Shown piece by piece: positions 1-64,000 of a DNA stretch of 64,000 nucleotides; position 1 is the first letter of the stretch; each line of letters opens with the position of its first letter. The notes beneath the pieces are model-generated. The model was not told the origin of the DNA. It did no database searches and worked only from the letters and a program-made list of their open reading frames with translations. The translations under genes were made by a program, and so were the position numbers. This DNA comes from Rhodococcus sp. G-MC3 (GTDB taxonomy: Bacteria; Actinomycetota; Actinomycetes; Mycobacteriales; Mycobacteriaceae), in assembly GCF_030063335.1 (NCBI RefSeq), contig NZ_JASISW010000007.1:124001-188000 (forward strand), given 5' to 3'.

Positions 1-1
1 C

Positions 2-1057
2 GCCGCTGAACCCAGCGGCACCACAACTGAGCCCGCCGCCCACCCGACGCCAGAGACCGCACCTGCGACCACGTCGGCACGCGAGAGCGCAAGCCCTGCA
101 GCGGAAACGAGCTCCGCCCAACCGGCAGTTCCAGCCGCAGCGGAAGAGCCACCACTCTCGACAGACCCTGCCTCACCGTCCAACGAGCCAGCATCCCCCG
201 GTCTGTGGTGCCCGGCGTCACCTACTGCGCTCACACCGCCCACTGACCCACCGGCACCGACCGGCGCTGCGCCTGCCGACCCGCCGACGCCGCCGGTCGC
301 CCTCCTGCGGATCCTCGGCCGCGGACGGATTCGCCCCGCCGCCGCGCTTCCCGAATCGAACTTCGGCAGACCAGCAGCCTCCACCTCAGGGCAGGACTCT
401 GCCCTGAGCCAGTACATCGCAGCCCTCCTCGCCCAGTACCGCACCGACCCCGCCGCCGGGATCCTCGACGCCGCCGGGCACGGCGGCCTCAGCGCACCAC
501 CACCCGGCGCCCTCACCTACACACCATCCGCAGCGACAGCAGCACTCGTACGCACCGCCTACCGCACCTGCACCTTCGCGAACTGCGAGATCCCCTCCGC
601 GCGCTGCCAACTCGACCACATCGTCCCCTTCGACCACCACAACCCGTCAGCAGGCGGCTGGAGCATCGCCTCGAACCTGCACCCCGTCTGCACCTGCCAC
701 CACCAAGCGAAAACCACCAAAACCTGGCACACCGTCATGCACTTGAACGGGGTGATCATCTGGACCAGCAACACCGGCCACGTCCACATCACCGTCCCCG
801 ACTTCGCCCCACCCGCTACGGTCACACCCCGCCGCCGACCCGGGCCCGCCCAAGAGTTCGATCCCACCGCGAAAACCTGGTGGGAAAACAACATGACCGC
901 CCACCGCACACCACCGACCGCCGCCGAGGAACGCGCCGCCGACACCGACATCGCCCGCAACCGAATCCGCCGAATCAGACGCAAATTTCGGCAGCACAAA
1001 GCCATCCAACGACTACGACAACGCTACGCAGACGACCTAGAACCCCCACCCTTCTGA
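2..1057 (+). CDS. DUF222/13E12-type protein with C-terminal HNH endonuclease domain (5' end missing)
   Basis: The frame is open from the first complete codon of the window, so the true start lies upstream. The first third is a Pro/Ala/Thr-rich low-complexity stretch. After it comes an HNH-type nuclease core: a Cys-rich entry (RTCTFANCEIP), the metal-binding LDHIVPFDHHNP, an Asn-Leu-His segment (SNLHPVCTCHHQAKT) and a basic tail rich in Arg. This is the arrangement of the DUF222/HNH proteins that are present in many copies in mycobacteria and rhodococci. The family is presumed to nick or cut DNA; its biological role is not settled. The top strand of the gene is strikingly rich in C and the codons differ from neighbouring housekeeping genes, which fits a mobile or repeated family. 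Stop TGA at 1055-1057. Confidence 0.85.
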   Translation, partial: AAEPSGTTTEPAAHPTPETAPATTSARESASPAAETSSAQPAVPAAAEEPPLSTDPASPSNEPASPGLWCPASPTALTPPTDPPAPTGAAPADPPTPPVALLRILGRGRIRPAAALPESNFGRPAASTSGQDSALSQYIAALLAQYRTDPAAGILDAAGHGGLSAPPPGALTYTPSAATAALVRTAYRTCTFANCEIPSARCQLDHIVPFDHHNPSAGGWSIASNLHPVCTCHHQAKTTKTWHTVMHLNGVIIWTSNTGHVHITVPDFAPPATVTPRRRPGPAQEFDPTAKTWWENNMTAHRTPPTAAEERAADTDIARNRIRRIRRKFRQHKAIQRLRQRYADDLEPPPF

Positions 1058-1104
1058 TGAGGTGCCATCGAACCAGTTTTGCCCGCGTCTCGAGATTGTC
1101 TGGG

Positions 1105-1290
1105 TCAGGCCTTGCAGCTCAATTCCATGCTGTCATCCTGCTTTGACGGAAAGTTCACCGTCACAGAACCGTTCGCGGGATCCCGCACATAGTCGAGATA
1201 CGGCATTGTGTCGGGATGGTCTGCGTCGAGGATTTGGAATTCAGCGTAGCCACCGAACCTGGCAGTTCCGTGTCCTAAAAATCCGGTGCC
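1105..1290 (-). pseudogene. Orphan C-terminal fragment of an unrecognised protein
   Basis: On the minus strand a 61-codon open frame ends at a TGA at 1105-1107 and is closed upstream by a TAG at 1291-1293. It has no ATG, GTG or TTG near its beginning. The translation is protein-like, with a stretch FGGYAEFQILDADHPD followed by a short beta-like segment and a final ELSCKA. I do not recognise a family. The upstream stop lies inside the 16-bp tandem repeat next to it, which suggests the 5' part was lost or overwritten there. It could also be a chance open frame. Confidence 0.25.
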
Positions 1291-1326
1291 CTAAAAATCC
1301 GGTGCCCTACGAATCCGGTGCCCTAC
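1274..1326. repeat. 16-bp tandem repeat, 3.3 copies
   Basis: Copies CCTAAAAATCCGGTGC at 1274-1289 and 1290-1305 are identical. A third (CCTACGAATCCGGTGC) at 1306-1321 has two changes, and a partial fourth follows to 1326. The array runs up to the 3' end of the TfoX-like gene, whose stop is at 1326. It lies between two genes and encodes nothing obvious. Confidence 0.85.
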
Positions 1327-1655
1327 TACCGTGCCGAGCTTTCGTTGAATTCGAGCGCAACTCCGATCCACCATGTGAGATCTGCGTCGGACAGTCCTTC
1401 GGGGTCTACCGCGATCCAAGACTTTCCCATGTCGCGGCCGCCCATATCGGCGGTGCGGGCGCCAGGGTGTGCGGTGAGTTCGTCCGACCGCGAAGGATCG
1501 CATTTCAGCAACAGCCTTCCGTCGACAGTCGCGCCGGCTGCCAGCTTGCCGCGGACCATGAACTGCAGTCCACCGAACATTTTCTTCTCAACCACGGAAG
1601 GTTCGCCGGACAACGCATACCGGATTCGGTCGGCTAGCTCGACGTCATAGGTCAT
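1326..1655 (-). CDS. TfoX N-terminal-domain family protein
   Basis: This 109-residue protein is a single TfoX/Sxy N-terminal-type domain. The family hallmark KKMFGGLQFMVRGK is near residue 25, followed by GRLLLKCDP and a C-terminal region with two Trp residues (DLTWWIGVALEF). The TfoX domain is known from competence regulation in gammaproteobacteria. Actinobacterial stand-alone copies are common and of unknown function, so no role in competence is claimed. I chose the ATG at 1655 (MTYDVELADRIR) because domain similarity begins there. A longer frame to 1697 adds only a Trp-rich non-domain extension. The gene stands alone on the minus strand downstream of the kinase pair. Confidence 0.75.
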   Translation of the reverse strand: MTYDVELADRIRYALSGEPSVVEKKMFGGLQFMVRGKLAAGATVDGRLLLKCDPSRSDELTAHPGARTADMGGRDMGKSWIAVDPEGLSDADLTWWIGVALEFNESSAR

Positions 1656-1756
1656 GGTCACCAGTGTGAGGCCATTTGCCCGCCACCACCAGGGCAAAAC
1701 GTTGGCTCATCCAGCATCGGCACCGCACTCGCCGTACGCGTAATTCTTGGGATGAT

Positions 1757-2761
1757 TCACGTGCGAGGCGCTTTCAGCTCGTATCGCTCGGTGTCGTCGA
1801 CTCTATAAGCAACGACTGTTGCGAGGACATCGCGACCGGGAGGCAGGATGCGCACGGTCACCGAGCCCGTCTCGGCGGCAGCGAGGCGCGTCGCGATTTC
1901 GGTACGAAGCTCAGCAACTGTGCCTGCGTCGATCCCGTCGAGCCCGCCGTCGTCCAGGAGTTGGACGGTGACGCCGCGTGCGCGCGCGGCTCGTGCAGCA
2001 GAGGCGATTTCGGGAACGTAGAGCGCCCGTGCCCGAATACTGTCACGCAGGCTGGCTTCGACCAGAATGGCCTCGCGGGCGACAGCGTCGTCGGGTTCGG
2101 TTGCGCCTGCGAGGCGTACGAGCACCGGCCTGGCCAGTTCGTCCAATCTACGAAGCTGACGACGCCGTTCCTCGGCGGTCGCAGCGGCAGCTGCCTTGGC
2201 GACGCGCTGAGCCGCTTGCTCCTCGCGCAGAGCATAAATTGATGCCGCAGTAGGTCTGATGAGGTAAGCAAAAAAAGACGCCATCAGCATTACACCCACG
2301 GACGTCACGAACGTCGATGCCGCTGCCGCCAGATCGGGCGCTGCGCTCCAGTACAGGCAGAACGCGGCGACCTGTCCCGCCCATCCGGTGACGACTCGTC
2401 CACGGACACACAGGAAAACGCACATTGCAGCACCACTGCCGACGGTGGTCGTCACGGCTTGAGTCTGGGTTGTGGAGGTGTCGACGACGGTAAGCAGTAC
2501 TGACAGTTGGATGGTCGGGAGTATGGCTACCACCACGGCGCACCACCGAGGAAGTGGATCGCCCGGGACCGCGACCAGTAGAACCGCTCCAACCGCAAGG
2601 AGAGTCACGACGATGACTCTGGCGAAGATGCCGCCGCCGGGGGGACCGAGCATGGCGATACCCGCAGCGACCACAAAGAGACCGACGACTACGAATGCGC
2701 CTTTCGACTGCATTCCGATGATGGTCGATGCGTCGTTCCTGAGTGGGCCGCGTGGCCTCAT
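1757..2761 (-). CDS. Membrane protein with degenerate histidine-kinase-like C-terminus
   Basis: 334 residues. The first half has about five hydrophobic segments (for example GAFVVVGLFVVAAGIAML). The second half resembles the dimerisation and ATPase region of NarL-type sensor kinases but lacks recognisable phospho-acceptor His, N-box and G-box motifs. The ATG at 2761 overlaps the stop of the upstream kinase gene (ATGA), so translation is probably coupled. A likely role is a non-catalytic partner or signal input subunit of that kinase; this is inferred from position and from residual similarity (ARARGVTVQLLDDGG, SVTVRILPPGRDV). A GTG at 2776 is an alternative start. No response regulator lies beside the pair. 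Confidence 0.65.
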   Translation of the reverse strand: MRPRGPLRNDASTIIGMQSKGAFVVVGLFVVAAGIAMLGPPGGGIFARVIVVTLLAVGAVLLVAVPGDPLPRWCAVVVAILPTIQLSVLLTVVDTSTTQTQAVTTTVGSGAAMCVFLCVRGRVVTGWAGQVAAFCLYWSAAPDLAAAASTFVTSVGVMLMASFFAYLIRPTAASIYALREEQAAQRVAKAAAAATAEERRRQLRRLDELARPVLVRLAGATEPDDAVAREAILVEASLRDSIRARALYVPEIASAARAARARGVTVQLLDDGGLDGIDAGTVAELRTEIATRLAAAETGSVTVRILPPGRDVLATVVAYRVDDTERYELKAPRT

Positions 2762-4050
2762 TCGACTTTCGACCACTCGAGTAGAACCTTCGTTCCCGCA
2801 CCCTTGCCACTGTCGATCTTGGAACTGCCTCCGTCGAGCTCGGCCATGCGGCGCACGATGCTCACTTCGATGCCGAGATGACCGGAACCGACCGCTTCGG
2901 TGTCGAACCCACCACCGGTGTCCGTTACGAGCACGCGTACGGCATCGGGTCGGAGATCGATCATGAGGCTGCGCTCGGCTTCGGGGTTCGCGTGTCGAAG
3001 GCTGTTGCGCAGCGCTTCGCCAGCGGCCCCGACAATCGCCGAAGCAACGGCAATGGGGTACTCGGATGCAGCGATGTCGATGTCGATGAAGACGACAACG
3101 TTGTCGGGGTCGTTGGTTCGATGGACGAGGGCCGCAAGTTGTTCGGCGAACAGGTTCGCTGACACCGTGCCGGAGCGTTCGGGATGCTCTGCGGCACGGT
3201 CGAGTTCGGCAAGAACAAACTTCGCGTCGCTGGAGAATCGGCCGCCCGTATCGGGACGGGCCGTGGCGAGCAGCGTAGCGAGAACTCGATCGTGGATCAG
3301 GGAGTCGAACCGCACCCGCTCCTGTTCACGCGCCTGAGATGCGGCCGCATCGGCGGCCGCGTATTCGTGGTTGCTTGTTGTTGCGTCGAGAATCGCCCCG
3401 GTACGCAAGGCCATGATGACGGCCACGGCGAGAAGTGTCGTGAAGCCGAATGCCCACACGGCGGCGTAGATGATGTCGAGCACCGAAGCGTCGGGGCCGA
3501 ACAGCCCGTACTGGTCGACGGCCGCAGCTGAGGAAGTCGCAACAAGTTGGATGAGAATAGCCACCAGTGGGCGCCATACGAGAGCGGCGCACAATCCGGC
3601 GAGCCCGGCCAGCGCCGACAGCCAGGTGCCCCGGGCGGCACCATCGAGTTGGCCGCCGTTCCAGGCGAAGAACCACAGCGCCGACGCCAATGGGATCCCG
3701 ATGGCGGCGGCTGCCGCGGCAACCGCGATTCGCGTCGGCGCAGCAAAGGTGACTACGAACAACGCGACACCGGGCGCGAAAACCAGGAATACCGCAACCG
3801 GTGTCCACCACGACTCCAGTAGTTGCGCTCCCTCGGCGAAGCCGGAAATGGACACGACGAAATACGCGACGAAGCCGAGGCCGAGGAACCGAGCGATGAG
3901 AAGCCTGATGCGCTGACCTGGGGAGTCTGGAAGAGGGGACTCTGGGTCAGGGGGGTCTGCTTGAGGGGACTCCGGGTGAGGGGTGTCGCCAGTATGAGCA
4001 CTGTTGCCTACTGCTCGACCAATGCTCACTGTCGATACAGTACCGGGCAT
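2758..4050 (-). CDS. Sensor histidine kinase (NarL/LuxR-type)
   Basis: 430 residues. A Pro/Asp/Ser-rich N-terminus (about 45 residues, built on short repeats such as PESP and PDSP) precedes around seven membrane segments and a cytoplasmic kinase core. A DSLIHDRVLATLL stretch carries the probable phospho-acceptor His near residue 253. The HATPase_c domain shows an N-box (EALRNSLRHA), a G1 box (DTGGGFD) and a GHLGIEV segment. Such kinases normally phosphorylate a LuxR-type response regulator encoded next to them, but none is adjacent here. The only receiver-containing LuxR gene in the window is at 27379-28077. The gene is 25 bp downstream of the DUF2786 gene and overlaps the following gene by 4 bp, so the three may form an operon. 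Confidence 0.85.
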   Translation of the reverse strand: MPGTVSTVSIGRAVGNSAHTGDTPHPESPQADPPDPESPLPDSPGQRIRLLIARFLGLGFVAYFVVSISGFAEGAQLLESWWTPVAVFLVFAPGVALFVVTFAAPTRIAVAAAAAAIGIPLASALWFFAWNGGQLDGAARGTWLSALAGLAGLCAALVWRPLVAILIQLVATSSAAAVDQYGLFGPDASVLDIIYAAVWAFGFTTLLAVAVIMALRTGAILDATTSNHEYAAADAAASQAREQERVRFDSLIHDRVLATLLATARPDTGGRFSSDAKFVLAELDRAAEHPERSGTVSANLFAEQLAALVHRTNDPDNVVVFIDIDIAASEYPIAVASAIVGAAGEALRNSLRHANPEAERSLMIDLRPDAVRVLVTDTGGGFDTEAVGSGHLGIEVSIVRRMAELDGGSSKIDSGKGAGTKVLLEWSKVE

Positions 4051-4075
4051 TCGCTGTGGTCAGCGATCACACGAG

Positions 4076-4909
4076 TCAATTCGCAGGCTTCACACCATCG
4101 AGTTGCCGGCTGCCCCGGCTGATCTCGGGCTCACCTCCGAGCCTTGCCGATCTGCCGGCCCGGTCGCCTGCTTTACGCGCGCCCTGCGAGTATCCGGCGC
4201 CGGCACTGTGTCGTTGCCAAGTGCCGCGTGCTTTCGAGGTGGAGGTGTAGTAGTCAGCCAACTCGACTTCCTTGTTGCGCAACACGAGTGCGGTACCTGC
4301 GTCCTGCTGTTCCTCGGCGATTGCCCTGACCTCAGCTTCTTTCTTCACCGACGCCAGACGCTTGCCGATGCGTTCGGCGAAGGCGGTCTGGAAGTTCAGG
4401 CGGGCAGTGACACCTGCAACGATGACGGTTTCCTGGCGCTTGTATCTCCTGCGGCCGATCGTCTCCGTGACCGTCCGGACGGCCGTCTCGTTCCTGTAGG
4501 CGCCGGACTTGATGTAGGCGTCGGATGCGCGGACCATCTGGATGAGCAAACTCGAGTACAGGGCCTCGCAGGTATCGATGTCGGACTCGAAGCCGTAGGC
4601 ATACACCTGCGTCGACGACTGGGCGATGTCGCACTTGACGTCGTTGGCGAACGCGATGGAAACGAACAGGTGCACGAACGTCCTGAGTCCCTTCTTCCCG
4701 GGTTCGCCGATCCGGATGACGCGCTGCACGGGCGTGGCCTGCTTCTCACGCGTCGCACTGTGGGAGCGCGCTACTGCCAGATCGATCGAGGTTGCCGTTG
4801 CAAGGCGCTGTGCTGCCTCCATGAAAGCCTCGGCTTCATGGGGGTTGTCGGTCGACTCGGCCTGGCGGAGGAGACCGCCGATCCTGGTCAGCATCTTGTC
4901 AGAAGTCAC
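4076..4909 (-). CDS. DUF2786 domain-containing protein
   Basis: 277 residues. The N-terminus (MLTRIGGLLRQAESTDNPHE, then EAFMEAAQRLA) is the characteristic DUF2786 helix pair. A central domain of about 150 residues and a C-terminal basic, Gly/Arg-rich tail follow. The family occurs in actinobacteria and phages and has no established function. The GTG at 4907-4909 is preceded by AAGGATC at a suitable distance. The gene starts divergently from lpqY across a 270-bp region. Confidence 0.8.
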   Translation of the reverse strand: MTSDKMLTRIGGLLRQAESTDNPHEAEAFMEAAQRLATATSIDLAVARSHSATREKQATPVQRVIRIGEPGKKGLRTFVHLFVSIAFANDVKCDIAQSSTQVYAYGFESDIDTCEALYSSLLIQMVRASDAYIKSGAYRNETAVRTVTETIGRRRYKRQETVIVAGVTARLNFQTAFAERIGKRLASVKKEAEVRAIAEEQQDAGTALVLRNKEVELADYYTSTSKARGTWQRHSAGAGYSQGARKAGDRAGRSARLGGEPEISRGSRQLDGVKPAN

Positions 4910-4964
4910 GAAAGATCCTTGAACGTCACGGTCAACACGCTACAACGACCCTCTGACAATACGA

Positions 4965-5026
4965 TTCGGGTCGTTCCGACAGGCTCCACTCCTGCGTTTC
5001 GGGTCGTTCCGACAAGCTCCACTCCT
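4965..5026. repeat. Two near-identical 29-bp direct repeats upstream of lpqY
   Basis: The blocks at 4965-4993 and 4998-5026 differ at one base and recur with a 33-bp period. Each contains the dyad GTCGTTCCGAC. They lie in the 270-bp divergent region between the DUF2786 gene and lpqY. Further towards lpqY there is an ATTGTGC ... GCACAAT inverted pair (5081-5087 and 5112-5118), a C/T-rich stretch and the GGAG ribosome binding site at 5169-5172. The repeats could be operators for a sugar-responsive regulator; no factor is known. Confidence 0.6.
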
Positions 5027-5179
5027 TGGTGTACCGATTCAGGTCGACGTGAATCACCCCCATCGGGCGAATTGTGTGCAATTGTGCGTATCGACATGTG
5101 CGTCGGGGGGAGCACAATCGTGTCCTTCTGTGTCCCTCCCCATACACGCCACCGTGTAACAAGCAAGTGGAGAAAATCA

Positions 5180-6463
5180 ATGGCGTCTTTGATCACGAAG
5201 GCCGTGCTGTCCAAAGCCGCGGTGCTCGCAACAGCGGCAACGCTGCTGACGCTCACCGCATGTTCCAGCGACAGCGGATCCAGCGATTCAGCGGCGGACA
5301 CCGACGGTCGCGGCCCCATCACGTACGTCGAGGGTAAGGACACCACCGAGACCGGTGTCGTTCGCCAGATCATCGACGAGTGGAACACTGCGAACCCCGA
5401 CCAGGAGGTCACGTTCAAGGAGCAGTCCAACGACGCCGACCAGGCTCACGACGACCTGGTTCAGCACCTGCAGGCGGAGCAGAGCGACTACGACGTGATG
5501 GCACTCGACGTCATCTGGACCGCCGAGTTCGCCGCCAAAGGCTGGCTCGTTCCACTCGAAGGCGAGTTCGCACTCGACAACGCCGGGATCCTTCCCTCGA
5601 CCGTCGAGAGCGCCACCTACAACGGTACTCAGTACGCTGCACCCAAGAACACCAACGGTGGCCTGCTCTTTTACCGCAGCGACCTGGTTCCGACCGCTCC
5701 CACCACCTGGGCCGAGCTCAACGCGAGCTGCACCGTCGCCGTCGAGAACAACATCGATTGCTACGCAGGACAGTTCGCGTCCTACGAGGGTCTCACGGCC
5801 AGCGTCTCGGAAATCATCAACGCGCACGGCGGATCATTCGTCGCCGCTGACGGTAAGACCCCGACGGTCGACAGCCCGGAGGCAAAGGCAGGCCTCCAGT
5901 CGCTCGTGGCGGCGTTCGAGTCCGGTGTCATCCCGGCTCAGGACACCACCTTCAAGGAGCCCGAAAGCCAGCAGGCATTCGAGGACGGCAAAGCCCTCTA
6001 CCTGCGTAACTGGCCGTACGTGTACGGCACGGCAGCCAAGGAAGGTTCGGCAGTGGCCGGGAAGTATTCCGTTGCAACGCTCCCCGGTGTGACCGGCGTC
6101 GGAACCTCGACGCTCGGTGGCTACAACGCCGCGATCAGTGCGTACTCCCAGAACAAGGCGACGGCTGCCGACTTCCTGCGGTTCCTGCAGGGCGAGAAGG
6201 CGCAGCGCATCATCGCCGAAGGCGCACTGCCTCCCGTGCTCTCCTCGCTGTACGACGACCCGGCGCTCATCACCGAGATGCCGTACCTGCCTGCTCTGAA
6301 GGCATCGATCGAGAACGCGGTACCGCGTCCGGTCACGCCGTTCTACCCTGCAGTGTCGAAGGCAATCCAGGACAACACCTTTGCCGCCATCAAGGGTGAG
6401 AAGTCCGTGGATCAGGCAATCGCAGACATGCAGGCCGGCATCGAGACGGCCGGCTCCAACTAG
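5180..6463 (+). CDS. lpqY: Trehalose-type ABC transporter substrate-binding lipoprotein LpqY
   Basis: 427 residues. The signal peptide ends in a lipobox LTAC with the lipidated Cys at residue 28, followed by a Ser/Asp linker and a family 1 extracellular solute-binding fold (VVRQIIDEWNTANPD, YDVMALDVIWTAEFAAKGWL, NTNGGLLFYRSDL). In M. tuberculosis LpqY captures trehalose released from mycolate transfer and passes it to SugABC for recycling. Order and sequence match that system. The frame is open far upstream, but the ATG at 5180 follows GGAG and starts directly at the signal peptide. It is separated from sugA by 30 bp. Confidence 0.9.
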   Translation: MASLITKAVLSKAAVLATAATLLTLTACSSDSGSSDSAADTDGRGPITYVEGKDTTETGVVRQIIDEWNTANPDQEVTFKEQSNDADQAHDDLVQHLQAEQSDYDVMALDVIWTAEFAAKGWLVPLEGEFALDNAGILPSTVESATYNGTQYAAPKNTNGGLLFYRSDLVPTAPTTWAELNASCTVAVENNIDCYAGQFASYEGLTASVSEIINAHGGSFVAADGKTPTVDSPEAKAGLQSLVAAFESGVIPAQDTTFKEPESQQAFEDGKALYLRNWPYVYGTAAKEGSAVAGKYSVATLPGVTGVGTSTLGGYNAAISAYSQNKATAADFLRFLQGEKAQRIIAEGALPPVLSSLYDDPALITEMPYLPALKASIENAVPRPVTPFYPAVSKAIQDNTFAAIKGEKSVDQAIADMQAGIETAGSN

Positions 6464-6493
6464 AGGCACGTCCTCGTTTCTTACGGAGAATCC

Positions 6494-7543
6494 ATGGCTC
6501 TACCTACTGGTGACACCAGTGGGGCTGTAATGGCAACCGCGGCCGGGGGAACTTCCCCCGGCCGCGGTCGGCATACACGCACCGACAAGAAGCGGAAGTT
6601 CGGACTTACGTCCGGCCGCGCCTGGCTGCTCATCGCGCCTACTCTGATCATTCTGGCGATCGTCATCGCCTATCCGGTTGTCCGTGCCCTCATCATGTCG
6701 TTCCAGAAGGACGCAGGTCTCGACCCGGCGACCGGGATGTTCATCAAAGGTGGCAGTGCCGGATTCTCCAACTACACGCACTGGATTCTGCAGCAGTGCA
6801 CATCGGCGTCGGGGACGTCGGTGCCCTGTCCTCCTGGAACTCTCGGGTCCCAATTCTGGGGCGCAGTGGGCAACACCGCGTTCTTCACCGTGGTCACCGT
6901 GTCCATCGAGGTGGTCATCGGATTCGCGATGGCCGTCATCATGGGGAAGACGTTCTCCGGTCGCGCACTGTTGCGCGCCGCGATTCTCATCCCGTGGGCA
7001 ATCCCGACTGCTGTGACCGCCAAGCTCTGGTATTTCATCTTCGCGTACGACGGGATCGCCAACAAGCTTCTCGGGACCAACATCCTGTGGACGGGCGACG
7101 CCTGGCCTGCCAGGTTCGCGGTGATCATCGCCGATGTATGGAAGACGACTCCATTCATGGCTCTGCTGATCCTCGCTGGTCTGCAGATGATTCCGGCGGA
7201 CGTCTACGAGGCCGCGAGAGTTGACGGCGCATCAGCATGGCAAAGATTCACAAAAATCACCCTGCCACTGGTCAAACCGGCGCTCATGGTTGCAATCCTG
7301 TTCCGCACGATGGATGCACTGCGTATGTACGACCTCCCGGCAATCCTCACCGAGGGGAACCCGGCGACCCGCACCATTTCCATTCTGGTGGTCGATCAGA
7401 TACGTCAGGGCTTCAACAGTGCCGCTGCGTTGTCGACCATCTCGTTCGTCTTCATCTTCGTCGTCGCATTCGTCCTCGTGAAGTTCCTCGGGGCCAATGC
7501 GGTAGCGACGCAGGAGAATCAGCGCAAGGGCACGGTTCGATGA
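6494..7543 (+). CDS. sugA: ABC transporter permease SugA
   Basis: 349 residues with six membrane segments. The first is GRAWLLIAPTLIILAIVIAY, preceded by about 38 basic or flexible residues. The cytoplasmic EAA loop, which docks the ATPase, is visible as YEAARVDGASAWQRF. Between the first two segments there is an extended extracellular insert with two Cys residues (QQCTSASGTSVPCPPG). It pairs with SugB to form the trehalose channel at the cytoplasmic membrane. The ATG at 6494 follows ACGGAG. The N-terminal codons carry a near-perfect RNA hairpin (separate entry). The stop overlaps the sugB start (ATGA). Confidence 0.9.
   Translation: MALPTGDTSGAVMATAAGGTSPGRGRHTRTDKKRKFGLTSGRAWLLIAPTLIILAIVIAYPVVRALIMSFQKDAGLDPATGMFIKGGSAGFSNYTHWILQQCTSASGTSVPCPPGTLGSQFWGAVGNTAFFTVVTVSIEVVIGFAMAVIMGKTFSGRALLRAAILIPWAIPTAVTAKLWYFIFAYDGIANKLLGTNILWTGDAWPARFAVIIADVWKTTPFMALLILAGLQMIPADVYEAARVDGASAWQRFTKITLPLVKPALMVAILFRTMDALRMYDLPAILTEGNPATRTISILVVDQIRQGFNSAAALSTISFVFIFVVAFVLVKFLGANAVATQENQRKGTVR
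6536..6568 (+). repeat. Perfect 16-bp inverted repeat (1-nt loop) inside the start of sugA
   Basis: ACCGCGGCCGGGGGAA at 6536-6551 is followed by one C and its exact reverse complement at 6553-6568. It lies 73 nt after the lpqY stop and 42 nt after the sugA start codon, within codons for a non-conserved Ala/Gly/Pro segment. It has no T-tract. Such hairpins between a binding-protein gene and its permease genes often protect the upstream mRNA or lower permease expression; that role is inferred. Confidence 0.75.
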
Positions 7544-8373
7544 GGACAGCTATGAAGTCGGCGCGCATCTACGTCGGTGTCGCGATCATCTTGGTGTGGG
7601 GCCTCGCGCCGTTCTACTGGATGGCCGTCACTGCGTTCCGCGATCCCCGCTACACCTTCGACACGACCCCGTGGCCGACCCACGTGACGCTCGAGAATTT
7701 CTCCAACGCGCTGTCGACGAGCAACGGAAACAATTTTCTTCGTGCGGTCGGCAACAGTCTGATCATTGGCGGCGTGACGACGCTCATTGCGCTCGTCATC
7801 GGAATCTTCTGTGCATATGCGCTTTCGCGTATCGACTTCCGGTTCAAGTACATCGTCGTCGGAATTGTTCTCGGTGCGTCGATGTTCCCCGTCGTCGCGC
7901 TGGTGACGCCGCTGTTCCAGTTCTTCACGAACATCGGATGGATCGGCACGTACCAGGCGATGATCATCCCGAGCATCTCGTTCGTGCTGCCGCTCACCAT
8001 TTATACGCTGGCCGCATTCTTCGCTGAATTGCCTTGGGAATTGGAAGAAGCCGCACGTATCGACGGTGCCGGACGATTTCAGGCATTCCGCCTCGTGATG
8101 TTGCCGCTCGCGGCACCTGCCTTGTTCACGACGGCGATCCTCGCGTTCATCGCCGCCGTCAACGAGTATCTGCTCGCCAGCCAACTCTCCAGCGACAAGA
8201 CCGAACCCGTCACCGTCGCGATCGCGCGATTCTCCGGCAACGATCCACACGTGGTTCCCTATGCAGCCATCATGGCGGCAGGCACCGTCGTGGCTATTCC
8301 GTTGGTCATCATGGTGCTGATCTTCCAGCGTCGCATCATCTCCGGCCTCACCGCAGGCGGGGTCAAGTCATGA
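7540..8373 (+). CDS. sugB: ABC transporter permease SugB
   Basis: 277 residues, six predicted membrane segments. The EAA loop is ELEEAARIDGAGRFQAFRLV, the contact for the nucleotide-binding subunit. The start ATG at 7540 overlaps the sugA stop by four bases. The alternative Met five codons on (MKSARIYVG) would also give a complete protein. It forms the second half of the LpqY-SugAB importer. No ATPase gene (sugC) follows, so the complex must borrow an ATPase encoded elsewhere, as MsiK-type shared ATPases do in other actinobacteria (inference). Confidence 0.9.
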   Translation: MRTAMKSARIYVGVAIILVWGLAPFYWMAVTAFRDPRYTFDTTPWPTHVTLENFSNALSTSNGNNFLRAVGNSLIIGGVTTLIALVIGIFCAYALSRIDFRFKYIVVGIVLGASMFPVVALVTPLFQFFTNIGWIGTYQAMIIPSISFVLPLTIYTLAAFFAELPWELEEAARIDGAGRFQAFRLVMLPLAAPALFTTAILAFIAAVNEYLLASQLSSDKTEPVTVAIARFSGNDPHVVPYAAIMAAGTVVAIPLVIMVLIFQRRIISGLTAGGVKS

Positions 8374-8546
8374 CAGCGCAGGACCATGTGCAGTTGCTTG
8401 CGGGCATTCTCGGATTCTTCGCGCTGATGGCGTTCATCGCTGCAGTCGTGGGCATTGTCGGCGGTGAACCCAGTATCTGGGCGTCGGCGGTGCTCTTGGG
8501 GTTGCTCGGCGCCCTGGCGTACGTGGTACGGAAAATTCGGGCCTGA
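8370..8546 (+). CDS. 58-residue two-helix membrane protein at the end of the lpqY-sugAB operon
   Basis: The ATG at 8370 overlaps the sugB stop (ATGA), indicating translational coupling. The protein is almost entirely two hydrophobic helices (LLAGILGFFALMAFIAAVVG and WASAVLLGLLGALAYVV) joined by a short GGEPS turn, ending in KIRA. I know no characterised family. It occupies the position sugC has in mycobacteria, so it may be a small accessory subunit of the importer. It is followed by a strong hairpin terminator. Confidence 0.7.
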   Translation: MTAQDHVQLLAGILGFFALMAFIAAVVGIVGGEPSIWASAVLLGLLGALAYVVRKIRA

Positions 8547-8571
8547 ATCAGCCCTCGATGCCCAGCGCTGC

Positions 8572-8619
8572 CCATGTGAGCGGAAATCCGTTGCAGGGGA
8601 CGTATTTCCGCTCACATGG
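8572..8619. terminator. Perfect 16-bp stem, shared terminator between sugAB operon and ino1
   Basis: CCATGTGAGCGGAAAT at 8572-8587 pairs exactly with 8604-8619 around a 16-nt loop. It lies between the convergent 3' ends of the sugar operon (stop 8546) and ino1 (stop 8632). There is no clear T-tract on either side, as is usual in GC-rich actinobacteria. Confidence 0.7.
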
Positions 8620-8631
8620 CGACGAAGTCGC

Positions 8632-9708
8632 CTAAGCCCCGATGATAAATTCTTCGAGCTGGGTACGAGCAACATCGTCCGGAAGCTGCTTCGGCGGGCT
8701 CTTCATCAGGTAGGCAGAAGCCGGAACAACCGGTCCGCCGATGCCGCGGTCCATGGCGATCTTCGCCGCGCGGACAGCGTCGATGATGACGCCTGCAGAG
8801 TTGGGCGAGTCCCAGACCTCGAGCTTGTACTCGAGGTTCAGCGGCACGTCACCGAAGGCACGGCCTTCGAGGCGCACGTAGGCCCACTTGCGGTCGTCGA
8901 GCCAGCCGACGTGGTCGGACGGTCCGATGTGGACGTCCTTGGTGTTGAACTCGCGCTGCAGGTTCGATGTGACGGCCTGTGTCTTGGAGATCTTCTTCGA
9001 CTCGAGGCGGGTGCGCTCGAGCATGTTGAGGAAGTCCATGTTGCCACCGACGTTGAGCTGCATGGTGCGGTCGAGTTGCACGCCGCGATCTTCGAACAGC
9101 TTGGCCATGACGCGGTGCGTGATGGTGGCACCGACCTGGCTCTTGATGTCGTCGCCGACGATGGGAACGCCTGCGTCGGTGAACTTCTTGGCCCAGACGG
9201 GGTCGCTGGCGATGAAGACGGGCAGTGCGTTGACGAATGCCACGCCTGCGTCGATCGAGGCCTGTGCGTAGAACTTGTCGGCCTCTTCGGATCCGACGGG
9301 CAGGTAGGACACCAGGACGTCGACCTTGGCGTCGCGAAGTGCCTGTGCGACGTCGACGGATTCACCGTCGGCCTCGGTGATGGTCTCGCGGTAGTACTTT
9401 CCGAGACCGTCGAGGGTCGGTCCACGAAGAACCTGAACGTCCTTCGGCGGCACGTCGGCGATCTTGATGGTGTTGTTCTCGCTCGAGAAGATCGCGTCGG
9501 ACAGGTCGAAGCCGACCTTCTTGGCGTCCACGTCGAATGCGGCGACGAACTCGACGTCGCGAACGTGGTACTTGCCGAACTTGACGTGCATGAGGCCGGG
9601 AACGGTGACGTTCTCATCGGCGTCCTTGTAGTATTCGACGCCCTGAACCAGGGACGAGGCGCAGTTGCCCACACCCACAATGGCTACGCGGATACTGTTC
9701 TCACCCAT
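8632..9708 (-). CDS. ino1: Inositol-3-phosphate synthase
   Basis: 358 residues, the usual length of the actinobacterial enzyme. It converts glucose 6-phosphate to 1L-myo-inositol 3-phosphate with NAD, the first step towards phosphatidylinositol, its mannosides and mycothiol. The N-terminal Rossmann motif is [18 protein letters not shown], and the family signatures [29 protein letters not shown] and [11 protein letters not shown] are present. The start ATG overlaps the end of the PadR gene by 8 bp, so both are co-transcribed. This matches the Rv0046c-Rv0047c pair. Confidence 0.95.
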
Positions 9709-10288
9709 GGTCGGGTTCTCCTTCTGTCTTCGAAACTTTCTTCGGGGTCGGGTTGGGGGTGGCGGGCGGGGCCGCCTGCTCGGCTGCGATCACTTCGTTG
9801 AGCCAGCGCACTTCTCGTTCACTGGATTCGAGTCCGAGCTCGTGGAGCTGCTTGGTATAGCGGTCGAGCGTCCCGCTCGCTCGGTCCACAGCTTCTCGGA
9901 GCCCTTCGCGGCGCTCTTCGACCTGACGTCGTCTGCCTTCGAGGATGCGCACCCGCGCTTCCGCAGGTGTGCGACTGAAGAAGGCGAGGTGGACGCCGAA
10001 TCCGTCGTCGGTGTAGTTCTGTGGTCCCGTGTCCGCAACGAGTTCGGCAAAGCGCTTTTTGCCTTCCGGAGTCAGCTCGTAGACCCGCCGCGCTCGACGT
10101 TTCACGAGAGTGTCCGGGCCGGCATTCTCGGCGATCAGCCCGTCCGCCTGTAGGCGACGCAGGGCCGGATACAACGAGCCGTAGGAAAACGCTCTGAAGG
10201 CACCGAGAAGGCCGGTCAGGCGCTTCCGGAGCTCGTATCCGTGCATCGGAGATTCGAGTAGCAAGCCGAGAATTGCGAGCTCGAGCAT
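9701..10288 (-). CDS. PadR family transcriptional regulator upstream of ino1
   Basis: 195 residues. The N-terminal PadR winged helix starts at the first residue ([20 protein letters not shown], then [16 protein letters not shown] and [17 protein letters not shown]). A C-terminal helical dimerisation region rich in Arg/Glu and a Pro-rich tail follow. The ATG at 10288 is set by the domain start and by AGGAAGGAT just upstream. It shares an mRNA with ino1, as Rv0047c does, and is likely autoregulatory through the palindrome 65 bp upstream. Its regulation of inositol synthesis is inferred from linkage. Confidence 0.85.
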
Positions 10289-10352
10289 GCATCCTTCCTC
10301 TCCTGTGCCGATGGACCACTTACCTGATGCGATTACCGAGCATATACACAAT

Positions 10353-10369
10353 TGTATCGCGGCGATACA
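10353..10369. promoter_or_regulatory. Perfect 17-bp palindrome, probable PadR operator
   Basis: TGTATCGC-G-GCGATACA is a perfect dyad, close to the ATGTAT/ATACAT half-sites typical of PadR operators. It is followed by overlapping ACATGT and TGTACA palindromes up to 10376. It lies in the 315-bp region between the PadR-ino1 operon and the DUF5318-ponA1 genes. I see no gene in the rest of that region. Confidence 0.65.
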
Positions 10370-10603
10370 TGTACATACATATCGGCAAGTCGCATTGCAA
10401 GGACATTCGGTCAGATGATGGTGAGTTCGGGGTGGGCGAGCGTGCCGGAGCGCCGGCAGTCCGCCGACGCTGTGTCGAGGTTGCGCAGGCGGGGTGCGGA
10501 AAGTTGCATATGCACAGGTGGCGCACCGTGCCCGACACTGCTCGACGCCTGGCAACGACGGCGGCTGGCCCGTACCTCGGCGGCCGCACGTAGTCTGGTC
10601 AAC

Positions 10604-11035
10604 GTGCGACTTCAGCGACAGGTGGTGGACTACGCCCTTCAGCGACGGTCACTGCTTGCTGAGGTCTACTCGGGTAGGACCGGGGTCAGTGCTGTGTGCG
10701 ATGCAGACCCCTACCTGCTCCGAGCCGCCAAGTTCCATGGCCGCGGCAGTGACGTGGTGTGTCCCATCTGCCGTAAAGAACAGCTCACTCATGTGTCGTG
10801 GGTGTTCGGGGAGAAGCTCGGGACTCTGTCCGGCTCGGCGCGCACGGCGGAGGAGCTGGTTCGTCTGGCGTCAACGCAGGAGGAGTTCTCGGTACACGTC
10901 GTCGAGGTGTGCCGATCCTGCAGCTGGAACCACCTCGTGCAGTCCTACGTGCTCGGCGCGGTTCCAGCGCCGAAGCAACCACGACGCCCAAGATCCGAAT
11001 CTCGCCAACCGAACTGCCGAACTGCGAGCGAGTGA
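10604..11035 (+). CDS. DUF5318 family protein (Rv0049-like)
   Basis: 143 residues. The GTG at 10604 begins the highly conserved stretch MRLQRQVVDYALQRRSLLAE. Two Cys pairs, CPIC and CRSC, suggest a zinc ribbon. The conserved GSARTAEELV and CSWNHLVQSYVLG segments follow, then a basic variable tail. Function is unknown, but the gene is consistently placed just upstream of ponA1 in Corynebacteriales, hinting at a link to cell-wall growth. The frame extends upstream to 10352 without family similarity, so the GTG is preferred. Confidence 0.85.
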   Translation: MRLQRQVVDYALQRRSLLAEVYSGRTGVSAVCDADPYLLRAAKFHGRGSDVVCPICRKEQLTHVSWVFGEKLGTLSGSARTAEELVRLASTQEEFSVHVVEVCRSCSWNHLVQSYVLGAVPAPKQPRRPRSESRQPNCRTASE

Positions 11036-11137
11036 CACAATCGCAACGCTGACGAAGCCGGGCGGCGAACGGTCATGCCCACAGAGGTGCAGCCCTGCCG
11101 CCGAACGGGCAACACCGCAAACACTGGAGACCTGTAA

Positions 11138-13699
11138 GTGAGTTCCCCCTACGACAACAACCCGGGTGGTAAGTCCGGAGATGGCGAACCCTCGAGGCGT
11201 CCGCCGAATGGCCCACCGGGCGGCCCGTACGGCCCGCCTCCCGGCCAGCCGCCGCTTCGTCGCGATGCGCAAGGACGTCCCATCCCACCGCCGATGCGCC
11301 GTGATGCACAGGGGCGTCCGATCCCACCGCAGATGCATCGTGATGCGCAGGGTCGGCCCATCCCCCCACCTGCAGGCCGTCCTCCCGTCGGTCGACCGCC
11401 GACAGGACAGCAGCCGAGCCGGCCTCCGATCGGCCCGCCCCCTGGTCGTCCCATCGCGGGCGGGCCACCGCGCACGCCCCCACCGATCGATCCACCGGAT
11501 GACGATTCCCCACGCTCTTCGGGCAGTGAGCCGCCCGAGCCGCCCGAGAGAGGTATCGCCGCGAAAACGAAGAAGAAGTCCAAGTGGCGTGTCGTTCGAC
11601 GAACGATGTACGCGCTGATCGCGCTCGGTTTGATCGTCCCGCTTCTGGCGTTCATGGTGGCGTACACCGTCGAGGACGTTCCGCGTCCCGGTGACATCAA
11701 GACCAACCAAGTTGCGACCATTCTTGCATCCGACAGCACGACCGAGCTCGGTAGAATTGTTCCGCCCGAGGGCAACCGCACTGACGTCTCGATCGACCAG
11801 ATTCCCCTGCACGTGCGCAACGCTGTGCTGTCGGCGGAGGACAGGGATTTCTACTCCAACCCCGGTTTCTCGGTCACCGGTTTCGGTCGCGCCCTTCGTG
11901 ACAACCTGCTCGGTCGCGACAGCGCGGGCGGTGGTTCGACCATCACTCAGCAGTACGTCAAGAATGCGCTCGTCGGTTCCGAGCGCTCGCTGACCCGAAA
12001 AATGCGGGAGCTCGTCATTTCTTCGAAGATGGCGCGCCAGTGGTCCAAGGACGACATCTTGGCCGCGTACCTCAACACCATCTACTTCGGCCGCGGTGCG
12101 TATGGCATCGCAGCAGCGTCGACGGCGTACTTCGGCAAGCCCGTCGAGCAGCTGTCCGTCGAGGAAGGCGCGGTCCTCGCGGCGGTCATCCAGCAGCCCT
12201 CGAATCTGGATCCGGAGTCCAATATCGAGGGCGCAACGTCCCGCTGGAACTACGTCCTCGACGGAATGGTGAGCCAGGGCAATCTCGATCAGGCTCAGCG
12301 TGCCGCGATGGTCTATCCGCAGTGGATACCGAGCGCTCAGGCCGAGAACAGCGATTCCGACAGCGGCCCCAACGGACTCATCAAAGCGCAGGTGTTGCGT
12401 GAGCTCTCTGCCGCCGGCGTGAGCGGGCAGGACCTCAATACCGAGGGATTGCAGATCACCACCACGATCGATCCGGCCGCGCAGGCCGCCGCGATCGATG
12501 CGGTGAACACCAACATGGAAGGTGAATCGCCGGATCTGCGTACGGCGTCGGTCTCGGTCGATCCCAAGACAGGTGCGATCAAGTCCTACTACGGCGGCGC
12601 CGACGGCGGTGGATTCGACTTCGCCCAGGCTGGTCTGCAGACGGGTTCGTCGTTCAAGGTCTTCGGTCTCGCTGCTGCTCTGGACCAAGGGATCCCGCTT
12701 TCGCAGATGTACGACAGCTCTTCGCTGACCGTCAACGGAATCCCCATCAGCAATGTCGAAGGTGAGTCCTGCGGAACCTGCACCATCGCTGAAGCGCTCA
12801 AGAGATCGCTGAACACCAGTTTCTACCGCATGGAACTGGCGATGGACAACGGCCCGGAAGCAATCGCCGCGATGGCGCACAAGCTTGGTATCGCCGCGGA
12901 ACTCCCCGGTATCGGACCCACATTGACAGAGGGTGCCGGAGTAGGCCCCAACAACGGAATTGTGCTCGGCCAGTACCAAAGCCGAGTGTTGGACATGGCA
13001 TCTGCCTACGCGACGCTCGCAGCGTCGGGTGTGTACCACGCACCGCACTTCGTACAGAAAGTCGTCACCGCCGACGGCACCGTTCTTCTCGATCGCGGAG
13101 CTGAACCGGGTGAGCAGGTCGTGTCCCCTGCAGTCGCCGACAACGTGTCCGCAGCAATGCGCCCGATCGCCGGCTACTCCAACGGCCACAACCTGGCCGG
13201 TGGCCGGCAATCTGCAGCCAAGACCGGAACCGCGCAGCTCGGCGACACCGGTGAGAACAAGGACGCCTGGATGGTCGGTTACACACCGTCGCTGGCGACG
13301 GCTGTCTGGGTCGGCACCGAGCAGGGACTCCCGCTGGAGAACAGCTACGGCGGCGCGATCTACGGTTCGGGAATCCCGTCCGACATCTGGAAGGCCACGA
13401 TGGACGGCGGTCTCGAAGGCACCCCCAACGAGACGTTCCCGACACCTGAACCGATCGCGGGACAGGCTGGTGTTCCTCAGTATTCGGCCCCGGCCGCACC
13501 GTCGACGCGGGCGACGGCTACGCAGGAGCAGCCGGCTGTCACGTTGCCGATCCCGACGGAGATTTCGCCTCCGGTGGTGATCACACCGCGGCAGGTGGAG
13601 ATCCTTCCTGGCGTAACGATTCCGCTTCCTGGACTTGCACCGGCACCGACGCCGGAATCGCCTGCGGTCCAGGAGCCGTCACCCGCTCCAGCCAGGTAA
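11138..13699 (+). CDS. ponA1: Bifunctional class A penicillin-binding protein PonA1
   Basis: 853 residues; polymerises glycan strands and cross-links peptides in the periplasm. A cytoplasmic Pro/Arg/Gly-rich tail of about 150 residues contains a 13-residue repeat (separate entry). One membrane anchor follows (TMYALIALGLIVPLLAFMVA). The GT51 transglycosylase has the catalytic Glu near residue 234 (SAEDRDFYSNPG). The transpeptidase domain has SxxK (SSFK, Ser504), SLN and KTGT motifs. A Pro/Thr/Ala-rich C-terminal tail ends the protein. The start is GTG after GGAG at 11125. In mycobacteria PonA1 is a polar-growth enzyme; position next to the DUF5318 gene matches Rv0049-Rv0050. Confidence 0.95.
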   Translation: MSSPYDNNPGGKSGDGEPSRRPPNGPPGGPYGPPPGQPPLRRDAQGRPIPPPMRRDAQGRPIPPQMHRDAQGRPIPPPAGRPPVGRPPTGQQPSRPPIGPPPGRPIAGGPPRTPPPIDPPDDDSPRSSGSEPPEPPERGIAAKTKKKSKWRVVRRTMYALIALGLIVPLLAFMVAYTVEDVPRPGDIKTNQVATILASDSTTELGRIVPPEGNRTDVSIDQIPLHVRNAVLSAEDRDFYSNPGFSVTGFGRALRDNLLGRDSAGGGSTITQQYVKNALVGSERSLTRKMRELVISSKMARQWSKDDILAAYLNTIYFGRGAYGIAAASTAYFGKPVEQLSVEEGAVLAAVIQQPSNLDPESNIEGATSRWNYVLDGMVSQGNLDQAQRAAMVYPQWIPSAQAENSDSDSGPNGLIKAQVLRELSAAGVSGQDLNTEGLQITTTIDPAAQAAAIDAVNTNMEGESPDLRTASVSVDPKTGAIKSYYGGADGGGFDFAQAGLQTGSSFKVFGLAAALDQGIPLSQMYDSSSLTVNGIPISNVEGESCGTCTIAEALKRSLNTSFYRMELAMDNGPEAIAAMAHKLGIAAELPGIGPTLTEGAGVGPNNGIVLGQYQSRVLDMASAYATLAASGVYHAPHFVQKVVTADGTVLLDRGAEPGEQVVSPAVADNVSAAMRPIAGYSNGHNLAGGRQSAAKTGTAQLGDTGENKDAWMVGYTPSLATAVWVGTEQGLPLENSYGGAIYGSGIPSDIWKATMDGGLEGTPNETFPTPEPIAGQAGVPQYSAPAAPSTRATATQEQPAVTLPIPTEISPPVVITPRQVEILPGVTIPLPGLAPAPTPESPAVQEPSPAPAR
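11258..11374 (+). repeat. Three in-frame 39-bp repeats in the PonA1 cytoplasmic tail
   Basis: Codons 41-79 encode three 13-residue units: RRDAQGRPIPPPM, RRDAQGRPIPPQM and HRDAQGRPIPPPA. The nucleotide copies differ at several third positions, so the peptide rather than only the DNA is conserved. The units may bind a cytoplasmic partner of the elongation machinery (inference). Confidence 0.85.
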
Positions 13700-13709
13700 C
13701 CTGACCGGT

Positions 13710-15272
13710 GTGAGCGAGAGCAAATCCGGCAGGCCGGGTACGCGCAGAGTCGCGAGTCCGGCACCGCTTGCGCCGGATCTCGCCTCGGACAGCACGCGTG
13801 ATCTTCCAGGAACATCGGATCCGACGACGGCTGAGTTCGCAGCCGTCGTCGGAGGTCCGGCAGGCAAGCATGCGCTGATCGGGCGGCAGCGTTTCATGAC
13901 CCCGATGCGTGTCCTGTTGCTGTTGGCGTTGGTGTTTCTCAGCCTCGGATGGTTCGCGAAAGCCGGGTGTATCCAGCAGGCGCCCAACGGTCCCGGCGGG
14001 GAGCTTGGACTCGACTGGAGCGGCAGCCGTCAGTACGTCGCTATGTGCTACTCGGACACTGTGCCGTTGTACGGCGCCGAGCGACTCGACGAGGGTGCGT
14101 TCCCCTACAAGAAGTCGTGGGAGGAAGCCTCTTCCGACGGAACCACTCAAATCCGGTACATGGAGTACCCGGTGCTGTCCGGCCTCTATCAGTACGGATC
14201 CGCGGTTGTCGCGAAGGCGTGGAATTCGGTTCCGTGGTTACCTCAGGCCTTGGCGGTAGTCGTCTACTTCAACGTCGTGGCCGTGGGTTTGGTGCTCGCG
14301 TGGTTGGTGACGGTGTGGGCCACCGCTCTCTCGGCCGGTCGCCGGATCTGGGATGCCGCCTTGGTTGCGGCGTCGCCACTGGTGATCGTCCACGGGTTCA
14401 CCAATTTCGACGCTCTTGCCACGGCGTGCGCTGCCGGTGGAATCCTGGCGTGGGGCCGCAAGCGGCCGGTGCTCGCGGGCATCCTGCTCGGGCTGGGCGG
14501 CGCGGTCAAACTTTATCCACTCCTGTTTCTCGGCCCACTCCTCGTATTGTGCTGGCGTGCAGGCAAGATGCGCGACTGGGGAATAGCAACGTGTGCGGCC
14601 GCAGCTGCATGGCTGGTGGTCAATCTCCCCATTGCGCTGCTGTACCCGAGCGGGTGGTACGAGTTTTTCAGGCTCAATTCCGCCCGCGGCGCCGATCCGG
14701 ACTCGATTTACAACGTGCTGTCCTCCTTCACCGGGTGGTCCGGATTCGACGGCGCGCTCTACCCCGGTGACAAGCCGCTGTTTCTCAATGCTGTGACGCT
14801 TCTGTTGTTCGCGTTGGTGTGCGTTGTCATTGCGTACATCGGTATGAATGCTCCGACGCGACCGAGGTTGGCGCAGTTGGCCTTTCTCGTTGTCGCCGGC
14901 TTCCTGCTGACCAACAAGGTGTGGAGCCCACAATATTCGCTGTGGCTCGTTCCCCTGGCCGTTCTTGCTCTGCCGCATCGCCGGATCTTGTTGGCGTGGA
15001 TGGTAATCGACGCATTCGTGTGGTTTCCGCGGATGTATTACTACCTCGGCGTCGCCAACAAGGGCATTCCCGAGCAGTGGTTCACGGCGGCAATCGTTCT
15101 GCGTGATATCGCGGTCATGGGACTCTGCGCCATGGTAGTCCGGCAGATCTACCGTCCGTCCGAGGATCTCGTGCGCCGTGGTGGCCTCGACGATCCCGTC
15201 GGGGGTGTGCTCGACCGTGCGCCCGATGCGCATCGAATCACCAAGACCGGACCCCGTCAGGCCCTTACGTAA
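13710..15272 (+). CDS. GT87-family polyprenol-phosphate mannosyltransferase-like membrane protein (Rv0051-like)
   Basis: 520 residues starting at a GTG 10 bp after ponA1. After a cytoplasmic region of about 60 residues there are about ten membrane segments. GT87/DUF2029 signatures are YMEYPVLSGLYQYG, GFTNFDALATACAAGG, GGAVKLYPLLFLGPLL and NKVWSPQYSLWLVPL. Members use polyprenyl-phosphomannose to add mannose to lipoglycans or glycoproteins on the outer face of the membrane. The precise substrate is not known. It corresponds to Rv0051 in the ponA1 operon. Its last 16 bp overlap the convergent tandem-TerD gene. Confidence 0.85.
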   Translation: MSESKSGRPGTRRVASPAPLAPDLASDSTRDLPGTSDPTTAEFAAVVGGPAGKHALIGRQRFMTPMRVLLLLALVFLSLGWFAKAGCIQQAPNGPGGELGLDWSGSRQYVAMCYSDTVPLYGAERLDEGAFPYKKSWEEASSDGTTQIRYMEYPVLSGLYQYGSAVVAKAWNSVPWLPQALAVVVYFNVVAVGLVLAWLVTVWATALSAGRRIWDAALVAASPLVIVHGFTNFDALATACAAGGILAWGRKRPVLAGILLGLGGAVKLYPLLFLGPLLVLCWRAGKMRDWGIATCAAAAAWLVVNLPIALLYPSGWYEFFRLNSARGADPDSIYNVLSSFTGWSGFDGALYPGDKPLFLNAVTLLLFALVCVVIAYIGMNAPTRPRLAQLAFLVVAGFLLTNKVWSPQYSLWLVPLAVLALPHRRILLAWMVIDAFVWFPRMYYYLGVANKGIPEQWFTAAIVLRDIAVMGLCAMVVRQIYRPSEDLVRRGGLDDPVGGVLDRAPDAHRITKTGPRQALT

Positions 15273-16504
15273 GGTCCAAGCTGCGGAACAGCTTCTCCCG
15301 CATGCTTTGCGTTGATACCTTCGCCGATGGCCTGCAGTTTCCAGTTGCCGCCGTCGCGGTACACCTTGGCCATGACCAGACCGGTGAAGGCCATTCCGCC
15401 CTGCAGTGTGAACCGTGCGAGTTCGACGTTGTTCGTGTCGTCGACGAGTCGGCAGAACGCATTGCCGACTTGCTCGAACGTCTGGCCGCGGTAGGACGTC
15501 ACAGTGAAGACGATGGCGGTCACGTGGGAAGGTACACGGGTCAGGTCGACGTTGACGACCTCGTCGTCACCTTCTCCTTCGCCCGTCAGGTTGTCACCCT
15601 GGTGCTGAATCGATCCGTCCTTGGCCTTGAGTTGGCCGTAGTAGACGACGTCGTTGACCTGGTTGCCGGCGAACATGATCGCGGAGGCGTCGAGGTCGAT
15701 GTTGCCGCCCTTTCCGCCCCCTCCGAAGAAGCTGGATTTCTTCGGAGCTGCAACCGGATCCCAGCCGAGTCCCATGCGGATCTTGGTCAGTGCGACTCCG
15801 CCGTCCTTGCGGAGCGTCACCTTCTGGCCCTTGGTGAGGCTGACCGGACGTGCCTTGGTCAGGCTGACCTCGGGTGGGCCCGTGGGTGCGGCGGTGGGCG
15901 CAGGAGTCGGTGCGGGGGGTGCTGGGGGCGCCGGGGGTGCAGCGGCTGGTGTGGGAGTCGGCGCCGACGCGGGCTGCGCTGCCGGGGCATCGTCGACGGA
16001 TACGCCGTGATCCGTCACCAGTGCGGCGAAGCCGCCTGCGTATCCCTGCCCTACGGCTCGCACCTTCCAAGATCCTGAACGCCGATAGATCTCGACCGCG
16101 ATGACGATCGACTCGGTGTTCAAGCCGTCGATCGTGTAGTGGAAGAGCGAATTGCCTTGTGTATCAGCGACGTAGGCGGTGGGAGGCGCGGAGCGACCGA
16201 AGCTGCTCGACGTGTCCTCCAGGGTGATGACTGCACGGATCTGTTCGATGTCCGCGGGCACCTGGGAAAGTGAGACCGCGAGCTGTGCAGGCTGGCCGGC
16301 CTGCCCCTGAACCAATCGGACGCCGGGTCCGCTCGGTTGGTTGAAGAACACGAAATCCGCATCGGAGCGCACTTTGCCGTCGGCGCCGACCATCAGCGCG
16401 GACAGATCCGCCGGGGCGGAAATCTGTATGGAGACGACCACGTCGGTGGCGGTGATCGGACCGTTCTGGCCTTTCGCCAAGGTGCGGCCGGCGGGAGTAG
16501 ACAT
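15257..16504 (-). CDS. Tandem TerD-domain protein
   Basis: 415 residues. An N-terminal TerD-like domain (about residues 10-165) is joined by an Ala/Pro-rich linker (about 175-215) to a complete TerD domain. Only the second domain keeps the calcium-site signatures (NIDLDASAIMF and [13 protein letters not shown]). The first has ADFVFFNQPSGPG and no acidic cluster, so it is probably not metal-binding. TerD proteins are cytoplasmic or peripheral calcium-binding stress proteins. ATG at 16504 follows GAAGGA. A start 15 codons upstream is possible but adds no domain. It is the last gene of the minus-strand Ter array. Confidence 0.9.
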   Translation of the reverse strand: MSTPAGRTLAKGQNGPITATDVVVSIQISAPADLSALMVGADGKVRSDADFVFFNQPSGPGVRLVQGQAGQPAQLAVSLSQVPADIEQIRAVITLEDTSSSFGRSAPPTAYVADTQGNSLFHYTIDGLNTESIVIAVEIYRRSGSWKVRAVGQGYAGGFAALVTDHGVSVDDAPAAQPASAPTPTPAAAPPAPPAPPAPTPAPTAAPTGPPEVSLTKARPVSLTKGQKVTLRKDGGVALTKIRMGLGWDPVAAPKKSSFFGGGGKGGNIDLDASAIMFAGNQVNDVVYYGQLKAKDGSIQHQGDNLTGEGEGDDEVVNVDLTRVPSHVTAIVFTVTSYRGQTFEQVGNAFCRLVDDTNNVELARFTLQGGMAFTGLVMAKVYRDGGNWKLQAIGEGINAKHAGEAVPQLGPYVRA

Positions 16505-16588
16505 GTGTGTCCTTCGTGTAGAAAGCGGATCGTCTCTGCCGCTCACCAATGTACTGGGTCTATTTGTCCGTTTGTGGTCACGGCGGTG

Positions 16589-17344
16589 TCAACGGGCGGG
16601 ATGGTTCGCGTTCTTCTCGTTCGCGAGCTTCCTTATCTCGTCGCCCAGATCCAACAACGACGCGGCCGTCACAGTGATCATCGAGGAATGTCGGATCATG
16701 TACCGGCCGTCACCTGGCACATCGGCCCACTGCACTCCGGTTGGATCGTTGTCTGGTCTGCTGTCCGCCGCAGGTCCAGCGCAGACATGAATTTCACCCG
16801 CGCTGGATCTGGGGTGCGAGAACAGTGTCTCCAATTGCTTGTCCGCGGAGTTCTGGGAGACGCTCTGGAACAATGAAGTGCCGCCCTCGGATGGGCGTAC
16901 GTCGATTCGCGCCGACCTTCCCGGTTCCGCCGGGGGCAGTACGTCCAGGATCATGCGCACAGCGCGGTGACTCTCGACGAGGTGGACGGCTACCGGCCCT
17001 CCCGAGGAATCGTCGACTCCTGGTTGCTGCACCAGAACCGTGGCCACCTCGTGTCGTATCGCCGCGTGTGCTCGAAGCTTCGTGGGTGCTGAACCTACAG
17101 TCCTGGTGTGACCGATGAGTTCGATGCGCAGTTGCGGATCCCGGATGATGTTCGTTGCGACCCGTAAGTCGTCATCGAACTGTGCCAGCATGGAATCGGC
17201 TGCGTCTTGACGCTGTCGATGGTAATCGGCTGCCGAGTCGGCGGTCACTTGGAATTGAAGTGGAAACGGGAGACGGTCGCGTCCGACGTGTTCCATCAGC
17301 ATGCGGAATTCCAATCCGCCGACGGTCCAACTGCATTCGTTCAC
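16589..17344 (-). CDS. EspG-family type VII secretion chaperone-like protein
   Basis: 251 residues with the EspG fold signature at the start (SWTVGGLEFRMLMEHVGRDR, then PFPLQF), an Arg/Asp-rich mid-section and a helical C-terminus (LLDLGDEIRKLANEKN). EspG proteins bind the helical tip of PPE-type substrates in the cytosol and hand them to the ESX membrane complex. The GTG start overlaps the stop of the PPE-like substrate gene (GTGA), the classic substrate-chaperone arrangement. No ESX core genes (eccB-E, mycP) lie in the window. Confidence 0.75.
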   Translation of the reverse strand: MNECSWTVGGLEFRMLMEHVGRDRLPFPLQFQVTADSAADYHRQRQDAADSMLAQFDDDLRVATNIIRDPQLRIELIGHTRTVGSAPTKLRAHAAIRHEVATVLVQQPGVDDSSGGPVAVHLVESHRAVRMILDVLPPAEPGRSARIDVRPSEGGTSLFQSVSQNSADKQLETLFSHPRSSAGEIHVCAGPAADSRPDNDPTGVQWADVPGDGRYMIRHSSMITVTAASLLDLGDEIRKLANEKNANHPAR

Positions 17345-18834
17345 TCGCCGAGTACCGGTGGGGCGACGAGAGGAAGCGTGCCGATCAGTTCGTCTCCGTT
17401 GATCGCATCGATGAGGTATCCGGGTGTTTTGTGGACGTCGTCTCCGCCGCCTGCACCTCCACCGCCACGGCCTCCGGGGGGTGCCATGCCGCCCATGCCT
17501 CCCGTGCCTGGGGTCCCGGGACGTCCTGCGCCCGCGCCGTATCCGCTGCCACCGGGAATGCTGCTGCCGGGACTAGCGCCGCCGGGAATGCCGCTGCCGG
17601 GAATGTTGCTGCCGGGACTACCGCTGCCTCCGCCGAATCTGGATCCGCCCGGTGCTCCGGTGGAGCCGCGTGAACGATTCCCAGCGGGCCCGCCGAACAG
17701 TGATCCGCCGCCAGGTGTTCCAGCTCCAGGTGCTCCAGCTCCAGTCGACCCTGCGGTAGGCGATCCGCCCGCCGAGGCGCCACTCGTCGCGGGACCTCCT
17801 GACCCCGATGCACCCTGCCCTGATGCACCCTGCCCTGATGCGCCCTGCCCTGATCGACCCTGCCCCGGTGGCGCGCCGTCGGACGGCGCCCAAGTGGACG
17901 CCTGGGTTGCAGTGTCCTGAGGCGTCGAGCCGGGCGGCAGGGTCGATTCAAGCAGGGTGGACTGGGGCTGGCCGCCTGTAGGACCGGGGCCCGACGCACC
18001 TCCCGATCCGCCCCCTGCCGAGCCGGAGGACGGCTGGTACCACGGTCCGTAGGAACCGGGGTTGGACTGGGTAGCAGGCGATACGAATCCTTCGGAACCG
18101 GTCAGGGGATTCAACGCCTGAGGTAGCACCGGTATCTGCGCCGCAGCGTCTCGAATGGCGGGCGAGTAATAAGTCTTCATGACGGTTCGAGCTTGTTCCT
18201 GCGCCTCTTCGCGTTCGTATTCCCTGCTCTTCATGGAACCGAACACGCGGATCGGACTGCTCAACACATCGACCGTCGAGTCCCAGAAGGTGTCGGAGCC
18301 GGGGGGCGGAACATTGGCTTTGGCCTGGCTGACACCGTCGTGCGTCGTCTGTACCTTGTTGGCCAACGCATCGGACGCGAACATCAGCCAGAGTGAGGAA
18401 TTGGCGTACCGCAGTACTCCGTCGCCTGCTGCCGTTGCGGCTGAGCCTTGCCAGTGCGCACTGACCTTCGCGTTCAAATCGGCCGCGAAATCTGCTGCGT
18501 CCGTTGCCGCCCCGAAGCCGAGACTCCGCCAGGCAGTCGAGGTGCCGTCGATCGACTCCGGGTCGATGTCTCCTACCTTTGCCCAGATTTCCTCGTGGGA
18601 CATGGCATCGAAGGGGTCGTCGACGATGGACGTCGAATCCTCTTCCTGGGCGTACCCGCTCCTGCTCTTGACTCCGGACTCGTACCTGCCCTGTGCGCCG
18701 GGAACGCCGTCCCCCGCTGTCGATCCGGATTGCACGTTGTTCAGCGAACCCGCGACTTCTCGCACTGTCTGCTGGATGTTTCCGATTGGGATCAGCTCAG
18801 GATTCACGGCCGCCCCCGGTTCTGCGAGACTCAT
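17341..18834 (-). CDS. PPE/WXG100-like type VII secretion substrate with Gly/Pro-rich body
   Basis: 497 residues. The N-terminal 210 residues are helical. They include a turn HWQGSAATAA (W-x-G motif, about residue 128) and, downstream, YEREE, which fits the YxxxD/E export signal. The rest is Gly/Ser/Pro/Ala-rich, partly made of 5-residue GQGAS repeats. The last 30 residues form a non-repetitive block (TPGYLIDAINGDELIGTLPL) that looks like a conserved interaction segment. No PPE tripeptide is present, so assignment to the PPE family proper is uncertain; the adjacent EspG-like gene supports export by an ESX system. It sits in the middle of the Ter array, 39 bp upstream of nothing but the HAD gene end. 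Confidence 0.7.
   Translation of the reverse strand: MSLAEPGAAVNPELIPIGNIQQTVREVAGSLNNVQSGSTAGDGVPGAQGRYESGVKSRSGYAQEEDSTSIVDDPFDAMSHEEIWAKVGDIDPESIDGTSTAWRSLGFGAATDAADFAADLNAKVSAHWQGSAATAAGDGVLRYANSSLWLMFASDALANKVQTTHDGVSQAKANVPPPGSDTFWDSTVDVLSSPIRVFGSMKSREYEREEAQEQARTVMKTYYSPAIRDAAAQIPVLPQALNPLTGSEGFVSPATQSNPGSYGPWYQPSSGSAGGGSGGASGPGPTGGQPQSTLLESTLPPGSTPQDTATQASTWAPSDGAPPGQGRSGQGASGQGASGQGASGSGGPATSGASAGGSPTAGSTGAGAPGAGTPGGGSLFGGPAGNRSRGSTGAPGGSRFGGGSGSPGSNIPGSGIPGGASPGSSIPGGSGYGAGAGRPGTPGTGGMGGMAPPGGRGGGGAGGGDDVHKTPGYLIDAINGDELIGTLPLVAPPVLGE
17805..17864 (-). repeat. Four 15-bp tandem repeats encoding GQGAS-type units
   Basis: Units at 17805, 17820, 17835 and 17850 follow the pattern CTGATGCACCCTGCC with one to three changes. 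They code for the SGQGASGQGAS stretch of the secreted substrate. The array is likely length-variable by slippage. Confidence 0.8.
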
Positions 18835-18873
18835 GGAGAGAACCGATGCTCATACTTCTACCCCCTGCATAGA

Positions 18874-19749
18874 TCAACCTCTGTGCGGACCAACCCCTTG
18901 ATCTGTTGGACGCACCGAGGGCCCAATCGGTTCCATCGAACGCCCAACTCGTTCGTGGAGCCAGGTCAAGATCTCCTCCCCGGCGAGGGCGCCGGACGCC
19001 TGGGTGACGGTGAGGCCCGGATGCTGGAAGTTCAGTGCTTCCAATTCACCGTGCGCGGGTCTGATGGCGTTGTTTGCGGCGATCAGCATGTCGGCGTCCA
19101 GGGCGCCGTCGCCGGCCGCGAACGTCACGGCTGCGGTGGACAGTCGACCGTCGTTGATGCAGCGCGAGAGGACTTCGGCGACGGCTCGGCTCTTGCATAC
19201 CGCGTCGGGCATCGTGTAAATCTTGCGTCCCTGCTGCGAGACGTTCCAGCCCTGTGTGGCGCACCACTGCGACCATTCGGTCAGGAACCCGTCCGGTACC
19301 TCGGCTGGTTCGACGACCAGGTAGCAGAACAGGTCGTCCGCGGTGCGTCGTTTGAGCACCCAGTCGCCGTCGGCGCGTGAATGCAGTTCGGCGCGAATCT
19401 GGGCGAGTTCGATGTCGGCGAACTTCTCGCGCCACGACCGATCCGGCTCACCGTCGACGAGGATGTTGCCGCCGTTGCTGGTGATCGCATAGCGCCATGG
19501 CGCTCCAGGGAGCGCGATGCGCTGAAACTGCTCGATGGTGCGTGTCGTCGTCGGCACGACGACGGCGGTCTTCGTCAGCTCCTCCAGCGAACCGGCTGCG
19601 ACATGTGTCATGTACGACAGCGGACCGCCCTCGTAAGTCTCGACGCACATCACCGAGTCGCCGATGTCGAACCCGAGAGCCAAGTCGGAGTAGATCATGG
19701 TGCGATCGAGGTCGACGGATACCAGGGCGTTCTTCATCTCACGTGACAT
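18874..19749 (-). CDS. HAD-superfamily phosphatase of the Ter biosynthetic module
   Basis: 291 residues. HAD motif I is VDLDRTMIYS near residue 12, motif II TSNGG near residue 90 and the late acidic motif FAAGDGALDADML near 217. The long cap with two Trp-rich segments is typical of sucrose-phosphate-phosphatase-like HADs. In described Ter systems a HAD enzyme accompanies PRTases and a citrate-lyase-like protein and is predicted to dephosphorylate a nucleoside-like intermediate. The ATG at 19749 overlaps the PRTase stop by 11 bp; the Met four codons later (19737) is equally plausible. Downstream lies the PPE-like gene. Confidence 0.8.
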   Translation of the reverse strand: MSREMKNALVSVDLDRTMIYSDLALGFDIGDSVMCVETYEGGPLSYMTHVAAGSLEELTKTAVVVPTTTRTIEQFQRIALPGAPWRYAITSNGGNILVDGEPDRSWREKFADIELAQIRAELHSRADGDWVLKRRTADDLFCYLVVEPAEVPDGFLTEWSQWCATQGWNVSQQGRKIYTMPDAVCKSRAVAEVLSRCINDGRLSTAAVTFAAGDGALDADMLIAANNAIRPAHGELEALNFQHPGLTVTQASGALAGEEILTWLHERVGRSMEPIGPSVRPTDQGVGPHRG

Positions 19750-22093
19750 CTTTTATCAATCCCATGCAGGAGTACGCAAGGTCGGGTACCTCGGTCACGG
19801 GGACTCCGCGTGCCTCGGCGAGCATCCGAATGTGCCGATGCTCGGGGGCGCCGGAGTCGCGCACCAGAATTCGCCATGGAACGCGGCGGAGCAGCACCCG
19901 GGTTGTTTCGCCGACGCCTGGCTTGACGAAATTGACGTGCGAGATACCGAACTGCTCGCGAACCTTCTCGACCGACGCCCAGCCGCTCCAGTCCGGAGTT
20001 CGATCCGACTTGCCGATTCTCGTCGCCGAGCCCGTGGCTTCCTCGCGTGCGTCGGCGAACCGCGCGGACACGGTGTCGAGCAGATGATTCGACACGTCGT
20101 CGGCGGCGAGTTCGGAATAGTACTTGGCGCCGTGGAAATCACCGTCGCGAATAAGGTCGGTGTTGAGGACGGTACGTGAAACCAAGCCGGAGACAGTCGA
20201 ATTGAGGCACGCCGACGCGATGAGGAAATCGTCGCGGGTCCCGTAGGTGCGAGCACAGTTGCCCGGATCGGCCAGCACCGCGAGATCGTCGTTGAACAGG
20301 CCACTGCTGAACTCGCCACTGCTGAACTCACCACTGCTGAACTCGGCCAGCGCGGCCGAGAGTTCGCGGGCGATGGCGCCCTTTCCGGTCCAGCCGTCCA
20401 CGAAGACGACCGATCGTGAATCATGATTGTCAGCAAGATATCTCAGCGCAACAGCATCGATTCCGCGATCACGGACGATGGATACCGCGTAGTGCGGAAG
20501 GTCGAGTCCATGCATTTCGAGGGCCCACCGCCGCATCAGAATGCCGACGGGAGTTCCGGCGCGGGCGAGCGAGGCGAGGACGATGTCGTGTCCACGCTCG
20601 GCCAACACCAGCTCGGTCACGGTGCCGACAGCGACTGCGAGTCGGCGCGAGCTCTCCTGCAGGACAGTTTCGAACAGGTCCTGGTATGCGGCGTCGGGTT
20701 GGTACTCCACCGGCAGCGATTCGGCGTAGTGAGCCGTACCAGCCTGAATCTGCTTCTCGCGCTCGGTGATATCGGCTTCCAATGCCACGGCGGACAGGTC
20801 CTTCAGTAGCCACGTCACCTCCTGCGGAGCGTAGGAGCCGAACTCGGGACCTGTCAGTGGTACGGCGCGTCGAGCCACCGTGAGTGCTAGCGGGTCCGCT
20901 CCGCTCACGACGACAACCGCCACGTCGCTACCGGAGGCGGCGATGACCTGAGCGGCGCCGCCGGGCCCGAACAGTCGACCGGTGTCGGCCGGGCCGTCGA
21001 CGACCAGCACGACGAGGGCGCCCGCGGTCCCGGCAGCGTTGTAGACGTATCGAAATTCTTCCTCGTTCGCCTCCGGTGCAAGGAATCGAAACCCTCGCCG
21101 CAGTGGATAGTCGGGCTCGTCCAGCACGTATGCCGGCGAGCGAGTGGTGGTTTGATAGAGCGCCGTATGACCGAGCTCGTCCAGGGTCGCAGCGATCTGC
21201 AGCGGTAGGTGCATCAGCTCCTCGTGCCCGAGGACGACGACGGGACGTGCAGGTTCGATCGCCGCGTCCACAGCCGTCGCGATGCCGGCGGCAGCAGCGA
21301 AGAATGCAGGTGCATCCGAGGCGAGGAAACCGTGTCGTCCGCCGTCGGGCACCGCAGCGGGCCAGGAGACGTCGACACGAGTCACCGTGCCCGGTGCCCT
21401 GGCCACCGGGTTGTACTTGGGTTCGGGAAGTGCGGCGACGGCCTCGACCAGATCCGCCGGCAGTTCGACAGTTCCCTGCGCGAGGCTGACGCTGTCGATG
21501 ATCACTCCGAGTTCCGTTGCAACCGAGTCGCCGTGTTCGAGATGAACGGGCGACCGCATGTCCACAAGGGACGCGATGACGTAGTGGGTTCGCGGCGAGA
21601 CGGCGTGCATCGACCGAATTGCCTCCAGCGCAGTCTTTCCGGTGGAGATCTCGTCGTCCACCAACACGAGAGGCAGTGTCGTGGACAGTATGTGCGGCGA
21701 GGTAGGCAACAGCTGGTGATCGGTCGCGTGCGAGTGCCCTTCCTGGAACTCTGCGTACACCTCCGTGCCGGGGACATTCCGTCGCGTCGAGTGCAGATAG
21801 CAGTGCGCTCCGAGGTGCGCTGCGACCCCGTGTCCCAATCCGGTTGCAGTTTCGGCAAATCCGAGCACATCGACGTCGGACCCTCCGACGGCGGCGAGCA
21901 CCAGATCGGCGAGCGCATCCGCTCCGGCTCTCACGAGGGCAGGCGCGACAGGAATGTGCTTGCCGAGAACCTCGGAGACGAGGAGATGCGCGCGGCGCGG
22001 ATTTCGGCGAAGACCGGGCCGGACCAGGGCGGTCACCGACCAGTCGGAGGACGATCCGGTGGGGGTGATGACGATTCCCGAGGTGGGGCCCAT
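19739..22093 (-). CDS. Four-domain fusion PRTase - TRSP - PRTase (StiP-type) - PELOTA
   Basis: 784 residues. Domain 1 (about 20-230) is a phosphoribosyltransferase with the PRPP loop LVLVDDEISTGKTA at 142-154. Domain 2 (about 265-430) matches the TRSP region that accompanies it, with GRHGFLASDAPAFF and GHEELMHLP. Domain 3 (about 460-680) is a second PRTase of the type often named cysteine protease StiP, with FVDGWTGKGAIARE near residue 565. Domain 4 (about 690-784) is a PELOTA-like RNA-binding module (ILVRDSGAPEHRHIRMLAEA). In Ter systems these are predicted to make and attach a ribosyl or nucleoside-like product. The ATG shares one base with the upstream stop (TGATG). Confidence 0.8.
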   Translation of the reverse strand: MGPTSGIVITPTGSSSDWSVTALVRPGLRRNPRRAHLLVSEVLGKHIPVAPALVRAGADALADLVLAAVGGSDVDVLGFAETATGLGHGVAAHLGAHCYLHSTRRNVPGTEVYAEFQEGHSHATDHQLLPTSPHILSTTLPLVLVDDEISTGKTALEAIRSMHAVSPRTHYVIASLVDMRSPVHLEHGDSVATELGVIIDSVSLAQGTVELPADLVEAVAALPEPKYNPVARAPGTVTRVDVSWPAAVPDGGRHGFLASDAPAFFAAAAGIATAVDAAIEPARPVVVLGHEELMHLPLQIAATLDELGHTALYQTTTRSPAYVLDEPDYPLRRGFRFLAPEANEEEFRYVYNAAGTAGALVVLVVDGPADTGRLFGPGGAAQVIAASGSDVAVVVVSGADPLALTVARRAVPLTGPEFGSYAPQEVTWLLKDLSAVALEADITEREKQIQAGTAHYAESLPVEYQPDAAYQDLFETVLQESSRRLAVAVGTVTELVLAERGHDIVLASLARAGTPVGILMRRWALEMHGLDLPHYAVSIVRDRGIDAVALRYLADNHDSRSVVFVDGWTGKGAIARELSAALAEFSSGEFSSGEFSSGLFNDDLAVLADPGNCARTYGTRDDFLIASACLNSTVSGLVSRTVLNTDLIRDGDFHGAKYYSELAADDVSNHLLDTVSARFADAREEATGSATRIGKSDRTPDWSGWASVEKVREQFGISHVNFVKPGVGETTRVLLRRVPWRILVRDSGAPEHRHIRMLAEARGVPVTEVPDLAYSCMGLIKDVT
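20301..20345 (-). repeat. Three 15-bp tandem repeats inside the PRTase fusion
   Basis: CCACTGCTGAACTCG, CCACTGCTGAACTCA and CCACTGCTGAACTCG follow without gaps and code for EFSSG units in a non-conserved loop after the second PRPP motif. Near identity of the copies suggests recent expansion by slippage. Confidence 0.85.
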
Positions 22094-23250
22094 CAACGGT
22101 CCGCCAATTCGGTGAGTAGGTCGACGAACGTGATGCCCTCGTTGGTCACGCCGAATGCGTCGGCGCGCAGCATTGTTTGCTTCGCCCAATTTCGGTGGGG
22201 ACCGAGCTCGTTCATCTTGTTCTTGTAACCCGATGCTCGGACGCCTCCTTCGTCGGACTCGAGAATGTCGAGAGCGTCGTAGTACTCCTCGTGCGTGACG
22301 GCCGACATTGCGTGCACTGCGGGCACATGTGATGGATGGATGACGGTCTTCCCCTGAATTCCGTTGGCGCGGTCCAACGCAACCTCGCGCAGCAGCGCGT
22401 CGAGGTCGTGGCTTACGAGTTGTTGCCGGAAGCGGACTGCTTCCTGTTCGACGAAGGGAGTCTGCCGGAGCATGGGCCTGAACATGCGCTCGTGGTCGGC
22501 GAAGTACTCCCACACCGGTCCGGTGATGACGAATCCGGAATCGTTGCTGCGCCCCAGATGGTTGACGATCGCGCTGATGACGTCCGCGACGACGCGGACG
22601 TCGTAGATGGTCAGGTCGCGGTCGCGGCGGATGCCGAACATTCCGCACATGTCCGTGGCGCCGATTCGCACTGCCAACACTCGGTCGCGATGCTGTCCGA
22701 GGAGTTCTCGCACTGCCACCAGTTCGGTGTCGCGAGTCTCGCGGAACACTACTTCGGCGGACTCCAGTATCGGCATCGCCAGCAACCGCTTGCCGTGCGA
22801 GTCAGAAGCGTCGATGATTTCGTCGAGGAACGCAGCTCCGCGTTTCGCGGTGAACTTCGGGATCACGAACCCGGCGAGCGCAGTCGCACCATGTGTCAGC
22901 GAGGAACAGATGCGCCGGATCTGCTCGGGCGTGCGGGCGCGGACGAACACCAGCGATCCGAGTGGTTCCTCCGCGGCCAGCTGCTCGAGCGAAGCCACCG
23001 CGTTGGTGATGGCGTGCTCGAGATTGTGGTCGGCAACTGCGTCTTCCAGATCGATGACGAGTGAGCAGACACCTTCGCGGCTGCGCTTGGCCAGGGTCTG
23101 CGCGAGATCTGCCCGGGTGGCGGGCATGTAGAGAGTTGCACCGAGAGCCGCGGCGACCGTGGCCAGGTCATCGGAGGGCTCGATGCGTCTCGGTGGGCGG
23201 AGGAAGAGCCGCGCCAGCACTGCCGAGTCCAGATGTGAGAAGTGTTGCAC
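22093..23250 (-). CDS. HpcH/HpaI citrate-lyase-like C-C bond lyase of the Ter module
   Basis: 385 residues, TIM-barrel enzyme. Signatures are LYMPATRADLA, VCSLVIDLEDAVAD, FVRARTPEQIRRI, GFVIPKFTAKRG, LAVRIGATDMCGMFG and NGIQGKTVIHPSHV. The Glu/Asp pair in DLEDAV and the Asp in GATD are the expected metal ligands. Related enzymes cleave or form C-C bonds of citrate-like acids. In Ter clusters this protein is a constant partner of the PRTase and HAD genes. GTG start at 23250; the stop shares one base with the PRTase start. Confidence 0.8.
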   Translation of the reverse strand: MQHFSHLDSAVLARLFLRPPRRIEPSDDLATVAAALGATLYMPATRADLAQTLAKRSREGVCSLVIDLEDAVADHNLEHAITNAVASLEQLAAEEPLGSLVFVRARTPEQIRRICSSLTHGATALAGFVIPKFTAKRGAAFLDEIIDASDSHGKRLLAMPILESAEVVFRETRDTELVAVRELLGQHRDRVLAVRIGATDMCGMFGIRRDRDLTIYDVRVVADVISAIVNHLGRSNDSGFVITGPVWEYFADHERMFRPMLRQTPFVEQEAVRFRQQLVSHDLDALLREVALDRANGIQGKTVIHPSHVPAVHAMSAVTHEEYYDALDILESDEGGVRASGYKNKMNELGPHRNWAKQTMLRADAFGVTNEGITFVDLLTELADR

Positions 23251-23261
23251 CGCAGTCCTTA

Positions 23262-23310
23262 GCAGTTGTCATTGGTGAAGCAGCCGTCATGGTGAAGCAG
23301 TTGTCATAGT
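23262..23310. repeat. Three imperfect 17-18-bp direct repeats upstream of the HpcH-like gene
   Basis: GCAGTTGTCATTGGTGAA, GCAGCCGTCATGGTGAA and GCAGTTGTCATAGT follow head to tail at 23262, 23280 and 23297. They fill most of the 79-bp gap between the coiled-coil gene and the HpcH-like gene. They may be a duplicated operator or simply slippage products. Confidence 0.6.
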
Positions 23311-23329
23311 CGAGCAAGTACTTGTGTGG

Positions 23330-24529
23330 TCACCGAGCTGATCCGCGCATTCGATCGATTACGCCGTTGATGAAGCCGGAGATGCTCTCGAGATCCTGCA
23401 GGTACGACCAGTAGTCGGGATGCGTTCCGGTCAGTGCAGCGTTGGCGCGGTCGATTCGAGCCAGCTGAGCATCCAACACCGTCCCCCATTCGGCAACAAG
23501 TCCACGATTCAACGCGAGTTGTTGGGCATCTCGTAACTTGAATCTCACCGTGTGTTCAGTTTTGGTTGGGTCTGCCTTCACAGCGCGGAGCTTCTCGACA
23601 CGGTCGGTGACAGCGTCGACCAGCTTCTCGGCGTCGGCCAGATGTGCGCGCGCTCGAGCGATGTCCTCCAGCGCTTCCTCCGGGTTTCCCGATCCCGAGG
23701 ATGCCCGCGCAGCCGAGAGATCCTCGGCAGCTTGTTCGATGTGCCGAGCGCTCGCTCGTTCGTTGTGTGAGAGGTCAGCGGAGCTGGCTGCGTTGAACTC
23801 TCTCAGCAGCGTCGAGAAGGCAGGGGCAAGGCGGTCGAAGCGGGTGCGGACCGCCTCCACTCGGGTTCGGACCGACGCCAATGCCGACGCCGCTTCCTGG
23901 GCCCGACGTGGGGCTGCGGCAAGCGACTGGTCGAGAGTTGCGGCCGCCTCCCGCACGTGAGCGGCAGCTGCCCTTGCATCCAACGGGTTTCGTGCCGCCA
24001 GTGCCGAATCGAGGGACGCCACCGCGTCGTCGACTGCGCGGAACGCCGAGCGAACCGACGGGTAGTCGACGAACTTCGGATCAGCGGAGGCAACCGCGAG
24101 CTGGGCCTTCTCGGCGAGGCTCTTCGCATCCTGGGCGAGTCTCGGCGTCGCCGCCAGTGCCGAGCGAGCGTGCTCCAGCTCGTCGCGATGCGCACTGTAG
24201 AACCGGTCGACCTCCTTGGCCGCCTCGCCGAGGGCGTGTGCAGCGTTCTGAAAGGCCGCCTGAGCCTGGGTCGTGACGATTCCGTCGAACTGCTCGACGG
24301 CGGCAAGGTAAGCGGCACCCGCGTCGAAGCAGGCCTTCTCTGCTGCCGACCACTGTCTGCGCAGATCTTGCTCCGGAGTCAGTGCACGCACCGCGTCGAC
24401 ACCGGTGGATGCGATCGACTGGCGCTTGTCCATGTCGAGAAATGCTGCGACGGCACTGTCCTGCGCTGTGTGTGCAGCGGCATCCGATCCCGCGTCGCGG
24501 CGGAACAGCCCAGGTCGACGACTTGTCAC
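23330..24529 (-). CDS. Long coiled-coil protein heading the Ter array
   Basis: About 399 residues from the GTG at 24529 (MTSRRPGLFRRDAG). Almost the whole length is Ala/Glu/Arg-rich amphipathic helix with heptad character (AEKAQLAVASADP, LDSALAARNPLDARAA, EAASALASVRTRVEAVRTRF), ending in an aromatic-rich cap (HPDYWSYLQDLESISGF). No enzymatic motif is seen. It is the first gene of the minus-strand array and may scaffold the other Ter proteins; that is inferred from position. The start is uncertain: the frame is open to 24652, and the region upstream of 24529 does not look conserved. Confidence 0.65.
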   Translation of the reverse strand: MTSRRPGLFRRDAGSDAAAHTAQDSAVAAFLDMDKRQSIASTGVDAVRALTPEQDLRRQWSAAEKACFDAGAAYLAAVEQFDGIVTTQAQAAFQNAAHALGEAAKEVDRFYSAHRDELEHARSALAATPRLAQDAKSLAEKAQLAVASADPKFVDYPSVRSAFRAVDDAVASLDSALAARNPLDARAAAAHVREAAATLDQSLAAAPRRAQEAASALASVRTRVEAVRTRFDRLAPAFSTLLREFNAASSADLSHNERASARHIEQAAEDLSAARASSGSGNPEEALEDIARARAHLADAEKLVDAVTDRVEKLRAVKADPTKTEHTVRFKLRDAQQLALNRGLVAEWGTVLDAQLARIDRANAALTGTHPDYWSYLQDLESISGFINGVIDRMRGSAR

Positions 24530-24591
24530 CTGCCCGATAGTACTGACGGGAACTTCTCGGTGTGGTGTGCGCGTTGGCCGAAGTAGAACCC

Positions 24592-24610
24592 GTACGAATC
24601 TGTACGAATC
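24592..24610. promoter_or_regulatory. Direct repeat GTACGAATC x2 in the divergent Ter promoter region
   Basis: GTACGAATC occurs at 24592-24600 and 24602-24610, spaced one helical turn apart, between the coiled-coil gene and terD. Such a spacing fits a dimeric regulator serving both divergent units. No known regulator is assigned. Confidence 0.35.
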
Positions 24611-24667
24611 GGACAGGAGACCACTACGGTTGACGGCTGTAGGGGAATCCACTGCGAAAGGAAAGTC

Positions 24668-25243
24668 ATGGGCGTCAGCCTCAGCAAGGGCGGCAATGTC
24701 TCACTCACCAAGGCAGCTCCGAATCTGACTGCTGTCACGGTCGGACTCGGATGGGACATTCGTTCGACGACCGGCACGGACTTCGACCTCGACGCGAGCG
24801 CTATCGCGCTGGGCGCCGACAAGAAGGCATTGAGTGACGGGCACTTCGTTTTCTTCAACAACCTCAAGTCTCCGGACGGATCCATCGAGCACACCGGTGA
24901 CAACACCACCGGCGAGGGCGAAGGCGACGACGAGCAGATCAAGGTCGACCTGGCAGCTGTTCCGCCGAATGTCGAGACCGTCACCTTTCCCGTCTCGATC
25001 TACGACGCCGACGCGCGTTCGCAATCCTTCGGTCAGGTCCGCAACGCGTTCATCCGCGTCATCAATCAGGCCGATCAGACCGAACTCGCTCGCTACGACC
25101 TCAGCGAGGACGCGTCGACCGAGACCGCGATGGTCTTCGGCGAGCTGTACCGCAACGGGGCCGAGTGGAAGTTCCGCGCCGTCGGCCAGGGCTACGCATC
25201 GGGACTCTCCGGAATTGCGCGCGACTTTGGGGTAAACGTCTAG
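24668..25243 (+). CDS. terD: TerD family calcium-binding stress protein
   Basis: 191 residues, the standard single-domain length. The family N-terminus [15 protein letters not shown], the first calcium-site segment [11 protein letters not shown] (about 38-48), FVFFNN, the second acidic segment [13 protein letters not shown] (about 77-89) and the terminal [12 protein letters not shown] are all intact. TerD proteins confer resistance to tellurite, phage and oxidative stress in various bacteria; their mechanism is unresolved. The ATG follows GAAAGGAAAG. It is transcribed away from the minus-strand Ter genes and ends in a terminator before the DUF475 gene. Confidence 0.95.
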
Positions 25244-25269
25244 TAAAGGCATACCCAAGATTGGGCCTA

Positions 25270-25301
25270 ACCCCGCTTCATCACCCATGATGGAGCGGGG
25301 T
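25270..25301 (+). terminator. Hairpin terminator after terD
   Basis: A 13-bp stem (ACCCCGCTTCATC with GATGGAGCGGGGT, one G-T pair) and a 6-nt loop, followed by TGTTCT. It ends 26 bp after the terD stop and may be partly read through into the DUF475 gene. Confidence 0.75.
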
Positions 25302-25378
25302 GTTCTGGCTTTCAGACCTGCCCGTTTCGTCCCGCTTCGTTAACAGACTTGCGCCGGCTACAGAAAGGCCACACGCTC

Positions 25379-26476
25379 GTGGTTTTACGCATCTTCGGTT
25401 GGTCCATCGGAGTCACGATCGTCTCGATGATCGTGGCTTTCCTCTATGGAGGCTGGCAGGCACTGTTCCTGGTGCTCATCCTCGGCATCCTCGAGGTGTC
25501 ACTGTCCTTCGACAACGCTGTCATCAACGCTACGGTGCTGCGCCGGATGAGCGAGTTCTGGCAGAAGATCTTCCTGACGATCGGCATCATCATCGCCGTC
25601 TTCGGTATGCGTCTTCTGTTCCCGCTGGTGATCGTCTGGGCTGCGTCGGGCAAGGGACCCGTCGCCGCGATCGATCTTGCGCTCAATCCGCCGGCGAACG
25701 ACGCCGCCTACTTCGACAACGGTGACCCGAGTTACGAGACACTGCTGACCGACGCGCATCCGCAGATCGCGGCATTCGGCGGCATGTTCCTCCTGATGCT
25801 GTTCCTCGGGTTCATCTTCGAGGACCGCGAGATCACATGGCTCAGCTGGCTCGAGAAGCCGTTGGCCAAGATCGGCAAGCTGGACCAGCTCGCTGTGGTC
25901 GTTGCAGGCCTTCTGCTCGTGCTCAGCGCCGAGTTCCTCGCCGAAGACGACAAGATCTCCACCGTCATGGTTGCCGGCGTTCTCGGCATGATCACGTACA
26001 TCGCCGTCAACGGGCTCGGACAGCTGTTTCACATCGAGGAAGAAGGCGAAGAGTCCTCGGGCGGGCCGAGTGAACTCGCCAAAGCAACAGGCAAAGCAGG
26101 CTTCTTCCTGTTCCTCTACCTCGAGGTGCTCGACGCATCGTTCTCGTTCGACGGTGTCATCGGTGCATTCGCGATCACGGCAGACCCGATCATCATCGCC
26201 CTCGGCCTCGGATTCATCGGCGCGATGTTCGTCCGTTCGATCACCGTGTTCCTCGTACGCAAGGGAACGTTGAGCGACTACGTCTACCTCGAGCACGGCG
26301 CTCACTGGGCGATCGGCGCGCTGTCGGTGATCCTGCTGGTGTCCATCGGTGTGCACATCAACGAGATCGTCACCGGACTCGTCGGGGTGTTCTTCATCGG
26401 AGCAGCCTTCATCAGCTCGGTGATGCGTAACCGCAAGCTCGAAGCCAAGGGCGAAGACACCCACCTGCATACCTGA
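25379..26476 (+). CDS. DUF475 / TerC-like integral membrane protein
   Basis: 365 residues from the GTG at 25379; the GTG follows AAAGG by about 11 bases. Around nine membrane segments. Two acidic intramembrane signatures of the TerC superfamily are present: LEVSLSFDNAVINA near residue 40 and LEVLDASFSFDGVIGAFA near 255. A cytoplasmic acidic loop (HIEEEGEESSGG) separates the halves. TerC relatives export or insert metal ions such as manganese or help membrane protein metalation. A TerC-type membrane partner is expected in Ter systems. It converges with the LuxR genes 3 bp away. Confidence 0.85.
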   Translation: MVLRIFGWSIGVTIVSMIVAFLYGGWQALFLVLILGILEVSLSFDNAVINATVLRRMSEFWQKIFLTIGIIIAVFGMRLLFPLVIVWAASGKGPVAAIDLALNPPANDAAYFDNGDPSYETLLTDAHPQIAAFGGMFLLMLFLGFIFEDREITWLSWLEKPLAKIGKLDQLAVVVAGLLLVLSAEFLAEDDKISTVMVAGVLGMITYIAVNGLGQLFHIEEEGEESSGGPSELAKATGKAGFFLFLYLEVLDASFSFDGVIGAFAITADPIIIALGLGFIGAMFVRSITVFLVRKGTLSDYVYLEHGAHWAIGALSVILLVSIGVHINEIVTGLVGVFFIGAAFISSVMRNRKLEAKGEDTHLHT

Positions 26477-26479
26477 GCA

Positions 26480-26764
26480 CTACCACTCGTCGAGACCGGT
26501 GAGGCCGTCCTGTAGCGCGCGAGCGAACAGGGCGGCCTTCGTCGATGCAGGCCTGCCGAGCGCGGCGTACTTCTGACGAATCCTCGTCAAGTGGGTGTTG
26601 ATGGTGCCCACCGATATGTGAACGGAACGAGCGGCGACAGTCTTCGAATCCGAGGCGAACCACGCCAACATGACTTCTACTTCTCGCGCACTCAAAGGCG
26701 GTGTGCGGTGCAACGTCTTCTCACATCCGATCGGTGAGAGCCGACGCGTGTCCAGCTTCGGCAA
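26480..26764 (-). CDS. Short LuxR-type DNA-binding protein without receiver (possibly truncated)
   Basis: 94 residues with a LuxR/FixJ helix-turn-helix: LSAREVEVMLAWFASDSKT, then GTINTHLTRIRQKYAALGRP and TKAALFARALQDG. There is no N-terminal receiver. The only start outside the HTH is TTG at 26764, immediately after an in-frame TAG, and no good ribosome binding site precedes it. It may therefore be a 5'-truncated copy. It is closely related to the next two genes, sharing the Lys-Tyr-Ala and GRPA-TK signature. Confidence 0.6.
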   Translation of the reverse strand: MPKLDTRRLSPIGCEKTLHRTPPLSAREVEVMLAWFASDSKTVAARSVHISVGTINTHLTRIRQKYAALGRPASTKAALFARALQDGLTGLDEW

Positions 26765-26829
26765 CTACCGCCGGATCGCATGCACGGTAAGCCTGTGGTT
26801 TTCCGGCCAGTTGTGTTGAGCAACAACGG

Positions 26830-27207
26830 TCACAGGTCGGCGATGTCGATCAGGCCGTCCTGCAGTGCGCGGGCGACGAGGGAGGCTTTTGTCCCGGCCG
26901 GCCGGCCGGCCGCTGCGTACTTTGCCCGAATGCGGGTGAGGTGCGTATTCACCGTTCCCAGGGACAGGAACAGGGACTTGGCCACCGCAGGCTTCGAATC
27001 GCAGTGGATCCAACCGGTCAGCACCTGGATCTCACGCTGGGTCAGCATCGGCGGCGCGAGGAACGGGGCTGTATCGGCCGCTCCTGCAGGATGGTTGACC
27101 GGCGGCAATTGAACCGAGGGCACCAGCGAGATGGTTCGACGTCCGGGGAATTCGGTCAGCCGACTGCTCTTCGGACCGAATGCTGCGGACTCCACGCTAG
27201 CGGACAT
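26830..27207 (-). CDS. LuxR-type DNA-binding protein without receiver domain
   Basis: 125 residues starting at the ATG at 27207 after GGGGAGAA. About 55 N-terminal residues are unconserved; the rest is a LuxR HTH (LTQREIQVLTGWIHCDSKPA, LGTVNTHLTRIRAKYAAAGR, TKASLVARALQDG). With no receiver it cannot be a classical phospho-regulated protein. It may antagonise or modulate the full-length regulator encoded just upstream on the same strand. That idea is inferred from paralogy. Confidence 0.75.
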   Translation of the reverse strand: MSASVESAAFGPKSSRLTEFPGRRTISLVPSVQLPPVNHPAGAADTAPFLAPPMLTQREIQVLTGWIHCDSKPAVAKSLFLSLGTVNTHLTRIRAKYAAAGRPAGTKASLVARALQDGLIDIADL

Positions 27208-27378
27208 GAGAGTTCTCCCCATTCTCGAAGTTGCGGCAGAGCACAACTTCTTCTCGCACTGATTTTCACAGGAAACGTGCAGCTTGTCTGCCCTGAAAGT
27301 TAGGGGCATTGAACCGACAACCAAAGTGGTATCCACATCACGGCGGAACCTGCACCGATCAACGCGTGGGGAAGCGAC

Positions 27379-28077
27379 TCAGCTGCTCGGCGGCACTTCC
27401 GGCATCGGCAGCCATCCGTCCTCCACCGCTCGCTTGTAGAGATCGGTCTTGGTGGGGGCAGGTCTGCCGGCATCGGCATATTTGTTGCGGATGCGGATCA
27501 GGTAGTCGTTGACGGTCTGCTCGGAGAGACCAGCGAGCCTCGCGACCCGTCCGGCTTTCTCCCCCGACGCATACAGCGCAAGAACCTCGCGTTGACGCGG
27601 ACTCAGCCCGACGTCGGGTAGTTGAGGATCACCGTCGATGGCCGCAGCCCAATCCGTCGTGACGACTTGTCCGCCTGCAGCGGCGCGTCGGATGGCCGAG
27701 ACGATCGCGGCAGCAGGTTCGGACTTTCGCACCACTCCGAGCACACCGGCGCGTGCAGCGGAGCGGACGAGGAACGGGTTCTCGGCCCCGGTGTACACGA
27801 GTACCTGGGCGCCGATGGCGTGAAGTCTCTCGACGTTCGACCTGGGCGACGATGCGTCTCCCAACCGAAGATCGAGTACGACGAGGTCGAGTTCCGGTCC
27901 GAGTGCGAGTAGTTCGTCGACGGTTGCCGCAATGGCAACCAGGTCCAGGTCGACCTCGTCGGCGAGCATTGCGCGCAACCCCATCGCGACGGACTCGTGG
28001 TCCTCGATCAGACCGATCCTGCGCAGAATCGGCTCCACGTCTACGACCTCGGTCGGATCCCCCGTGCTGTGTGTCAT
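27379..28077 (-). CDS. NarL/LuxR-family response regulator
   Basis: 232 residues. The receiver domain has the acidic pocket IEDHESV, the phospho-acceptor Asp in VVLDLRL (about residue 60) and Lys in VVRKSE. The C-terminal HTH reads LSPRQREVLALYASGEKAG, then LSEQTVNDYLIRIRNKYADA. It is the only receiver-containing LuxR regulator in the window, and thus the best local candidate partner for the orphan kinase pair at 1757-4050, 23 kb away; kinases of that class partner with this class of regulator. ATG at 28077; a start 15 codons earlier is possible. Confidence 0.85.
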   Translation of the reverse strand: MTHSTGDPTEVVDVEPILRRIGLIEDHESVAMGLRAMLADEVDLDLVAIAATVDELLALGPELDLVVLDLRLGDASSPRSNVERLHAIGAQVLVYTGAENPFLVRSAARAGVLGVVRKSEPAAAIVSAIRRAAAGGQVVTTDWAAAIDGDPQLPDVGLSPRQREVLALYASGEKAGRVARLAGLSEQTVNDYLIRIRNKYADAGRPAPTKTDLYKRAVEDGWLPMPEVPPSS

Positions 28078-28169
28078 TGCCCGCCCCTTGATCCTGCAGA
28101 GCAACTCAGGTTGCTCGATCAATATTCGAACGGGAGAGTCGGTTCGTTACCGACGGTGCCATCGGCGTC

Positions 28170-29594
28170 TCACGATGGGGTGGATGCCGGTGAAGATTGC
28201 TCCGGGGCGTGGTCGGTCAGGAGTTCGGTCGAGATGTCGCTGCAGCGCAGCCGTGCCCGGGCGAACAGGAAGAAGAAGACGACGAGTAACGCCGCGCGGC
28301 CCCATACCCCGACCTCCACGAAGAACTTCGCGGTGGATGCGTCGGCGCCGTGGGCCAGCGCTCCGAAGTACTTGAAGACGCCGATGCCCATCGACAGGTC
28401 GGCGACGAGGTAGGCCGCGACGAGCGCCCACGGCACGCGCAGCAACACGAAGAATGGAAGGATCCACAGGGTGTACTGCGGAGAGTGCACCTTGTGCAGC
28501 AGCAGGAAGCCGCACAGCATCGAGCCGCTCACCGCGATCCACGGATACACGTGCTCGGTCTTTGCTCGCCGCATCCCCAACCACAGCGCGAGACCGAATG
28601 CAACGAACACCAGAAGCGGCGACAGGATGTCGACGGCGTTCTGGAACGACGCCTCCGCCGCGGCATAGTCGTCGGGTGACATGGCGGTGCTGCCCTGGAT
28701 CGGCCGGATATAGAACTGCCGCAGCCCCCAATACCAGATCGAGTTGGTCGTGATGTCGGCTTGCCGCAGTGTCTGGAATGCGAACGACGCACGCCAGCCG
28801 TCGTAGCCGAGGATCGCGAACGGCAGGTTGATCGCGACGACTGTTGCCGTCGCAGCCCCCAGTACGGCAAGGCCACCGCGAATGTCGAGCCGATTGCGTT
28901 TCGACGGGCTCCTGGTGGTGCCGTACGCGACGTACGCCGCCAATGGGAGCACGAATGCGCCGGGATAGAGCTTGAGGCAGAAGCCGACCGCAAGGAGAAC
29001 GGCTGCAATCATTCCCCTGGTACGCAAAGGTATTCGCATACTCATCACGAAGACCGCGCCCACTGCGGTGGCGACCACGGGTAGTTCCCAGTTGTGGAAC
29101 GCGTACAGCACCAGCGGCGGACCGGCCGACCACAGCAGTGCTGCTCTGCCCGCCAGCCGTCCGAGCATCCACGCAGTCAGAAGTCCGAACGGTGCCAGTA
29201 TCAGCGCGGAATAGAGGAGAAACTCGGCATCGGTATGCGCGGGAATTGCGCCGAGCCACATCAGCAGACCGCTCAACACCGGGTATTCGACGGTGCCTCC
29301 GGTCAGCTCACCGCCCTGGGTGATGGCACCGGTCAAGTAGGGAAAGACGTGTTGGTCGATATCGCGTCCGATCCAGAGGAACTGGATGTCGGAGTAGCAG
29401 ACCGATGTGTCTTTGATGGCATTGAATGCAGTACTTCGGCCATCGGTATCGAACGGAGCGAGCGCGCAGCGTGCCTTGTTCAGGTATCCGATGATCAACG
29501 TGAACGCGCACAATGCGACGACGATGATCATCGTCGTCGCGGACAACCTGCTCGCGGGGATGAGCCCTCGAAACGACCGTCCACCTGATTGCAT
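28170..29594 (-). CDS. Second GT87-family mannosyltransferase-like membrane protein
   Basis: 474 residues, about ten membrane segments. It shares the GT87 signatures with the enzyme at 13710-15272: TVEYPVLSGLLMWLGA, YAFHNWELPVVATAVG, VGFCLKLYPGAFVLPLA and HKVHSPQYTLWILPFF. The Glu in VEYPVLSG and the Lys in LKLYP align with the paralogue. It probably transfers mannose from a polyprenyl-phosphate donor at the outer membrane face. The ATG at 29594 is 162 bp from rpsF and divergent to it. The two GT87 genes bracket the Ter and LuxR region in opposite orientation. Confidence 0.8.
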   Translation of the reverse strand: MQSGGRSFRGLIPASRLSATTMIIVVALCAFTLIIGYLNKARCALAPFDTDGRSTAFNAIKDTSVCYSDIQFLWIGRDIDQHVFPYLTGAITQGGELTGGTVEYPVLSGLLMWLGAIPAHTDAEFLLYSALILAPFGLLTAWMLGRLAGRAALLWSAGPPLVLYAFHNWELPVVATAVGAVFVMSMRIPLRTRGMIAAVLLAVGFCLKLYPGAFVLPLAAYVAYGTTRSPSKRNRLDIRGGLAVLGAATATVVAINLPFAILGYDGWRASFAFQTLRQADITTNSIWYWGLRQFYIRPIQGSTAMSPDDYAAAEASFQNAVDILSPLLVFVAFGLALWLGMRRAKTEHVYPWIAVSGSMLCGFLLLHKVHSPQYTLWILPFFVLLRVPWALVAAYLVADLSMGIGVFKYFGALAHGADASTAKFFVEVGVWGRAALLVVFFFLFARARLRCSDISTELLTDHAPEQSSPASTPS

Positions 29595-29702
29595 GAGCCA
29601 AGCCTATGACGCGGCGCCGCCCGCATCGGAACCGTTGTGAGATTTCGCAGGTCAACCACTGCTCGTGTAGTCTCCAGGGGTTGCTGACGCAACGACCCTC
29701 CT

Positions 29703-29721
29703 GCCACGGATAGTCCGTGGC
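29703..29721 (+). promoter_or_regulatory. Hairpin in the rpsF leader
   Basis: GCCACGGA-TAG-TCCGTGGC is a perfect 8-bp stem with a 3-nt loop, followed by CGTTTT, 36 nt upstream of the rpsF start. It contains a CCG trinucleotide and lies where S6:S18 autoregulatory leaders occur in other bacteria, but it could also be an attenuator. TAGTCT at 29668-29673 is a weak -10 candidate; the Shine-Dalgarno AGGAGGTGATG follows the hairpin. Confidence 0.5.
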
Positions 29722-29756
29722 CGTTTTCACTAGTCCACAGGAGGTGATGAGGTCTT

Positions 29757-30044
29757 ATGCGTCATTACGAATTGATGGTCATTCTCGACCCCAACCTGGA
29801 CGAGCGCACCGTCGCTCCGTCGCTCGATACGTTCCTCAACGTCGTTCGCAAGGACGGCGGCAGCGTCGACAAGGTCGATGTTTGGGGCAAGCGTCGTCTC
29901 GCCTACGAAATCCTCAAGCATGCCGAGGGCATCTACGCCGTTGTGAACATCAACGCCGAGCCTGCCACCGTCAGCGAGCTCGACCGCCAGCTCGGACTCA
30001 ACGAGTCCGTCCTGCGTACGAAGGTCCTGCGACAGGGCAAGTAA
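29757..30044 (+). CDS. rpsF: 30S ribosomal protein S6
   Basis: 95 residues, full length. Starts with the family signature [19 protein letters not shown] and carries [13 protein letters not shown] and [18 protein letters not shown]. It binds S18 on the small-subunit platform. The Shine-Dalgarno AGGAGG is ideal. First gene of rpsF-ssb-rpsR-rplI. Confidence 0.98.
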
Positions 30045-30102
30045 TTGTCGTTGCTCGCCTCTAGGCTGGCTGCAGCAAAGACTTACTACTGAAAGAGGAA
30101 CC

Positions 30103-30675
30103 ATGGCAGGCGAGACCGTCATCACCGTCGTCGGGAACTTGACGGCAGATCCAGAGCTTCGCTTCACCCCGGCCGGCGCGGCCGTGGCCAACTTCACCGT
30201 TGCGTCCACACCACGCACGTTCGACCGTCAGTCCAATGAATGGAAAGACGGAGACGCACTCTTCATGCGCTGCAACATCTGGCGTGAAGCTGCGGAGAAT
30301 GTGGCCGAGAGCTTGACCCGCGGTGCACGAGTAGTCGTCACCGGCAGGCTCAGGCAGCGTTCCTACGAAACGCGTGAAGGCGAGAAGCGGACTGTCGTCG
30401 AACTCGAGGTCGACGAGATCGGTCCTTCTCTGCGCTACGCCACGGCGAAGGTCAACAAGGCCAATCGCGGTGGCGGAGGCGGCGGAGGCGGCTTCGGTGG
30501 TTCTTCAGGTGGATCGAGCGGCGGAGGCCAGCGTTCCAACTCGGGATCCAATTCCGGCGGGTCCAACTCCGGCGGGTCCAATTCCGGCGGAGACGACCCG
30601 TGGGGCAGTGCTCCGCAGGCGTCGGGCTCCTCCGGTGGCGGATCTCGCGGCGGGGACGACGAGCCTCCGTTCTAG
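30103..30675 (+). CDS. ssb: Single-stranded DNA-binding protein
   Basis: 190 residues. An OB-fold of about 115 residues ([52 protein letters not shown]) is followed by a Gly/Ser/Asn-rich flexible linker containing GGSNS repeats. The C-terminal acidic tip DDEPPF recruits replication and repair partners. It is the housekeeping SSB, placed 58 bp after rpsF and coupled to ribosomal protein genes as in M. tuberculosis (Rv0053-Rv0056). Confidence 0.97.
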
Positions 30676-30721
30676 ATCCTTCGGCGATCGAGAACAACCA
30701 GATGTAACGGAGATTGACCAC

Positions 30722-30964
30722 ATGCCAAAACCGCCATTGCGCGACAAGGTGCTCAAGAAGAAAGCGTGTTCCTTCTGCAAGGAAAAGAACGCGTTGATCG
30801 ATTACAAGGACACGACGCTGCTGCGTAAGTACGTCAGCGACCGCGGCAAGATCCGCGCGCGTCGAGTCACCGGCAACTGCGTCCAGCATCAGCGTGACGT
30901 GGCCGTTGCCGTGAAGAACTCGCGTGAGGTAGCTCTGCTCCCTTACGCCGCGACGGCTAGATAG
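30722..30964 (+). CDS. rpsR: 30S ribosomal protein S18
   Basis: 80 residues. [20 protein letters not shown] is followed by [20 protein letters not shown] and [20 protein letters not shown]. Two Cys (CSFC) are the remains of a zinc-binding site; the third ligand set is reduced, so this may be a C-minus or partial C-plus type. Sits 46 bp after ssb. Confidence 0.97.
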
Positions 30965-30982
30965 AAAAGGGGCTTTTCACTC

Positions 30983-31438
30983 ATGAAGCTGATCCTCACC
31001 GCTGATGTTGACAACCTCGGTGCGCCTGGCGACACCGTAGAGGTAAAAGACGGATACGGCCGCAACCTGTTGCTGCCTCGCGGATTGGCCATCGCGGCCA
31101 CCCGTGGTGCACAGAAGCAGGTCGAAGGCATTCGCCGCGCTCAGGAAGCTCGTGCCGTCCGCGGCCTCGAGCATGCCAACGAGCTCAAGCAGGCTATCGA
31201 AGGACTCGAGTCCGTGACGCTGGCGGTCAAGACCGCAGGCGATTCGGGCAAGCTGTTCGGCTCGGTCACCGCCTCGGACGTCGCTTCTGCTCTCAAGGCA
31301 GCTGGCGGACCGATCGTCGACAAGCGCAGCATCGAACTCCCGAAGGCCCACATCAAGGCAACAGGCACGCACGACGTCGTCGTGAACCTGCATCCCGATG
31401 TGACCGCGAAGTTCAAGCTGGAGGTCGTCGGAAGCTGA
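30983..31438 (+). CDS. rplI: 50S ribosomal protein L9
   Basis: 151 residues. N-terminal [20 protein letters not shown] and [16 protein letters not shown] are the L9 signature; a long helix connects to the C-terminal domain ([20 protein letters not shown]). It binds 23S rRNA near the L1 stalk. Last gene of the ribosomal unit; followed by a strong terminator. Confidence 0.98.
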
Positions 31439-31465
31439 TTGTGCTTCTGGCCCGCCTCGGCTGAC

Positions 31466-31501
31466 AAAAAGCTCCACGAACCCCGGTTCGTGGAGCTTTT
31501 T
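31466..31501 (+). terminator. Strong intrinsic terminator after rplI
   Basis: A perfect 17-bp stem (AAAAAGCTCCACGAACC with its reverse complement) and a CC loop, ending in TTTTT. It is a textbook Rho-independent terminator 27 bp after the rplI stop. Confidence 0.95.
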
Positions 31502-31690
31502 CGTGTCTCATCACAATTTCGAACCGTCCCAACGGCTTTCCTTTGTGAAGCAAGTCTCATGGGGAGCGGATCACCTGAGGTTTGCGTACCCTTTAACGAG
31601 GGGCGACATACGAAACAGAGAGTGCTCGATGGAGTGTGCTCATCGAGAGCGACCGACCGACCAGACGCCTAGACGCCCGGAGGGCCTGCC

Positions 31691-33937
31691 GTGACAACGA
31701 CAGTTGAGAAAGATGTAACCGAGCAGAAGTCTCGGCTCGGGGAAATTCTGAAATTCGACGTATCCGCTTCGCTCGTGGTTTTCCTTGTGGCAGTACCGCT
31801 TTCGATAGGAATTGCCGTCGCGTCGGGAGCGCCGGTGATGGCGGGCCTGATTGCTGCCGTGGTGGGCGGTATTCTCGCCGGCGCGCTGGGGGGATCGCCG
31901 TTGCAGGTCAGTGGGCCTGCTGCGGGACTCACCGTGGTGGTCGCCGAGCTGGTGAATCAATTCGGTTGGGCGTTGACATGTTTGATCACCGTCGGGGCGG
32001 GTGCGATTCAGGTTTTGTTGGGGCTGAGCAGGATTGCCAGGCATGCACTGGCAATTTCGCCGGTCGTTGTTCATGCGATGCTCGCCGGAATCGGCGTAAC
32101 CATTGCGCTGCAACAGATTCACGTGCTCCTCGGCGGCGACTCCGAGAGCTCGGCGGTCGAGAATCTGCTGGCAATTCCGACATCGGTGGCCGATGGTCAG
32201 TGGCCGTCGATCCTGGTCGGCGGCATCGTGATTGCGCTGATGCTGATCTGGCCGCGACTTCCGGGGAAGGTGTCGAAGATCCCCGCTGCGCTTGTCGCCG
32301 TGGTGGCAGCCACTGCAGTCTCCATCTCCATGAATCTCGACGTGGAGCGAATCGCCCTGCCCGGCAACCTGATCGAAGCACTGACTCTCCCTGGTATGCC
32401 TGACGGACAGTGGGCGGGAATCGCCACCGGCGTGCTCACCATCGCGCTGATCGCCAGTGTTGAAAGCTTGCTGTCGGCAGTGGCCATCGACAAGATGCAT
32501 ACCGGACCGCGCACCAACTTCGATCGCGAATTGCTGGGCCAGGGTGCAGCGAACATGGTCTCCGGTGCCGTAGGCGGTCTGCCTATCACGGGCGTGATCG
32601 TCCGCAGCGCTAGCAATGTCAAGGCGGGAGCCAAGACTCGTGCGTCGGCCATCCTGCACGGAGTATGGATTCTGATTTTCTCCATCCTCTTCATCTCGGT
32701 CGTCGAGTTGGTGCCGTTCGCAGCGCTGGCCGGACTGCTCGTCATGATCGGTGTACAGCTGATCAAGTTGGCAGACATCAAGATTGCCAACAAGACCGGT
32801 GACATCGCCGTCTACGGCGTCACTGTGATCGGTGTGGTCGCGCTCAATCTGCTCGAGGGGGTGCTCATCGGTCTCGCGCTCGCGGTCTTGCTGGTGCTGC
32901 GCCGCGTAGTGTGGGCGCACGTCCACGCGAGCGAGACCGTCGACGGAACCTGGCGCGTTCACATGACCGGTTCGCTGAGCTTCTTGTCGCTTCCGCGGCT
33001 GACACATGTGTTGTCCTCCGTACCCCGTGGCAGCAAGGTGCGCATGGAGTTGGCCGTCGACTTCCTCGATCATGCTGTGCACGAGCACCTTCACGAGTGG
33101 GTACGTCAACACGAACTTGGTGGCGGCACCGTCTGCATCGAAGAGAACGGGTCGGCGTCGCTCGCTGCCGCAGCGGAGGGACCACCCAAGCGTGGAACAT
33201 CTGCGGTACGCGGATCGCTCGCCCCATGGTCCGCATGGCAGCTCAAGAGTGACTCCGACGCGGACGACAATCCACCTGCGTTGCGGCCGGTGTTGTCGGG
33301 TGTTGCCGAGTACCACCGCACGCACGCCGACGCGATCAAGCCGCACCTGGAGGGGATGGAGGAATTCCAGGACCCCGACACGTTCTTCCTGTGCTGCGTC
33401 GACTCACGCGTTATGCCGAACACGATCACCAGCAGTGGACCCGGTGATCTGTTCACGGTCAGGAACGTCGGCAACATGGTCCCCGCTCAGGGGCAGGACA
33501 CCTCTGTCGAGGCTGCCCTGGCCTATGGAATCGAAGTCGTCGGAACCAGTTCGGTGGTGGTCTGTGGTCATTCGGGCTGTGGAGCGATGAAGGCCATCCT
33601 CGCCGGTCCCGAGAACGCGGGCGATGAACGTGTGACCGAATGGCTCGAGTACGGCTTGGCGAGCCTGGACGCGCACCGTAGTGGTCATCCGGTAGGGCGG
33701 GCGGCAGCGGAACTCGGCTTCTCCGAAGGAGACCAGCTGGCGATGGTCAATGTTGCCGTGCAACTGCAGACACTCGCGAGGCACCGTGTCGTCGGGCGTG
33801 CATCGGCCGAAGGGAGGCTCCGAGTCACCGGCCTGTTCTTCGACATCCCGTCGGCCCGAGTGCTGCAGATCAGCACCAAGGAGATCACCGTTCTCGACGC
33901 CCCCGCTCTCGACCGAGCGGACCTCGAGCCCGTCTAG
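31691..33937 (+). CDS. SulP anion transporter fused to a beta-carbonic anhydrase
   Basis: 748 residues. A SulP permease (about residues 20-430, ten or more membrane segments, with FDVSASLVVFLVAVPLSIGI, QVSGPAAGLTVVVAEL and LPITGVIVRSASNV) lacks a full STAS domain but has a short linker region. A complete beta-carbonic anhydrase follows with zinc ligands Cys569 and Asp571 (CVDSR), His627 and Cys630 (HSGC). The architecture suggests bicarbonate uptake coupled to CO2 hydration, as in M. tuberculosis Rv3273. GTG start after GGAGGG at 31679-31684. It stands alone between two terminators. Confidence 0.9.
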   Translation: MTTTVEKDVTEQKSRLGEILKFDVSASLVVFLVAVPLSIGIAVASGAPVMAGLIAAVVGGILAGALGGSPLQVSGPAAGLTVVVAELVNQFGWALTCLITVGAGAIQVLLGLSRIARHALAISPVVVHAMLAGIGVTIALQQIHVLLGGDSESSAVENLLAIPTSVADGQWPSILVGGIVIALMLIWPRLPGKVSKIPAALVAVVAATAVSISMNLDVERIALPGNLIEALTLPGMPDGQWAGIATGVLTIALIASVESLLSAVAIDKMHTGPRTNFDRELLGQGAANMVSGAVGGLPITGVIVRSASNVKAGAKTRASAILHGVWILIFSILFISVVELVPFAALAGLLVMIGVQLIKLADIKIANKTGDIAVYGVTVIGVVALNLLEGVLIGLALAVLLVLRRVVWAHVHASETVDGTWRVHMTGSLSFLSLPRLTHVLSSVPRGSKVRMELAVDFLDHAVHEHLHEWVRQHELGGGTVCIEENGSASLAAAAEGPPKRGTSAVRGSLAPWSAWQLKSDSDADDNPPALRPVLSGVAEYHRTHADAIKPHLEGMEEFQDPDTFFLCCVDSRVMPNTITSSGPGDLFTVRNVGNMVPAQGQDTSVEAALAYGIEVVGTSSVVVCGHSGCGAMKAILAGPENAGDERVTEWLEYGLASLDAHRSGHPVGRAAAELGFSEGDQLAMVNVAVQLQTLARHRVVGRASAEGRLRVTGLFFDIPSARVLQISTKEITVLDAPALDRADLEPV

Positions 33938-33946
33938 CTTTACCGT

Positions 33947-33984
33947 CGAACCCGCGCAGTGGATCCGTCCGCTGTGCGGGTTCG
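33947..33984 (+). terminator. Hairpin terminator after the SulP-carbonic anhydrase gene
   Basis: A 17-bp stem with two G-T pairs (CGAACCCGCGCAGTGGA against 33968-33984) begins 9 bp after the stop codon. No T-tract follows. Confidence 0.7.
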
Positions 33985-34113
33985 TGCTGTGCCCGACCTC
34001 ATGACCGGGTGGGACGTCAAGACCATGGAATTGAGGGCACGTTCATAGGTGTGAAAACAGCAAAATCGGTATGGAACCGACGTCGAGTCTGTTTTGTGAG
34101 TGTTCCCAGACAC

Positions 34114-34129
34114 TGTGACTCACTTCACT
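34114..34129. promoter_or_regulatory. CRP-like site upstream of dnaB
   Basis: TGTGA-CTCACT-TCACT matches 9 of 10 specified bases of the actinobacterial CRP consensus TGTGA-N6-TCACA. It lies in an AT-rich part (about 34050-34340) of the 596-bp non-coding region before dnaB. A near-perfect 19-bp palindrome with core AGTTGTCAACT lies at 34160-34178. I see no gene in this region. Confidence 0.45.
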
Positions 34130-34273
34130 AATAAGTTCACTTTCCATTTACTCAACACGCCCGAGTTGTCAACTTGGGCGACACGCCGCGAACTGATCCA
34201 TACACAGGACAGAAACTTTATGTACACCTCTTACGCTGGCGAAATGGCACTTGAAGCCAAAGTTATACCCAGG

Positions 34274-34327
34274 TTATCCACAGATGGTCAACACAGTTGT
34301 TCAGGACTATCCACAATTGCTCCACAG
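34274..34327 (+). promoter_or_regulatory. Cluster of DnaA-box-like sequences upstream of dnaB
   Basis: TTATCCACA at 34274-34282 is a perfect consensus DnaA box. CTATCCACA at 34307-34315 and TGCTCCACA at 34319-34327 are one- and two-base variants in the same orientation. They lie about 210-260 bp before the dnaB start in AT-rich DNA. They suggest DnaA control of dnaB transcription; an origin is not proposed, since dnaA, dnaN and rpmH are not here. Confidence 0.55.
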
Positions 34328-34533
34328 ATTCATGCACAGGTCGGTTTGTGACTTCAGACGAGAACCCCTAACGTCCCTCCAGCGTGTCTTCGCGGCCCAT
34401 TCTTCGGTGTCCACGGCGGCGGTGACACTCGAGATCAGTGGGGGTGTCGGAGGCCAGGGGTACAACTTGTTTCAGTGCGTCGCCGAGTGTTGTTCGGCGA
34501 CGATTTCCGACGGGGAAGGGCGGTCGAGTTCGC

Positions 34534-35931
34534 GTGGCAGTTGTGGACGATCGAGGTCAGTCGGACTACTCCTCCGAAGCACCACCGAGGGAGGCGCCGG
34601 GTGAAGATTTCGGCCGCCAACCTCCACAGGACATGGCCGCAGAGCAGTCGGTGCTCGGCGGCATGCTTCTGAGCAAGGACGCCATCGCCGACGTCTTGGA
34701 GGTGCTCCGTCCCGGCGACTTCTACCGTCCCGCGCATCAGAGCATCTACGACGCGATTCTGGATCTCTACAGCCGCGGTGAGCCCGCCGACCCGGTGACG
34801 GTCTCAGCCGAACTGGATCGTCGCGGCGACCTCAAGCGAATCGGCGGACCCCCGTACTTGATCACGCTGACCCAGACGGTGCCTACCGCTGCCAACGCCG
34901 GCTACTACGCGGAGATCGTCGCGGAGAAGTCCATCCTCCGTAGGCTCGTACAGGCCGGCACGCGAATCGTGCAGTTCGGTTACGCCGGAGCTGACGGCCA
35001 GGATGTCGCCGAGGTCGTCGACCGCGCGCAGGCCGAGGTGTACGAGGTCACCGAGCGTCGTACCTCCGAGGACTTCCTGCCCCTCGAAGAGCTGCTCCAG
35101 CCCACGATGGACGAGATCGACTCCATCGCCAGCCGCGGCGGCATCTCGCTGGGTGTGCCTACGGGATTCGCCGAACTCGACGAGATTACCAACGGTCTTC
35201 ACCCAGGTCAGATGATCATTGTTGCGGCGAGACCTGGTGTTGGTAAGTCTACCCTAAGTATGGATTTTATGCGTTCCTGCTCCATCAAGCATGGAATGCC
35301 CAGCGTCATTTTCTCCCTGGAAATGAGCCGTACCGAGATCGTCATGCGTCTGCTGTCCGCGGAGGCGAAGATCAAACTTGGCGACATGCGTTCGGGAAAG
35401 ATGACCGACGACGACTGGACCAGGCTTGCTCGTCGTATGAGCGAGATCAGCGAAGCCCCGCTGTTCGTCGACGACTCCCCCAACCTGACCATGATGGAGA
35501 TCCGCGCCAAGGCCCGTCGTCTCAAGCAGCGTAATGGCCTGAAACTCATTGTGGTGGACTACCTTCAGCTGATGTCTTCCGGCAAGAAGGTCGAGTCCAG
35601 GCAGCAGGAAGTCTCGGACTTCTCGCGTCAGCTCAAGCTCCTCGCCAAGGAACTCGAATGCCCGGTGGTCGCGGTGTGCCAGCTCAACCGTGGTCCTGAG
35701 CAGAGAACTGACAAGAAGCCGATGGTGTCGGACCTCCGTGAGTCCGGTTCGTTGGAGCAGGACGCCGACATGGTAATCCTGCTGCACCGCCCCGACGCCA
35801 TCGAGCGAGACGACCCGCGTGGTGGTGAGGCCGACCTCATCCTCGGAAAGCACCGTAACGGTCCGACCGCGACAATCACTGTGGCACACCAGCTCCACCT
35901 GTCCAGGTTTGTGGACATGGCGAGGGGATAA
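34534..35931 (+). CDS. dnaB: Replicative DNA helicase DnaB, intein-free
   Basis: 465 residues. The N-terminal primase-interacting domain (PPQDMAAEQSVLGGMLLSKD) is followed by a RecA-type motor with Walker A ARPGVGKS (232-239), Walker B LIVVDYLQLM and DLRESGSLEQDADMV. M. tuberculosis DnaB carries inteins inserted in this core; here the RecA motifs are contiguous. The frame opens at 34438, but the GTG at 34534 (MAVVDDRG) matches the mycobacterial start and follows GGAAGGG. It unwinds DNA 5' to 3' ahead of the replisome. It ends 13 bp from a convergent flavodoxin gene. Confidence 0.95.
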   Translation: MAVVDDRGQSDYSSEAPPREAPGEDFGRQPPQDMAAEQSVLGGMLLSKDAIADVLEVLRPGDFYRPAHQSIYDAILDLYSRGEPADPVTVSAELDRRGDLKRIGGPPYLITLTQTVPTAANAGYYAEIVAEKSILRRLVQAGTRIVQFGYAGADGQDVAEVVDRAQAEVYEVTERRTSEDFLPLEELLQPTMDEIDSIASRGGISLGVPTGFAELDEITNGLHPGQMIIVAARPGVGKSTLSMDFMRSCSIKHGMPSVIFSLEMSRTEIVMRLLSAEAKIKLGDMRSGKMTDDDWTRLARRMSEISEAPLFVDDSPNLTMMEIRAKARRLKQRNGLKLIVVDYLQLMSSGKKVESRQQEVSDFSRQLKLLAKELECPVVAVCQLNRGPEQRTDKKPMVSDLRESGSLEQDADMVILLHRPDAIERDDPRGGEADLILGKHRNGPTATITVAHQLHLSRFVDMARG

Positions 35932-35944
35932 GCGACTAGCGCTG

Positions 35945-36403
35945 TCAGCGCAGCAATCTCGCTGCGAAGTCTCTGGCCTTTGCAAGGTCCCCATCGTCGG
36001 GATGCCCTTTGCTCACTCCGCCGATCAACCCGAAAGGGCCCCACGTGTCGAGACCTCGACATGTAAAGGTGTCGACGACCTTGAATCCTTGGCGATTCAG
36101 TAGCTTGCCGAGTCTGCGCGTGTAGTGCGGGAACGGCGGCTCCGGCATACCGCTCGTGGCGAACACGAAGGCGTCATGGCCTGCCATGTTGGGCAGGCTC
36201 CGAATGCAGTCCTTCAATCGTTGATCGAAGTTCATCAAGTAGATGCCCGAGCCGAAACCGATCAAATCTGCTTCGCCAAGTAAGGCCGGTGTTGCCTGCT
36301 CGGGGGTCAGCAGCTCAGCATCGAGTACGCCGCCGATTTCTTCTGCGATCCGGTGCGTGTTCTGGTGCGGCGACTTGGACGAGTTGACGATAACCGTCTT
36401 CAT
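35945..36403 (-). CDS. Flavodoxin-family protein
   Basis: 152 residues. The FMN phosphate loop is VNSSKSPHQNTHRIAEEIGG; ADLIGFGSGIYLMNFDQRL and FVFATSGMPEPPFPHYTRRL are the flavin-ring loops. It resembles the flavodoxin/menaquinone-dependent protoporphyrinogen oxidase-like group, but no specific partner is visible. The ATG at 36403 is preceded by AAGGA. It is 226 bp downstream of the quinone-reductase-like gene; I see nothing in that gap. Confidence 0.85.
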   Translation of the reverse strand: MKTVIVNSSKSPHQNTHRIAEEIGGVLDAELLTPEQATPALLGEADLIGFGSGIYLMNFDQRLKDCIRSLPNMAGHDAFVFATSGMPEPPFPHYTRRLGKLLNRQGFKVVDTFTCRGLDTWGPFGLIGGVSKGHPDDGDLAKARDFAARLLR

Positions 36404-36629
36404 CTAAATCCTTCCATAGTCAACAGGGCTCACGATATTGGACGATGATCGACGAACGAATGTGACAGCTCGAGGACCTCGTGTTCACGGCTGCGTACAG
36501 AAGCTGACGAGCTCGATGTCGGCCTGCTGGTGGTGGAAGTGTGCCCGACGCTTGGTGCGGTAGCGCCCTGAACGGTCACCGACCTTCCTACCGCCTGCCA
36601 AGCGCCGCCAAGAGATTCGCTCAGAGCAT

Positions 36630-37238
36630 TCAGTCCACGAGGCACGGCTCGGATGTGCGTGCAGCGATGCCGGCGGCCAACGCTTGGATTTCCCCGGCAA
36701 GTATGTCTCGTGGTTTCGTATCCGACTCGTGCACGAAGGTGGTGGATCCGACCACCGCGCCGCAGTATTCGAAGATCCCGCTCTCGATCTGGTTGCGGAA
36801 CGCGACATCGAGACCGTGTCTTTCGAAGCTGTCCGCGTCGTCGCCGGCAACCGGGACCAGGTGGACCTGGAGTCTGCTCAGCTTCTTTTCGAACGACTTG
36901 CCCGGTGTGTAGTCGAATGCCCAGCCGTTCACGAAGACTCGATCGATCCAGCCTTTGAGTTGCGCGGGCATCGACCACCAGTACACCGGAAACACCAAGA
37001 TCAGCTGGTCGGCCTCGTCCAGCCGCTTCTGCTCGGCCTCCACGTCGTCGGGGACGGGCCCCGCTCCCCTGTAGAACTGGACGTCGGCCTCGGAAAAGCT
37101 CGGATCGAATTTCTCGGCGGTGAGATCGACCAGGTCAGCGCTCCCGCCGGCGCCGCGCAATGCCTCCACGGTGCTTCGTGCGATGTACTGGGTCAGTGAG
37201 CGGGAATCGGGGTGGGACACGACAACGAGACTTTTCAT
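36630..37238 (-). CDS. NAD(P)H-dependent quinone oxidoreductase-like flavoprotein (Flavodoxin_2 fold)
   Basis: 202 residues. MKSLVVVSHPDSRSLTQYIA is the FMN/FAD phosphate loop; LILVFPVYWWSMPAQLKGWI is the strongly conserved segment of the MdaB/KefF/NQO1 group. Such enzymes reduce quinones by two electrons. The ATG at 37238 follows GGAGGAAAT. It is divergent from a TetR gene, with a shared 76-bp control region, so it is the likely target of that repressor. Confidence 0.85.
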   Translation of the reverse strand: MKSLVVVSHPDSRSLTQYIARSTVEALRGAGGSADLVDLTAEKFDPSFSEADVQFYRGAGPVPDDVEAEQKRLDEADQLILVFPVYWWSMPAQLKGWIDRVFVNGWAFDYTPGKSFEKKLSRLQVHLVPVAGDDADSFERHGLDVAFRNQIESGIFEYCGAVVGSTTFVHESDTKPRDILAGEIQALAAGIAARTSEPCLVD

Positions 37239-37264
37239 AGGATTTCCTCCAGATTGGGTCGAGG

Positions 37265-37297
37265 TATGTACCAACGGTAGGTTACTATCAGTACATA
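37265..37297. promoter_or_regulatory. Inverted repeat in the divergent TetR / quinone-reductase promoter
   Basis: TATGTAC at 37265-37271 and GTACATA at 37291-37297 form a perfect 7-bp dyad separated by 19 bp. It sits centrally in the 76-bp region between the two start codons, as expected for a TetR operator. Confidence 0.55.
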
Positions 37298-37314
37298 GCG
37301 CAAGGAGGTGCTCG

Positions 37315-37890
37315 ATGGTTCGAACCAGATTGTTGCGAGCGGACAGGTTCAGCCAGTTGGTAGAGGTGGCGTGGACGTTGGTACGAGAGGAAGGAGCCGA
37401 CGCGTTGACTCTTGGACGGCTCGCCGAGCGCGCAGCCGTCGCCAAACCTGTGGTGTACAGCCACTTTGCGTCTCGAAACGCACTGTTGGCGGCGCTCTTC
37501 AGCGAGTTCGATGATCGGCAAACTGCCATGCTCGACGAGTACTTGGCGGCGGCAGAGCCCACCCTCGACGGCCGGGCATCCGCGATTGCCAATTCGTACG
37601 TCGGATGTGCGCTTGCTCAGGGGCGCGAGCTGACGGGAGTGCTTGCGGCACTACATGGATCGCCCGAGCTCGAGCAGGTCAAGCAAGAGTCCGACGATGC
37701 CTACTCGGAGCTCTGTCGCGGGATTCTTGCACCGTTCGCCCGCACCGAGGAGATAGAGAAGGCTGCCATCACGGCTATCTTCGGTGCTGCGGAGGCTCTT
37801 TCGAGGGCCGCCACAACGGGAACACTCACAGCCGATCAGGCACGCATTCAGCTGGAGACAATTATCGTCGCGGTGGTACGTCCGCACTAG
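37315..37890 (+). CDS. TetR family transcriptional regulator
   Basis: 191 residues. N-terminal HTH: RFSQLVEVAWTLVREEGADA, LTLGRLAERAAVAKPVVYSH, then FASRNALLAALFSEF. The C-terminal ligand domain is of variable TetR type. ATG at 37315 follows AAGGAGG. It is divergent from the quinone-reductase-like gene and probably represses both. It converges, 3 bp apart, on the AAA ATPase gene. Confidence 0.88.
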   Translation: MVRTRLLRADRFSQLVEVAWTLVREEGADALTLGRLAERAAVAKPVVYSHFASRNALLAALFSEFDDRQTAMLDEYLAAAEPTLDGRASAIANSYVGCALAQGRELTGVLAALHGSPELEQVKQESDDAYSELCRGILAPFARTEEIEKAAITAIFGAAEALSRAATTGTLTADQARIQLETIIVAVVRPH

Positions 37891-37893
37891 CGA

Positions 37894-39078
37894 TCACGGG
37901 TCGTACCGCCGCCGTCTCCGTTTCTGGGCGGGCACGGCGAGCGTGGGCATCGCTCGTCTCAGGTACTCGTCGAAGCCAGGCGCACTGAAGGCGGCGCTGC
38001 CGTCCGGTCGCAGATAGATCATTTCCTTCTCGACAAGATCGGATCTCGTCTCCGAACATTGGTGGGACGTGCGTCCCAGTAGTCGAGCTGTCTCGGCCTC
38101 CTTCGGCGAGTCAGCGATGGCTCTGAGGTAGGCTAGCTCCAATTCGTTTGCACGAGTGAGCTTCTTGCCGAAAAAGCTACCGTCGATGCTCGCCTCGTAG
38201 CTCTCCCGTGACTTCGCGACGGCTGCCGAGGTGACGCTGGACTCGGCATCTGGCGCCCACATCACGTGGCCGATCGTCTGAAGAAACGCGGGAATACCGC
38301 CGGCGATGTCCACTGCGGATGACACGGCATCGTCGTCCCATTCCATCGGACCACGGAGAAGGGTCGCTGCGTCGGTCTCGGACAGGCGATCGAGAACGGG
38401 AAACTCGAACAGCCGTTTGGCCCGCACCTGAACTTCGGCTGCGATGGCATCGGACCTCGGTAGTCCGGCACCGACCAACGTGATCGGTAGCTCGCGGAGA
38501 TACGCGCGATGCAAGCTGTCGATCAATGCCCCGAGCTGCCCGACGGTGATCCGATGTAGTTCATCGATGACGAGCACGACGCCAGTGCCGTGCTCCTGCG
38601 CTGCCTCGCCCAGCGCAAGGATCATCGACGTGAGATCGACCGACAACGCTCCGGTATCGGCCGTTCCCTTCTCGAGTTCGGTCCACTCGGCGGTGAGGGG
38701 ATTGTCGGTACCCAGCGACGACGAGAACGCGCCGAGCACTCCAGATGCAGCGACTGCCTTACGCTTCCACTTCGAGCGCGGTGACACGGCGAGGAGTGCA
38801 CTGCGAAACTCGAATGCCAATTGGCGTCTGAAGCCGTGATCGTCGCGCCTGGCCGCGTCGATGTCGATGATCGCCCACCGGCGGGCTCGCGCAGCCTTGA
38901 CGAGTTCACGAAGAAGGACCGTCTTACCGACTCCACGTAGTCCCGTGATCAAGTGCGATTGCCTGGCATGACCTCTTTCGAGCCCTTCGAGCAGCGTTGA
39001 GAATGCAATCCGGATCCCGTCCCGCCCGACCAGCTCCCTCGGCACTGCGCCCGATTCGGGTGTGTACGGGTTTTCCAT
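37894..39078 (-). CDS. AAA-type ATPase (AAA_16/ORC-like) with C-terminal winged helix
   Basis: 394 residues. Walker A GLRGVGKT at 46-53, Walker B VVLVIDELHRI near 168, a sensor-like ITLVGAGLPR, and a C-terminal region (ETARLLGRTSHQCSETRSDL, then EKEMIYLRPDGSAAFSAPGF) that looks like a winged helix. The domain order resembles archaeal ORC/Cdc6-like and STAND-type ATPases. The function of this actinobacterial family is unknown; it may act on DNA. ATG at 39078. Confidence 0.75.
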   Translation of the reverse strand: MENPYTPESGAVPRELVGRDGIRIAFSTLLEGLERGHARQSHLITGLRGVGKTVLLRELVKAARARRWAIIDIDAARRDDHGFRRQLAFEFRSALLAVSPRSKWKRKAVAASGVLGAFSSSLGTDNPLTAEWTELEKGTADTGALSVDLTSMILALGEAAQEHGTGVVLVIDELHRITVGQLGALIDSLHRAYLRELPITLVGAGLPRSDAIAAEVQVRAKRLFEFPVLDRLSETDAATLLRGPMEWDDDAVSSAVDIAGGIPAFLQTIGHVMWAPDAESSVTSAAVAKSRESYEASIDGSFFGKKLTRANELELAYLRAIADSPKEAETARLLGRTSHQCSETRSDLVEKEMIYLRPDGSAAFSAPGFDEYLRRAMPTLAVPAQKRRRRRYDP

Positions 39079-39239
39079 ACGAGAAGTTATATGGGGACTC
39101 GGCAGTTATGTAAAACGGAAAAAGAGAATGTTGTGACATGGGTGAAATCCTCGTCCCACAATGCTGCATCGCGATGTAGTTGCGGAACGCACCTATCCGG
39201 CCTACCCTCGTGCCGGCCGATGCGGGGGAAGGGTTCGAG

Positions 39240-39413
39240 ATGAACATGAACAAACTTCGAGCCGTCGACGACGTGATCTCTCATCCTGCCCGATTGAGGA
39301 CACTCGATCGCGCAGCTGAATGCACTGATAGCCGAGCAGTCGGGACTCTTGGCACGAGAATGTCGGAACCGCGAATCGCGTCGGAGGTCGTACGGATCGT
39401 AGACGGGTGGTGA
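39240..39413 (+). CDS. Small ORF of 57 codons upstream of the SNF2 gene
   Basis: ATG at 39240 is preceded by GGGGGAAGGG, one of the best ribosome binding sites in the window. The peptide starts MNMNKLRAVDDVISHPARLR and has no recognisable domain. Its TGA overlaps the GTG of the next small ORF (GTGA). The second reading frame here also carries a protein-like segment (IAQLNALIAEQSGLL), so a frameshifted remnant is possible. Confidence 0.35.
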   Translation: MNMNKLRAVDDVISHPARLRTLDRAAECTDSRAVGTLGTRMSEPRIASEVVRIVDGW

Positions 39414-39535
39414 CCGAGACCACAGCGTCCGAAGTGGTCCTGGTGTCTGCGATCTACGTCGAACTCACGAAGTCGACGCAAGAGAATTTGTCGGACTTCA
39501 CAGCGGCCGAACTGACAAGACTGAAAGCGAAGTGA
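39410..39535 (+). CDS. Small ORF of 41 codons linking to the SNF2 gene
   Basis: GTG at 39410 overlaps the previous stop and its TGA at 39533-39535 overlaps the GTG of the SNF2 gene. The peptide (TASEVVLVSAIYVELTKST, then DFTAAELTRLKAK) is acidic and helical. The double overlap suggests translational coupling of three frames, but the family is unknown. Confidence 0.35.
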   Translation: MTETTASEVVLVSAIYVELTKSTQENLSDFTAAELTRLKAK

Positions 39536-41391
39536 ACAACGTGACCACGGCGTTGCCCGGCAACCTCCAGGGTTGTTACTCGATCGAGGCGGAGAAGTTC
39601 ATTTGGTGGGGTACCGAGGACCCAGCGTCCGACGCCGCCAGAGCGGGCTTACCCTCCGGGGAGTCCACGACCGTCGCGATGGCGGTACCCACCACCGCAC
39701 GGGACCGAGTCGTCGCGATGTCGATGCCGGCTGCGGTGGTTGATCCTGGAGATGGATGGGCTGCGCTGGAGTCGTGGATTCCGAATGCCGACTCGAGCGA
39801 GTCGCTTCGAGCATGGGCAGCAATAGCTGCAGCAGCACGCCAGGATTCAGCGATCGTCCATCACATCGACGCGATGCCAGTGGCAGCTCACGCGGCGGTA
39901 GGGATGGACGAGGCCACCATCTGGTCCGCTGAGGCGACGGTCGATGCCGCGCTGCGTACACGAAACCGCGGGCCTGCGGTTCTTCTAGCCGAACTCCGGC
40001 CGTATCAGCGGGCCGGAGTTGCTTGGCTCGATGCGGCGTCCGCGCACGGCGGCGGAATCCTCGCCGACGAGATGGGGTTGGGCAAAACGCTGCAGGCCAT
40101 CGCCGTGTTCACCATTCGTTCGGCAGGACCGCACTTGGTCGTGTGTCCGACGTCGTTGGTGAGCAACTGGGTTCGAGAGATCGCGAAATTTGCACCATCC
40201 CTGGATGTGGTTGTCCACCACGGCCCGACGCGCAAGCCCGATCTGACCGGCATATCCCCCGGTGGTGTGGTGATCACGAGCTATCCGACGCTTCGTAGTG
40301 ACTCTGCGCACCTGATTGCAATCGATTGGGACACCGTGGTTCTCGACGAAGCCCAGCAGATCAAGAACTCCGATACGCAGCAGGCCAAAGCTGCGCGTGC
40401 CCTTCGCGGCCGGCTACGCATCGCGATGACGGGTACGCCCGTGGAGAACCGGCTCGACGAACTGTGGTCCTTGATGGCATTCAGCACACCAGGGGTTCTC
40501 GGGGCACGTGCTCGTTTTCGCCGTCGATTCGTTGTCGCGATCGAACAGAAGCGGTCGGAAGCCGCCGCCGGACGGCTTCGAGAACTCGTGGGCCCGCACA
40601 TTCTGCGTCGTCGAAAGTCCGATGTTGCGCCGGAATTGCCGGACAAAGTCCACAATTCGGTCATCTGCGCGCTGACCGACGAGCAGGAGAAGTTGTACAG
40701 AGATCATCTCGACCGATCTATGAGTGACGGACTCGGCAGTGGCATCGGCCGGCGCGGCCGTGTACTGACACTGCTGACTCGACTCAAGCAGATTTGTAAT
40801 CACCCTGACTTGGTCGGTGCCACCGGCGAACCGCTCGGTGGCCGATCCGGAAAGTTGGACCGACTCACGGAAATGCTGTCGGAAGTAGTCGACGACGGGC
40901 AGGCTGTGCTGGTGTTCACCCAGTATCGGGAGACCGGTGCGATGCTGGCCAATCACCTACGTGATGAAGTCACGGGTTCGACGGTTCCGTTTCTGCATGG
41001 AGGTTTGTCACCGGCCGCCAGGGATGAGATGGTCGACGCGTTTCAAATGTCGGACGGTCCACCGATATTCGTATTGAGCTTGCGAGCAGCAGGATTCGGT
41101 CTGAATCTGACACGGGCCTCCCACGTCGTTCACTACGACCGCTGGTGGAACCCTGCAGTGGAGAGCCAAGCGAGCGACCGCGCGCACCGGATCGGGCAGA
41201 CACAGACCGTGACGATCCATACTCTGCTCACCGAACGAACATTGGAGTCTGCCATCGACGACATGCACCGCCACAAGAGCGGTTTGGCCGACATCGCCAC
41301 CACCGCCGCATCACTCGGCGGCGAGACCGATCTCGCACGGCTCTCGGACGATCAGCTTCGCGAATTATTGGACATCGGTGCACGCCGATGA
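39532..41391 (+). CDS. SNF2-family DEAD/DEAH-like helicase
   Basis: 619 residues. The N-terminal 150 residues are specific to the bacterial group. The Snf2 ATPase has motif I ADEMGLGKTLQ (about 178-188), motif Ia CPTSLVSNW, motif II LDEAQQIKN (about 271-279) and motif III MTGTPVENRLDELW. The helicase C domain has FTQYRETGAML, LSLRAAGFGLNLT and motif VI QASDRAHRIGQT. It is an ATP-driven DNA translocase of unknown target. The start is GTG at 39532, a Val four codons on is also possible. It overlaps the SWIM gene by 4 bp; SNF2 plus SWIM is a recurrent pair. Confidence 0.9.
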   Translation: MNNVTTALPGNLQGCYSIEAEKFIWWGTEDPASDAARAGLPSGESTTVAMAVPTTARDRVVAMSMPAAVVDPGDGWAALESWIPNADSSESLRAWAAIAAAARQDSAIVHHIDAMPVAAHAAVGMDEATIWSAEATVDAALRTRNRGPAVLLAELRPYQRAGVAWLDAASAHGGGILADEMGLGKTLQAIAVFTIRSAGPHLVVCPTSLVSNWVREIAKFAPSLDVVVHHGPTRKPDLTGISPGGVVITSYPTLRSDSAHLIAIDWDTVVLDEAQQIKNSDTQQAKAARALRGRLRIAMTGTPVENRLDELWSLMAFSTPGVLGARARFRRRFVVAIEQKRSEAAAGRLRELVGPHILRRRKSDVAPELPDKVHNSVICALTDEQEKLYRDHLDRSMSDGLGSGIGRRGRVLTLLTRLKQICNHPDLVGATGEPLGGRSGKLDRLTEMLSEVVDDGQAVLVFTQYRETGAMLANHLRDEVTGSTVPFLHGGLSPAARDEMVDAFQMSDGPPIFVLSLRAAGFGLNLTRASHVVHYDRWWNPAVESQASDRAHRIGQTQTVTIHTLLTERTLESAIDDMHRHKSGLADIATTAASLGGETDLARLSDDQLRELLDIGARR

Positions 41392-41981
41392 CGGACGAAT
41401 TCGGTGTAACTGCCTGGGGTCGTGAATGGACGCGGCTCGCCCAGCCGACCAAGATCATTCGGCCGAACCCGGCACTGCCGCGGGCTCGAGTGCTCGCCAG
41501 GAACGACAACGTTCGCGATGTCGTCCTGTTGGCCGGTTCCGTGACGGCGTCGGTGTCGACATCGGACACGAGCGACTACCGGGTGACGGTGACCTTTCCA
41601 ACGTGGGATGCACGACGATCGGCCGCAGCGCACGAGGTGGTCGACGGTGTCAGCGACGGGGACTTACCGGATACCCTGCATGCAGCGCTACGGATGCGAG
41701 GTGTGTCCGTCGCGCCGCTGGTCGACGAGCTGACCGCCGTGTGCGGCTGCACACAACGCGTGCGGCCCTGCGTCCATATCCTGGCTACCTACTTCGAGGT
41801 AGCCAGGCGAATCGACGAGAACCCGCGATCGGGGCTGTTGCTGAGGGGCTTCGACCCCCGAAGTATGTCCGGCGCAAGCCAAGTCACGCTCGATGATATC
41901 GATCCCACGACGTTCTACTCCCAAGGCAAAACTGTCAGTGCAGGCCATTCCGTCGTCCACCGGGCGGCCTTGGATTCGTAG
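41388..41981 (+). CDS. SWIM zinc-finger protein partner of the SNF2 helicase
   Basis: 197 residues. The SWIM motif C-x-C-x6-C-x-H is present as Cys119, Cys121, Cys128 and His130 (CGCTQRVRPCVH). A conserved front segment (WGREWTRLAQPTKI) starts the protein. SWIM proteins bind DNA or proteins and are almost always encoded beside this type of SNF2 helicase. The ATG overlaps the helicase stop (ATGA). It is shorter than usual, and its 3' end overlaps the convergent nucleotidyltransferase gene by 67 bp. Confidence 0.85.
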   Translation: MTDEFGVTAWGREWTRLAQPTKIIRPNPALPRARVLARNDNVRDVVLLAGSVTASVSTSDTSDYRVTVTFPTWDARRSAAAHEVVDGVSDGDLPDTLHAALRMRGVSVAPLVDELTAVCGCTQRVRPCVHILATYFEVARRIDENPRSGLLLRGFDPRSMSGASQVTLDDIDPTTFYSQGKTVSAGHSVVHRAALDS

Positions 41982-42484
41982 ACATGGCGCATCGGGAGAC
42001 GCGGATTCGGCCGTACGATTCCGGCCTCCAGGTCGTCGAATCCGTGAGGTGCGTAGACATGCCGAGCACCGTCGGGGTCACCCCGCACACCGAAGCAACA
42101 GGTGGTCGCTACGAAATGATCGATGGCGTCCTCGCTGCTGAGAAAAGGGCGCAAGGGTGAACCGAAGTGCTCCTCGTACCATAGGTGCACCCGGGCTTCA
42201 TTGCGAACCTCGACATCGACCGGCATATCGGCGAAAAGAGCTGCTGCACGGGAAATCACGGCGTCCTCGCCCTCGTAGGAAAGATCCGAATCGTCGAAGT
42301 AGAAGAAGTCGTAGTCCCGAATTCCGGTCTGTGGGTCTCGGCCTGCCTGGTGATTCCACACCGTCTGGAACAGCCCGCCGGCCGTCAGGTACCAGTCCGG
42401 GAGTTCGAGATCCACCGCGCGATTCAGGATTTCGACAATTACGGGATTGGTCTCGACGATGGCAAGGAAGTCGTTCGCATCCAT
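41915..42484 (-). CDS. Nucleotidyltransferase family protein (NTP_transf_6 / DUF925 type)
   Basis: 189 residues. The signature WYLTAGGLFQTVWNHQAGRD followed by IRDYDFFYFDDSDLSYEGED holds the Gly-Gly and the Asp-x-Asp metal ligands. VEVRNEARVHLWYEEHFG and a C-terminal FGVRGDPDG segment complete the family pattern. The substrate is unknown. Its 3' end overlaps the SWIM gene on the other strand by 67 bp, an unusually long convergent overlap. Confidence 0.85.
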   Translation of the reverse strand: MDANDFLAIVETNPVIVEILNRAVDLELPDWYLTAGGLFQTVWNHQAGRDPQTGIRDYDFFYFDDSDLSYEGEDAVISRAAALFADMPVDVEVRNEARVHLWYEEHFGSPLRPFLSSEDAIDHFVATTCCFGVRGDPDGARHVYAPHGFDDLEAGIVRPNPRLPMRHVYESKAARWTTEWPALTVLPWE

Positions 42485-42515
42485 TTGGTGAATACTACCG
42501 ACGGGTCGGGCGATT

Positions 42516-43250
42516 TTACCGACGAGCGTTCAGGCGCCCGACGATCCAGTCGAGACCATCGGCCACCGCTGCCCGGGTGTGGGGTTCGTCCTGCAGCGCA
42601 TCGAAGCCGTGTCCGGCACCTTCGACCGTCCGAAAGTTCAGTGGTGCATCGATGTCAGACGCACGGGCGAGGAATTCTTGCTGGCCGACGACGTAGTCGG
42701 GAATCTCGTTCTGTACCAGCGTGAGATAGGTCGGCACCGAGGCAATTCCAGTGACCACGGCTTCCGGTTCAGGCCAACCGGGCGTACCGGCGCCGGGTAG
42801 AACGGGGTAGGTCAACTCGATGCAGCGAAGCCACGGCTCCGGATTCGCGAGGAACGGGTACGACAATGGCCCGCCGCCGGAGAAGAACCACAGGCCGACG
42901 GCGTCGGCATTTGTTTCAGGAAGTGCGCGCAGTTGCGACACTGCGTCGGTGATGGTCGCGAGCGCCTCGTGGTACAAAAAGCCGTCCGTCAGATCGTGGT
43001 CGACCAGGCCTGCAACGATTCCTCGCCGCGCGAGATGGCTTGCGTAATCGTGGTAGAACCGCGAATGACGTGGCGTAACCTCTGGTCTCGCCGGATAGAG
43101 ACCGTGAACGAGCAAAACGCACGGCGCAGGAATGTCGCCATCTGGTAGGTAGACGTCGAGATCGCCGTGAGAGACAGGATCGATGGGTTCGACGGGAAGT
43201 ATCAGTGATGGGCCGCTCGGTGGTGGCACGGTGGTTCCTCTTCGTTTCAC
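42516..43250 (-). CDS. Dienelactone-hydrolase-family alpha/beta hydrolase
   Basis: 244 residues. CVLLVHGLYPARPE holds the oxyanion loop, VGLWFFSGGGPLSYPF the nucleophile elbow (Ser in F-S-G-G-G), and VEGAGHGFDAL the catalytic His. The elbow deviates from the canonical G-x-S/C-x-G, which is seen in some DLH relatives. Substrate unknown. GTG start at 43250; no clear partner gene. Confidence 0.8.
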   Translation of the reverse strand: MKRRGTTVPPPSGPSLILPVEPIDPVSHGDLDVYLPDGDIPAPCVLLVHGLYPARPEVTPRHSRFYHDYASHLARRGIVAGLVDHDLTDGFLYHEALATITDAVSQLRALPETNADAVGLWFFSGGGPLSYPFLANPEPWLRCIELTYPVLPGAGTPGWPEPEAVVTGIASVPTYLTLVQNEIPDYVVGQQEFLARASDIDAPLNFRTVEGAGHGFDALQDEPHTRAAVADGLDWIVGRLNARR

Positions 43251-43320
43251 AGGTAGCTGGGCGTCTCCAGCTTTCTCGGTCTACGCCTCCATGTCTACCC
43301 GTTTGATTAGACTCGGATGC

Positions 43321-44088
43321 ATGACTCAAATCGGCGTCGTGCTGCGTCCTGAACTTCCACCGGAAACCATTGTCTCAGCGGCGCGCGAGGCCGACAAGGC
43401 GGGTGTCGAAGAGCTCTGGTTGTGGGAGGACTGTTTTTTCTCCGGCGGAATTGCAACGGCAGCTGCAGTTCTCGCCGCCACCGACCGAGTCCGTGTCGGT
43501 ATCGGAGTGTTGCCCACGCCGCTGCGCAATGTTGCGGCGACGGCGATGGAGATCGCGACACTCGCCAGGGTGCACCCGGGGCGGATTCGGGTCGGTCTCG
43601 GTCACGGTGTCCAGGACTGGATGGCACAGATCGGCGCGCGTGTCGCATCGCCGATGACGTTGCTGCGCGAGCAGATGGCGGCATTGACCACCTTGCTCGA
43701 CGGTGGAACGGTGGACGTCGAAGGCCGATACGTGACATTGAAGAATGTGAAGTTGGATTGGCCTCCGCTGCAACCACCGCCTCTGCTGATCGGGGCCACC
43801 GGGCCGAAAACACTTGCATTGAGCGGTGAAACGAGTTCCGGAACTATCCTGACGAGTGAGACGAGTCCCGAGCAACTGAAGACTGCGCGGGGTCACATCG
43901 ACGGTGGTCCCGATCATGACATCGTTGTCTATGTCGACAGTTCCACCGAGGCCGCGACGGCGACCGGCAACCTACAGCGATGGGTTGATGCAGGTGCAAC
44001 GACCATTGTGCTGCAGCCGTCTGCGGACCAGACCGACTTCGCGGCGCAGTTCGCAAGAGCGGTCGAACTTCAGTCGGATTTTTGCTGA
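43321..44088 (+). CDS. LLM-class F420/flavin-dependent oxidoreductase
   Basis: 255 residues. TQIGVVLRPELPPETIVSAA, ELWLWEDCFFSGGIATAAAV, VRVGIGVLPTPLRN, IRVGLGHGVQDWM and PPLLIGATGPKTLAL are successive signature blocks of the luciferase-like TIM barrel. Actinobacterial members often use F420. ATG at 43321 starts the conserved strand. It is divergent from the hydrolase gene and 14 bp upstream of the DUF6188-like gene. Confidence 0.9.
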   Translation: MTQIGVVLRPELPPETIVSAAREADKAGVEELWLWEDCFFSGGIATAAAVLAATDRVRVGIGVLPTPLRNVAATAMEIATLARVHPGRIRVGLGHGVQDWMAQIGARVASPMTLLREQMAALTTLLDGGTVDVEGRYVTLKNVKLDWPPLQPPPLLIGATGPKTLALSGETSSGTILTSETSPEQLKTARGHIDGGPDHDIVVYVDSSTEAATATGNLQRWVDAGATTIVLQPSADQTDFAAQFARAVELQSDFC

Positions 44089-44102
44089 GCTGTTGAACAC
44101 CG

Positions 44103-44705
44103 ATGCAACTGAATCTGCACACCCGTACCGTGGTAAGCATCCATCTCGACTTCGATGTGAGCCTGGAGTTCGACGACGGCTCGATGGTAGCTTTCAGCGA
44201 ATTTGCCGTCGACGAGAACATGTACGACGAGGACAATCAATTCGAGGGTCTGAGAAAACTGGTCGGATTGTTGGGCACCGCGTGCACGATGTCTGCGGTC
44301 TCGGATTCAGGTGCACTCGTCCTCGAATTCGACAGCGGAACTCGGGTTTCTGCAGTCCCGAGGACCGAGGTCGAATCTTGGGAGTTCACTGCCGCCGATG
44401 GTGCACTGATGGTGTGTCTGCCGGGTGGCGAAATCGATGGCAGCGCTGCGCCTGCGAACTATTCGCCGCCGAGCCATCGGCCGCCGAGTCCGAGAGGGAA
44501 CGCGATACCCGAAGGATCAACGGTCGTTCGACTATCGGTTGGCCGTGACGGCGGCGTCGAGTTCTCGAACGGGTCCTTCCTCCCTATCGAAGTGCCACTT
44601 CACGACGCCTACCTGATTCTGCGTGAAAGTGTCGTCTCGGTGCGGAATGCCGAAGGCGCTATGCAAGTGAAGCTTTCGTCAGGAATTCACCTCATCTCAC
44701 GGTAA
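44103..44705 (+). CDS. DUF6188-like protein
   Basis: 200 residues, two related beta-rich halves. Each half has a segment of the type (I/V)xLDFDVSLEFDDG or VSVGRDGGVEFSNG and a matching hydrophobic block. LVLEFDSGTRVSAVP and ESWEFTAADGALMVCLPGGE resemble the DUF6188 signature (Trp near Glu and a terminal PGGE). The function is unknown; related proteins are common in actinobacteria, some near toxin loci. It directly follows the LLM gene. Confidence 0.6.
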   Translation: MQLNLHTRTVVSIHLDFDVSLEFDDGSMVAFSEFAVDENMYDEDNQFEGLRKLVGLLGTACTMSAVSDSGALVLEFDSGTRVSAVPRTEVESWEFTAADGALMVCLPGGEIDGSAAPANYSPPSHRPPSPRGNAIPEGSTVVRLSVGRDGGVEFSNGSFLPIEVPLHDAYLILRESVVSVRNAEGAMQVKLSSGIHLISR

Positions 44706-44710
44706 TGCTC

Positions 44711-45550
44711 TCACGAGGAAAGGAACGTCAGCACTGATTCGGTTTGCTCGAGGACGGCGTGGCCGACGCCGGGCAGGACGGTCACGGCGGCGCCTCGAAC
44801 GAATTCTCGCGCCCTGCGCGCGGTCTCGGCCGAATCGAACATCACGTCGCGATCTCCGACGATGACCTGGACCGGTATCGACAGTCCGCGGAGGTCGTCG
44901 TCCGAGAAGATCGGGAGCTTGTCCGTTCGCGGACGAAAGTGCGTGAAGGTCAGATCGACTTCGTCGAGGACTTGCGAATATCGGGAATCTTCCATCCCGG
45001 TGACAAGGGCTACGGACCGTCGACGTCCTTTGGCTCCGAGGAGTTGCAGCAGCATCATCTTGGGCAGCCATCCCATCGTCTGCTTGCCGATCCCGCCGGG
45101 GCAGAGCAGCGACAACCGGTTGACGCGGGACGGTCTGCGGATCGCGTAGTCCAGCGCGGTCCAGCCTCCGAGCGACATCCCGACGAATGACGCGGAGTCG
45201 ACATCCAGTGCGTCCAGCACCTCGTCCATCCACGACGCAAGGGCGTCGGAGTCCAAGGGTAGTCGTACGGGCGCGCTCCCGCCCGCTTCGCCGAGCAAGT
45301 CCACGGCGTACACGCGGAAGTGCGTTGCCCAGGAGTCGATATCGGCCATCCAAGTTCCGGCATTGGCTCCTGATCCGTGCAGCAGCACCAGGGGCGGAGC
45401 ATCCGGGGTGCCGGAGATCACCACGAAGGTCTCGCCGTTCGTCGTATCGATTCGGCGTTCTTCCGACGGCACCGGCCACGCGCTCAGAACCTCTCGATAG
45501 CGCTGTCGAACGGTCTCTGCTCCGGTATCGGACTTGTAGATCGACTTCAT
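44711..45550 (-). CDS. Alpha/beta hydrolase
   Basis: 279 residues. LVLLHGSGANAGTWMAD (oxyanion), VGMSLGGWTALDYAI (nucleophile Ser in GMSLGG), VGDRDVMFDSA (acid) and LPGVGHAVLE (His) give a complete catalytic triad. The long N-terminal 30 residues (YREVLSAWPVPSEERRI) are typical of the carboxylesterase/haloalkane-dehalogenase-like group. Substrate unknown. ATG at 45550 follows AAGGAGG. Divergent from nothing; the LysR gene lies upstream on the same strand. Confidence 0.85.
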   Translation of the reverse strand: MKSIYKSDTGAETVRQRYREVLSAWPVPSEERRIDTTNGETFVVISGTPDAPPLVLLHGSGANAGTWMADIDSWATHFRVYAVDLLGEAGGSAPVRLPLDSDALASWMDEVLDALDVDSASFVGMSLGGWTALDYAIRRPSRVNRLSLLCPGGIGKQTMGWLPKMMLLQLLGAKGRRRSVALVTGMEDSRYSQVLDEVDLTFTHFRPRTDKLPIFSDDDLRGLSIPVQVIVGDRDVMFDSAETARRAREFVRGAAVTVLPGVGHAVLEQTESVLTFLSS

Positions 45551-45611
45551 CTAAACCTCCTTGTTAGTCCGTAAACTACTCCAAGTATCGTTGATAGAGA
45601 AGTATGAAGTA

Positions 45612-46493
45612 CTAATTGAAAGCCCAGCGCTGTTCCAACGCTCGCTGACGGAAACGCGTAACGGCCGCGGTCGGCCTGTATCTACTGGTGGCAAGACCCA
45701 CCTCGCGCGTCCGATCTCCTGACAGTGAGACGGTTACGACGGTGTTGTTCGGTGAATCCCCCGCGGGCAGGAGCGCAATGCCGAGGCCGTCGCCGACGAG
45801 TGCACGAATCGTATCGATTTCATTGATCTCGAACGGAACTCGTGGAACAAAGCCAGCGGCGGAGCACCAGTCGTCGAGAATCGTACGAAGATGAAAGCTC
45901 TTCGGGCTCGCGACAAATGCTTCGCCGGCAAGGTCCACGACATCGACCTCTCCGCGGTAGTCGGCGAGCCGATGCGATCGTGGCACGTGCAGCAGTATTC
46001 GCTGACTACCGAGGATCGTCGTAGCGAGATCATCAACGGGTGGGATCATCACGGCCAAGTCGAGTCGGCCGTCCCTGAGCATGTCCACCAAGGCTTCCCC
46101 GTGTGCCTGCACGAGGTGAACGCGGACTCGCGGTGCCTCTTGGTGAAACTTGGTCAACAGCGATGAGATCATGCGGGATCCGAGCGTCAGTGGAAATCCG
46201 AAACGGACGAGGCCGCCATCCGGGTCGGCATCCGATCTCACTGCGGACGCGGCTTCGTCGAGCATCCGCACGGCAGCATGGGTACGCGCATGGAATTCGC
46301 GTCCGGACGGAGTGAGGGCCACCCCACGTCCGACAGGGTGCACCAGTTCGACCCCAAGAATTCTCTCCAGTGCCTTGACTCGCCTGCTTACCGACGATTG
46401 CGGAACGTCGAGCATCTCCGACGCGCGGGTGACGTGTCCGGTGGTGGCGACAGCGTCGAAGGCGGCGAGTAAGTGCGCGACGGATTCATCCAT
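45612..46493 (-). CDS. LysR-type transcriptional regulator
   Basis: 293 residues from the ATG at 46493 (MDESVAHLLAAFDAV). HTH: GHVTRASEMLDVPQSSVSRR followed by VKALERILGVELV. A periplasmic-binding-like effector domain follows (VRFGFPLTLGSRMISSLL, GLGIALLP). It is divergent from mqo with a 65-bp spacer, so it is a candidate regulator of mqo, or of the hydrolase downstream of it. Confidence 0.85.
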   Translation of the reverse strand: MDESVAHLLAAFDAVATTGHVTRASEMLDVPQSSVSRRVKALERILGVELVHPVGRGVALTPSGREFHARTHAAVRMLDEAASAVRSDADPDGGLVRFGFPLTLGSRMISSLLTKFHQEAPRVRVHLVQAHGEALVDMLRDGRLDLAVMIPPVDDLATTILGSQRILLHVPRSHRLADYRGEVDVVDLAGEAFVASPKSFHLRTILDDWCSAAGFVPRVPFEINEIDTIRALVGDGLGIALLPAGDSPNNTVVTVSLSGDRTREVGLATSRYRPTAAVTRFRQRALEQRWAFN

Positions 46494-46558
46494 AATCGGA
46501 TGATAACGGGTGCGGAATTTCATTGGACGGATTGATTGTGAGGCGTCACGATTCCAAC

Positions 46559-47986
46559 ATGACCTCGTATTCGAACACTCGGTATTCGAAGTTCGCACAC
46601 TCGGAAATACTCGACGTTGCTTTGATCGGCGGCGGCATCATGTCGGCCACACTCGGCGCAATGCTGGGAAAGCTCATGCCGGACAAAACGATTGCGCTCT
46701 TCGAAAGGCTCGACCATCTCGCGGGTGAAAGCTCAGGAGCGTGGAACAACGCGGGCACCGGACACTCGGGCTTGTGCGAGCTCAATTACATGCCCGACCC
46801 CGAAGATTCGTCGAGAACTCACGATATCGCTGACCAATTCCAGCTATCACAGGAGTTCTGGGCGGCGCTCGGTAGCGATCGGTTCGTGACTCCGACCCCG
46901 CACCTGAATGTCGTCTTCGGGGACGACGACACAGAGTATCTGCGCCGCAGGTGGGAGGCATTACGACGTATCCCGCACTTTGCGGCGATGGAGTACACCG
47001 AGGACCCCGATCTTGTGCGTGAGTGGGCACCACTGCTGATGGAGGGGCGCGAGAGCAGTCAGAAGGTTGCGGCCACCCGGCACGAGGGCGGCAAGGATGT
47101 CGACTTCGGCGCAATCACCGCACAGCTGGCCGAAACGATGACGGCGCGCGGCGCGTTGATTCGCACGGGCCACGAGGTCACCGGTCTGAGGCGGGACGGT
47201 CAGGGTATGTGGACCGTGACGGGAAGGATTCGGACAACCGGGGCTCAGTTCAGCGTGCGAGCTCGTTTCGTGTTCGTCGGTGCAGGAGGTTACGCGCTCC
47301 GGCTCTTGCAGAAGTCGAGGATTCCTGAAATTCGCGGCTACGGTGTGTTCCCGTTCGGCGCCGAGTTCCTCCGCACCGACGACCCGTCGGTCGTGGCTCG
47401 GCACAACGCAAAGGTCTACGGCAAGCCGTCGCTGGGAGCGCCGCCGATGTCTTTGCCGCACTTGGACAGACGAGCGGTCGAGGGATCGGAGTCGTTGATG
47501 TTCGGTCCGTACGCGACCTTCGGTACCAGGTTGCTGAAGCATGGACGATTCACGGACCTTTTCACGACGGTGCGTCCGCGCAACCTACCGATTCTGCTGT
47601 CGGTCGGGATGAGAAACCTTCCCCTCGTGCGCTACCTGATCGGTCAGCTGGTCGCGTCGAAGAAAACGAAGTTCGCCGAGCTGCGGAAGTACTATCCTGA
47701 CGCCGATCCCGCGAACTGGTACCCGATAGGGGCCGGCCAGCGTGCGCAACTTGTCAAACCGACATCGCGCACGAAAGGAACCCTGATGTTCGGCACCGAG
47801 ATCGTGACCGGCGCCGACGGCACCATTGCTGGCCTTCTCGGTGCTTCGCCCGGCGCGTCGGTAGCCCCTGCTGCGATGATCGACGTGCTCAATCAATGCT
47901 TCGATGCTGAGCGGGATGAATGGCAGCCGCGGCTGGAGGCAATGATTCCATCGGCCATCGGCCGTCAGGGCAGTCAGGGCAGCTGA
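46559..47986 (+). CDS. mqo: Malate:quinone oxidoreductase
   Basis: 475 residues. The FAD-binding motif ALIGGGIMSATLGAMLGKL begins near residue 22; GESSGAWNNAGTGHSGLCEL, GGKDVDFGAITAQLA and FGTRLLKHGRF are Mqo signatures. This peripheral membrane flavoprotein oxidises malate to oxaloacetate and reduces menaquinone without pumping protons. The chosen ATG at 46559 (MTSYSNTRYS) removes 12 unconserved residues from the longest frame. Convergent with a LysR gene (13-bp overlap). Confidence 0.95.
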   Translation: MTSYSNTRYSKFAHSEILDVALIGGGIMSATLGAMLGKLMPDKTIALFERLDHLAGESSGAWNNAGTGHSGLCELNYMPDPEDSSRTHDIADQFQLSQEFWAALGSDRFVTPTPHLNVVFGDDDTEYLRRRWEALRRIPHFAAMEYTEDPDLVREWAPLLMEGRESSQKVAATRHEGGKDVDFGAITAQLAETMTARGALIRTGHEVTGLRRDGQGMWTVTGRIRTTGAQFSVRARFVFVGAGGYALRLLQKSRIPEIRGYGVFPFGAEFLRTDDPSVVARHNAKVYGKPSLGAPPMSLPHLDRRAVEGSESLMFGPYATFGTRLLKHGRFTDLFTTVRPRNLPILLSVGMRNLPLVRYLIGQLVASKKTKFAELRKYYPDADPANWYPIGAGQRAQLVKPTSRTKGTLMFGTEIVTGADGTIAGLLGASPGASVAPAAMIDVLNQCFDAERDEWQPRLEAMIPSAIGRQGSQGS

Positions 47987-48873
47987 GGTGGCGCGGTCGC
48001 CGCGAGTGCGTCGATGAGATCTCGCTGCATGTCGGTTGCGGGAACCGTCGCGTCGACGACGGCCGAGACGGCAAGTTGAAGCCGGTGCCCGGATTCGGTA
48101 CGGAACACCAACCCGGTCTTCGGTGTGCTTTCGGCGGTACTGGCGTACATGATGGACCAGCAGTCCGGTTGGTTGAGCAGGTCGGCGCTCGCGGTGTGGT
48201 CGAGTGCGACTGGCGGGCCGAATGTCAGTCCGAGCCCACTCCGTTTCATTTCGCGTTCGATGACTCGGTGCAGCAGGATCTGTTCGCTGCGCTTGGGCAG
48301 GAGGAGTGGGTAGGCCGCGAGTTGCTCGAGGCTCGGGTTGTCGGCGCCTGCCAGCGGATGTCCTTCTGTCAGGACGACGACGAGGTCCTCGGTCCACAGT
48401 TCGGTGACGTAGAGGTTGGATCGCTCGACGGTGCCTCGGATCAACGCCACTTGGCAGTCCCCCGAAGTGACGGCGTCGATTTGCTCTGCAAATCGCTTGA
48501 GAACGAAGTCGATCTCGGCGCCGGGGTGACGTTCCCGCACGCTCACGATCGCAGCGAGGGCATTCGCGGCGAACGTCATGTTGCCGGTCAGGCGCAATTG
48601 GTTCTGTCGTCGGGCTGTCAATGCGAGCGCCGATTGCTCGAGTTCGAGCATGTGCCGAGCGATGGACACCAATTGTGCTCCTACCACGGTCAATCGGACC
48701 GAGCGAGACGTTCGCTCGAACAGTGGCTCGCTCATCTCACGTTCGAGCTTGGCTATCTGGAGACTGATTGCAGATTGCGATACGTAGGACCTTTCTGCTG
48801 CTCTCGAGAAGTTCAGCTCCTCCGCCACGGCGAGGAAGTATCTGAGTTGACGGAGTTCCACACTTGTCTCCAT
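47974..48873 (-). CDS. LysR-type transcriptional regulator divergent from ndh
   Basis: 299 residues. HTH: VELRQLRYFLAVAEELNFSR, AAERSYVSQSAISLQIAKLE, REMSEPLFERT. The effector domain includes IDAVTSGDCQVALIRGTVER. Start ATG at 48873 is 75 bp from the ndh start, in divergent orientation, which is typical for LysR proteins and their target gene. The 3' end overlaps mqo by 13 bp. Confidence 0.88.
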   Translation of the reverse strand: METSVELRQLRYFLAVAEELNFSRAAERSYVSQSAISLQIAKLEREMSEPLFERTSRSVRLTVVGAQLVSIARHMLELEQSALALTARRQNQLRLTGNMTFAANALAAIVSVRERHPGAEIDFVLKRFAEQIDAVTSGDCQVALIRGTVERSNLYVTELWTEDLVVVLTEGHPLAGADNPSLEQLAAYPLLLPKRSEQILLHRVIEREMKRSGLGLTFGPPVALDHTASADLLNQPDCWSIMYASTAESTPKTGLVFRTESGHRLQLAVSAVVDATVPATDMQRDLIDALAATAPPQLP

Positions 48874-48948
48874 TCATGAGTTCTGCTCATTGATGCTATT
48901 CCATCTTTCGCGTTGATAACGAGCAGGCGCAGGAGTTGCATGTAAGTC

Positions 48949-50253
48949 ATGGAAACGTTCGAGGTCGTCATTGTCGGTTCGGGATTCGGAGCATTGGCCG
49001 CTGCCAAGTCTCTGGGCAAGGCCGGAGTGAAGTTCTCGCTGATCTCCAGCACCACCGAGCATCTCTTTCAGCCGCTGCTCTATCAAGCTGCCACCGGCAT
49101 GATCTCGACCGGCGAGATCGCCCCTCCTATCCGTCGCATCCTCGCTGAGTACGACTCCGCGGACGTCCGATTGGGACGCGTGGTCGACGTGGACCCGGAG
49201 CGGCACACGGTCACCTACACCGGCGCCGGGGCAACGCATACGATCGAATACGGCAGGCTCGTCATCGCCACCGGCGCGACGCAGGCGTACTTCGGCCGCG
49301 ACGAGTTCAAGGACCGCACCTTCGCGTTGAAGACCGTCGACGACGCAATCGCTCTCCGCGAACAGATCCTGAGCTGCTACGAGACCGCTCATCTGACGAC
49401 GGACGCGAGTGTCAGGAAAGAACTGCTGAGCTTCGTCGTCGTCGGCGCAGGCGCGACGGGTGTCGAGCTCGCAGGCCAGATCAGAGACCTGGCGCACCGC
49501 TACTTCGCCGCCTCGTTCCCGGACATTGCGCCGGACGACGTCACCGTCACGCTCGTGGACGGCGTCAAGGATGTCCTCCCGGCCTTCGGTGGGAAATTGA
49601 GCGCATATGCTCGCGCGAAACTCGAGAAGTCGGGAGTCGACGTCGTCACCGGTGCGTTGGTCACCGAAATCGAGAACGACACTGTCACGTTCCAGAACGT
49701 GGACACGAAGGCGTCGCGGAGTATCGCGGCGAAGACTGTCATCTGGTCGGCGGGTGTGCAGGCCAGCGATTTGGCATCGACCATCGCCAAGCGCACGGGG
49801 TGCGAGACGGACCGCGCAGGTCGACTCCTCGTGCACGAAGATTTGACGGTCGGCACCGAAAAAGACATCTTCGCAATCGGCGACGTAACCTCGCTGAACA
49901 AGCTCCCCGGGCAATCGCCCGTCGCAATGCAGCAGGGTAGGCATGTTGCCAAGATGATCACCGGCAAGACTGATCTCGGCACGTCGTTTCGATACACCGA
50001 CAAGGGAAGCATGTCGATCGTCGGGCGATTCAGTGCCGTCGCCAGGTTGTTCGGCAAGGTCGACGTGTCGGGACCCATCGCGTGGGTGATGTGGTTGGCA
50101 GTGCACTTGATGTACCTGGTCGGCTTCCGAAACCGCTACGTCGCGGTGCTCTCGTGGCTGAGTTCGTACATCGGTGACCGTCGCCCCCACTTCCAGTACA
50201 CCGACAAGTGGGCTGAGCGCATCGAGCCCGTGGAGGAGCGGCGCGCGGCCTAG
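48949..50253 (+). CDS. ndh: Type II NADH:quinone oxidoreductase
   Basis: 434 residues. FAD motif VVIVGSGFGALAAAKSLG at 6-23; NADH motif VVVGAGATGVELAGQ near 165; IFAIGDVTSLN and VAMQQGRHVAKMI are the conserved C-terminal flavin contacts. The C-terminal amphipathic helix (WVMWLAVHLMYLVGF) attaches the enzyme to the membrane. It passes electrons from NADH to menaquinone without proton pumping. Together with mqo it could run a malate/NADH cycle. The stop is only 8 bp before the IS630-like terminal repeat. Confidence 0.95.
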   Translation: METFEVVIVGSGFGALAAAKSLGKAGVKFSLISSTTEHLFQPLLYQAATGMISTGEIAPPIRRILAEYDSADVRLGRVVDVDPERHTVTYTGAGATHTIEYGRLVIATGATQAYFGRDEFKDRTFALKTVDDAIALREQILSCYETAHLTTDASVRKELLSFVVVGAGATGVELAGQIRDLAHRYFAASFPDIAPDDVTVTLVDGVKDVLPAFGGKLSAYARAKLEKSGVDVVTGALVTEIENDTVTFQNVDTKASRSIAAKTVIWSAGVQASDLASTIAKRTGCETDRAGRLLVHEDLTVGTEKDIFAIGDVTSLNKLPGQSPVAMQQGRHVAKMITGKTDLGTSFRYTDKGSMSIVGRFSAVARLFGKVDVSGPIAWVMWLAVHLMYLVGFRNRYVAVLSWLSSYIGDRRPHFQYTDKWAERIEPVEERRAA

Positions 50254-50261
50254 GCTAGCGC

Positions 50262-50299
50262 TGCTTGTCGTAAGTCTTTGAGTGGTTCATGATCTGAAA
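50262..50299 (+). repeat. Left terminal inverted repeat (IS630-like)
   Basis: Thirty-eight bases that match the reverse complement of 52820-52857 with three mismatches. The invariant core is TAAGTCTTTGAGTGGTTCAT at 50271-50290. It starts 8 bp after the ndh stop. Confidence 0.9.
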
Positions 50300-50308
50300 T
50301 CATGAGGC

Positions 50309-50503
50309 ATGGCGAATCGTCCTGCTCCTGCGCTGGTTCCTTGTGATGGTAATCGTGGGGAGCTCGAGCGATGGGCACGGTCAGCGACCGTGGCTGCAGC
50401 AGCAGCGGCGAAGCGCGCGCGGATCGTGCTGTTGGCTGCCGATGGCGTCACTAACGACCGGGCAGCGGAACTGACCGACACGAGCGCGTACGGCGGTCGC
50501 TGA
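50309..50503 (+). pseudogene. N-terminal fragment of an IS630-family transposase
   Basis: 64 codons. GELERWARSATVAAAAAAKR and ARIVLLAADGVTNDRAAELT are the typical IS630 N-terminal helix-turn-helix entry. Similarity stops at about codon 58, where the frame runs into unrelated DNA and ends at a TGA in a palindrome. The catalytic DDE domain is missing, so this copy cannot transpose on its own. It lies 9 bp inside the left terminal repeat, in the normal position for an IS630 gene. Confidence 0.8.
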
Positions 50504-50513
50504 GCGGCTCAGC
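50499..50513. repeat. 15-bp palindrome, first of two copies bounding the truncated oxidoreductase
   Basis: GCTGAGC-G-GCTCAGC. A second copy with central C lies at 50641-50655. The first is at the junction between the transposase and oxidoreductase remnants, the second just after the flavodoxin gene's 3' end. They may have been recombination endpoints or act as hairpins. Confidence 0.6.
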
Positions 50514-50603
50514 GCGGCGACCTGATGACCGCGTGCGGTGACCTCCCGGACGATGGCTGAACCGGCCGTAACCGGTGACACCGACGATGGTGATGCTTGA
50601 CAT
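50499..50603 (-). pseudogene. N-terminal fragment of an NAD(P)-binding oxidoreductase (NmrA/SDR-like), frameshifted
   Basis: From the ATG at 50603 the frame reads MSSITIVGVTGY, a Rossmann nucleotide-binding start. One extra G after that codon shifts the frame; the second frame continues AGSAIVREVTARGHQVAALS, exactly what the family needs. The fragment then runs out at the junction with the transposase remnant near 50500. So it has both a frameshift and a 3' truncation. Confidence 0.7.
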
Positions 50604-50673
50604 GGGGGGACCTCGGTTCGGAGACGGATGGAGATGGGCGGCTGAGCCGCTCAGCGGGTGCAGGCCCAGGCGT

Positions 50674-51258
50674 TCAGGCCAGGACGACGCCACCGCGGTA
50701 GATGCGGGCCTGGGTGGCCACTCGCGCACCGAGGTGTCGCGCGGTCGCGAGGTCGGAGGCGTGGACGGCCTCGGGTCCCTGGTCGTTCCAGGTCTGCGCG
50801 CCTGCACCCAGGTAGAAGCCCAGCCGGTTGAGGTCGTCCTCGCTGCCGGTTGTCGTGTTCCAGCCGGGCATCAGGCCGAGGCTGATCCAGTGCATTCCGT
50901 GCTGAGCCGCGAGCAAGGACAGGTACTGCAGGGTGTGCACCTTGTCACCGCTCATGGACCCGGAGTTGGTGAACCCGGCGGCGAGCTTGTCCATCCACGC
51001 CTGCTTCATCCACCGGGTCGAGGTCGCCTCGGCGAAGGCGTGGAAGGCGCCGGACGCCGTTCCCATGTACGTGGGGGTGCCGAAGATGATCGCGTCGGAC
51101 GCGTCGAGCGCGTCCCAGTTGATCTCTGACGCGACGGCCACGTTCACCATCGTGCAGTCGGTGTCGGGGATGGACTCGACGCCGTCCCGGACCGCGTTGG
51201 CGAGCTCGAGGGTGTGTCCGTAGCCGGAGAAGTAGGCGATGGTGACGTTGACGGGCAT
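50674..51258 (-). CDS. Flavodoxin/WrbA-like NAD(P)H oxidoreductase in the cassette
   Basis: 194 residues, apparently intact. VTIAYFSGYGHTLELANAV is the FMN phosphate loop; DASDAIIFGTPTYMGTASGA and FTNSGSMSGDKVHTLQYL are the flavin-ring loops; SLGLMPGWNTTTG is family-typical. It is probably an FMN-dependent quinone or nitro reductase. The ATG at 51258 follows GAACGGAAC weakly. It is the only complete enzyme gene in the IS630-bounded segment. Confidence 0.85.
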   Translation of the reverse strand: MPVNVTIAYFSGYGHTLELANAVRDGVESIPDTDCTMVNVAVASEINWDALDASDAIIFGTPTYMGTASGAFHAFAEATSTRWMKQAWMDKLAAGFTNSGSMSGDKVHTLQYLSLLAAQHGMHWISLGLMPGWNTTTGSEDDLNRLGFYLGAGAQTWNDQGPEAVHASDLATARHLGARVATQARIYRGGVVLA

Positions 51259-51358
51259 GTGAGTTCCGTTCTCGTGGTGGATGTTGAAAAGGCATTTGTC
51301 GACAGCAGTTCCGGCGGGGCGTGCGTTGTTGATGCACTGAGCGCCGGAGCGGGTGGGA

Positions 51359-51804
51359 TCAGGTTTCGCGTGCGGACGCGGTCGCCTGCATGTCCGGGTA
51401 GCGGTCTCCAGAGACCTGCTGGGCGATCGGCTCGAGACGCAAAAGCTCGTCGGCGGTCAGGGTGACGGCGACCGCGGCGAGGTTCTCCGCTAGGCGCGTG
51501 GTCCGTCTGGTCCCGGGAATCGGGACAACCGTCACGCCGTGGACGGCGGCTTGCTGGTGCAGCCACGCGAGCGCGACCGGCGCCATGGACAGTCCCCGCG
51601 CGCCGGTGACTGCCCGTACGTATCGGCGGTGTCGAACAGCGTGACGCCGAGCGTCAGCGCCTCCTCCAGCGTTTCGCGCGCGGCCGCGTCGTCGGTGCCG
51701 CCGTAGAACTCGCTCATCGCCATGCAGCCGAGTCCCTGAGCGCCCACGTAGAGGTCGGTCCGCACCCAGACGAACCTGCGGCAACCGGTCTTCGGACATT
51801 TCAT
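51359..51804 (-). pseudogene. Aldo/keto reductase gene with internal deletion and frameshift
   Basis: The 5' part (near 51735-51615) reads [20 protein letters not shown] followed by [14 protein letters not shown], the catalytic Asp/Tyr start of an aldo/keto reductase. The 3' part, in another frame, reads [18 protein letters not shown] and [20 protein letters not shown], its C-terminal end. About 150-200 residues between them, with the active-site Lys and His, are missing. The join lies near 51600. Not functional. Confidence 0.8.
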
Positions 51805-51840
51805 CCCCCTTGTTGTTGACGTTGGTAACTATATTAGCGT

Positions 51841-51855
51841 GACATTGATAATGTC
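51841..51855. promoter_or_regulatory. Palindromic operator before the cassette TetR gene
   Basis: GACATT-GAT-AATGTC is a perfect 6-bp dyad. It lies inside a wider inverted pair GTTGACGTT (51815-51823) and AACGTCAAC (51856-51864). Both lie between the TetR gene and the divergent aldo/keto reductase remnant, as expected for autoregulation. Confidence 0.55.
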
Positions 51856-51886
51856 AACGTCAACCAATGCGCGTTACCATCGACAC

Positions 51887-52642
51887 ATGGCAAGCGAATC
51901 CGCAAGAGCCGTTGCTGCAGGCAGGGACGACCAGCAGGAGCGCATTCTCGAAGCCGCAGTGAAGCTGCTGGCCGAGGTCGGCCCGACTGGCGTCTCCACC
52001 CGCGCCGTAGCGGCGGCCGCCGGCGTGCAGACCCCGACGCTTTACCGCCTGTTTGGGGACAAGGACGGCCTGCTTGACAGCGTCGCCAGTTTCGGGTTCG
52101 AGACCTACCTGGCCGAGAAGCGGGCGTTCGAACCGAGCGAGGACGTCGTCGACGACCTCCGCCGAGGATGGGACATCCACGTCGAGTTCGGGCTCACCAA
52201 TCCCGCGGTCTACGCACTCATGTACGGCAACCTGCGCCCCGGGCGGCGACCGGCGGCAGCCCAGGAGAACCAGGACATCCTGCGGCGCATGCTCGAGCGC
52301 GCCAATCTCGAGGGACGCCTTCGAGTGCCGGTGGGAGCGGCGACGCGCGCGATCGAGGCCTCCACCACCGGCGCGGTCCTCCTGCTACTCGCGCAACCCG
52401 AACCGCAGCGCGACCCACGGCTGATCCGTCCGCTGCGCGACACAGTCCTCGACTCGCTGACCCTCGAGCCGACGCCGGCCACCGACCCCGACGCGATCGT
52501 GTCTGAGCGCGCGGACGCGCTACTCGCGGTCCTGACGCCGCAGGGCGGCGTCGACCCGCTCACCCGGAACCTGTTCAGCCCGGCTGAGGCCAGCCTCCTG
52601 CGTGAGTGGCTCGCCAGGCTCGGGGACCGCGGGCACCCTTGA
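51887..52642 (+). CDS. TetR family regulator in the cassette
   Basis: 251 residues from the ATG at 51887. HTH: QERILEAAVKLLAEVGPTGV, STRAVAAAAGVQTPTLYRLF, then GDKDGLLDSVASFGFETYL. A C-terminal helical domain follows (NPAVYALMYGNLRPGRRPAA, TGAVLLLLA). An upstream GTG at 51839 would place the operator inside the gene, so it is less likely. It probably controlled the oxidoreductase genes of the cassette before they decayed. Confidence 0.85.
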   Translation: MASESARAVAAGRDDQQERILEAAVKLLAEVGPTGVSTRAVAAAAGVQTPTLYRLFGDKDGLLDSVASFGFETYLAEKRAFEPSEDVVDDLRRGWDIHVEFGLTNPAVYALMYGNLRPGRRPAAAQENQDILRRMLERANLEGRLRVPVGAATRAIEASTTGAVLLLLAQPEPQRDPRLIRPLRDTVLDSLTLEPTPATDPDAIVSERADALLAVLTPQGGVDPLTRNLFSPAEASLLREWLARLGDRGHP

Positions 52643-52655
52643 CGGCTGGCCTTGG

Positions 52656-52800
52656 TCAGAGCTCAACGTGGCCGTCGAGGGTGATGGTGCTGCCGCCGAT
52701 CCAGATCGTCCCGTCGATCTCCTGCTCGACGCCGATCCTGCCCTACCCGCCCAGAGCGGTGCCCTCGTGGACGGCAAGGGTCTCGGCCCGCTGCTGGAGA
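52656..52800 (-). pseudogene. C-terminal remnant of a PhzF-family isomerase gene
   Basis: The frame ending in TGA at 52656-52658 reads GRIGVEQEIDGTIWIGGSTI, then TLDGHVEL; with HEGTALGG upstream this is the usual PhzF C-terminal pattern. An in-frame TAG separates the two pieces and there is no 5' part. The remnant abuts the right terminal repeat. Confidence 0.5.
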
Positions 52801-52819
52801 ACAATTACGTCTCGAAGGT

Positions 52820-52857
52820 TTTCAGATAATGAACCACTCAAAGACTTATGACACGCA
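52820..52857 (-). repeat. Right terminal inverted repeat (IS630-like)
   Basis: Inverted counterpart of 50262-50299 with three mismatches in 38 bases. It ends 90 bp before the stop of the sigma factor gene on the minus strand; I see nothing else in those 90 bp. Confidence 0.9.
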
Positions 52858-52947
52858 CTACTTGCGTCGGCCGCTGTCGTTGGATCACCCTGGTCTTCGG
52901 CGGTGGCGGTGGCCTCCTGGGCTTATCTCTGGGGACGGGAATTTTAC

Positions 52948-54192
52948 TCACGATCCCATGGGAAGCCGCGTCGCCCGTGCGAGAAGCAACCTCCTGGTCG
53001 GCTCGTCGGGCGACAGTGAGATCGCTTTTGCGTAGGCAGCTGCAGCCTCGTCGCGTCGGTCGAGGCGTTGCAACAGATGCGCCCGCGCTGCCCATGCCGG
53101 CTGGAACCGATCGCGACCGATGGCGGCGAGCATTGCCAGCCCGGCCTCGGGACCATCGAGCTCCGCGGTGACGACGGCGAGGGCGACGGCGCCGCCCACC
53201 GTCGGAGCGATGCTCTGAGCTGCCGCGTGAAGTCCGCGGAGCGACTGCCAATCCGTCGCCCCCGTGTGTCTTCTTGCGCAATGCACCGCCCCGATCGCAG
53301 CGTCGAGTTGGAATCGGCCGAGAGGACTTGTCCCCTCTGCCACCAGATGGTGGGCATGCCGCAGATGTTCTTCTCCCTGTGCAAGAAGATCCGGGTCCCA
53401 GAGTCGAAAGTTCTGTTCTTGCAACGGAACCAGCATCCCTTTCGAGTACCGGGAAGGCAGGCGCGCGATCGACATGCAGATGAGTGCCGCCAACCCATGT
53501 GCCTCGGCGTCGTCGGGAAGAAGTGTGCAGAGGGTCTCCGCGAGATGAAGCGACTCGCCTGTCAGTGAGGTGCGGAGTTCCGGCGCCGTACAGTGCCAGT
53601 CGATGGCGAACGCGCCGTAGATCGCTGCAAGAACCGCGTCGATTCTCGCGGGAAGTGTGGTGCGGCCCGGAAGTTCGAACGAGATGCCGGAGTCTCGAAT
53701 TCGCGATTTGGCCCGCCCAAGTCGGGCGGCGAGCGTCGCGGTGGGAAGCGCGAAGGCCAGTGCGATCTCCTTGGCGGTGCACCCCAGAACGACGTCGAGC
53801 ATGAGCGGGGTCCGCACGGACTTGTCGATCGATGGATGTGCGCACACGAGCATCAGCTGCAGTCGCTTGTCCGGTAGTTCGATCTCGTCGATGTGCGACG
53901 GAGCGGGCGCAACCGGCTCGTGAACCGCAGGGTCGAAAGCAACGGATGTTCGGTGAGCGGCCGATTTCCATACATCGCGTCGACGATTGCGTGCGGCAGT
54001 GAGCAGCCAACCGTCCGGATTTGCTGGAATGCCCCTCTCCGGCCATGTAGCGAGGGCCCGCTCGAATGCATCCGCCAATGCGTCCTCTGCGCCCTCGATG
54101 TCGCCGTCGACGGCTGCCAGCAGAGCGAGCAGCCGCCCGTAGGAAGTCCGGAGCGACTGCTCGAGAAGTGCGTTGCTTCCGGTCAGGTCCAT
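52948..54192 (-). CDS. ECF42-type RNA polymerase sigma factor with long C-terminal extension
   Basis: 414 residues. Region 2 (LLALLAAVDGDIEGAEDALA, DAFERALATWPERGIPANPD, GWLLTAARNRRRDVW) and region 4 (LMLDVVLGCTAKEIALAFAL, LGRAKSRIR) are followed by a TPR-like helical extension of about 200 residues (EAGLAMLAAIGRDRF, DEAAAAYAKAISLSPDE). This architecture plus a DGPF-domain gene next to it defines the ECF42 group, which lacks an anti-sigma factor. The ATG at 54192 overlaps the DGPF stop by 10 bp. Confidence 0.88.
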   Translation of the reverse strand: MDLTGSNALLEQSLRTSYGRLLALLAAVDGDIEGAEDALADAFERALATWPERGIPANPDGWLLTAARNRRRDVWKSAAHRTSVAFDPAVHEPVAPAPSHIDEIELPDKRLQLMLVCAHPSIDKSVRTPLMLDVVLGCTAKEIALAFALPTATLAARLGRAKSRIRDSGISFELPGRTTLPARIDAVLAAIYGAFAIDWHCTAPELRTSLTGESLHLAETLCTLLPDDAEAHGLAALICMSIARLPSRYSKGMLVPLQEQNFRLWDPDLLAQGEEHLRHAHHLVAEGTSPLGRFQLDAAIGAVHCARRHTGATDWQSLRGLHAAAQSIAPTVGGAVALAVVTAELDGPEAGLAMLAAIGRDRFQPAWAARAHLLQRLDRRDEAAAAYAKAISLSPDEPTRRLLLARATRLPMGS

Positions 54193-54551
54193 GAACCGTC
54201 GATGAACGAGGTGGCCGCAGCTCGAACCTCCACCACTCCGTACTGCGCACCCGGGCACTGTTCGGCCCACATCAGCGCTGCATCGAGATCGGGCACATCG
54301 ATGACGAATACTCCGGCGAGCGCTTCTTTCGTCTCTGCAAACGGACCGTCCTGGATCTGGAGATCTCCCGATCGAATCGTCACCGTCGTGGTGGATCTGG
54401 TCGATGCGAGAACCTCGGCGGCGACGAGAACTCCCGCAGCCTGCAGTGCCCGCCCGTAAGCCCCGAAGGCCGCTTGCATCGCAGTGATGGCGTCGGGGTC
54501 GATCTCTCCCTCGGCAGGTTCGGCGTTGTTGAGAAGAAGTGTGTAGCGCAT
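54183..54551 (-). CDS. DGPF/YCII-domain protein, partner of the ECF42 sigma factor
   Basis: 122 residues from the ATG at 54551 after AGGAG. MRYTLLLNNAEPAEGEID is followed by the name-giving QDGPFAETKEALAGVFVIDV and a C-terminal block (ALMWAEQCPGAQYGVVEVRA). It is a small ferredoxin-like fold protein expressed with, and often controlled by, ECF42 sigma factors; the mechanism is unknown. Overlaps the sigma gene start. Confidence 0.88.
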   Translation of the reverse strand: MRYTLLLNNAEPAEGEIDPDAITAMQAAFGAYGRALQAAGVLVAAEVLASTRSTTTVTIRSGDLQIQDGPFAETKEALAGVFVIDVPDLDAALMWAEQCPGAQYGVVEVRAAATSFIDGSWT

Positions 54552-54683
54552 GTCGGCTCCTGAAGGTCGTGTGTCCACATTCAATACCGCCTCGTGCGGT
54601 ACCTACACGGAGATGACGATCGAGGAACGCTGAAATCGACACTTCCGCTTGCTGGGGGCACGGAATCAGCGACAGTAGAAAAA

Positions 54684-54702
54684 CAAACTAAAAGAATGTT
54701 TG
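54684..54702. promoter_or_regulatory. Inverted repeat in the AT-rich region before the PucR gene
   Basis: CAAAC (54684-54688) and GTTTG (54698-54702) form a dyad with a 9-bp spacer. A related AAAC/GTTT pair follows near 54717-54740. The stretch 54680-54750 is much richer in A+T than its surroundings and is the likely promoter of PucR-EAL. Confidence 0.3.
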
Positions 54703-54792
54703 GAAGGCTCAAATGTAAACAAAAGTTGGTTTGATGCGATACCTTCGTGTCGCACGCCGAAGTAGCGGCTCGGAATCGAAAGGTGACCTCGC

Positions 54793-56007
54793 ATGGCAAC
54801 AACCGTGGTGACCCAGCGCTCGGTGGAGACTCTCAGCTTGGGGGGTAGGCCGGCCTCGCATCACCTGCGTACGGCCCGCGACACCACTGCGCGCCTGGTC
54901 GAGCACGTCCTCACCACCACGGAATGCCGAGATCTCACCGACGCCGGAGGCAGAAGTGCGGTCGCCGAGATCACCGAACGATGCGTCGCACTGGCCGCGG
55001 ATGTGCTGGACAGCGGATGCCAGCCCTGCGTGTCAGACCTCTCACGCCTTAAGCATGCCGCGACCAAATGGGCACGGAAGGGCGTGCCGCTCGCTCCGAT
55101 CCAGCATGCGTTTCACGAAGGATTCTCGGTCGGCCTCCGGATGGTCGCAGGGCGCGCCGTCGATGGAGAACATGCTGCCCTGGTCGACGGCGCCGTACTG
55201 ATGTTCGGTCTCCTCGACGCGGTGTCGGAGGCCGTGTCGTCCGCGTATCTCGACGAGTACCGCGCGGTGGCGTCGCAACATCACGAGCTGGCGCACGCGA
55301 TGGTCACCGCCTTGCTGGCAGGAGACCCGGATGGTGCGGGGATTGCCGAACGCATCGGGTTGAAGCCTGCATCGGGTTATGAAGTTGTTGCAGTTCATTT
55401 CCCGCAGCATCCGACTGAGGATGCCGACTTCTCGCTCCAACGGATTCACGCGGCGGTGACGCACTTCTTCGCTCCCGATGCACCACTGGCGATCCTCAGT
55501 ACTTCCGGCGGAACGATCCTTGTTCCTGACCCGACCGCGACGTCGGTCGAAGAACTCGTCGCGGCATTGTCCTCTGCTGCCGGGCAGCAGATCTCGGCGT
55601 CGGCGGTGATGTCACTTCCTGAGCGAATACCCGATGCCGCTGACAACGCGTACGAACTTCTTCGCCTCGCGCAGCGACTGAACTACCAGCCTGCCGTGTA
55701 CCGCATCGCTGACCTGGCTCTGGAGTTTCAGATCGCGCGCCCGGGCGTCGGACAACGGCACCTCCAACGGCTACTCGATCCGCTTCGCCGCATCCCGGAT
55801 CTGCTACCCACTCTCGAAGCCTTCGTCCACACGGAAGCGAATCGCAAGAAGGCTGCGAAACAGCTTGTTGTGCATCCGAACACCGTCGACTACCGGCTCA
55901 AGCGTATCGAGCAGATCACCGGCATCGACCCCATGAAGTCGTCGGGTCTTCGGTCTCTGCATGCTGCACTGATCGCCGACCATCTCGATCCGAAGAGATC
56001 TGCATGA
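54793..56007 (+). CDS. PucR/CdaR-family transcriptional regulator
   Basis: 404 residues. An N-terminal helical RsbRD-like region (ITERCVALAADVLDSGCQPC) and a GGDEF-like degenerate middle (LQRIHAAVTHFFAPDAPLAI) lead to the C-terminal PucR HTH (LLPTLEAFVHTEANRKKAAK, VHPNTVDYRLKRIEQITGID). Members respond to metabolites and activate adjacent genes. The ATG follows GGTGACC. It overlaps the EAL gene start by four bases, so the two are one operon. Confidence 0.85.
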   Translation: MATTVVTQRSVETLSLGGRPASHHLRTARDTTARLVEHVLTTTECRDLTDAGGRSAVAEITERCVALAADVLDSGCQPCVSDLSRLKHAATKWARKGVPLAPIQHAFHEGFSVGLRMVAGRAVDGEHAALVDGAVLMFGLLDAVSEAVSSAYLDEYRAVASQHHELAHAMVTALLAGDPDGAGIAERIGLKPASGYEVVAVHFPQHPTEDADFSLQRIHAAVTHFFAPDAPLAILSTSGGTILVPDPTATSVEELVAALSSAAGQQISASAVMSLPERIPDAADNAYELLRLAQRLNYQPAVYRIADLALEFQIARPGVGQRHLQRLLDPLRRIPDLLPTLEAFVHTEANRKKAAKQLVVHPNTVDYRLKRIEQITGIDPMKSSGLRSLHAALIADHLDPKRSA

Positions 56008-56732
56008 TCGCAGCAGAGGCCGCACTGGTCGCCATCGATTCGATGGTCCCGTGCTTCCAGCCCGTGGTCGATCTCCGTTCGGGAGAGGTGGTCGGGCTCG
56101 AAGCCCTCGCGCGATGGCCCACCGTCGAGAACGTCGACCCCGCAGAGGTTTTTGCGCTCGCGCGGGCGCAAGGAGTGGTGTCGGACTTCGATTTCGCGTG
56201 TCGTACCGCTGCTGTAGAACAGGCGAGATCCGCGAAAATAACGGAGGGGCTGTCGCTCTACCTCAACTACGAGCCGTCGGGAATCTTGGACGTCGCCCGC
56301 ACCGAAGCGCACCTGGATGCGCTCGAATGCGACGTCGACGTGGTACTCGAGATCACCGAACGTGGCCTCGACGTCGATCCCGCGCGGTTGAGAGCAATGG
56401 TGGCTTCGGCGCGTCGTCGGGGGTTCTCGGTCGCCCTCGACGATGTGGGCTCCAACCCGAGCACGCTGCGTGCGCTGCCGATCGTACAACCGGACATCGT
56501 CAAGCTCGATGCCCGCATTCTCCGGCATCGCACGTCCATTCGAACGTTGTGGACCGTCTGGTCGGTCCGGCGATACGTCCGGGCGTCAGGAGCAGTGATC
56601 CTCGCGGAGGGAATCGAAACCGAACTCGATCATGCACGTGCCGTCCAGCTCGGAGCCACCCTCGGTCAGGGTTGGTTGTTCGGCCGGGCCACAGCCAGTG
56701 AGGATTTTTCGTTACCGCTCCAGCGGTCGTGA
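56004..56732 (+). CDS. Stand-alone EAL-domain protein (c-di-GMP phosphodiesterase candidate)
   Basis: 242 residues, one EAL domain. Motifs: GLEALARW, LYLNYEPSG (Asn), VLEITERG (Glu), LDDVGS (the two Asp of the DDFGTG loop are kept but the tail is changed), IVKLDARIL (Lys), ILAEGIET (Glu) and GQGWLFGRA (Gln). Metal and catalytic residues are therefore mostly present and hydrolysis of cyclic di-GMP is plausible. The altered DDFGTG loop could lower activity. It is translationally coupled to PucR (ATGA). Confidence 0.85.
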   Translation: MIAAEAALVAIDSMVPCFQPVVDLRSGEVVGLEALARWPTVENVDPAEVFALARAQGVVSDFDFACRTAAVEQARSAKITEGLSLYLNYEPSGILDVARTEAHLDALECDVDVVLEITERGLDVDPARLRAMVASARRRGFSVALDDVGSNPSTLRALPIVQPDIVKLDARILRHRTSIRTLWTVWSVRRYVRASGAVILAEGIETELDHARAVQLGATLGQGWLFGRATASEDFSLPLQRS

Positions 56733-56736
56733 GGTG

Positions 56737-57435
56737 TTACCTCGCCGCGGCCGAGGCTGCTGTGGCCCCGAGGTGTGGCGTGAGGCCCGCCGGGTCCAGC
56801 GGACCAACATGGAACGGCTTCGGCATCCGGAAGACGAAGGGGACAGGGAAGACGAACCTTTTCAATACGGTGCGGCGGGCGAGCGCGACGAGTACAGCGG
56901 TGCCGGTCACGGCCATCCACATCGGCATCGGGTAGAGGGCGAGCCGCTCGCCGAGCCCGAAGTGCAAGGTCTGTGCCAGCATCAGGATTGCTCCGACCAC
57001 CCCCACCAACGCGCACAGTGCCGACCACAGCGCTACCACGCGCTTCTCATGCCACAGGTGCCACGCGATCAATGCGAGGACGACGTGTCGTGCGATGAAA
57101 CCGGGCAGAACAGCGGTCCAGTGGATGAAGGTCCCGTCGTTCGCCGGGAACAGGCCCGTGGCCGCGGTACTGACGGCGATGATCACTGCCAACGACAGAA
57201 TCCACTTCTTCTCGCGGCCGCTCCGGATATGGCGGTGCAAAAAAATCGCGCCGATGAGGGTCAACGCGCCGAGGGCGACGAACGACGAATTCATGACGTC
57301 GTGCAGCGGTGAGCAGGATCCGACCTCGCACGTAGTGACCCCGAGAGAGCTGATCGAGTCGCGCGCAAAGCTGTACGGAGTGCTCCAGGCCGCAGCTGTG
57401 AAGATTTCGGCCAACATGTAGGCGAAGCTCAGCAA
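56737..57435 (-). CDS. DUF998-family membrane protein
   Basis: 232 residues from the TTG at 57435, about six membrane segments. Signatures include YSFARDSISSLGVTTCEV (with CSPLHDVMNSSFVALG), HRHIRSGREKKW and GLFPANDGTFIHW. The function of the family is unknown. The start is doubtful: TTG lies inside the first hydrophobic helix. A better-looking site is an ATC at 57490-57492, preceded eight bases upstream by AGGGAG, which would add 19 residues and complete that helix (AAAGTAWLLSFAYM). The 3' end is 4 bp from the convergent EAL gene. Confidence 0.8.
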   Translation of the reverse strand: MLSFAYMLAEIFTAAAWSTPYSFARDSISSLGVTTCEVGSCSPLHDVMNSSFVALGALTLIGAIFLHRHIRSGREKKWILSLAVIIAVSTAATGLFPANDGTFIHWTAVLPGFIARHVVLALIAWHLWHEKRVVALWSALCALVGVVGAILMLAQTLHFGLGERLALYPMPMWMAVTGTAVLVALARRTVLKRFVFPVPFVFRMPKPFHVGPLDPAGLTPHLGATAASAAAR

Positions 57436-57606
57436 CCAAGCAGTTCCTGCTGCAGCGTGACGCAGGTTGTGCGAAGAATTCGAATGGCTGATGGTGCTGT
57501 CTCCCTACTTGCTGAATCGGTCGTTGGCGCGACAGTACGGCCTCAATCTGAGAACAAGTCCGAAATGCCGGAAAAGTTTCTCAGGCTACGGCCGGGGAGA
57601 TCCTCG

Positions 57607-58497
57607 TTATCGGGATTGCTCGGCGGGTGCGCGCATCCGATCGATCAGCACCTGGGTGTCGACGGTAAGTCCCGTCAGGGCCGATGCGCACATCGTGCGC
57701 AGGCTCGCAGCGGCTGCCACAAGATCGGCGGTGGGAGTCTCGGAGTCGTCGGCCACACCGGAGATACGTACAAGGCGCGAACCCTTCACCTCGACCACCC
57801 GTGCGGTTGCCGTAGCGATTCCAGGAGTCGCCGCGAATTCCGCTGCGGCGTGACGCGCGGCCGAGATGAGATCCACGCTTGCATGCTCGTCGGTGTCCGA
57901 GGTGAGCTGCGCGCGCTGACGACGCGGACGATGCGCAAACAGCCAGCGGAGACCGAGGAGAATCGCCGCTACGGCGATACCCGCAAGTGCCCACTGCCAC
58001 CAACCCTGCTGGTCCCAGGCCGAGGGCGACCAGGTGTCGAATGTTCTGCGAGCGTCGTGGATGGGATCGGGAAGGACGTCCCGCTGCCAAGCAACGGCAG
58101 CGGTGCCGAGCGCAATGAGAAAGAGTCCGAACAACGCTGTTCCCAGTCGATCCGCGGTCGCGGCAGCACGCCCCATCGTCGACACATGCGTGCGACCCGA
58201 TCGGCGACTGAGCCAGACGCCCTCGGCATCGGAGCGGCGATGAGTCCGGGATCGTGGCAGCAGTGCGGCAACGACCAAGACGAGACCGACCACGCCGACC
58301 GCGATGCCGACAGGGAGCATCCAGGTCTGGACCGTCAGATCGACGATGCTGTTCAACGCCGGGCCGATCCAGGGAGAACCCGTCACCGCGCCGAACGCGA
58401 TGAGGGCATCTCGGCCCACGATCACTCCGGCCACGCACAGCAGCAGGGCGAGAACGACAGCGATACCCGTTGCCTTCGGTGCGGCCTTGGGGATCAC
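57607..58497 (-). CDS. DUF6286-type membrane protein of the Asp23 operon
   Basis: 296 residues from the GTG at 58497, overlapping the upstream Asp23 gene stop (GTGA). Four membrane segments (GIAVVLALLLCVAGVIVG, MLPVGIAVGVVGLVLVVAA, ALFGLFLIALGTAAVAW, ALAGIAVAAILLGLRWLF) precede a cytoplasmic alkaline-shock-like domain (VVEVKGSRLVRISGVADDSE, LTGLTVDTQVLIDRM). DUF6286 proteins accompany Asp23 genes in actinobacteria and may anchor Asp23 at the membrane. Last gene of the operon. Confidence 0.8.
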   Translation of the reverse strand: MIPKAAPKATGIAVVLALLLCVAGVIVGRDALIAFGAVTGSPWIGPALNSIVDLTVQTWMLPVGIAVGVVGLVLVVAALLPRSRTHRRSDAEGVWLSRRSGRTHVSTMGRAAATADRLGTALFGLFLIALGTAAVAWQRDVLPDPIHDARRTFDTWSPSAWDQQGWWQWALAGIAVAAILLGLRWLFAHRPRRQRAQLTSDTDEHASVDLISAARHAAAEFAATPGIATATARVVEVKGSRLVRISGVADDSETPTADLVAAAASLRTMCASALTGLTVDTQVLIDRMRAPAEQSR

Positions 58498-58895
58498 TCG
58501 ACTCTCCTTGGTCTGGTAGGGCGGGATCTGGTGTGGCGGGATCTGGTAGGGCGAGATCTGGTGTTGCGCGGTTCGGGCGCGCTGTACTGGACGCGCACGT
58601 CGACCGATTCGACGACGAGGCCACTGTTCTCGGCGAGGTCTCGTTCGACGGCCGAACGCAGCCGAACGGCGACGTCGGCGATGGGCGTCGGCCACGTCGT
58701 CGCGGCCTCGACTGTTGCGTGGATCCTGCCGCTGCGGATGGTTGCGTCGACCCGGGGCAGTGAGCGGGATGCGATCCCGCCGGTGACGCGCTCGACGCCT
58801 GCCACGTGTGCGGCGGCAATCTCCGCCATTCGAATTACCACTTGGCTGCGAACTTCGAGCGTGCCGCGCTCGGTGTCGGTCACGTTATCGGTCAT
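58494..58895 (-). CDS. Asp23/Gls24 family envelope stress protein
   Basis: 133 residues from the ATG at 58895. VVIRMAEIAAAHVAGVERVT, HATVEAATTWPTPIADVAVR and VESVDVRVQYSAPEPR are the Asp23 pattern. The C-terminal 20 residues are a basic Thr-Arg-Ser-Arg-Pro repeat encoded by four 15-bp repeats (58511-58570). Such basic tails might bind the membrane or nucleic acids (inference). It overlaps both neighbours, by 11 and 4 bp. Confidence 0.85.
   Translation of the reverse strand: MTDNVTDTERGTLEVRSQVVIRMAEIAAAHVAGVERVTGGIASRSLPRVDATIRSGRIHATVEAATTWPTPIADVAVRLRSAVERDLAENSGLVVESVDVRVQYSAPEPRNTRSRPTRSRHTRSRPTRPRRVE
58511..58570 (-). repeat. Four 15-bp tandem repeats encoding the basic tail of the Asp23 protein
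   Basis: Units at 58511, 58526, 58541 and 58556 follow ATCTGGTAGGGCGGG with one to four changes. They code for five-residue units of the type TRSRP. Confidence 0.8.
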
Positions 58896-59067
58896 GCCGG
58901 CGTCCGCGGGAGAATGCCGCGACGTCGAGGTCACCATCGATGTAGCGGCCAACGCCGAAACCGACGACAGCGAGAATTACTGCGAAGAGGAAACCGGTGA
59001 ATCCGCCTGCGGCTGCGGCGATTGCCAACAGCAACCCAACGAAGAGACCGATGGTCGAGGTGGTCAT
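58885..59067 (-). CDS. DUF2273-like small membrane protein of the Asp23 operon
   Basis: 60 residues with two close hydrophobic helices (IGLFVGLLLAIAAAAGGFTG, FLFAVILAVVGFGVGRYIDG) and a basic tail. DUF2273 proteins (AmaP partner type) are regular members of Asp23 operons and may recruit Asp23 to the membrane. ATG at 59067. Confidence 0.8.
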   Translation of the reverse strand: MTTSTIGLFVGLLLAIAAAAGGFTGFLFAVILAVVGFGVGRYIDGDLDVAAFSRGRRHDR

Positions 59068-59088
59068 GTGATGCTCCTGGCTAGAATT

Positions 59089-59331
59089 TCAGATGTCGAA
59101 GTAGTTCTTTTTTCTTCTGGCTGTCACTGCCCGGATCACTGCCCGGGCGCGCCGTTTCACAACTGATTCACGTCGGTAGGCAGTAGGAGGCTGGTTCGAA
59201 TATCGTCTCTCGACCGCTACGAGTTCGGCAGCGTAGACGTCGGGGTCTCCGCCGACGTCGGGATGATGCTTGCGTGCGACGGCGCGCCGTGCGGCTGTGT
59301 GTTCGGCGTCCCTTTTACCCGGTCGCGTCAT
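59089..59331 (-). CDS. Tiny J-domain-like protein with HPD motif
   Basis: 80 residues. AARRAVARKHHPDVGGDPDV and YAAELVAVERRY match helix II, the HPD tripeptide and helix III of a J-domain; helix I and any C-terminal DnaJ domains are missing. A strongly basic tail follows. HPD is the motif that stimulates DnaK ATPase, so this may be a minimal co-chaperone dedicated to the Asp23 system (inference). The ATG overlaps the upstream gene stop (ATGA), which supports that it is translated. Confidence 0.6.
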   Translation of the reverse strand: MTRPGKRDAEHTAARRAVARKHHPDVGGDPDVYAAELVAVERRYSNQPPTAYRRESVVKRRARAVIRAVTARRKKNYFDI

Positions 59332-59606
59332 GCGCGAACGACGTCCTCCACGATCACATGGACGGGTCCGGGTGACAGCGGTGCTACGGCGAGACGGACG
59401 GCGTCCGCAGTTTCCCGAATGGGGCTTCCGATGAGTACGCTCACGTGAATCTCGGTGCCGTACTCGTCGATTCGGATCCCGAAAACTCGCCGGCCGGGCA
59501 GGTAGGTCGCAGCCTCACCGAACATTCCGCCGTGCAGCGCAGCAACACCGCTGGTCGCCAGCACTGCATCGGCAATCAGCTCGGAAATGTCGGGTTCGAC
59601 GCTCAC
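59328..59606 (-). CDS. Short Asp23-like protein
   Basis: 92 residues. SELIADAVLATSGVAALHGG, RRVFGIRIDEYGTEIHVSVL and ADAVRLAVAPLSPGPVHVIV follow the Asp23/Gls24 strand-helix pattern without the tail. GTG start overlapping the upstream Asp23 stop, and an ATGA overlap with the HPD gene. Probably a hetero-oligomer partner of the larger Asp23 proteins. Confidence 0.7.
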   Translation of the reverse strand: MSVEPDISELIADAVLATSGVAALHGGMFGEAATYLPGRRVFGIRIDEYGTEIHVSVLIGSPIRETADAVRLAVAPLSPGPVHVIVEDVVRA

Positions 59607-60079
59607 TGGACCCGAGTGCCCGCGACTTCCTGATTGTCGTCTTCACCCTCGTCGAGGTAGACGTCGTGGACGACGATGTTGACCTCGGTCACCTCGAGGC
59701 CGGTCATGCGCTCGACGGCGGTGATGACATTGCGTCGGATACCTGCAGCGAGATCGGCGATGGAAACGCCGTACTCGGCGACGATGTCGATGTCGATCGC
59801 TGCCTGACGTTCGCCGACCTCGACCGCGACACCCTGCGACTGGTTGACGCGCGCGCCCGGGATCCGCTCGCGCAGTGCGCCGATGGCGCGGGAGGTGCCG
59901 CCGCCGACGTCGTGGACTCCCTCGACCTCGCGGGTCGCGATACCGGCGATCTTCGACACGACGGTGTCGGCGATGGTGGTCCGTCCGGTGGAACCGACGA
60001 GGGCGGAGTCGGCGGTTTTCGGGGCCACGGTGGTGGCGGTGGTGGTGGCGGTAGTCGACTTGTCCAACGACTGGCTCAT
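59603..60079 (-). CDS. Asp23/Gls24 family protein, first gene of the envelope-stress operon
   Basis: 158 residues. After a Thr/Ala-rich leader, TIADTVVSKIAGIATREVEG, VHDVGGGTSR, AIDIDIVAEYGVSIADLAAG, IRRNVITAVERMTGLEVTEV and NIVVHDVYL are classic Asp23. The acidic tail (DEGEDDNQE) contrasts with the basic tail of the other family member. ATG at 60079 is 73 bp from the CRP-type palindrome and divergent from the sigma factor operon. Confidence 0.9.
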   Translation of the reverse strand: MSQSLDKSTTATTTATTVAPKTADSALVGSTGRTTIADTVVSKIAGIATREVEGVHDVGGGTSRAIGALRERIPGARVNQSQGVAVEVGERQAAIDIDIVAEYGVSIADLAAGIRRNVITAVERMTGLEVTEVNIVVHDVYLDEGEDDNQEVAGTRVQ

Positions 60080-60152
60080 GACTGACCTTTCGTATTCGGA
60101 ATATGTCGTAAGTAGGTCGTACCCGATTCCGGAATGCGCACGCCGGCATCGA

Positions 60153-60168
60153 TGTGATCTAAGTCACA
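60153..60168. promoter_or_regulatory. Perfect CRP/GlxR-type palindrome between divergent stress operons
   Basis: TGTGA-TCTAAG-TCACA matches the cAMP receptor protein consensus of mycobacteria and corynebacteria in every specified base. It is 28 bp upstream of the sigma factor GTG and 74 bp upstream of the first Asp23 gene, so it could act on both promoters. Confidence 0.75.
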
Positions 60169-60195
60169 ATACCGCGGCTCTGGTAGACCTGTGGT

Positions 60196-60750
60196 GTGAG
60201 CGAGGGGACATGGCCTGCAGATCGTGTTCTCGTGAGCGCCGCTGCCCTCGGCGATACCGATGCATTCGAGCAAATCGTGTCGCACTACGGCCCGGAAATG
60301 TTGCGTTACGCACGCAACATGTTGTCCGATGAAGGTGCGGCGGAGGAAGTTGTTCAGGATGCCTTCGTCGCGGCGTGGAAGGGCCTCGACACGTTTCGCG
60401 GTGATTCGAAACTGCGAACGTGGCTGTTCTCGATGGTGTCGCACAAGGTCGTCGATCACCGGCGGCGGAGGTCCATGGCCCCCGCCGAGGACTGGGTTTT
60501 CGAGCGCCGCAGCACCGACAGCAACGTCGATCCCGAGAAACGCGCGTCGAGCGACGACTTCATGCGTGATCTGGGAAAGGCGCTGACCGAACTGCCCTAT
60601 CGCCAACGCGCCTGCTGGTTGCTGCGAGAGGTGGAAGGTATGACACATCCGGAAATCGGGCAGATCATGACCTTGTCGGCAGGAGCCGTCCGCGGTCAAC
60701 TGCTGCGAGCACGAGCAACTCTGAGCGAAAGGTTGGCGGCATGGCAGTGA
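60196..60750 (+). CDS. ECF-type RNA polymerase sigma factor
   Basis: 184 residues. Region 2: FEQIVSHYGPEMLRYARNML, EEVVQDAFVAAWKGLDTFRG, KLRTWLFSMVSHKVVDHRRR. Region 4: ALTELPYRQRACWLLREVEG, MTHPEIGQIMTLSAGAVRGQ, LLRARATLSERL. No anti-sigma gene is evident; the next gene has an Asp23-like fold. GTG start; no strong ribosome binding site, the CRP-type box is close upstream. It heads the sigma / Asp23-like / kdpD / kdpE operon. Confidence 0.9.
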   Translation: MSEGTWPADRVLVSAAALGDTDAFEQIVSHYGPEMLRYARNMLSDEGAAEEVVQDAFVAAWKGLDTFRGDSKLRTWLFSMVSHKVVDHRRRRSMAPAEDWVFERRSTDSNVDPEKRASSDDFMRDLGKALTELPYRQRACWLLREVEGMTHPEIGQIMTLSAGAVRGQLLRARATLSERLAAWQ

Positions 60751-60757
60751 TGTGGCG

Positions 60758-61207
60758 ATGACGACCGACTCGGATTCGATCCTCGCGCGGGCCGCTCGCG
60801 AGCTCAAAGATGCGCCTGCTGAGCCCCGGTGGCTCGATATCAGTTCTTCCATCATCTCCAAGGTTCGTTCCACGACTCGGCGAACCTGGCCGGTCGATGG
60901 CGCGTTCCCCACGTCTCCGTCTGCGCGCGACGCCGACACCCTTCGCATCAGCGATCTCGTTGTTCGCACGGCGATTCTTCGGTCTTTGCAAGGAGTGCGC
61001 GGATCCCAGCCCACAGACATCTCGCTGTACCTCGACGACCATGTGTGCACGGGTCTGTCCATCTCCGTCGTCGGCGTGTACGGCAGTGACTTGCAAGCCG
61101 TCGGCAACGAATTGGCCGGGATTGCCATCGGCATCGTCGCGGACGTCCTCGGCATCGCACTGACTCGCGACGAGGTGGATGTGCGCGTCGATGATATAGA
61201 GGTGTGA
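60758..61207 (+). CDS. Divergent Asp23-like protein between sigma factor and KdpD
   Basis: 149 residues from the ATG at 60758. The first 45 residues (ILARAARELKDAPAEPRWLD, ISSSIISKVR) are a helical leader; then LRISDLVVRTAILRSLQGVR, DISLYLDDHVCTGLSISVVG and LAGIAIGIVADVLGIAL follow an Asp23-like strand-helix order. It is placed where an anti-sigma factor usually lies, so a regulatory role is possible. Its stop overlaps the kdpD start (GTGA). Confidence 0.6.
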   Translation: MTTDSDSILARAARELKDAPAEPRWLDISSSIISKVRSTTRRTWPVDGAFPTSPSARDADTLRISDLVVRTAILRSLQGVRGSQPTDISLYLDDHVCTGLSISVVGVYGSDLQAVGNELAGIAIGIVADVLGIALTRDEVDVRVDDIEV

Positions 61208-63720
61208 CGGGCGTTCGACAGGAGCTGAGGATGGAACAGGGTGAGCTGCGGATCTATCTCGGCGCCGCCCCCGGCGTCGGGAAGACGCTCGCCATGCTCG
61301 ACGAGGCCCACCGGCGGAGCGGAAGGGGCTGCGACATCGTGGCGGCACTCGTCGAAACGCATGGACGCGAGCGAACCGCCGCGGCCTTGGAGGGCATCGA
61401 ACTGGTGTCGCCCCTGAGGATCGAATATCGGGGCACTGTGAGCCGGGAACTCGATGTTCTCGCGGTGCTGCGCAGGCGACCCGAGGTGGTCCTGGTCGAC
61501 GAATTGGCCCACACCAACGCTCCTGGCTCGCGACACGAGAAACGCTGGCAGGATGTGGCGGAATTGCTTGCGGGCGGTCTCGACGTGATCTCCACGCTCA
61601 ACGTGCAACACCTGGAATCGTTGAACGATGTGGTTGAACAGATCACCGGCGTCGTCCAGCGAGAAACAGTGCCCGACAGCGTCGTTCGCGGCGCTGCTCA
61701 GGTGGAACTCGTCGACATGACTCCGGAAGCATTGCGGCGCCGACTCGCCCACGGAAACATCTACGCCTCGGACAAGATCGATGCGGCCCTGAACAACTAC
61801 TTTCGGCCCGGCAACCTCACCGCACTTCGTGAGCTGTCTCTGCTCTGGATCGCGGATCAGGTGGACGCGGCACTGGTGAAGTACGGCAAGGACAATCGCA
61901 TCACCGATACGTGGGAGGCGCGGGAGCGGGTGGTTGTGGCAGTGACCGGTGGCCCCGAATCCGACACGTTGGTCAGACGCGCGAGCCGGATCGCATCGAG
62001 GTCGAGCGCCGAACTCATGGTCCTGCACATCGCGGCCGGCGACGGTCTGCCAGGTGTATCGGCCCCGCAGATGGGTGCTGTGCGGAAAGTGGCGGCCTCG
62101 CTGGGTGCCAGCGTGCACAGCGTGGTCGGAGACGATGTCCCGACAACACTTCTGGACTTCGCGCGCGGGGTCAACGCCACCCAGCTGGTCATCGGCACAT
62201 CCAGGCGATCGAGGGCAGCTCGCATGCTCGACGAAGGTATCGGCGCAGCGGTGATCCAGAATTCGGGAAACATCGACGTACACGTGGTCACCCACGACGA
62301 ACGCGCGCGGCGCGGTCGTCTGCAGGTCGACGCCGGACGGAGGCGCATTCTGGCGTGGTTCGCTGCTGTCCTGGTGCCCTGCGGCGCCTCGGCAGTGCTG
62401 GGGCTGGCGGATCCGCAGTTCGATTCGAGCGGGGAAAGCGCACTGTTCTTCATGGTGGTGCTGTGTGTTGCACTGCTGGGCGGCGTTGCGCCTGCAGCAT
62501 TGTCGGCGCTGATCGCGGGATTCCTGCTGAACTACTTCTTCACCGCACCCCGCTACAGCCTCACCGTGGCTGAACCGGAGAACTTCGTCGTCACCGTCGT
62601 GTTGCTCATCGTCGCGGTCGCCGTCGCAGCGTTGGTCGATACCGCGGCCAGGCGTGCACGCGAAGCTCGCCGTGCCTCGCAGGAGGCCGAACTCCTCACG
62701 TTGTTCGCTGGAACCGTCCTGCGTGGAGGTGATCTCGATACATTGCTCGCCAGGGTGCGTGAGACGTACGGGCAGCGGGCCGTCGCGCTCCTCGAGGTGT
62801 CGACGGGTGCGACGGTCGGCGCCGTCGGTGAATCCCCGCCTGCGGCAATCGAAGATGCCGACACCCTGATCGACGCCCCGGGAGGACAATTCGCGATGCT
62901 GCTAGCTGGTACAGGTACGCACGCTCACGACCGTCGAGTGCTGACCGCGGTGGCCAATCAGGCTGCCGGGTTGGTACTTCAAGCCCGACTGGCCGAGGAA
63001 GTAAGCCGCGCCAGTGCCCTGGCGGAGGCAGACGTTCTACGACGGGCGTTGCTGTCAGCGGTCAGCCACGATCTGCGGACTCCCCTCGCTGCGGTCAAAG
63101 CGGCTTCGTCGTCGTTGCGCAGCACCGATGTCGAGTTCTCGGCCGAGGACACAGCTGAATTGGTCGCGACCATCGACGAGTCGACCGATCAATTGACCGC
63201 TCTCGTCGGAAATCTCTTGGATTCGTCTCGGTTGCAGGCAGGGGTGGTGCGGCCCTCGCTGCAGACGGTGTACGTGGAGGATGCTGTGCACCGAGCCGTC
63301 GTCGGAAGCACTGCCAGAGCCGAAGATGTTCGGATCGATGTCGGTGAGACCGCGGTTCTCGCCGACATCGGCCTGCTCGAACGTGTTCTCGCGAATCTGG
63401 TGGACAACAGCGTTCGGCACGCCCCGGCCAGCGAGATCAGAATCAGTGCCACCCGGTTCGGTGATCGTGCGTCGATCGTTGTCGCGGACAGCGGGCCAGG
63501 AATCGCAGTGGGCGCCGAGGTGACGATGTTCGACGCGTTTCAACGACTCGGTGACCGAAACGCGACGGTGGGAGTCGGTTTGGGATTGTCGGTCGTGCGC
63601 GGTTTCGTCCAGGCGATGGGCGGGCGGGTCGGCGCATCGGAGACCCTCGGCGGCGGGTTGACGGTCACCGTAGATTTGCGAGCGCCTGATGTGCAAGCGC
63701 TAGATGTGCAAACGCTGTGA
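61204..63720 (+). CDS. kdpD: Sensor histidine kinase KdpD
   Basis: 838 residues, slightly shorter than E. coli KdpD (894). Layout: KdpD ATPase-like domain with Walker A GAAPGVGKT (20-28) and VVLVDELAHTNAPG; universal stress protein-like domain (about 240-360); four membrane segments (about 380-482); GAF-like region; kinase core with phospho-acceptor His622 (SHDLRTPLA), N-box NLVDNSVRHAP and G2 box VGVGLGLSVVRGF. Senses potassium or ionic stress and phosphorylates KdpE. GTG start overlaps the previous stop. No kdpFABC genes lie upstream; it is instead tied to a sigma factor and Asp23-like gene. Confidence 0.93.
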   Translation: MTGVRQELRMEQGELRIYLGAAPGVGKTLAMLDEAHRRSGRGCDIVAALVETHGRERTAAALEGIELVSPLRIEYRGTVSRELDVLAVLRRRPEVVLVDELAHTNAPGSRHEKRWQDVAELLAGGLDVISTLNVQHLESLNDVVEQITGVVQRETVPDSVVRGAAQVELVDMTPEALRRRLAHGNIYASDKIDAALNNYFRPGNLTALRELSLLWIADQVDAALVKYGKDNRITDTWEARERVVVAVTGGPESDTLVRRASRIASRSSAELMVLHIAAGDGLPGVSAPQMGAVRKVAASLGASVHSVVGDDVPTTLLDFARGVNATQLVIGTSRRSRAARMLDEGIGAAVIQNSGNIDVHVVTHDERARRGRLQVDAGRRRILAWFAAVLVPCGASAVLGLADPQFDSSGESALFFMVVLCVALLGGVAPAALSALIAGFLLNYFFTAPRYSLTVAEPENFVVTVVLLIVAVAVAALVDTAARRAREARRASQEAELLTLFAGTVLRGGDLDTLLARVRETYGQRAVALLEVSTGATVGAVGESPPAAIEDADTLIDAPGGQFAMLLAGTGTHAHDRRVLTAVANQAAGLVLQARLAEEVSRASALAEADVLRRALLSAVSHDLRTPLAAVKAASSSLRSTDVEFSAEDTAELVATIDESTDQLTALVGNLLDSSRLQAGVVRPSLQTVYVEDAVHRAVVGSTARAEDVRIDVGETAVLADIGLLERVLANLVDNSVRHAPASEIRISATRFGDRASIVVADSGPGIAVGAEVTMFDAFQRLGDRNATVGVGLGLSVVRGFVQAMGGRVGASETLGGGLTVTVDLRAPDVQALDVQTL

Positions 63721-64000
63721 CGCCATGCAAGATTCGCATTCTCGTCGTCGACGACGAACCGCAGATCGTTCGCGCACTTCGGATCAATCTCAATGTCCGA
63801 GGCTACGAGGTCGCGACCGCGGCGTCCGGTGGTGAGGCATTGCGGGTGGCGGCGAACTTCCACCCGGAGATCGTCCTCCTCGATCTGGGGCTGCCTGATA
63901 TCGACGGGATCGACGTCATCGCCGGGATCCGTGGGTGGACCGATATTCCGATCGTCGTGCTGTCGGCGAGAACCGATTCCGCGGACACCGTCGAGGCTTT
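63717..64000 (+). CDS. kdpE: Response regulator KdpE (3' end outside the window)
   Basis: The GTG at 63717 overlaps the kdpD stop (GTGA). The visible 94 residues are the receiver domain: ILVVDDEPQIVRALRINLNV, the phospho-acceptor Asp in IVLLDLGLPDIDG, and IVVLSARTDSADTVEAF with the conserved Ser/Thr. The DNA-binding OmpR-type domain is cut off by the window end. Cognate regulator of the KdpD beside it; the target promoter in this organism is unknown. Confidence 0.9.
   Translation, partial: MTPCKIRILVVDDEPQIVRALRINLNVRGYEVATAASGGEALRVAANFHPEIVLLDLGLPDIDGIDVIAGIRGWTDIPIVVLSARTDSADTVEA

Follow-up and report, generated by a model that had tools for sequence, protein, structure and literature searches.

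A biosynthetic module associated with Ter genes was reportedly described by Anantharaman, Iyer and Aravind in 2012. The module is predicted to make a nucleoside-like product. To our knowledge, the protective mechanism of Ter systems has yet to be settled. On the secretion side, the systems closest to the locus studied here are the mycobacterial PE-PPE-EspG sets and EspB (with EspK) of ESX-1. In a published model, the gain of espG, eccE, pe and ppe took place on a plasmid ESX that was copied once Corynebacterium and Rhodococcus had diverged (PMC4791881). Another paper states that EspB export is independent of EspG (PMC9811218). Among the matches listed for the open-licence PMC literature, no paper joining Ter with ESX was found by title, and none combined type VII secretion with tellurite resistance or TerD. 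EspG and TerD occurred together in the same literature for E. coli O157:H7 only, and the E. coli EspG was taken as unrelated.

We analyzed a 64,000-nt stretch of DNA (the window), and all coordinates are positions within it. ORF and profile searches identified nine genes in the array at 15257–26476 (Table 1). The first-pass annotation had counted ten, and no tenth was present in this interval. Its Ter cluster with a PRTase/StiP/lyase/HAD set was borne out by Pfam and, for HAD, by weak matches. Like the described module, the array combines TerD and TerC-like genes with PRTase_2-TRSP, StiP-PELOTA, a C-C bond lyase and a putative HAD. It differs in that it contains a PPE-like/EspG pair within its predicted operon, has no ATP-grasp gene (normal in the family), and encodes a helical EzrA-like protein at the place that a TelA-like gene takes in some other loci. 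One flank holds what we take to be a PBP gene and a GT87 glycosyltransferase gene, presumably the Rv0051 of the first-pass annotation; the other holds a second glycosyltransferase-like gene, followed by presumed rpsF and ssb genes. PADLOC called no system and gave two weak single-gene matches, to JetC and to a PRTase model.

Table 1. Genes and predicted promoter elements of the array (positions within the 64,000-nt window).
Feature	Position	Strand	Evidence
Tandem TerD protein, two TerD domains	15257..16501	-	Pfam TerD, two stretches, 277.7 bits
EspG-family type VII secretion chaperone	16589..17344	-	Pfam ESX-1_EspG E 2.5e-25, 90 bits, cut-off 27
PPE-like protein	17341..18834	-	Pfam PPE 19.1 bits, below cut-off 26
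HAD-like phosphatase	18874..19749	-	NCBIfam and PDB matches, weak
PRTase_2-TRSP-StiP-PELOTA_1 four-domain fusion, 810 aa	19739..22171	-	Pfam, four domains above cut-off
HpcH/CitE-like C-C bond lyase	22093..23250	-	Pfam C-C_Bond_Lyase E 5e-121
All-helical coiled-coil protein, GTG start at 24529	23330..24529	-	AF2 model, fold match
TACTAT, predicted -10 of leaderless start of coiled-coil operon	24537..24542	-	Conserved pattern
GGGAAC-N18-CGTT, predicted sigma-E/sigma-H promoter of terD-DUF475	24548..24575	+	Conserved motif
TerD	24668..25243	+	Pfam TerD 282.2 bits
DUF475/TerC-family membrane protein	25349..26476	+	Pfam DUF475 441.5 bits, TerC 54.2 bits, both above cut-off

By these profiles, the Ter core of the array is ordinary in the family. 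StiP was present in 100 of 201 family genomes in a profile survey. The four-domain fusion was common, occurring in 91 of 125 loci of a query-biased sample and in 17 of the 39 that were drawn from the family. At E 0.1, Pfam gave no match for the HAD gene. The HAD call comes from matches to NCBIfam HAD-SF-IIB-MPGP (E 4e-6, below its cut-off) and the PDB trehalose phosphatase 6cj0 (E 3.2e-7), and the gene keeps the same position in relatives.

A profile search of the genome found no ATPgrasp_Ter match above the cut-off. One match below the cut-off lay in a 1115-aa frame, which we take from its size to be a carbamoyl-phosphate synthase. The absence reported by the first-pass annotation was therefore confirmed, and it is the one observation favoring a biochemically variant Ter module marked by the missing gene. 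The label "variant" did not hold, because the absence of ATP-grasp near StiP is the norm in the family: of 16 ATPgrasp_Ter matches (E ≤ 1e-7) across the 201 genomes, none was within 45 kb of StiP. An ATP-grasp homologue was present in 15 of 120 loci, all of them Bacillota records (Paenibacillus, Brevibacillus and Bacillus). The family survey and these Bacillota-only homologues contradict the absence as a variant trait, unless a divergent ATP-grasp that escaped the searches acts elsewhere, and a variant module is very improbable. By this survey, ATP-grasp is accessory to, not defining for, the predicted biosynthetic module.

The AF2 model of the coiled-coil protein had a pLDDT of 93.3, and its best fold match was EzrA; the Pfam EzrA match (E 3e-4) was below the cut-off. 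A TelA-like gene and a coiled-coil match co-occurred in only 2 of the 20 loci having a TelA-like gene, which raised the idea that the coiled-coil protein is a divergent TelA. This idea was rejected after a negative profile comparison (hhalign probability 0.1).

The seven minus-strand genes have gaps or overlaps (negative values) of 79, -79, -11, 39, -4 and 87 nt from the coiled-coil gene to the tandem TerD gene. A terminator scan gave nine sites, against 5.8 expected from shuffles, and none lay on the minus strand between these genes inside 15257–24529. The seven genes are predicted to be co-transcribed. A sigma-70 scan found no promoter. The promoter motif was tested in the window and 23 of 36 congeneric loci, plus 14 loci of other genera. 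GGGAAC-N17/18-CGTT was found upstream of terD in all 24 congeneric loci (shuffle mean 0.01) and in none of the other 14. It matches a published sigma-E/H consensus and also precedes dnaK, sigB, clgR, htpX, ftsH and rbpA in this genome. On the minus strand, 32 of 38 loci had TA[CG]NAT-N6/7-GTG, against a shuffle mean of 0.21. From the two motifs, the array seems to consist of two divergent units and not of a single one. The C. glutamicum sigma-H/sigma-E regulon has a similar motif, GGAAC-N17/18-cGTT, and includes dnaK, sigB and clgR, which the motif precedes here too (PMC10012870). The promoter here differs in being predicted from the motif. The main text of that paper does not contain 'terc' or 'tellur' (PMC10012870). 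We regard the predicted promoter motif upstream of terD as new here.

The PPE-like and EspG genes are flanked by the HAD gene and the tandem-TerD gene, all on the same strand. The PPE-like protein has a helical N-domain with a WxG motif, a Gly/Ser/Pro-rich middle and a conserved C-terminal tail. Its Pfam PPE score was 19.1 bits, and those of its counterparts at L160 and L036 were 21.0 and 28.2 bits, respectively; only the last exceeded the cut-off of 26 bits. The AF2 model of the protein best matched PPE41, with EspB next. Its alignment with EspB spanned residues 16 to 240, with extra N-terminal helices; VIA-align 2 was the only program behind the fold comparisons. WxG was strongly conserved, and a strict pattern for the tail was present in 22 of 25 distinct sequences. 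A YxxxD/E export signal was found at varying positions in the five PPE-like proteins examined. Alignment of EspG with PDB sequences gave only antibody chains up to E 1, which were judged to be noise. The PPE-like protein is probably exported by type VII secretion. With its EspG-family partner, predicted PPE-like fold, WxG and adjacent overlapping genes, the pair resembles mycobacterial PE-PPE-EspG sets. It differs from them in lying outside any ESX locus and in having no separate PE gene at the locus, where the HAD and PPE-like genes are 39 nt apart and the PPE-like gene overlaps espG by 4 nt. The protein also resembles EspB in its alignable model and Gly-rich C-terminal part, whereas its partner belongs to the EspG family instead of being EspK and its locus is Ter instead of ESX-1.

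The only EccB of this genome lies in an ESX-4-like locus, a further difference from the mycobacterial sets, and its gene has an in-frame stop in this assembly. A single EccB was found in 35 of 37 congeneric genomes, the ESX-4-like context being read in one genome. EspG and PPE-like genes are present nonetheless.

The fusion gene had EspG beside it in 29 of 37 congeneric genomes, with one further case ambiguous, compared with 0 of 88 loci of other genera, some of them short. Conservation reaches well beyond this strain, whereas the first-pass annotation had named restriction to this strain as a finding that would count against it. Its view of the same-strand secretion pair as the most unusual part of the array is supported. 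Locus L138, which was off target, was left out of the counts. The locus counts are not independent, because L034 and L048 come from a single contig and some named loci and G-handle loci appear to be the same genomes (e.g., L038/L123 and L040/L124, with identical figures). Mean distances were 0.50 for EspG and 0.59 for the PPE-like N-domain, versus 0.18–0.27 for four core proteins. Pair distances tracked operon distances (EspG versus PRT, r = 0.96, tblastn segments), with the pair diverging two to three times faster. A single old insertion would be expected to give such parallel distances with faster divergence.

The pair may instead be a hitch-hiker. On this reading, an orphan cassette of PPE-like and EspG genes, of a kind widespread among mycolata, landed in an expressed operon and was retained because it does no harm there, its function being unrelated to Ter. 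In favor of hitch-hiking, the HAD and tandem TerD genes of many relatives are direct neighbors and no pair is present. Related pairs of other genera lie at varied places and, among the matches listed, not beside StiP; among those matches, four genomes without a Ter-linked pair (G089, G116, G207 and G222) have a weaker EspG elsewhere. However, the place is kept in most congeneric genomes though the pair changes so much faster than the core. We consider hitch-hiking quite possible, but lean against it.

The fast divergence could have another cause. The PPE-like protein might be a surface or antagonism factor that evolves fast because it faces phages, rivals or the host, the stress operon being used for timing only. 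The distances above fit this proposal, but weak constraint could also give fast change, conservation is strong in the tail and at WxG, and neither Pfam nor PADLOC found a toxin-like domain. Such a role appears improbable.

The explanation we prefer, with a probability of roughly 0.45, is that the array is a Ter locus for envelope stress, linked to sigma-E/H and equipped with an exported arm that EspG chaperones, and that the pair was inserted once and inherited since. The operon-borne pair and the adjoining conserved stress-type promoter suggest that the stress response has an exported arm. The array would represent the form that the Ter stress locus takes in mycolata, with two divergent units and one common control region. 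The first unit would be terD-DUF475 behind a sigma-E/sigma-H-type promoter. The second, with a leaderless-type start, would comprise the coiled coil, the lyase, the PRTase/StiP fusion, HAD and tandem TerD, and the orphan pair would have entered between the last two by a single insertion in the Rhodococcus fascians-like genus and been inherited with the operon. Envelope or oxidative stress would raise terD-DUF475 expression. DUF475 may then move metal across the membrane, like TerC proteins, while the TerD proteins and the helical protein may form a membrane-associated scaffold, and a small phosphoribosyl product may be synthesized or processed by the enzymes. EspG would hold the PPE-like protein soluble and pass it to ESX-4, the only ESX machine of the genome. 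If the pair is functionally tied to the Ter genes in this way, the stress response would also alter the cell surface.

Both the conserved, probably exported protein of the predicted operon and the adjoining sigma-E/H-type promoter direct attention to the cell envelope. The pair also bears on the question of what ESX-4 secretes. A more specific and rather unlikely proposal is that, in ESX-4-only bacteria, ESX-4 exports an EspG-chaperoned, EspB-like single-chain PE-PPE protein that serves a sigma-E/H-controlled Ter response as its working arm at the cell surface, perhaps by forming a channel in the mycomembrane for metal or the Ter product. If this is true, ESX-4 would also have EspG-dependent substrates, and an exported component would be added to the Ter system.

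Nine ORFs of the array were compared with Pfam and NCBIfam, and the matches bore out the gene types named in the first-pass annotation, weakly for the HAD phosphatase; DUF475 scored above the Pfam cut-off for TerC. That annotation had counted ten genes; we counted nine. Seven lie on the minus strand. By coordinates, the spacings between neighbours (negative where genes overlap) are 79, -79, -11, 39, -4, and 87 nt, and a terminator scan found no terminator-like site between them on that strand. TerD and DUF475 are divergent from these seven. Among named records, those most closely related to the fusion protein (PRTase_2-TRSP-StiP-PELOTA_1) came from Rhodococcus and Rhodococcoides fascians, which suggests that the window belongs to this group. 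The window's genome assembly comprises 5.6 Mb in 102 contigs. Two related membrane glycosyltransferase genes, sharing one blastp cluster, flank the array, and DUF475 is adjoined by three consecutive genes for LuxR-type regulators; a receiver-like domain, just under the Pfam cut-off, was found in the largest of the three only. At four loci (L033, L034, L035, and L048), a protein of 1257-1282 aa that by eye looks like HTH-ATPase-WD repeats lies among the regulator genes beside DUF475.

Coordinates of the features discussed (window positions unless a locus, genome, or contig is named)
Feature	Location	Strand
Glycosyltransferase, GT87 by Pfam	13635-15272	+
Seven-gene run	24529 to 15257	-
EspG	16589-17344	-
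PPE-like	17341-18834	-
TerD	24668	+
DUF475	25349	+
Three LuxR-type regulators	26480-28122	-
Second glycosyltransferase	28170-29594	-
1257-1282 aa protein	L035:1373-5221	
199-aa membrane-like protein	L033:15605-16204	
Second PPE-EspG pair, contig C4	L157:15639-17747	
EccB frame with in-frame stop	L170:13100-14620 (G000:C47:65139-66545)	
Second EccB, two congeners	G219:C37:10542-11981; G220:C74:5422-6894	
Duplicated cluster	G215:C1:536885 and 558349	

The Ter core of the array is ordinary. StiP (PF11202) was present in 100 of the 201 family genomes, and lyase, PRTase/StiP, and HAD follow one another in genera that range from Rhodococcus, Nocardia, and Streptomyces to Arthrobacter and Paenibacillus. 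Of 125 loci, 91 encoded the PRTase-TRSP and StiP-PELOTA halves in a single open frame, a share biased by the retrieval of named loci via the fused protein; in the others, the halves were split between frames (25), in the same frame with a stop between (7), or partial (2). Among usable family-drawn loci (L112-L151), 17/39 had the fused form. ATP-grasp homologues occurred in 15 of 120 loci, all Paenibacillus, Brevibacillus, or Bacillus records. At E 1e-7, ATPgrasp_Ter was detected in 16/201 family genomes (0/15 of the window's genus), none within 45 kb of StiP; the nearest was about 50 kb away, in G094. The missing ATP-grasp gene, earlier read as marking a variant, is the norm of the family. Near the Ter genes, a family that we take to be AIM24-like formed two or three tandem copies (L046, L047, L126, L130, L132, L136, and others), with 40 members in 18 loci. 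On NZ_NPFY01000011.1, the entire cluster appears twice (L034 and L048), inverted, about 21 kb apart and with equal scores, which is either a real duplication or an assembly fault.

GGGAAC-N17/18-CGTT was found upstream of terD in 24/24 congeneric loci tested (the window and 23 of 36 others; 19 distinct sequences), where base shuffles gave an expectation of 0.01, and in 0/14 loci of other genera. It is the sole GGGAAC-N16/19-CGTT of the 64-kb window. The motif matches the corynebacterial sigma-H/sigma-E consensus GGAAC-N17/18-cGTT, which the same source describes as identical to that of mycobacterial sigma-E (PMC10012870). The genome held 31 such sites, versus 14 for a reversed control. Of 30 inspected, seven precede dnaK, sigB, clgR (identified below its NCBIfam cut-off), htpX, ftsH, rbpA, and a Bax-inhibitor-like gene by 20-176 nt; some twelve others fall within reading frames that stay open across the site, and these probably arose by chance. 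A table of the corynebacterial source also contains dnaK, sigB, and clgR (PMC10012870). On the opposite strand, TA[CG]NAT-N6/7-GTG was kept before the coiled-coil gene in 32/38 loci (shuffle mean 0.21). This supports the start first proposed at 24529 and a predicted leaderless transcript.

The PRTase/StiP protein was present in 37/37 congeneric genomes and EspG in 34/37, with strong matches (E 1e-37 or better) in 30 of the 34. In 29 of these 30, EspG and the PRTase gene shared a contig and were no more than about 5 kb apart; in G210, the two were on separate contigs. The linked pair was missing from seven genomes: G005, G056, and G073 gave no EspG match, and G089, G116, G207, and G222 gave weak matches at other places. 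In each of the seven, the PRTase and StiP halves were two matches. The 30 strong-EspG genomes had one clean PRTase/StiP match (26), one with a flagged stop (3), or two pieces (G208, which alone combines the pair with separate halves). By locus, EspG was found in 25/31 congeneric loci (absent from L112, L114-L116, and L118; L032 stops short of its position) and in 0/88 of other genera. Because the tandem TerD gene directly follows HAD in many relatives, the pair is an insertion. In 18 congeneric loci, a 199-aa membrane-like protein with no Pfam match, absent from the window, lies between EspG and tandem TerD.

Distances were compared across 25 loci by Mantel test (999 permutations). Those of EspG and the PPE-like N-domain paralleled those of the fusion protein, lyase, coiled coil, and HAD (r 0.89-0.97, p 0.001) and those of DUF475 and TerD (r 0.65-0.81). 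Mean distances were 0.50 for EspG and 0.59 for the PPE-like N-domain, versus 0.18-0.27 for the four core proteins, 0.09 for DUF475, and 0.04 for TerD. Parallel but larger distances fit a single insertion, inherited vertically and diverging fast. EspG relatives occurred in 99/201 family genomes at E 1e-6, the window's genus included; among the matches listed, none outside the genus lay beside StiP, and 15 loci elsewhere had, as far as listed, varied neighbourhoods, often with the same PPE-like tail (EspG cluster in 11, PPE-like cluster in 10). The pair therefore appears to be an orphan cassette of wide distribution that, in this genus, has become lodged in the Ter operon. Hitch-hiking of the pair in that operon is the main rival to the envelope-stress proposal given below, and we consider it possible, on the doubtful side.

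EccB and EccE each gave one match in the window's genome, both on contig C47, near two WXG100-sized ORFs, a 1339-aa FtsK/SpoIIIE ATPase, MycP-like and EccD-like ORFs, and ribosomal protein genes; several of these names are presumptive, from the sequence. The locus looks like ESX-4. A single EccB was found in 35/37 congeneric genomes; the second, more divergent EccB of G219 and G220 is perhaps a plasmid ESX. The second PPE-EspG pair of this genome, on contig C4 (G000:C4), is canonical by Pfam (79 and 153 bits, above the cut-offs) and distant from every ESX gene found; its neighbours are presumably seryl-tRNA synthetase and prephenate dehydratase genes. As far as found, ESX-4 would be the sole possible exporter of the two pairs. 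A review calls ESX-4 the sole T7SS of non-mycobacterial Actinomycetota and notes that some ESX-4 systems lack EspG (PMC11217815). Two observations count against ESX-4 export. In M. tuberculosis, PPE36 and PPE62 were not moved by EccC4 loss (PMC10117145). In this assembly, the genome's only EccB frame has an in-frame stop, found in no EccB match of the other 36 congeneric genomes; it is either a sequencing error or a broken gene.

Gene order, conservation, descent, and the promoter motif were computed, and we infer each functional step. The enzymes of Ter modules are predicted to make a small product, and the core enzymes here may do so. DUF475 may move metal; B. subtilis TerC proteins are described as metalating exported proteins (PMC12096827). 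EspG, with ESX-4, would export the PPE-like protein to the surface. With a probability of roughly 0.45, the array would be a sigma-E/H-linked envelope-stress locus that joins metal movement, a small product, and an exported surface protein.
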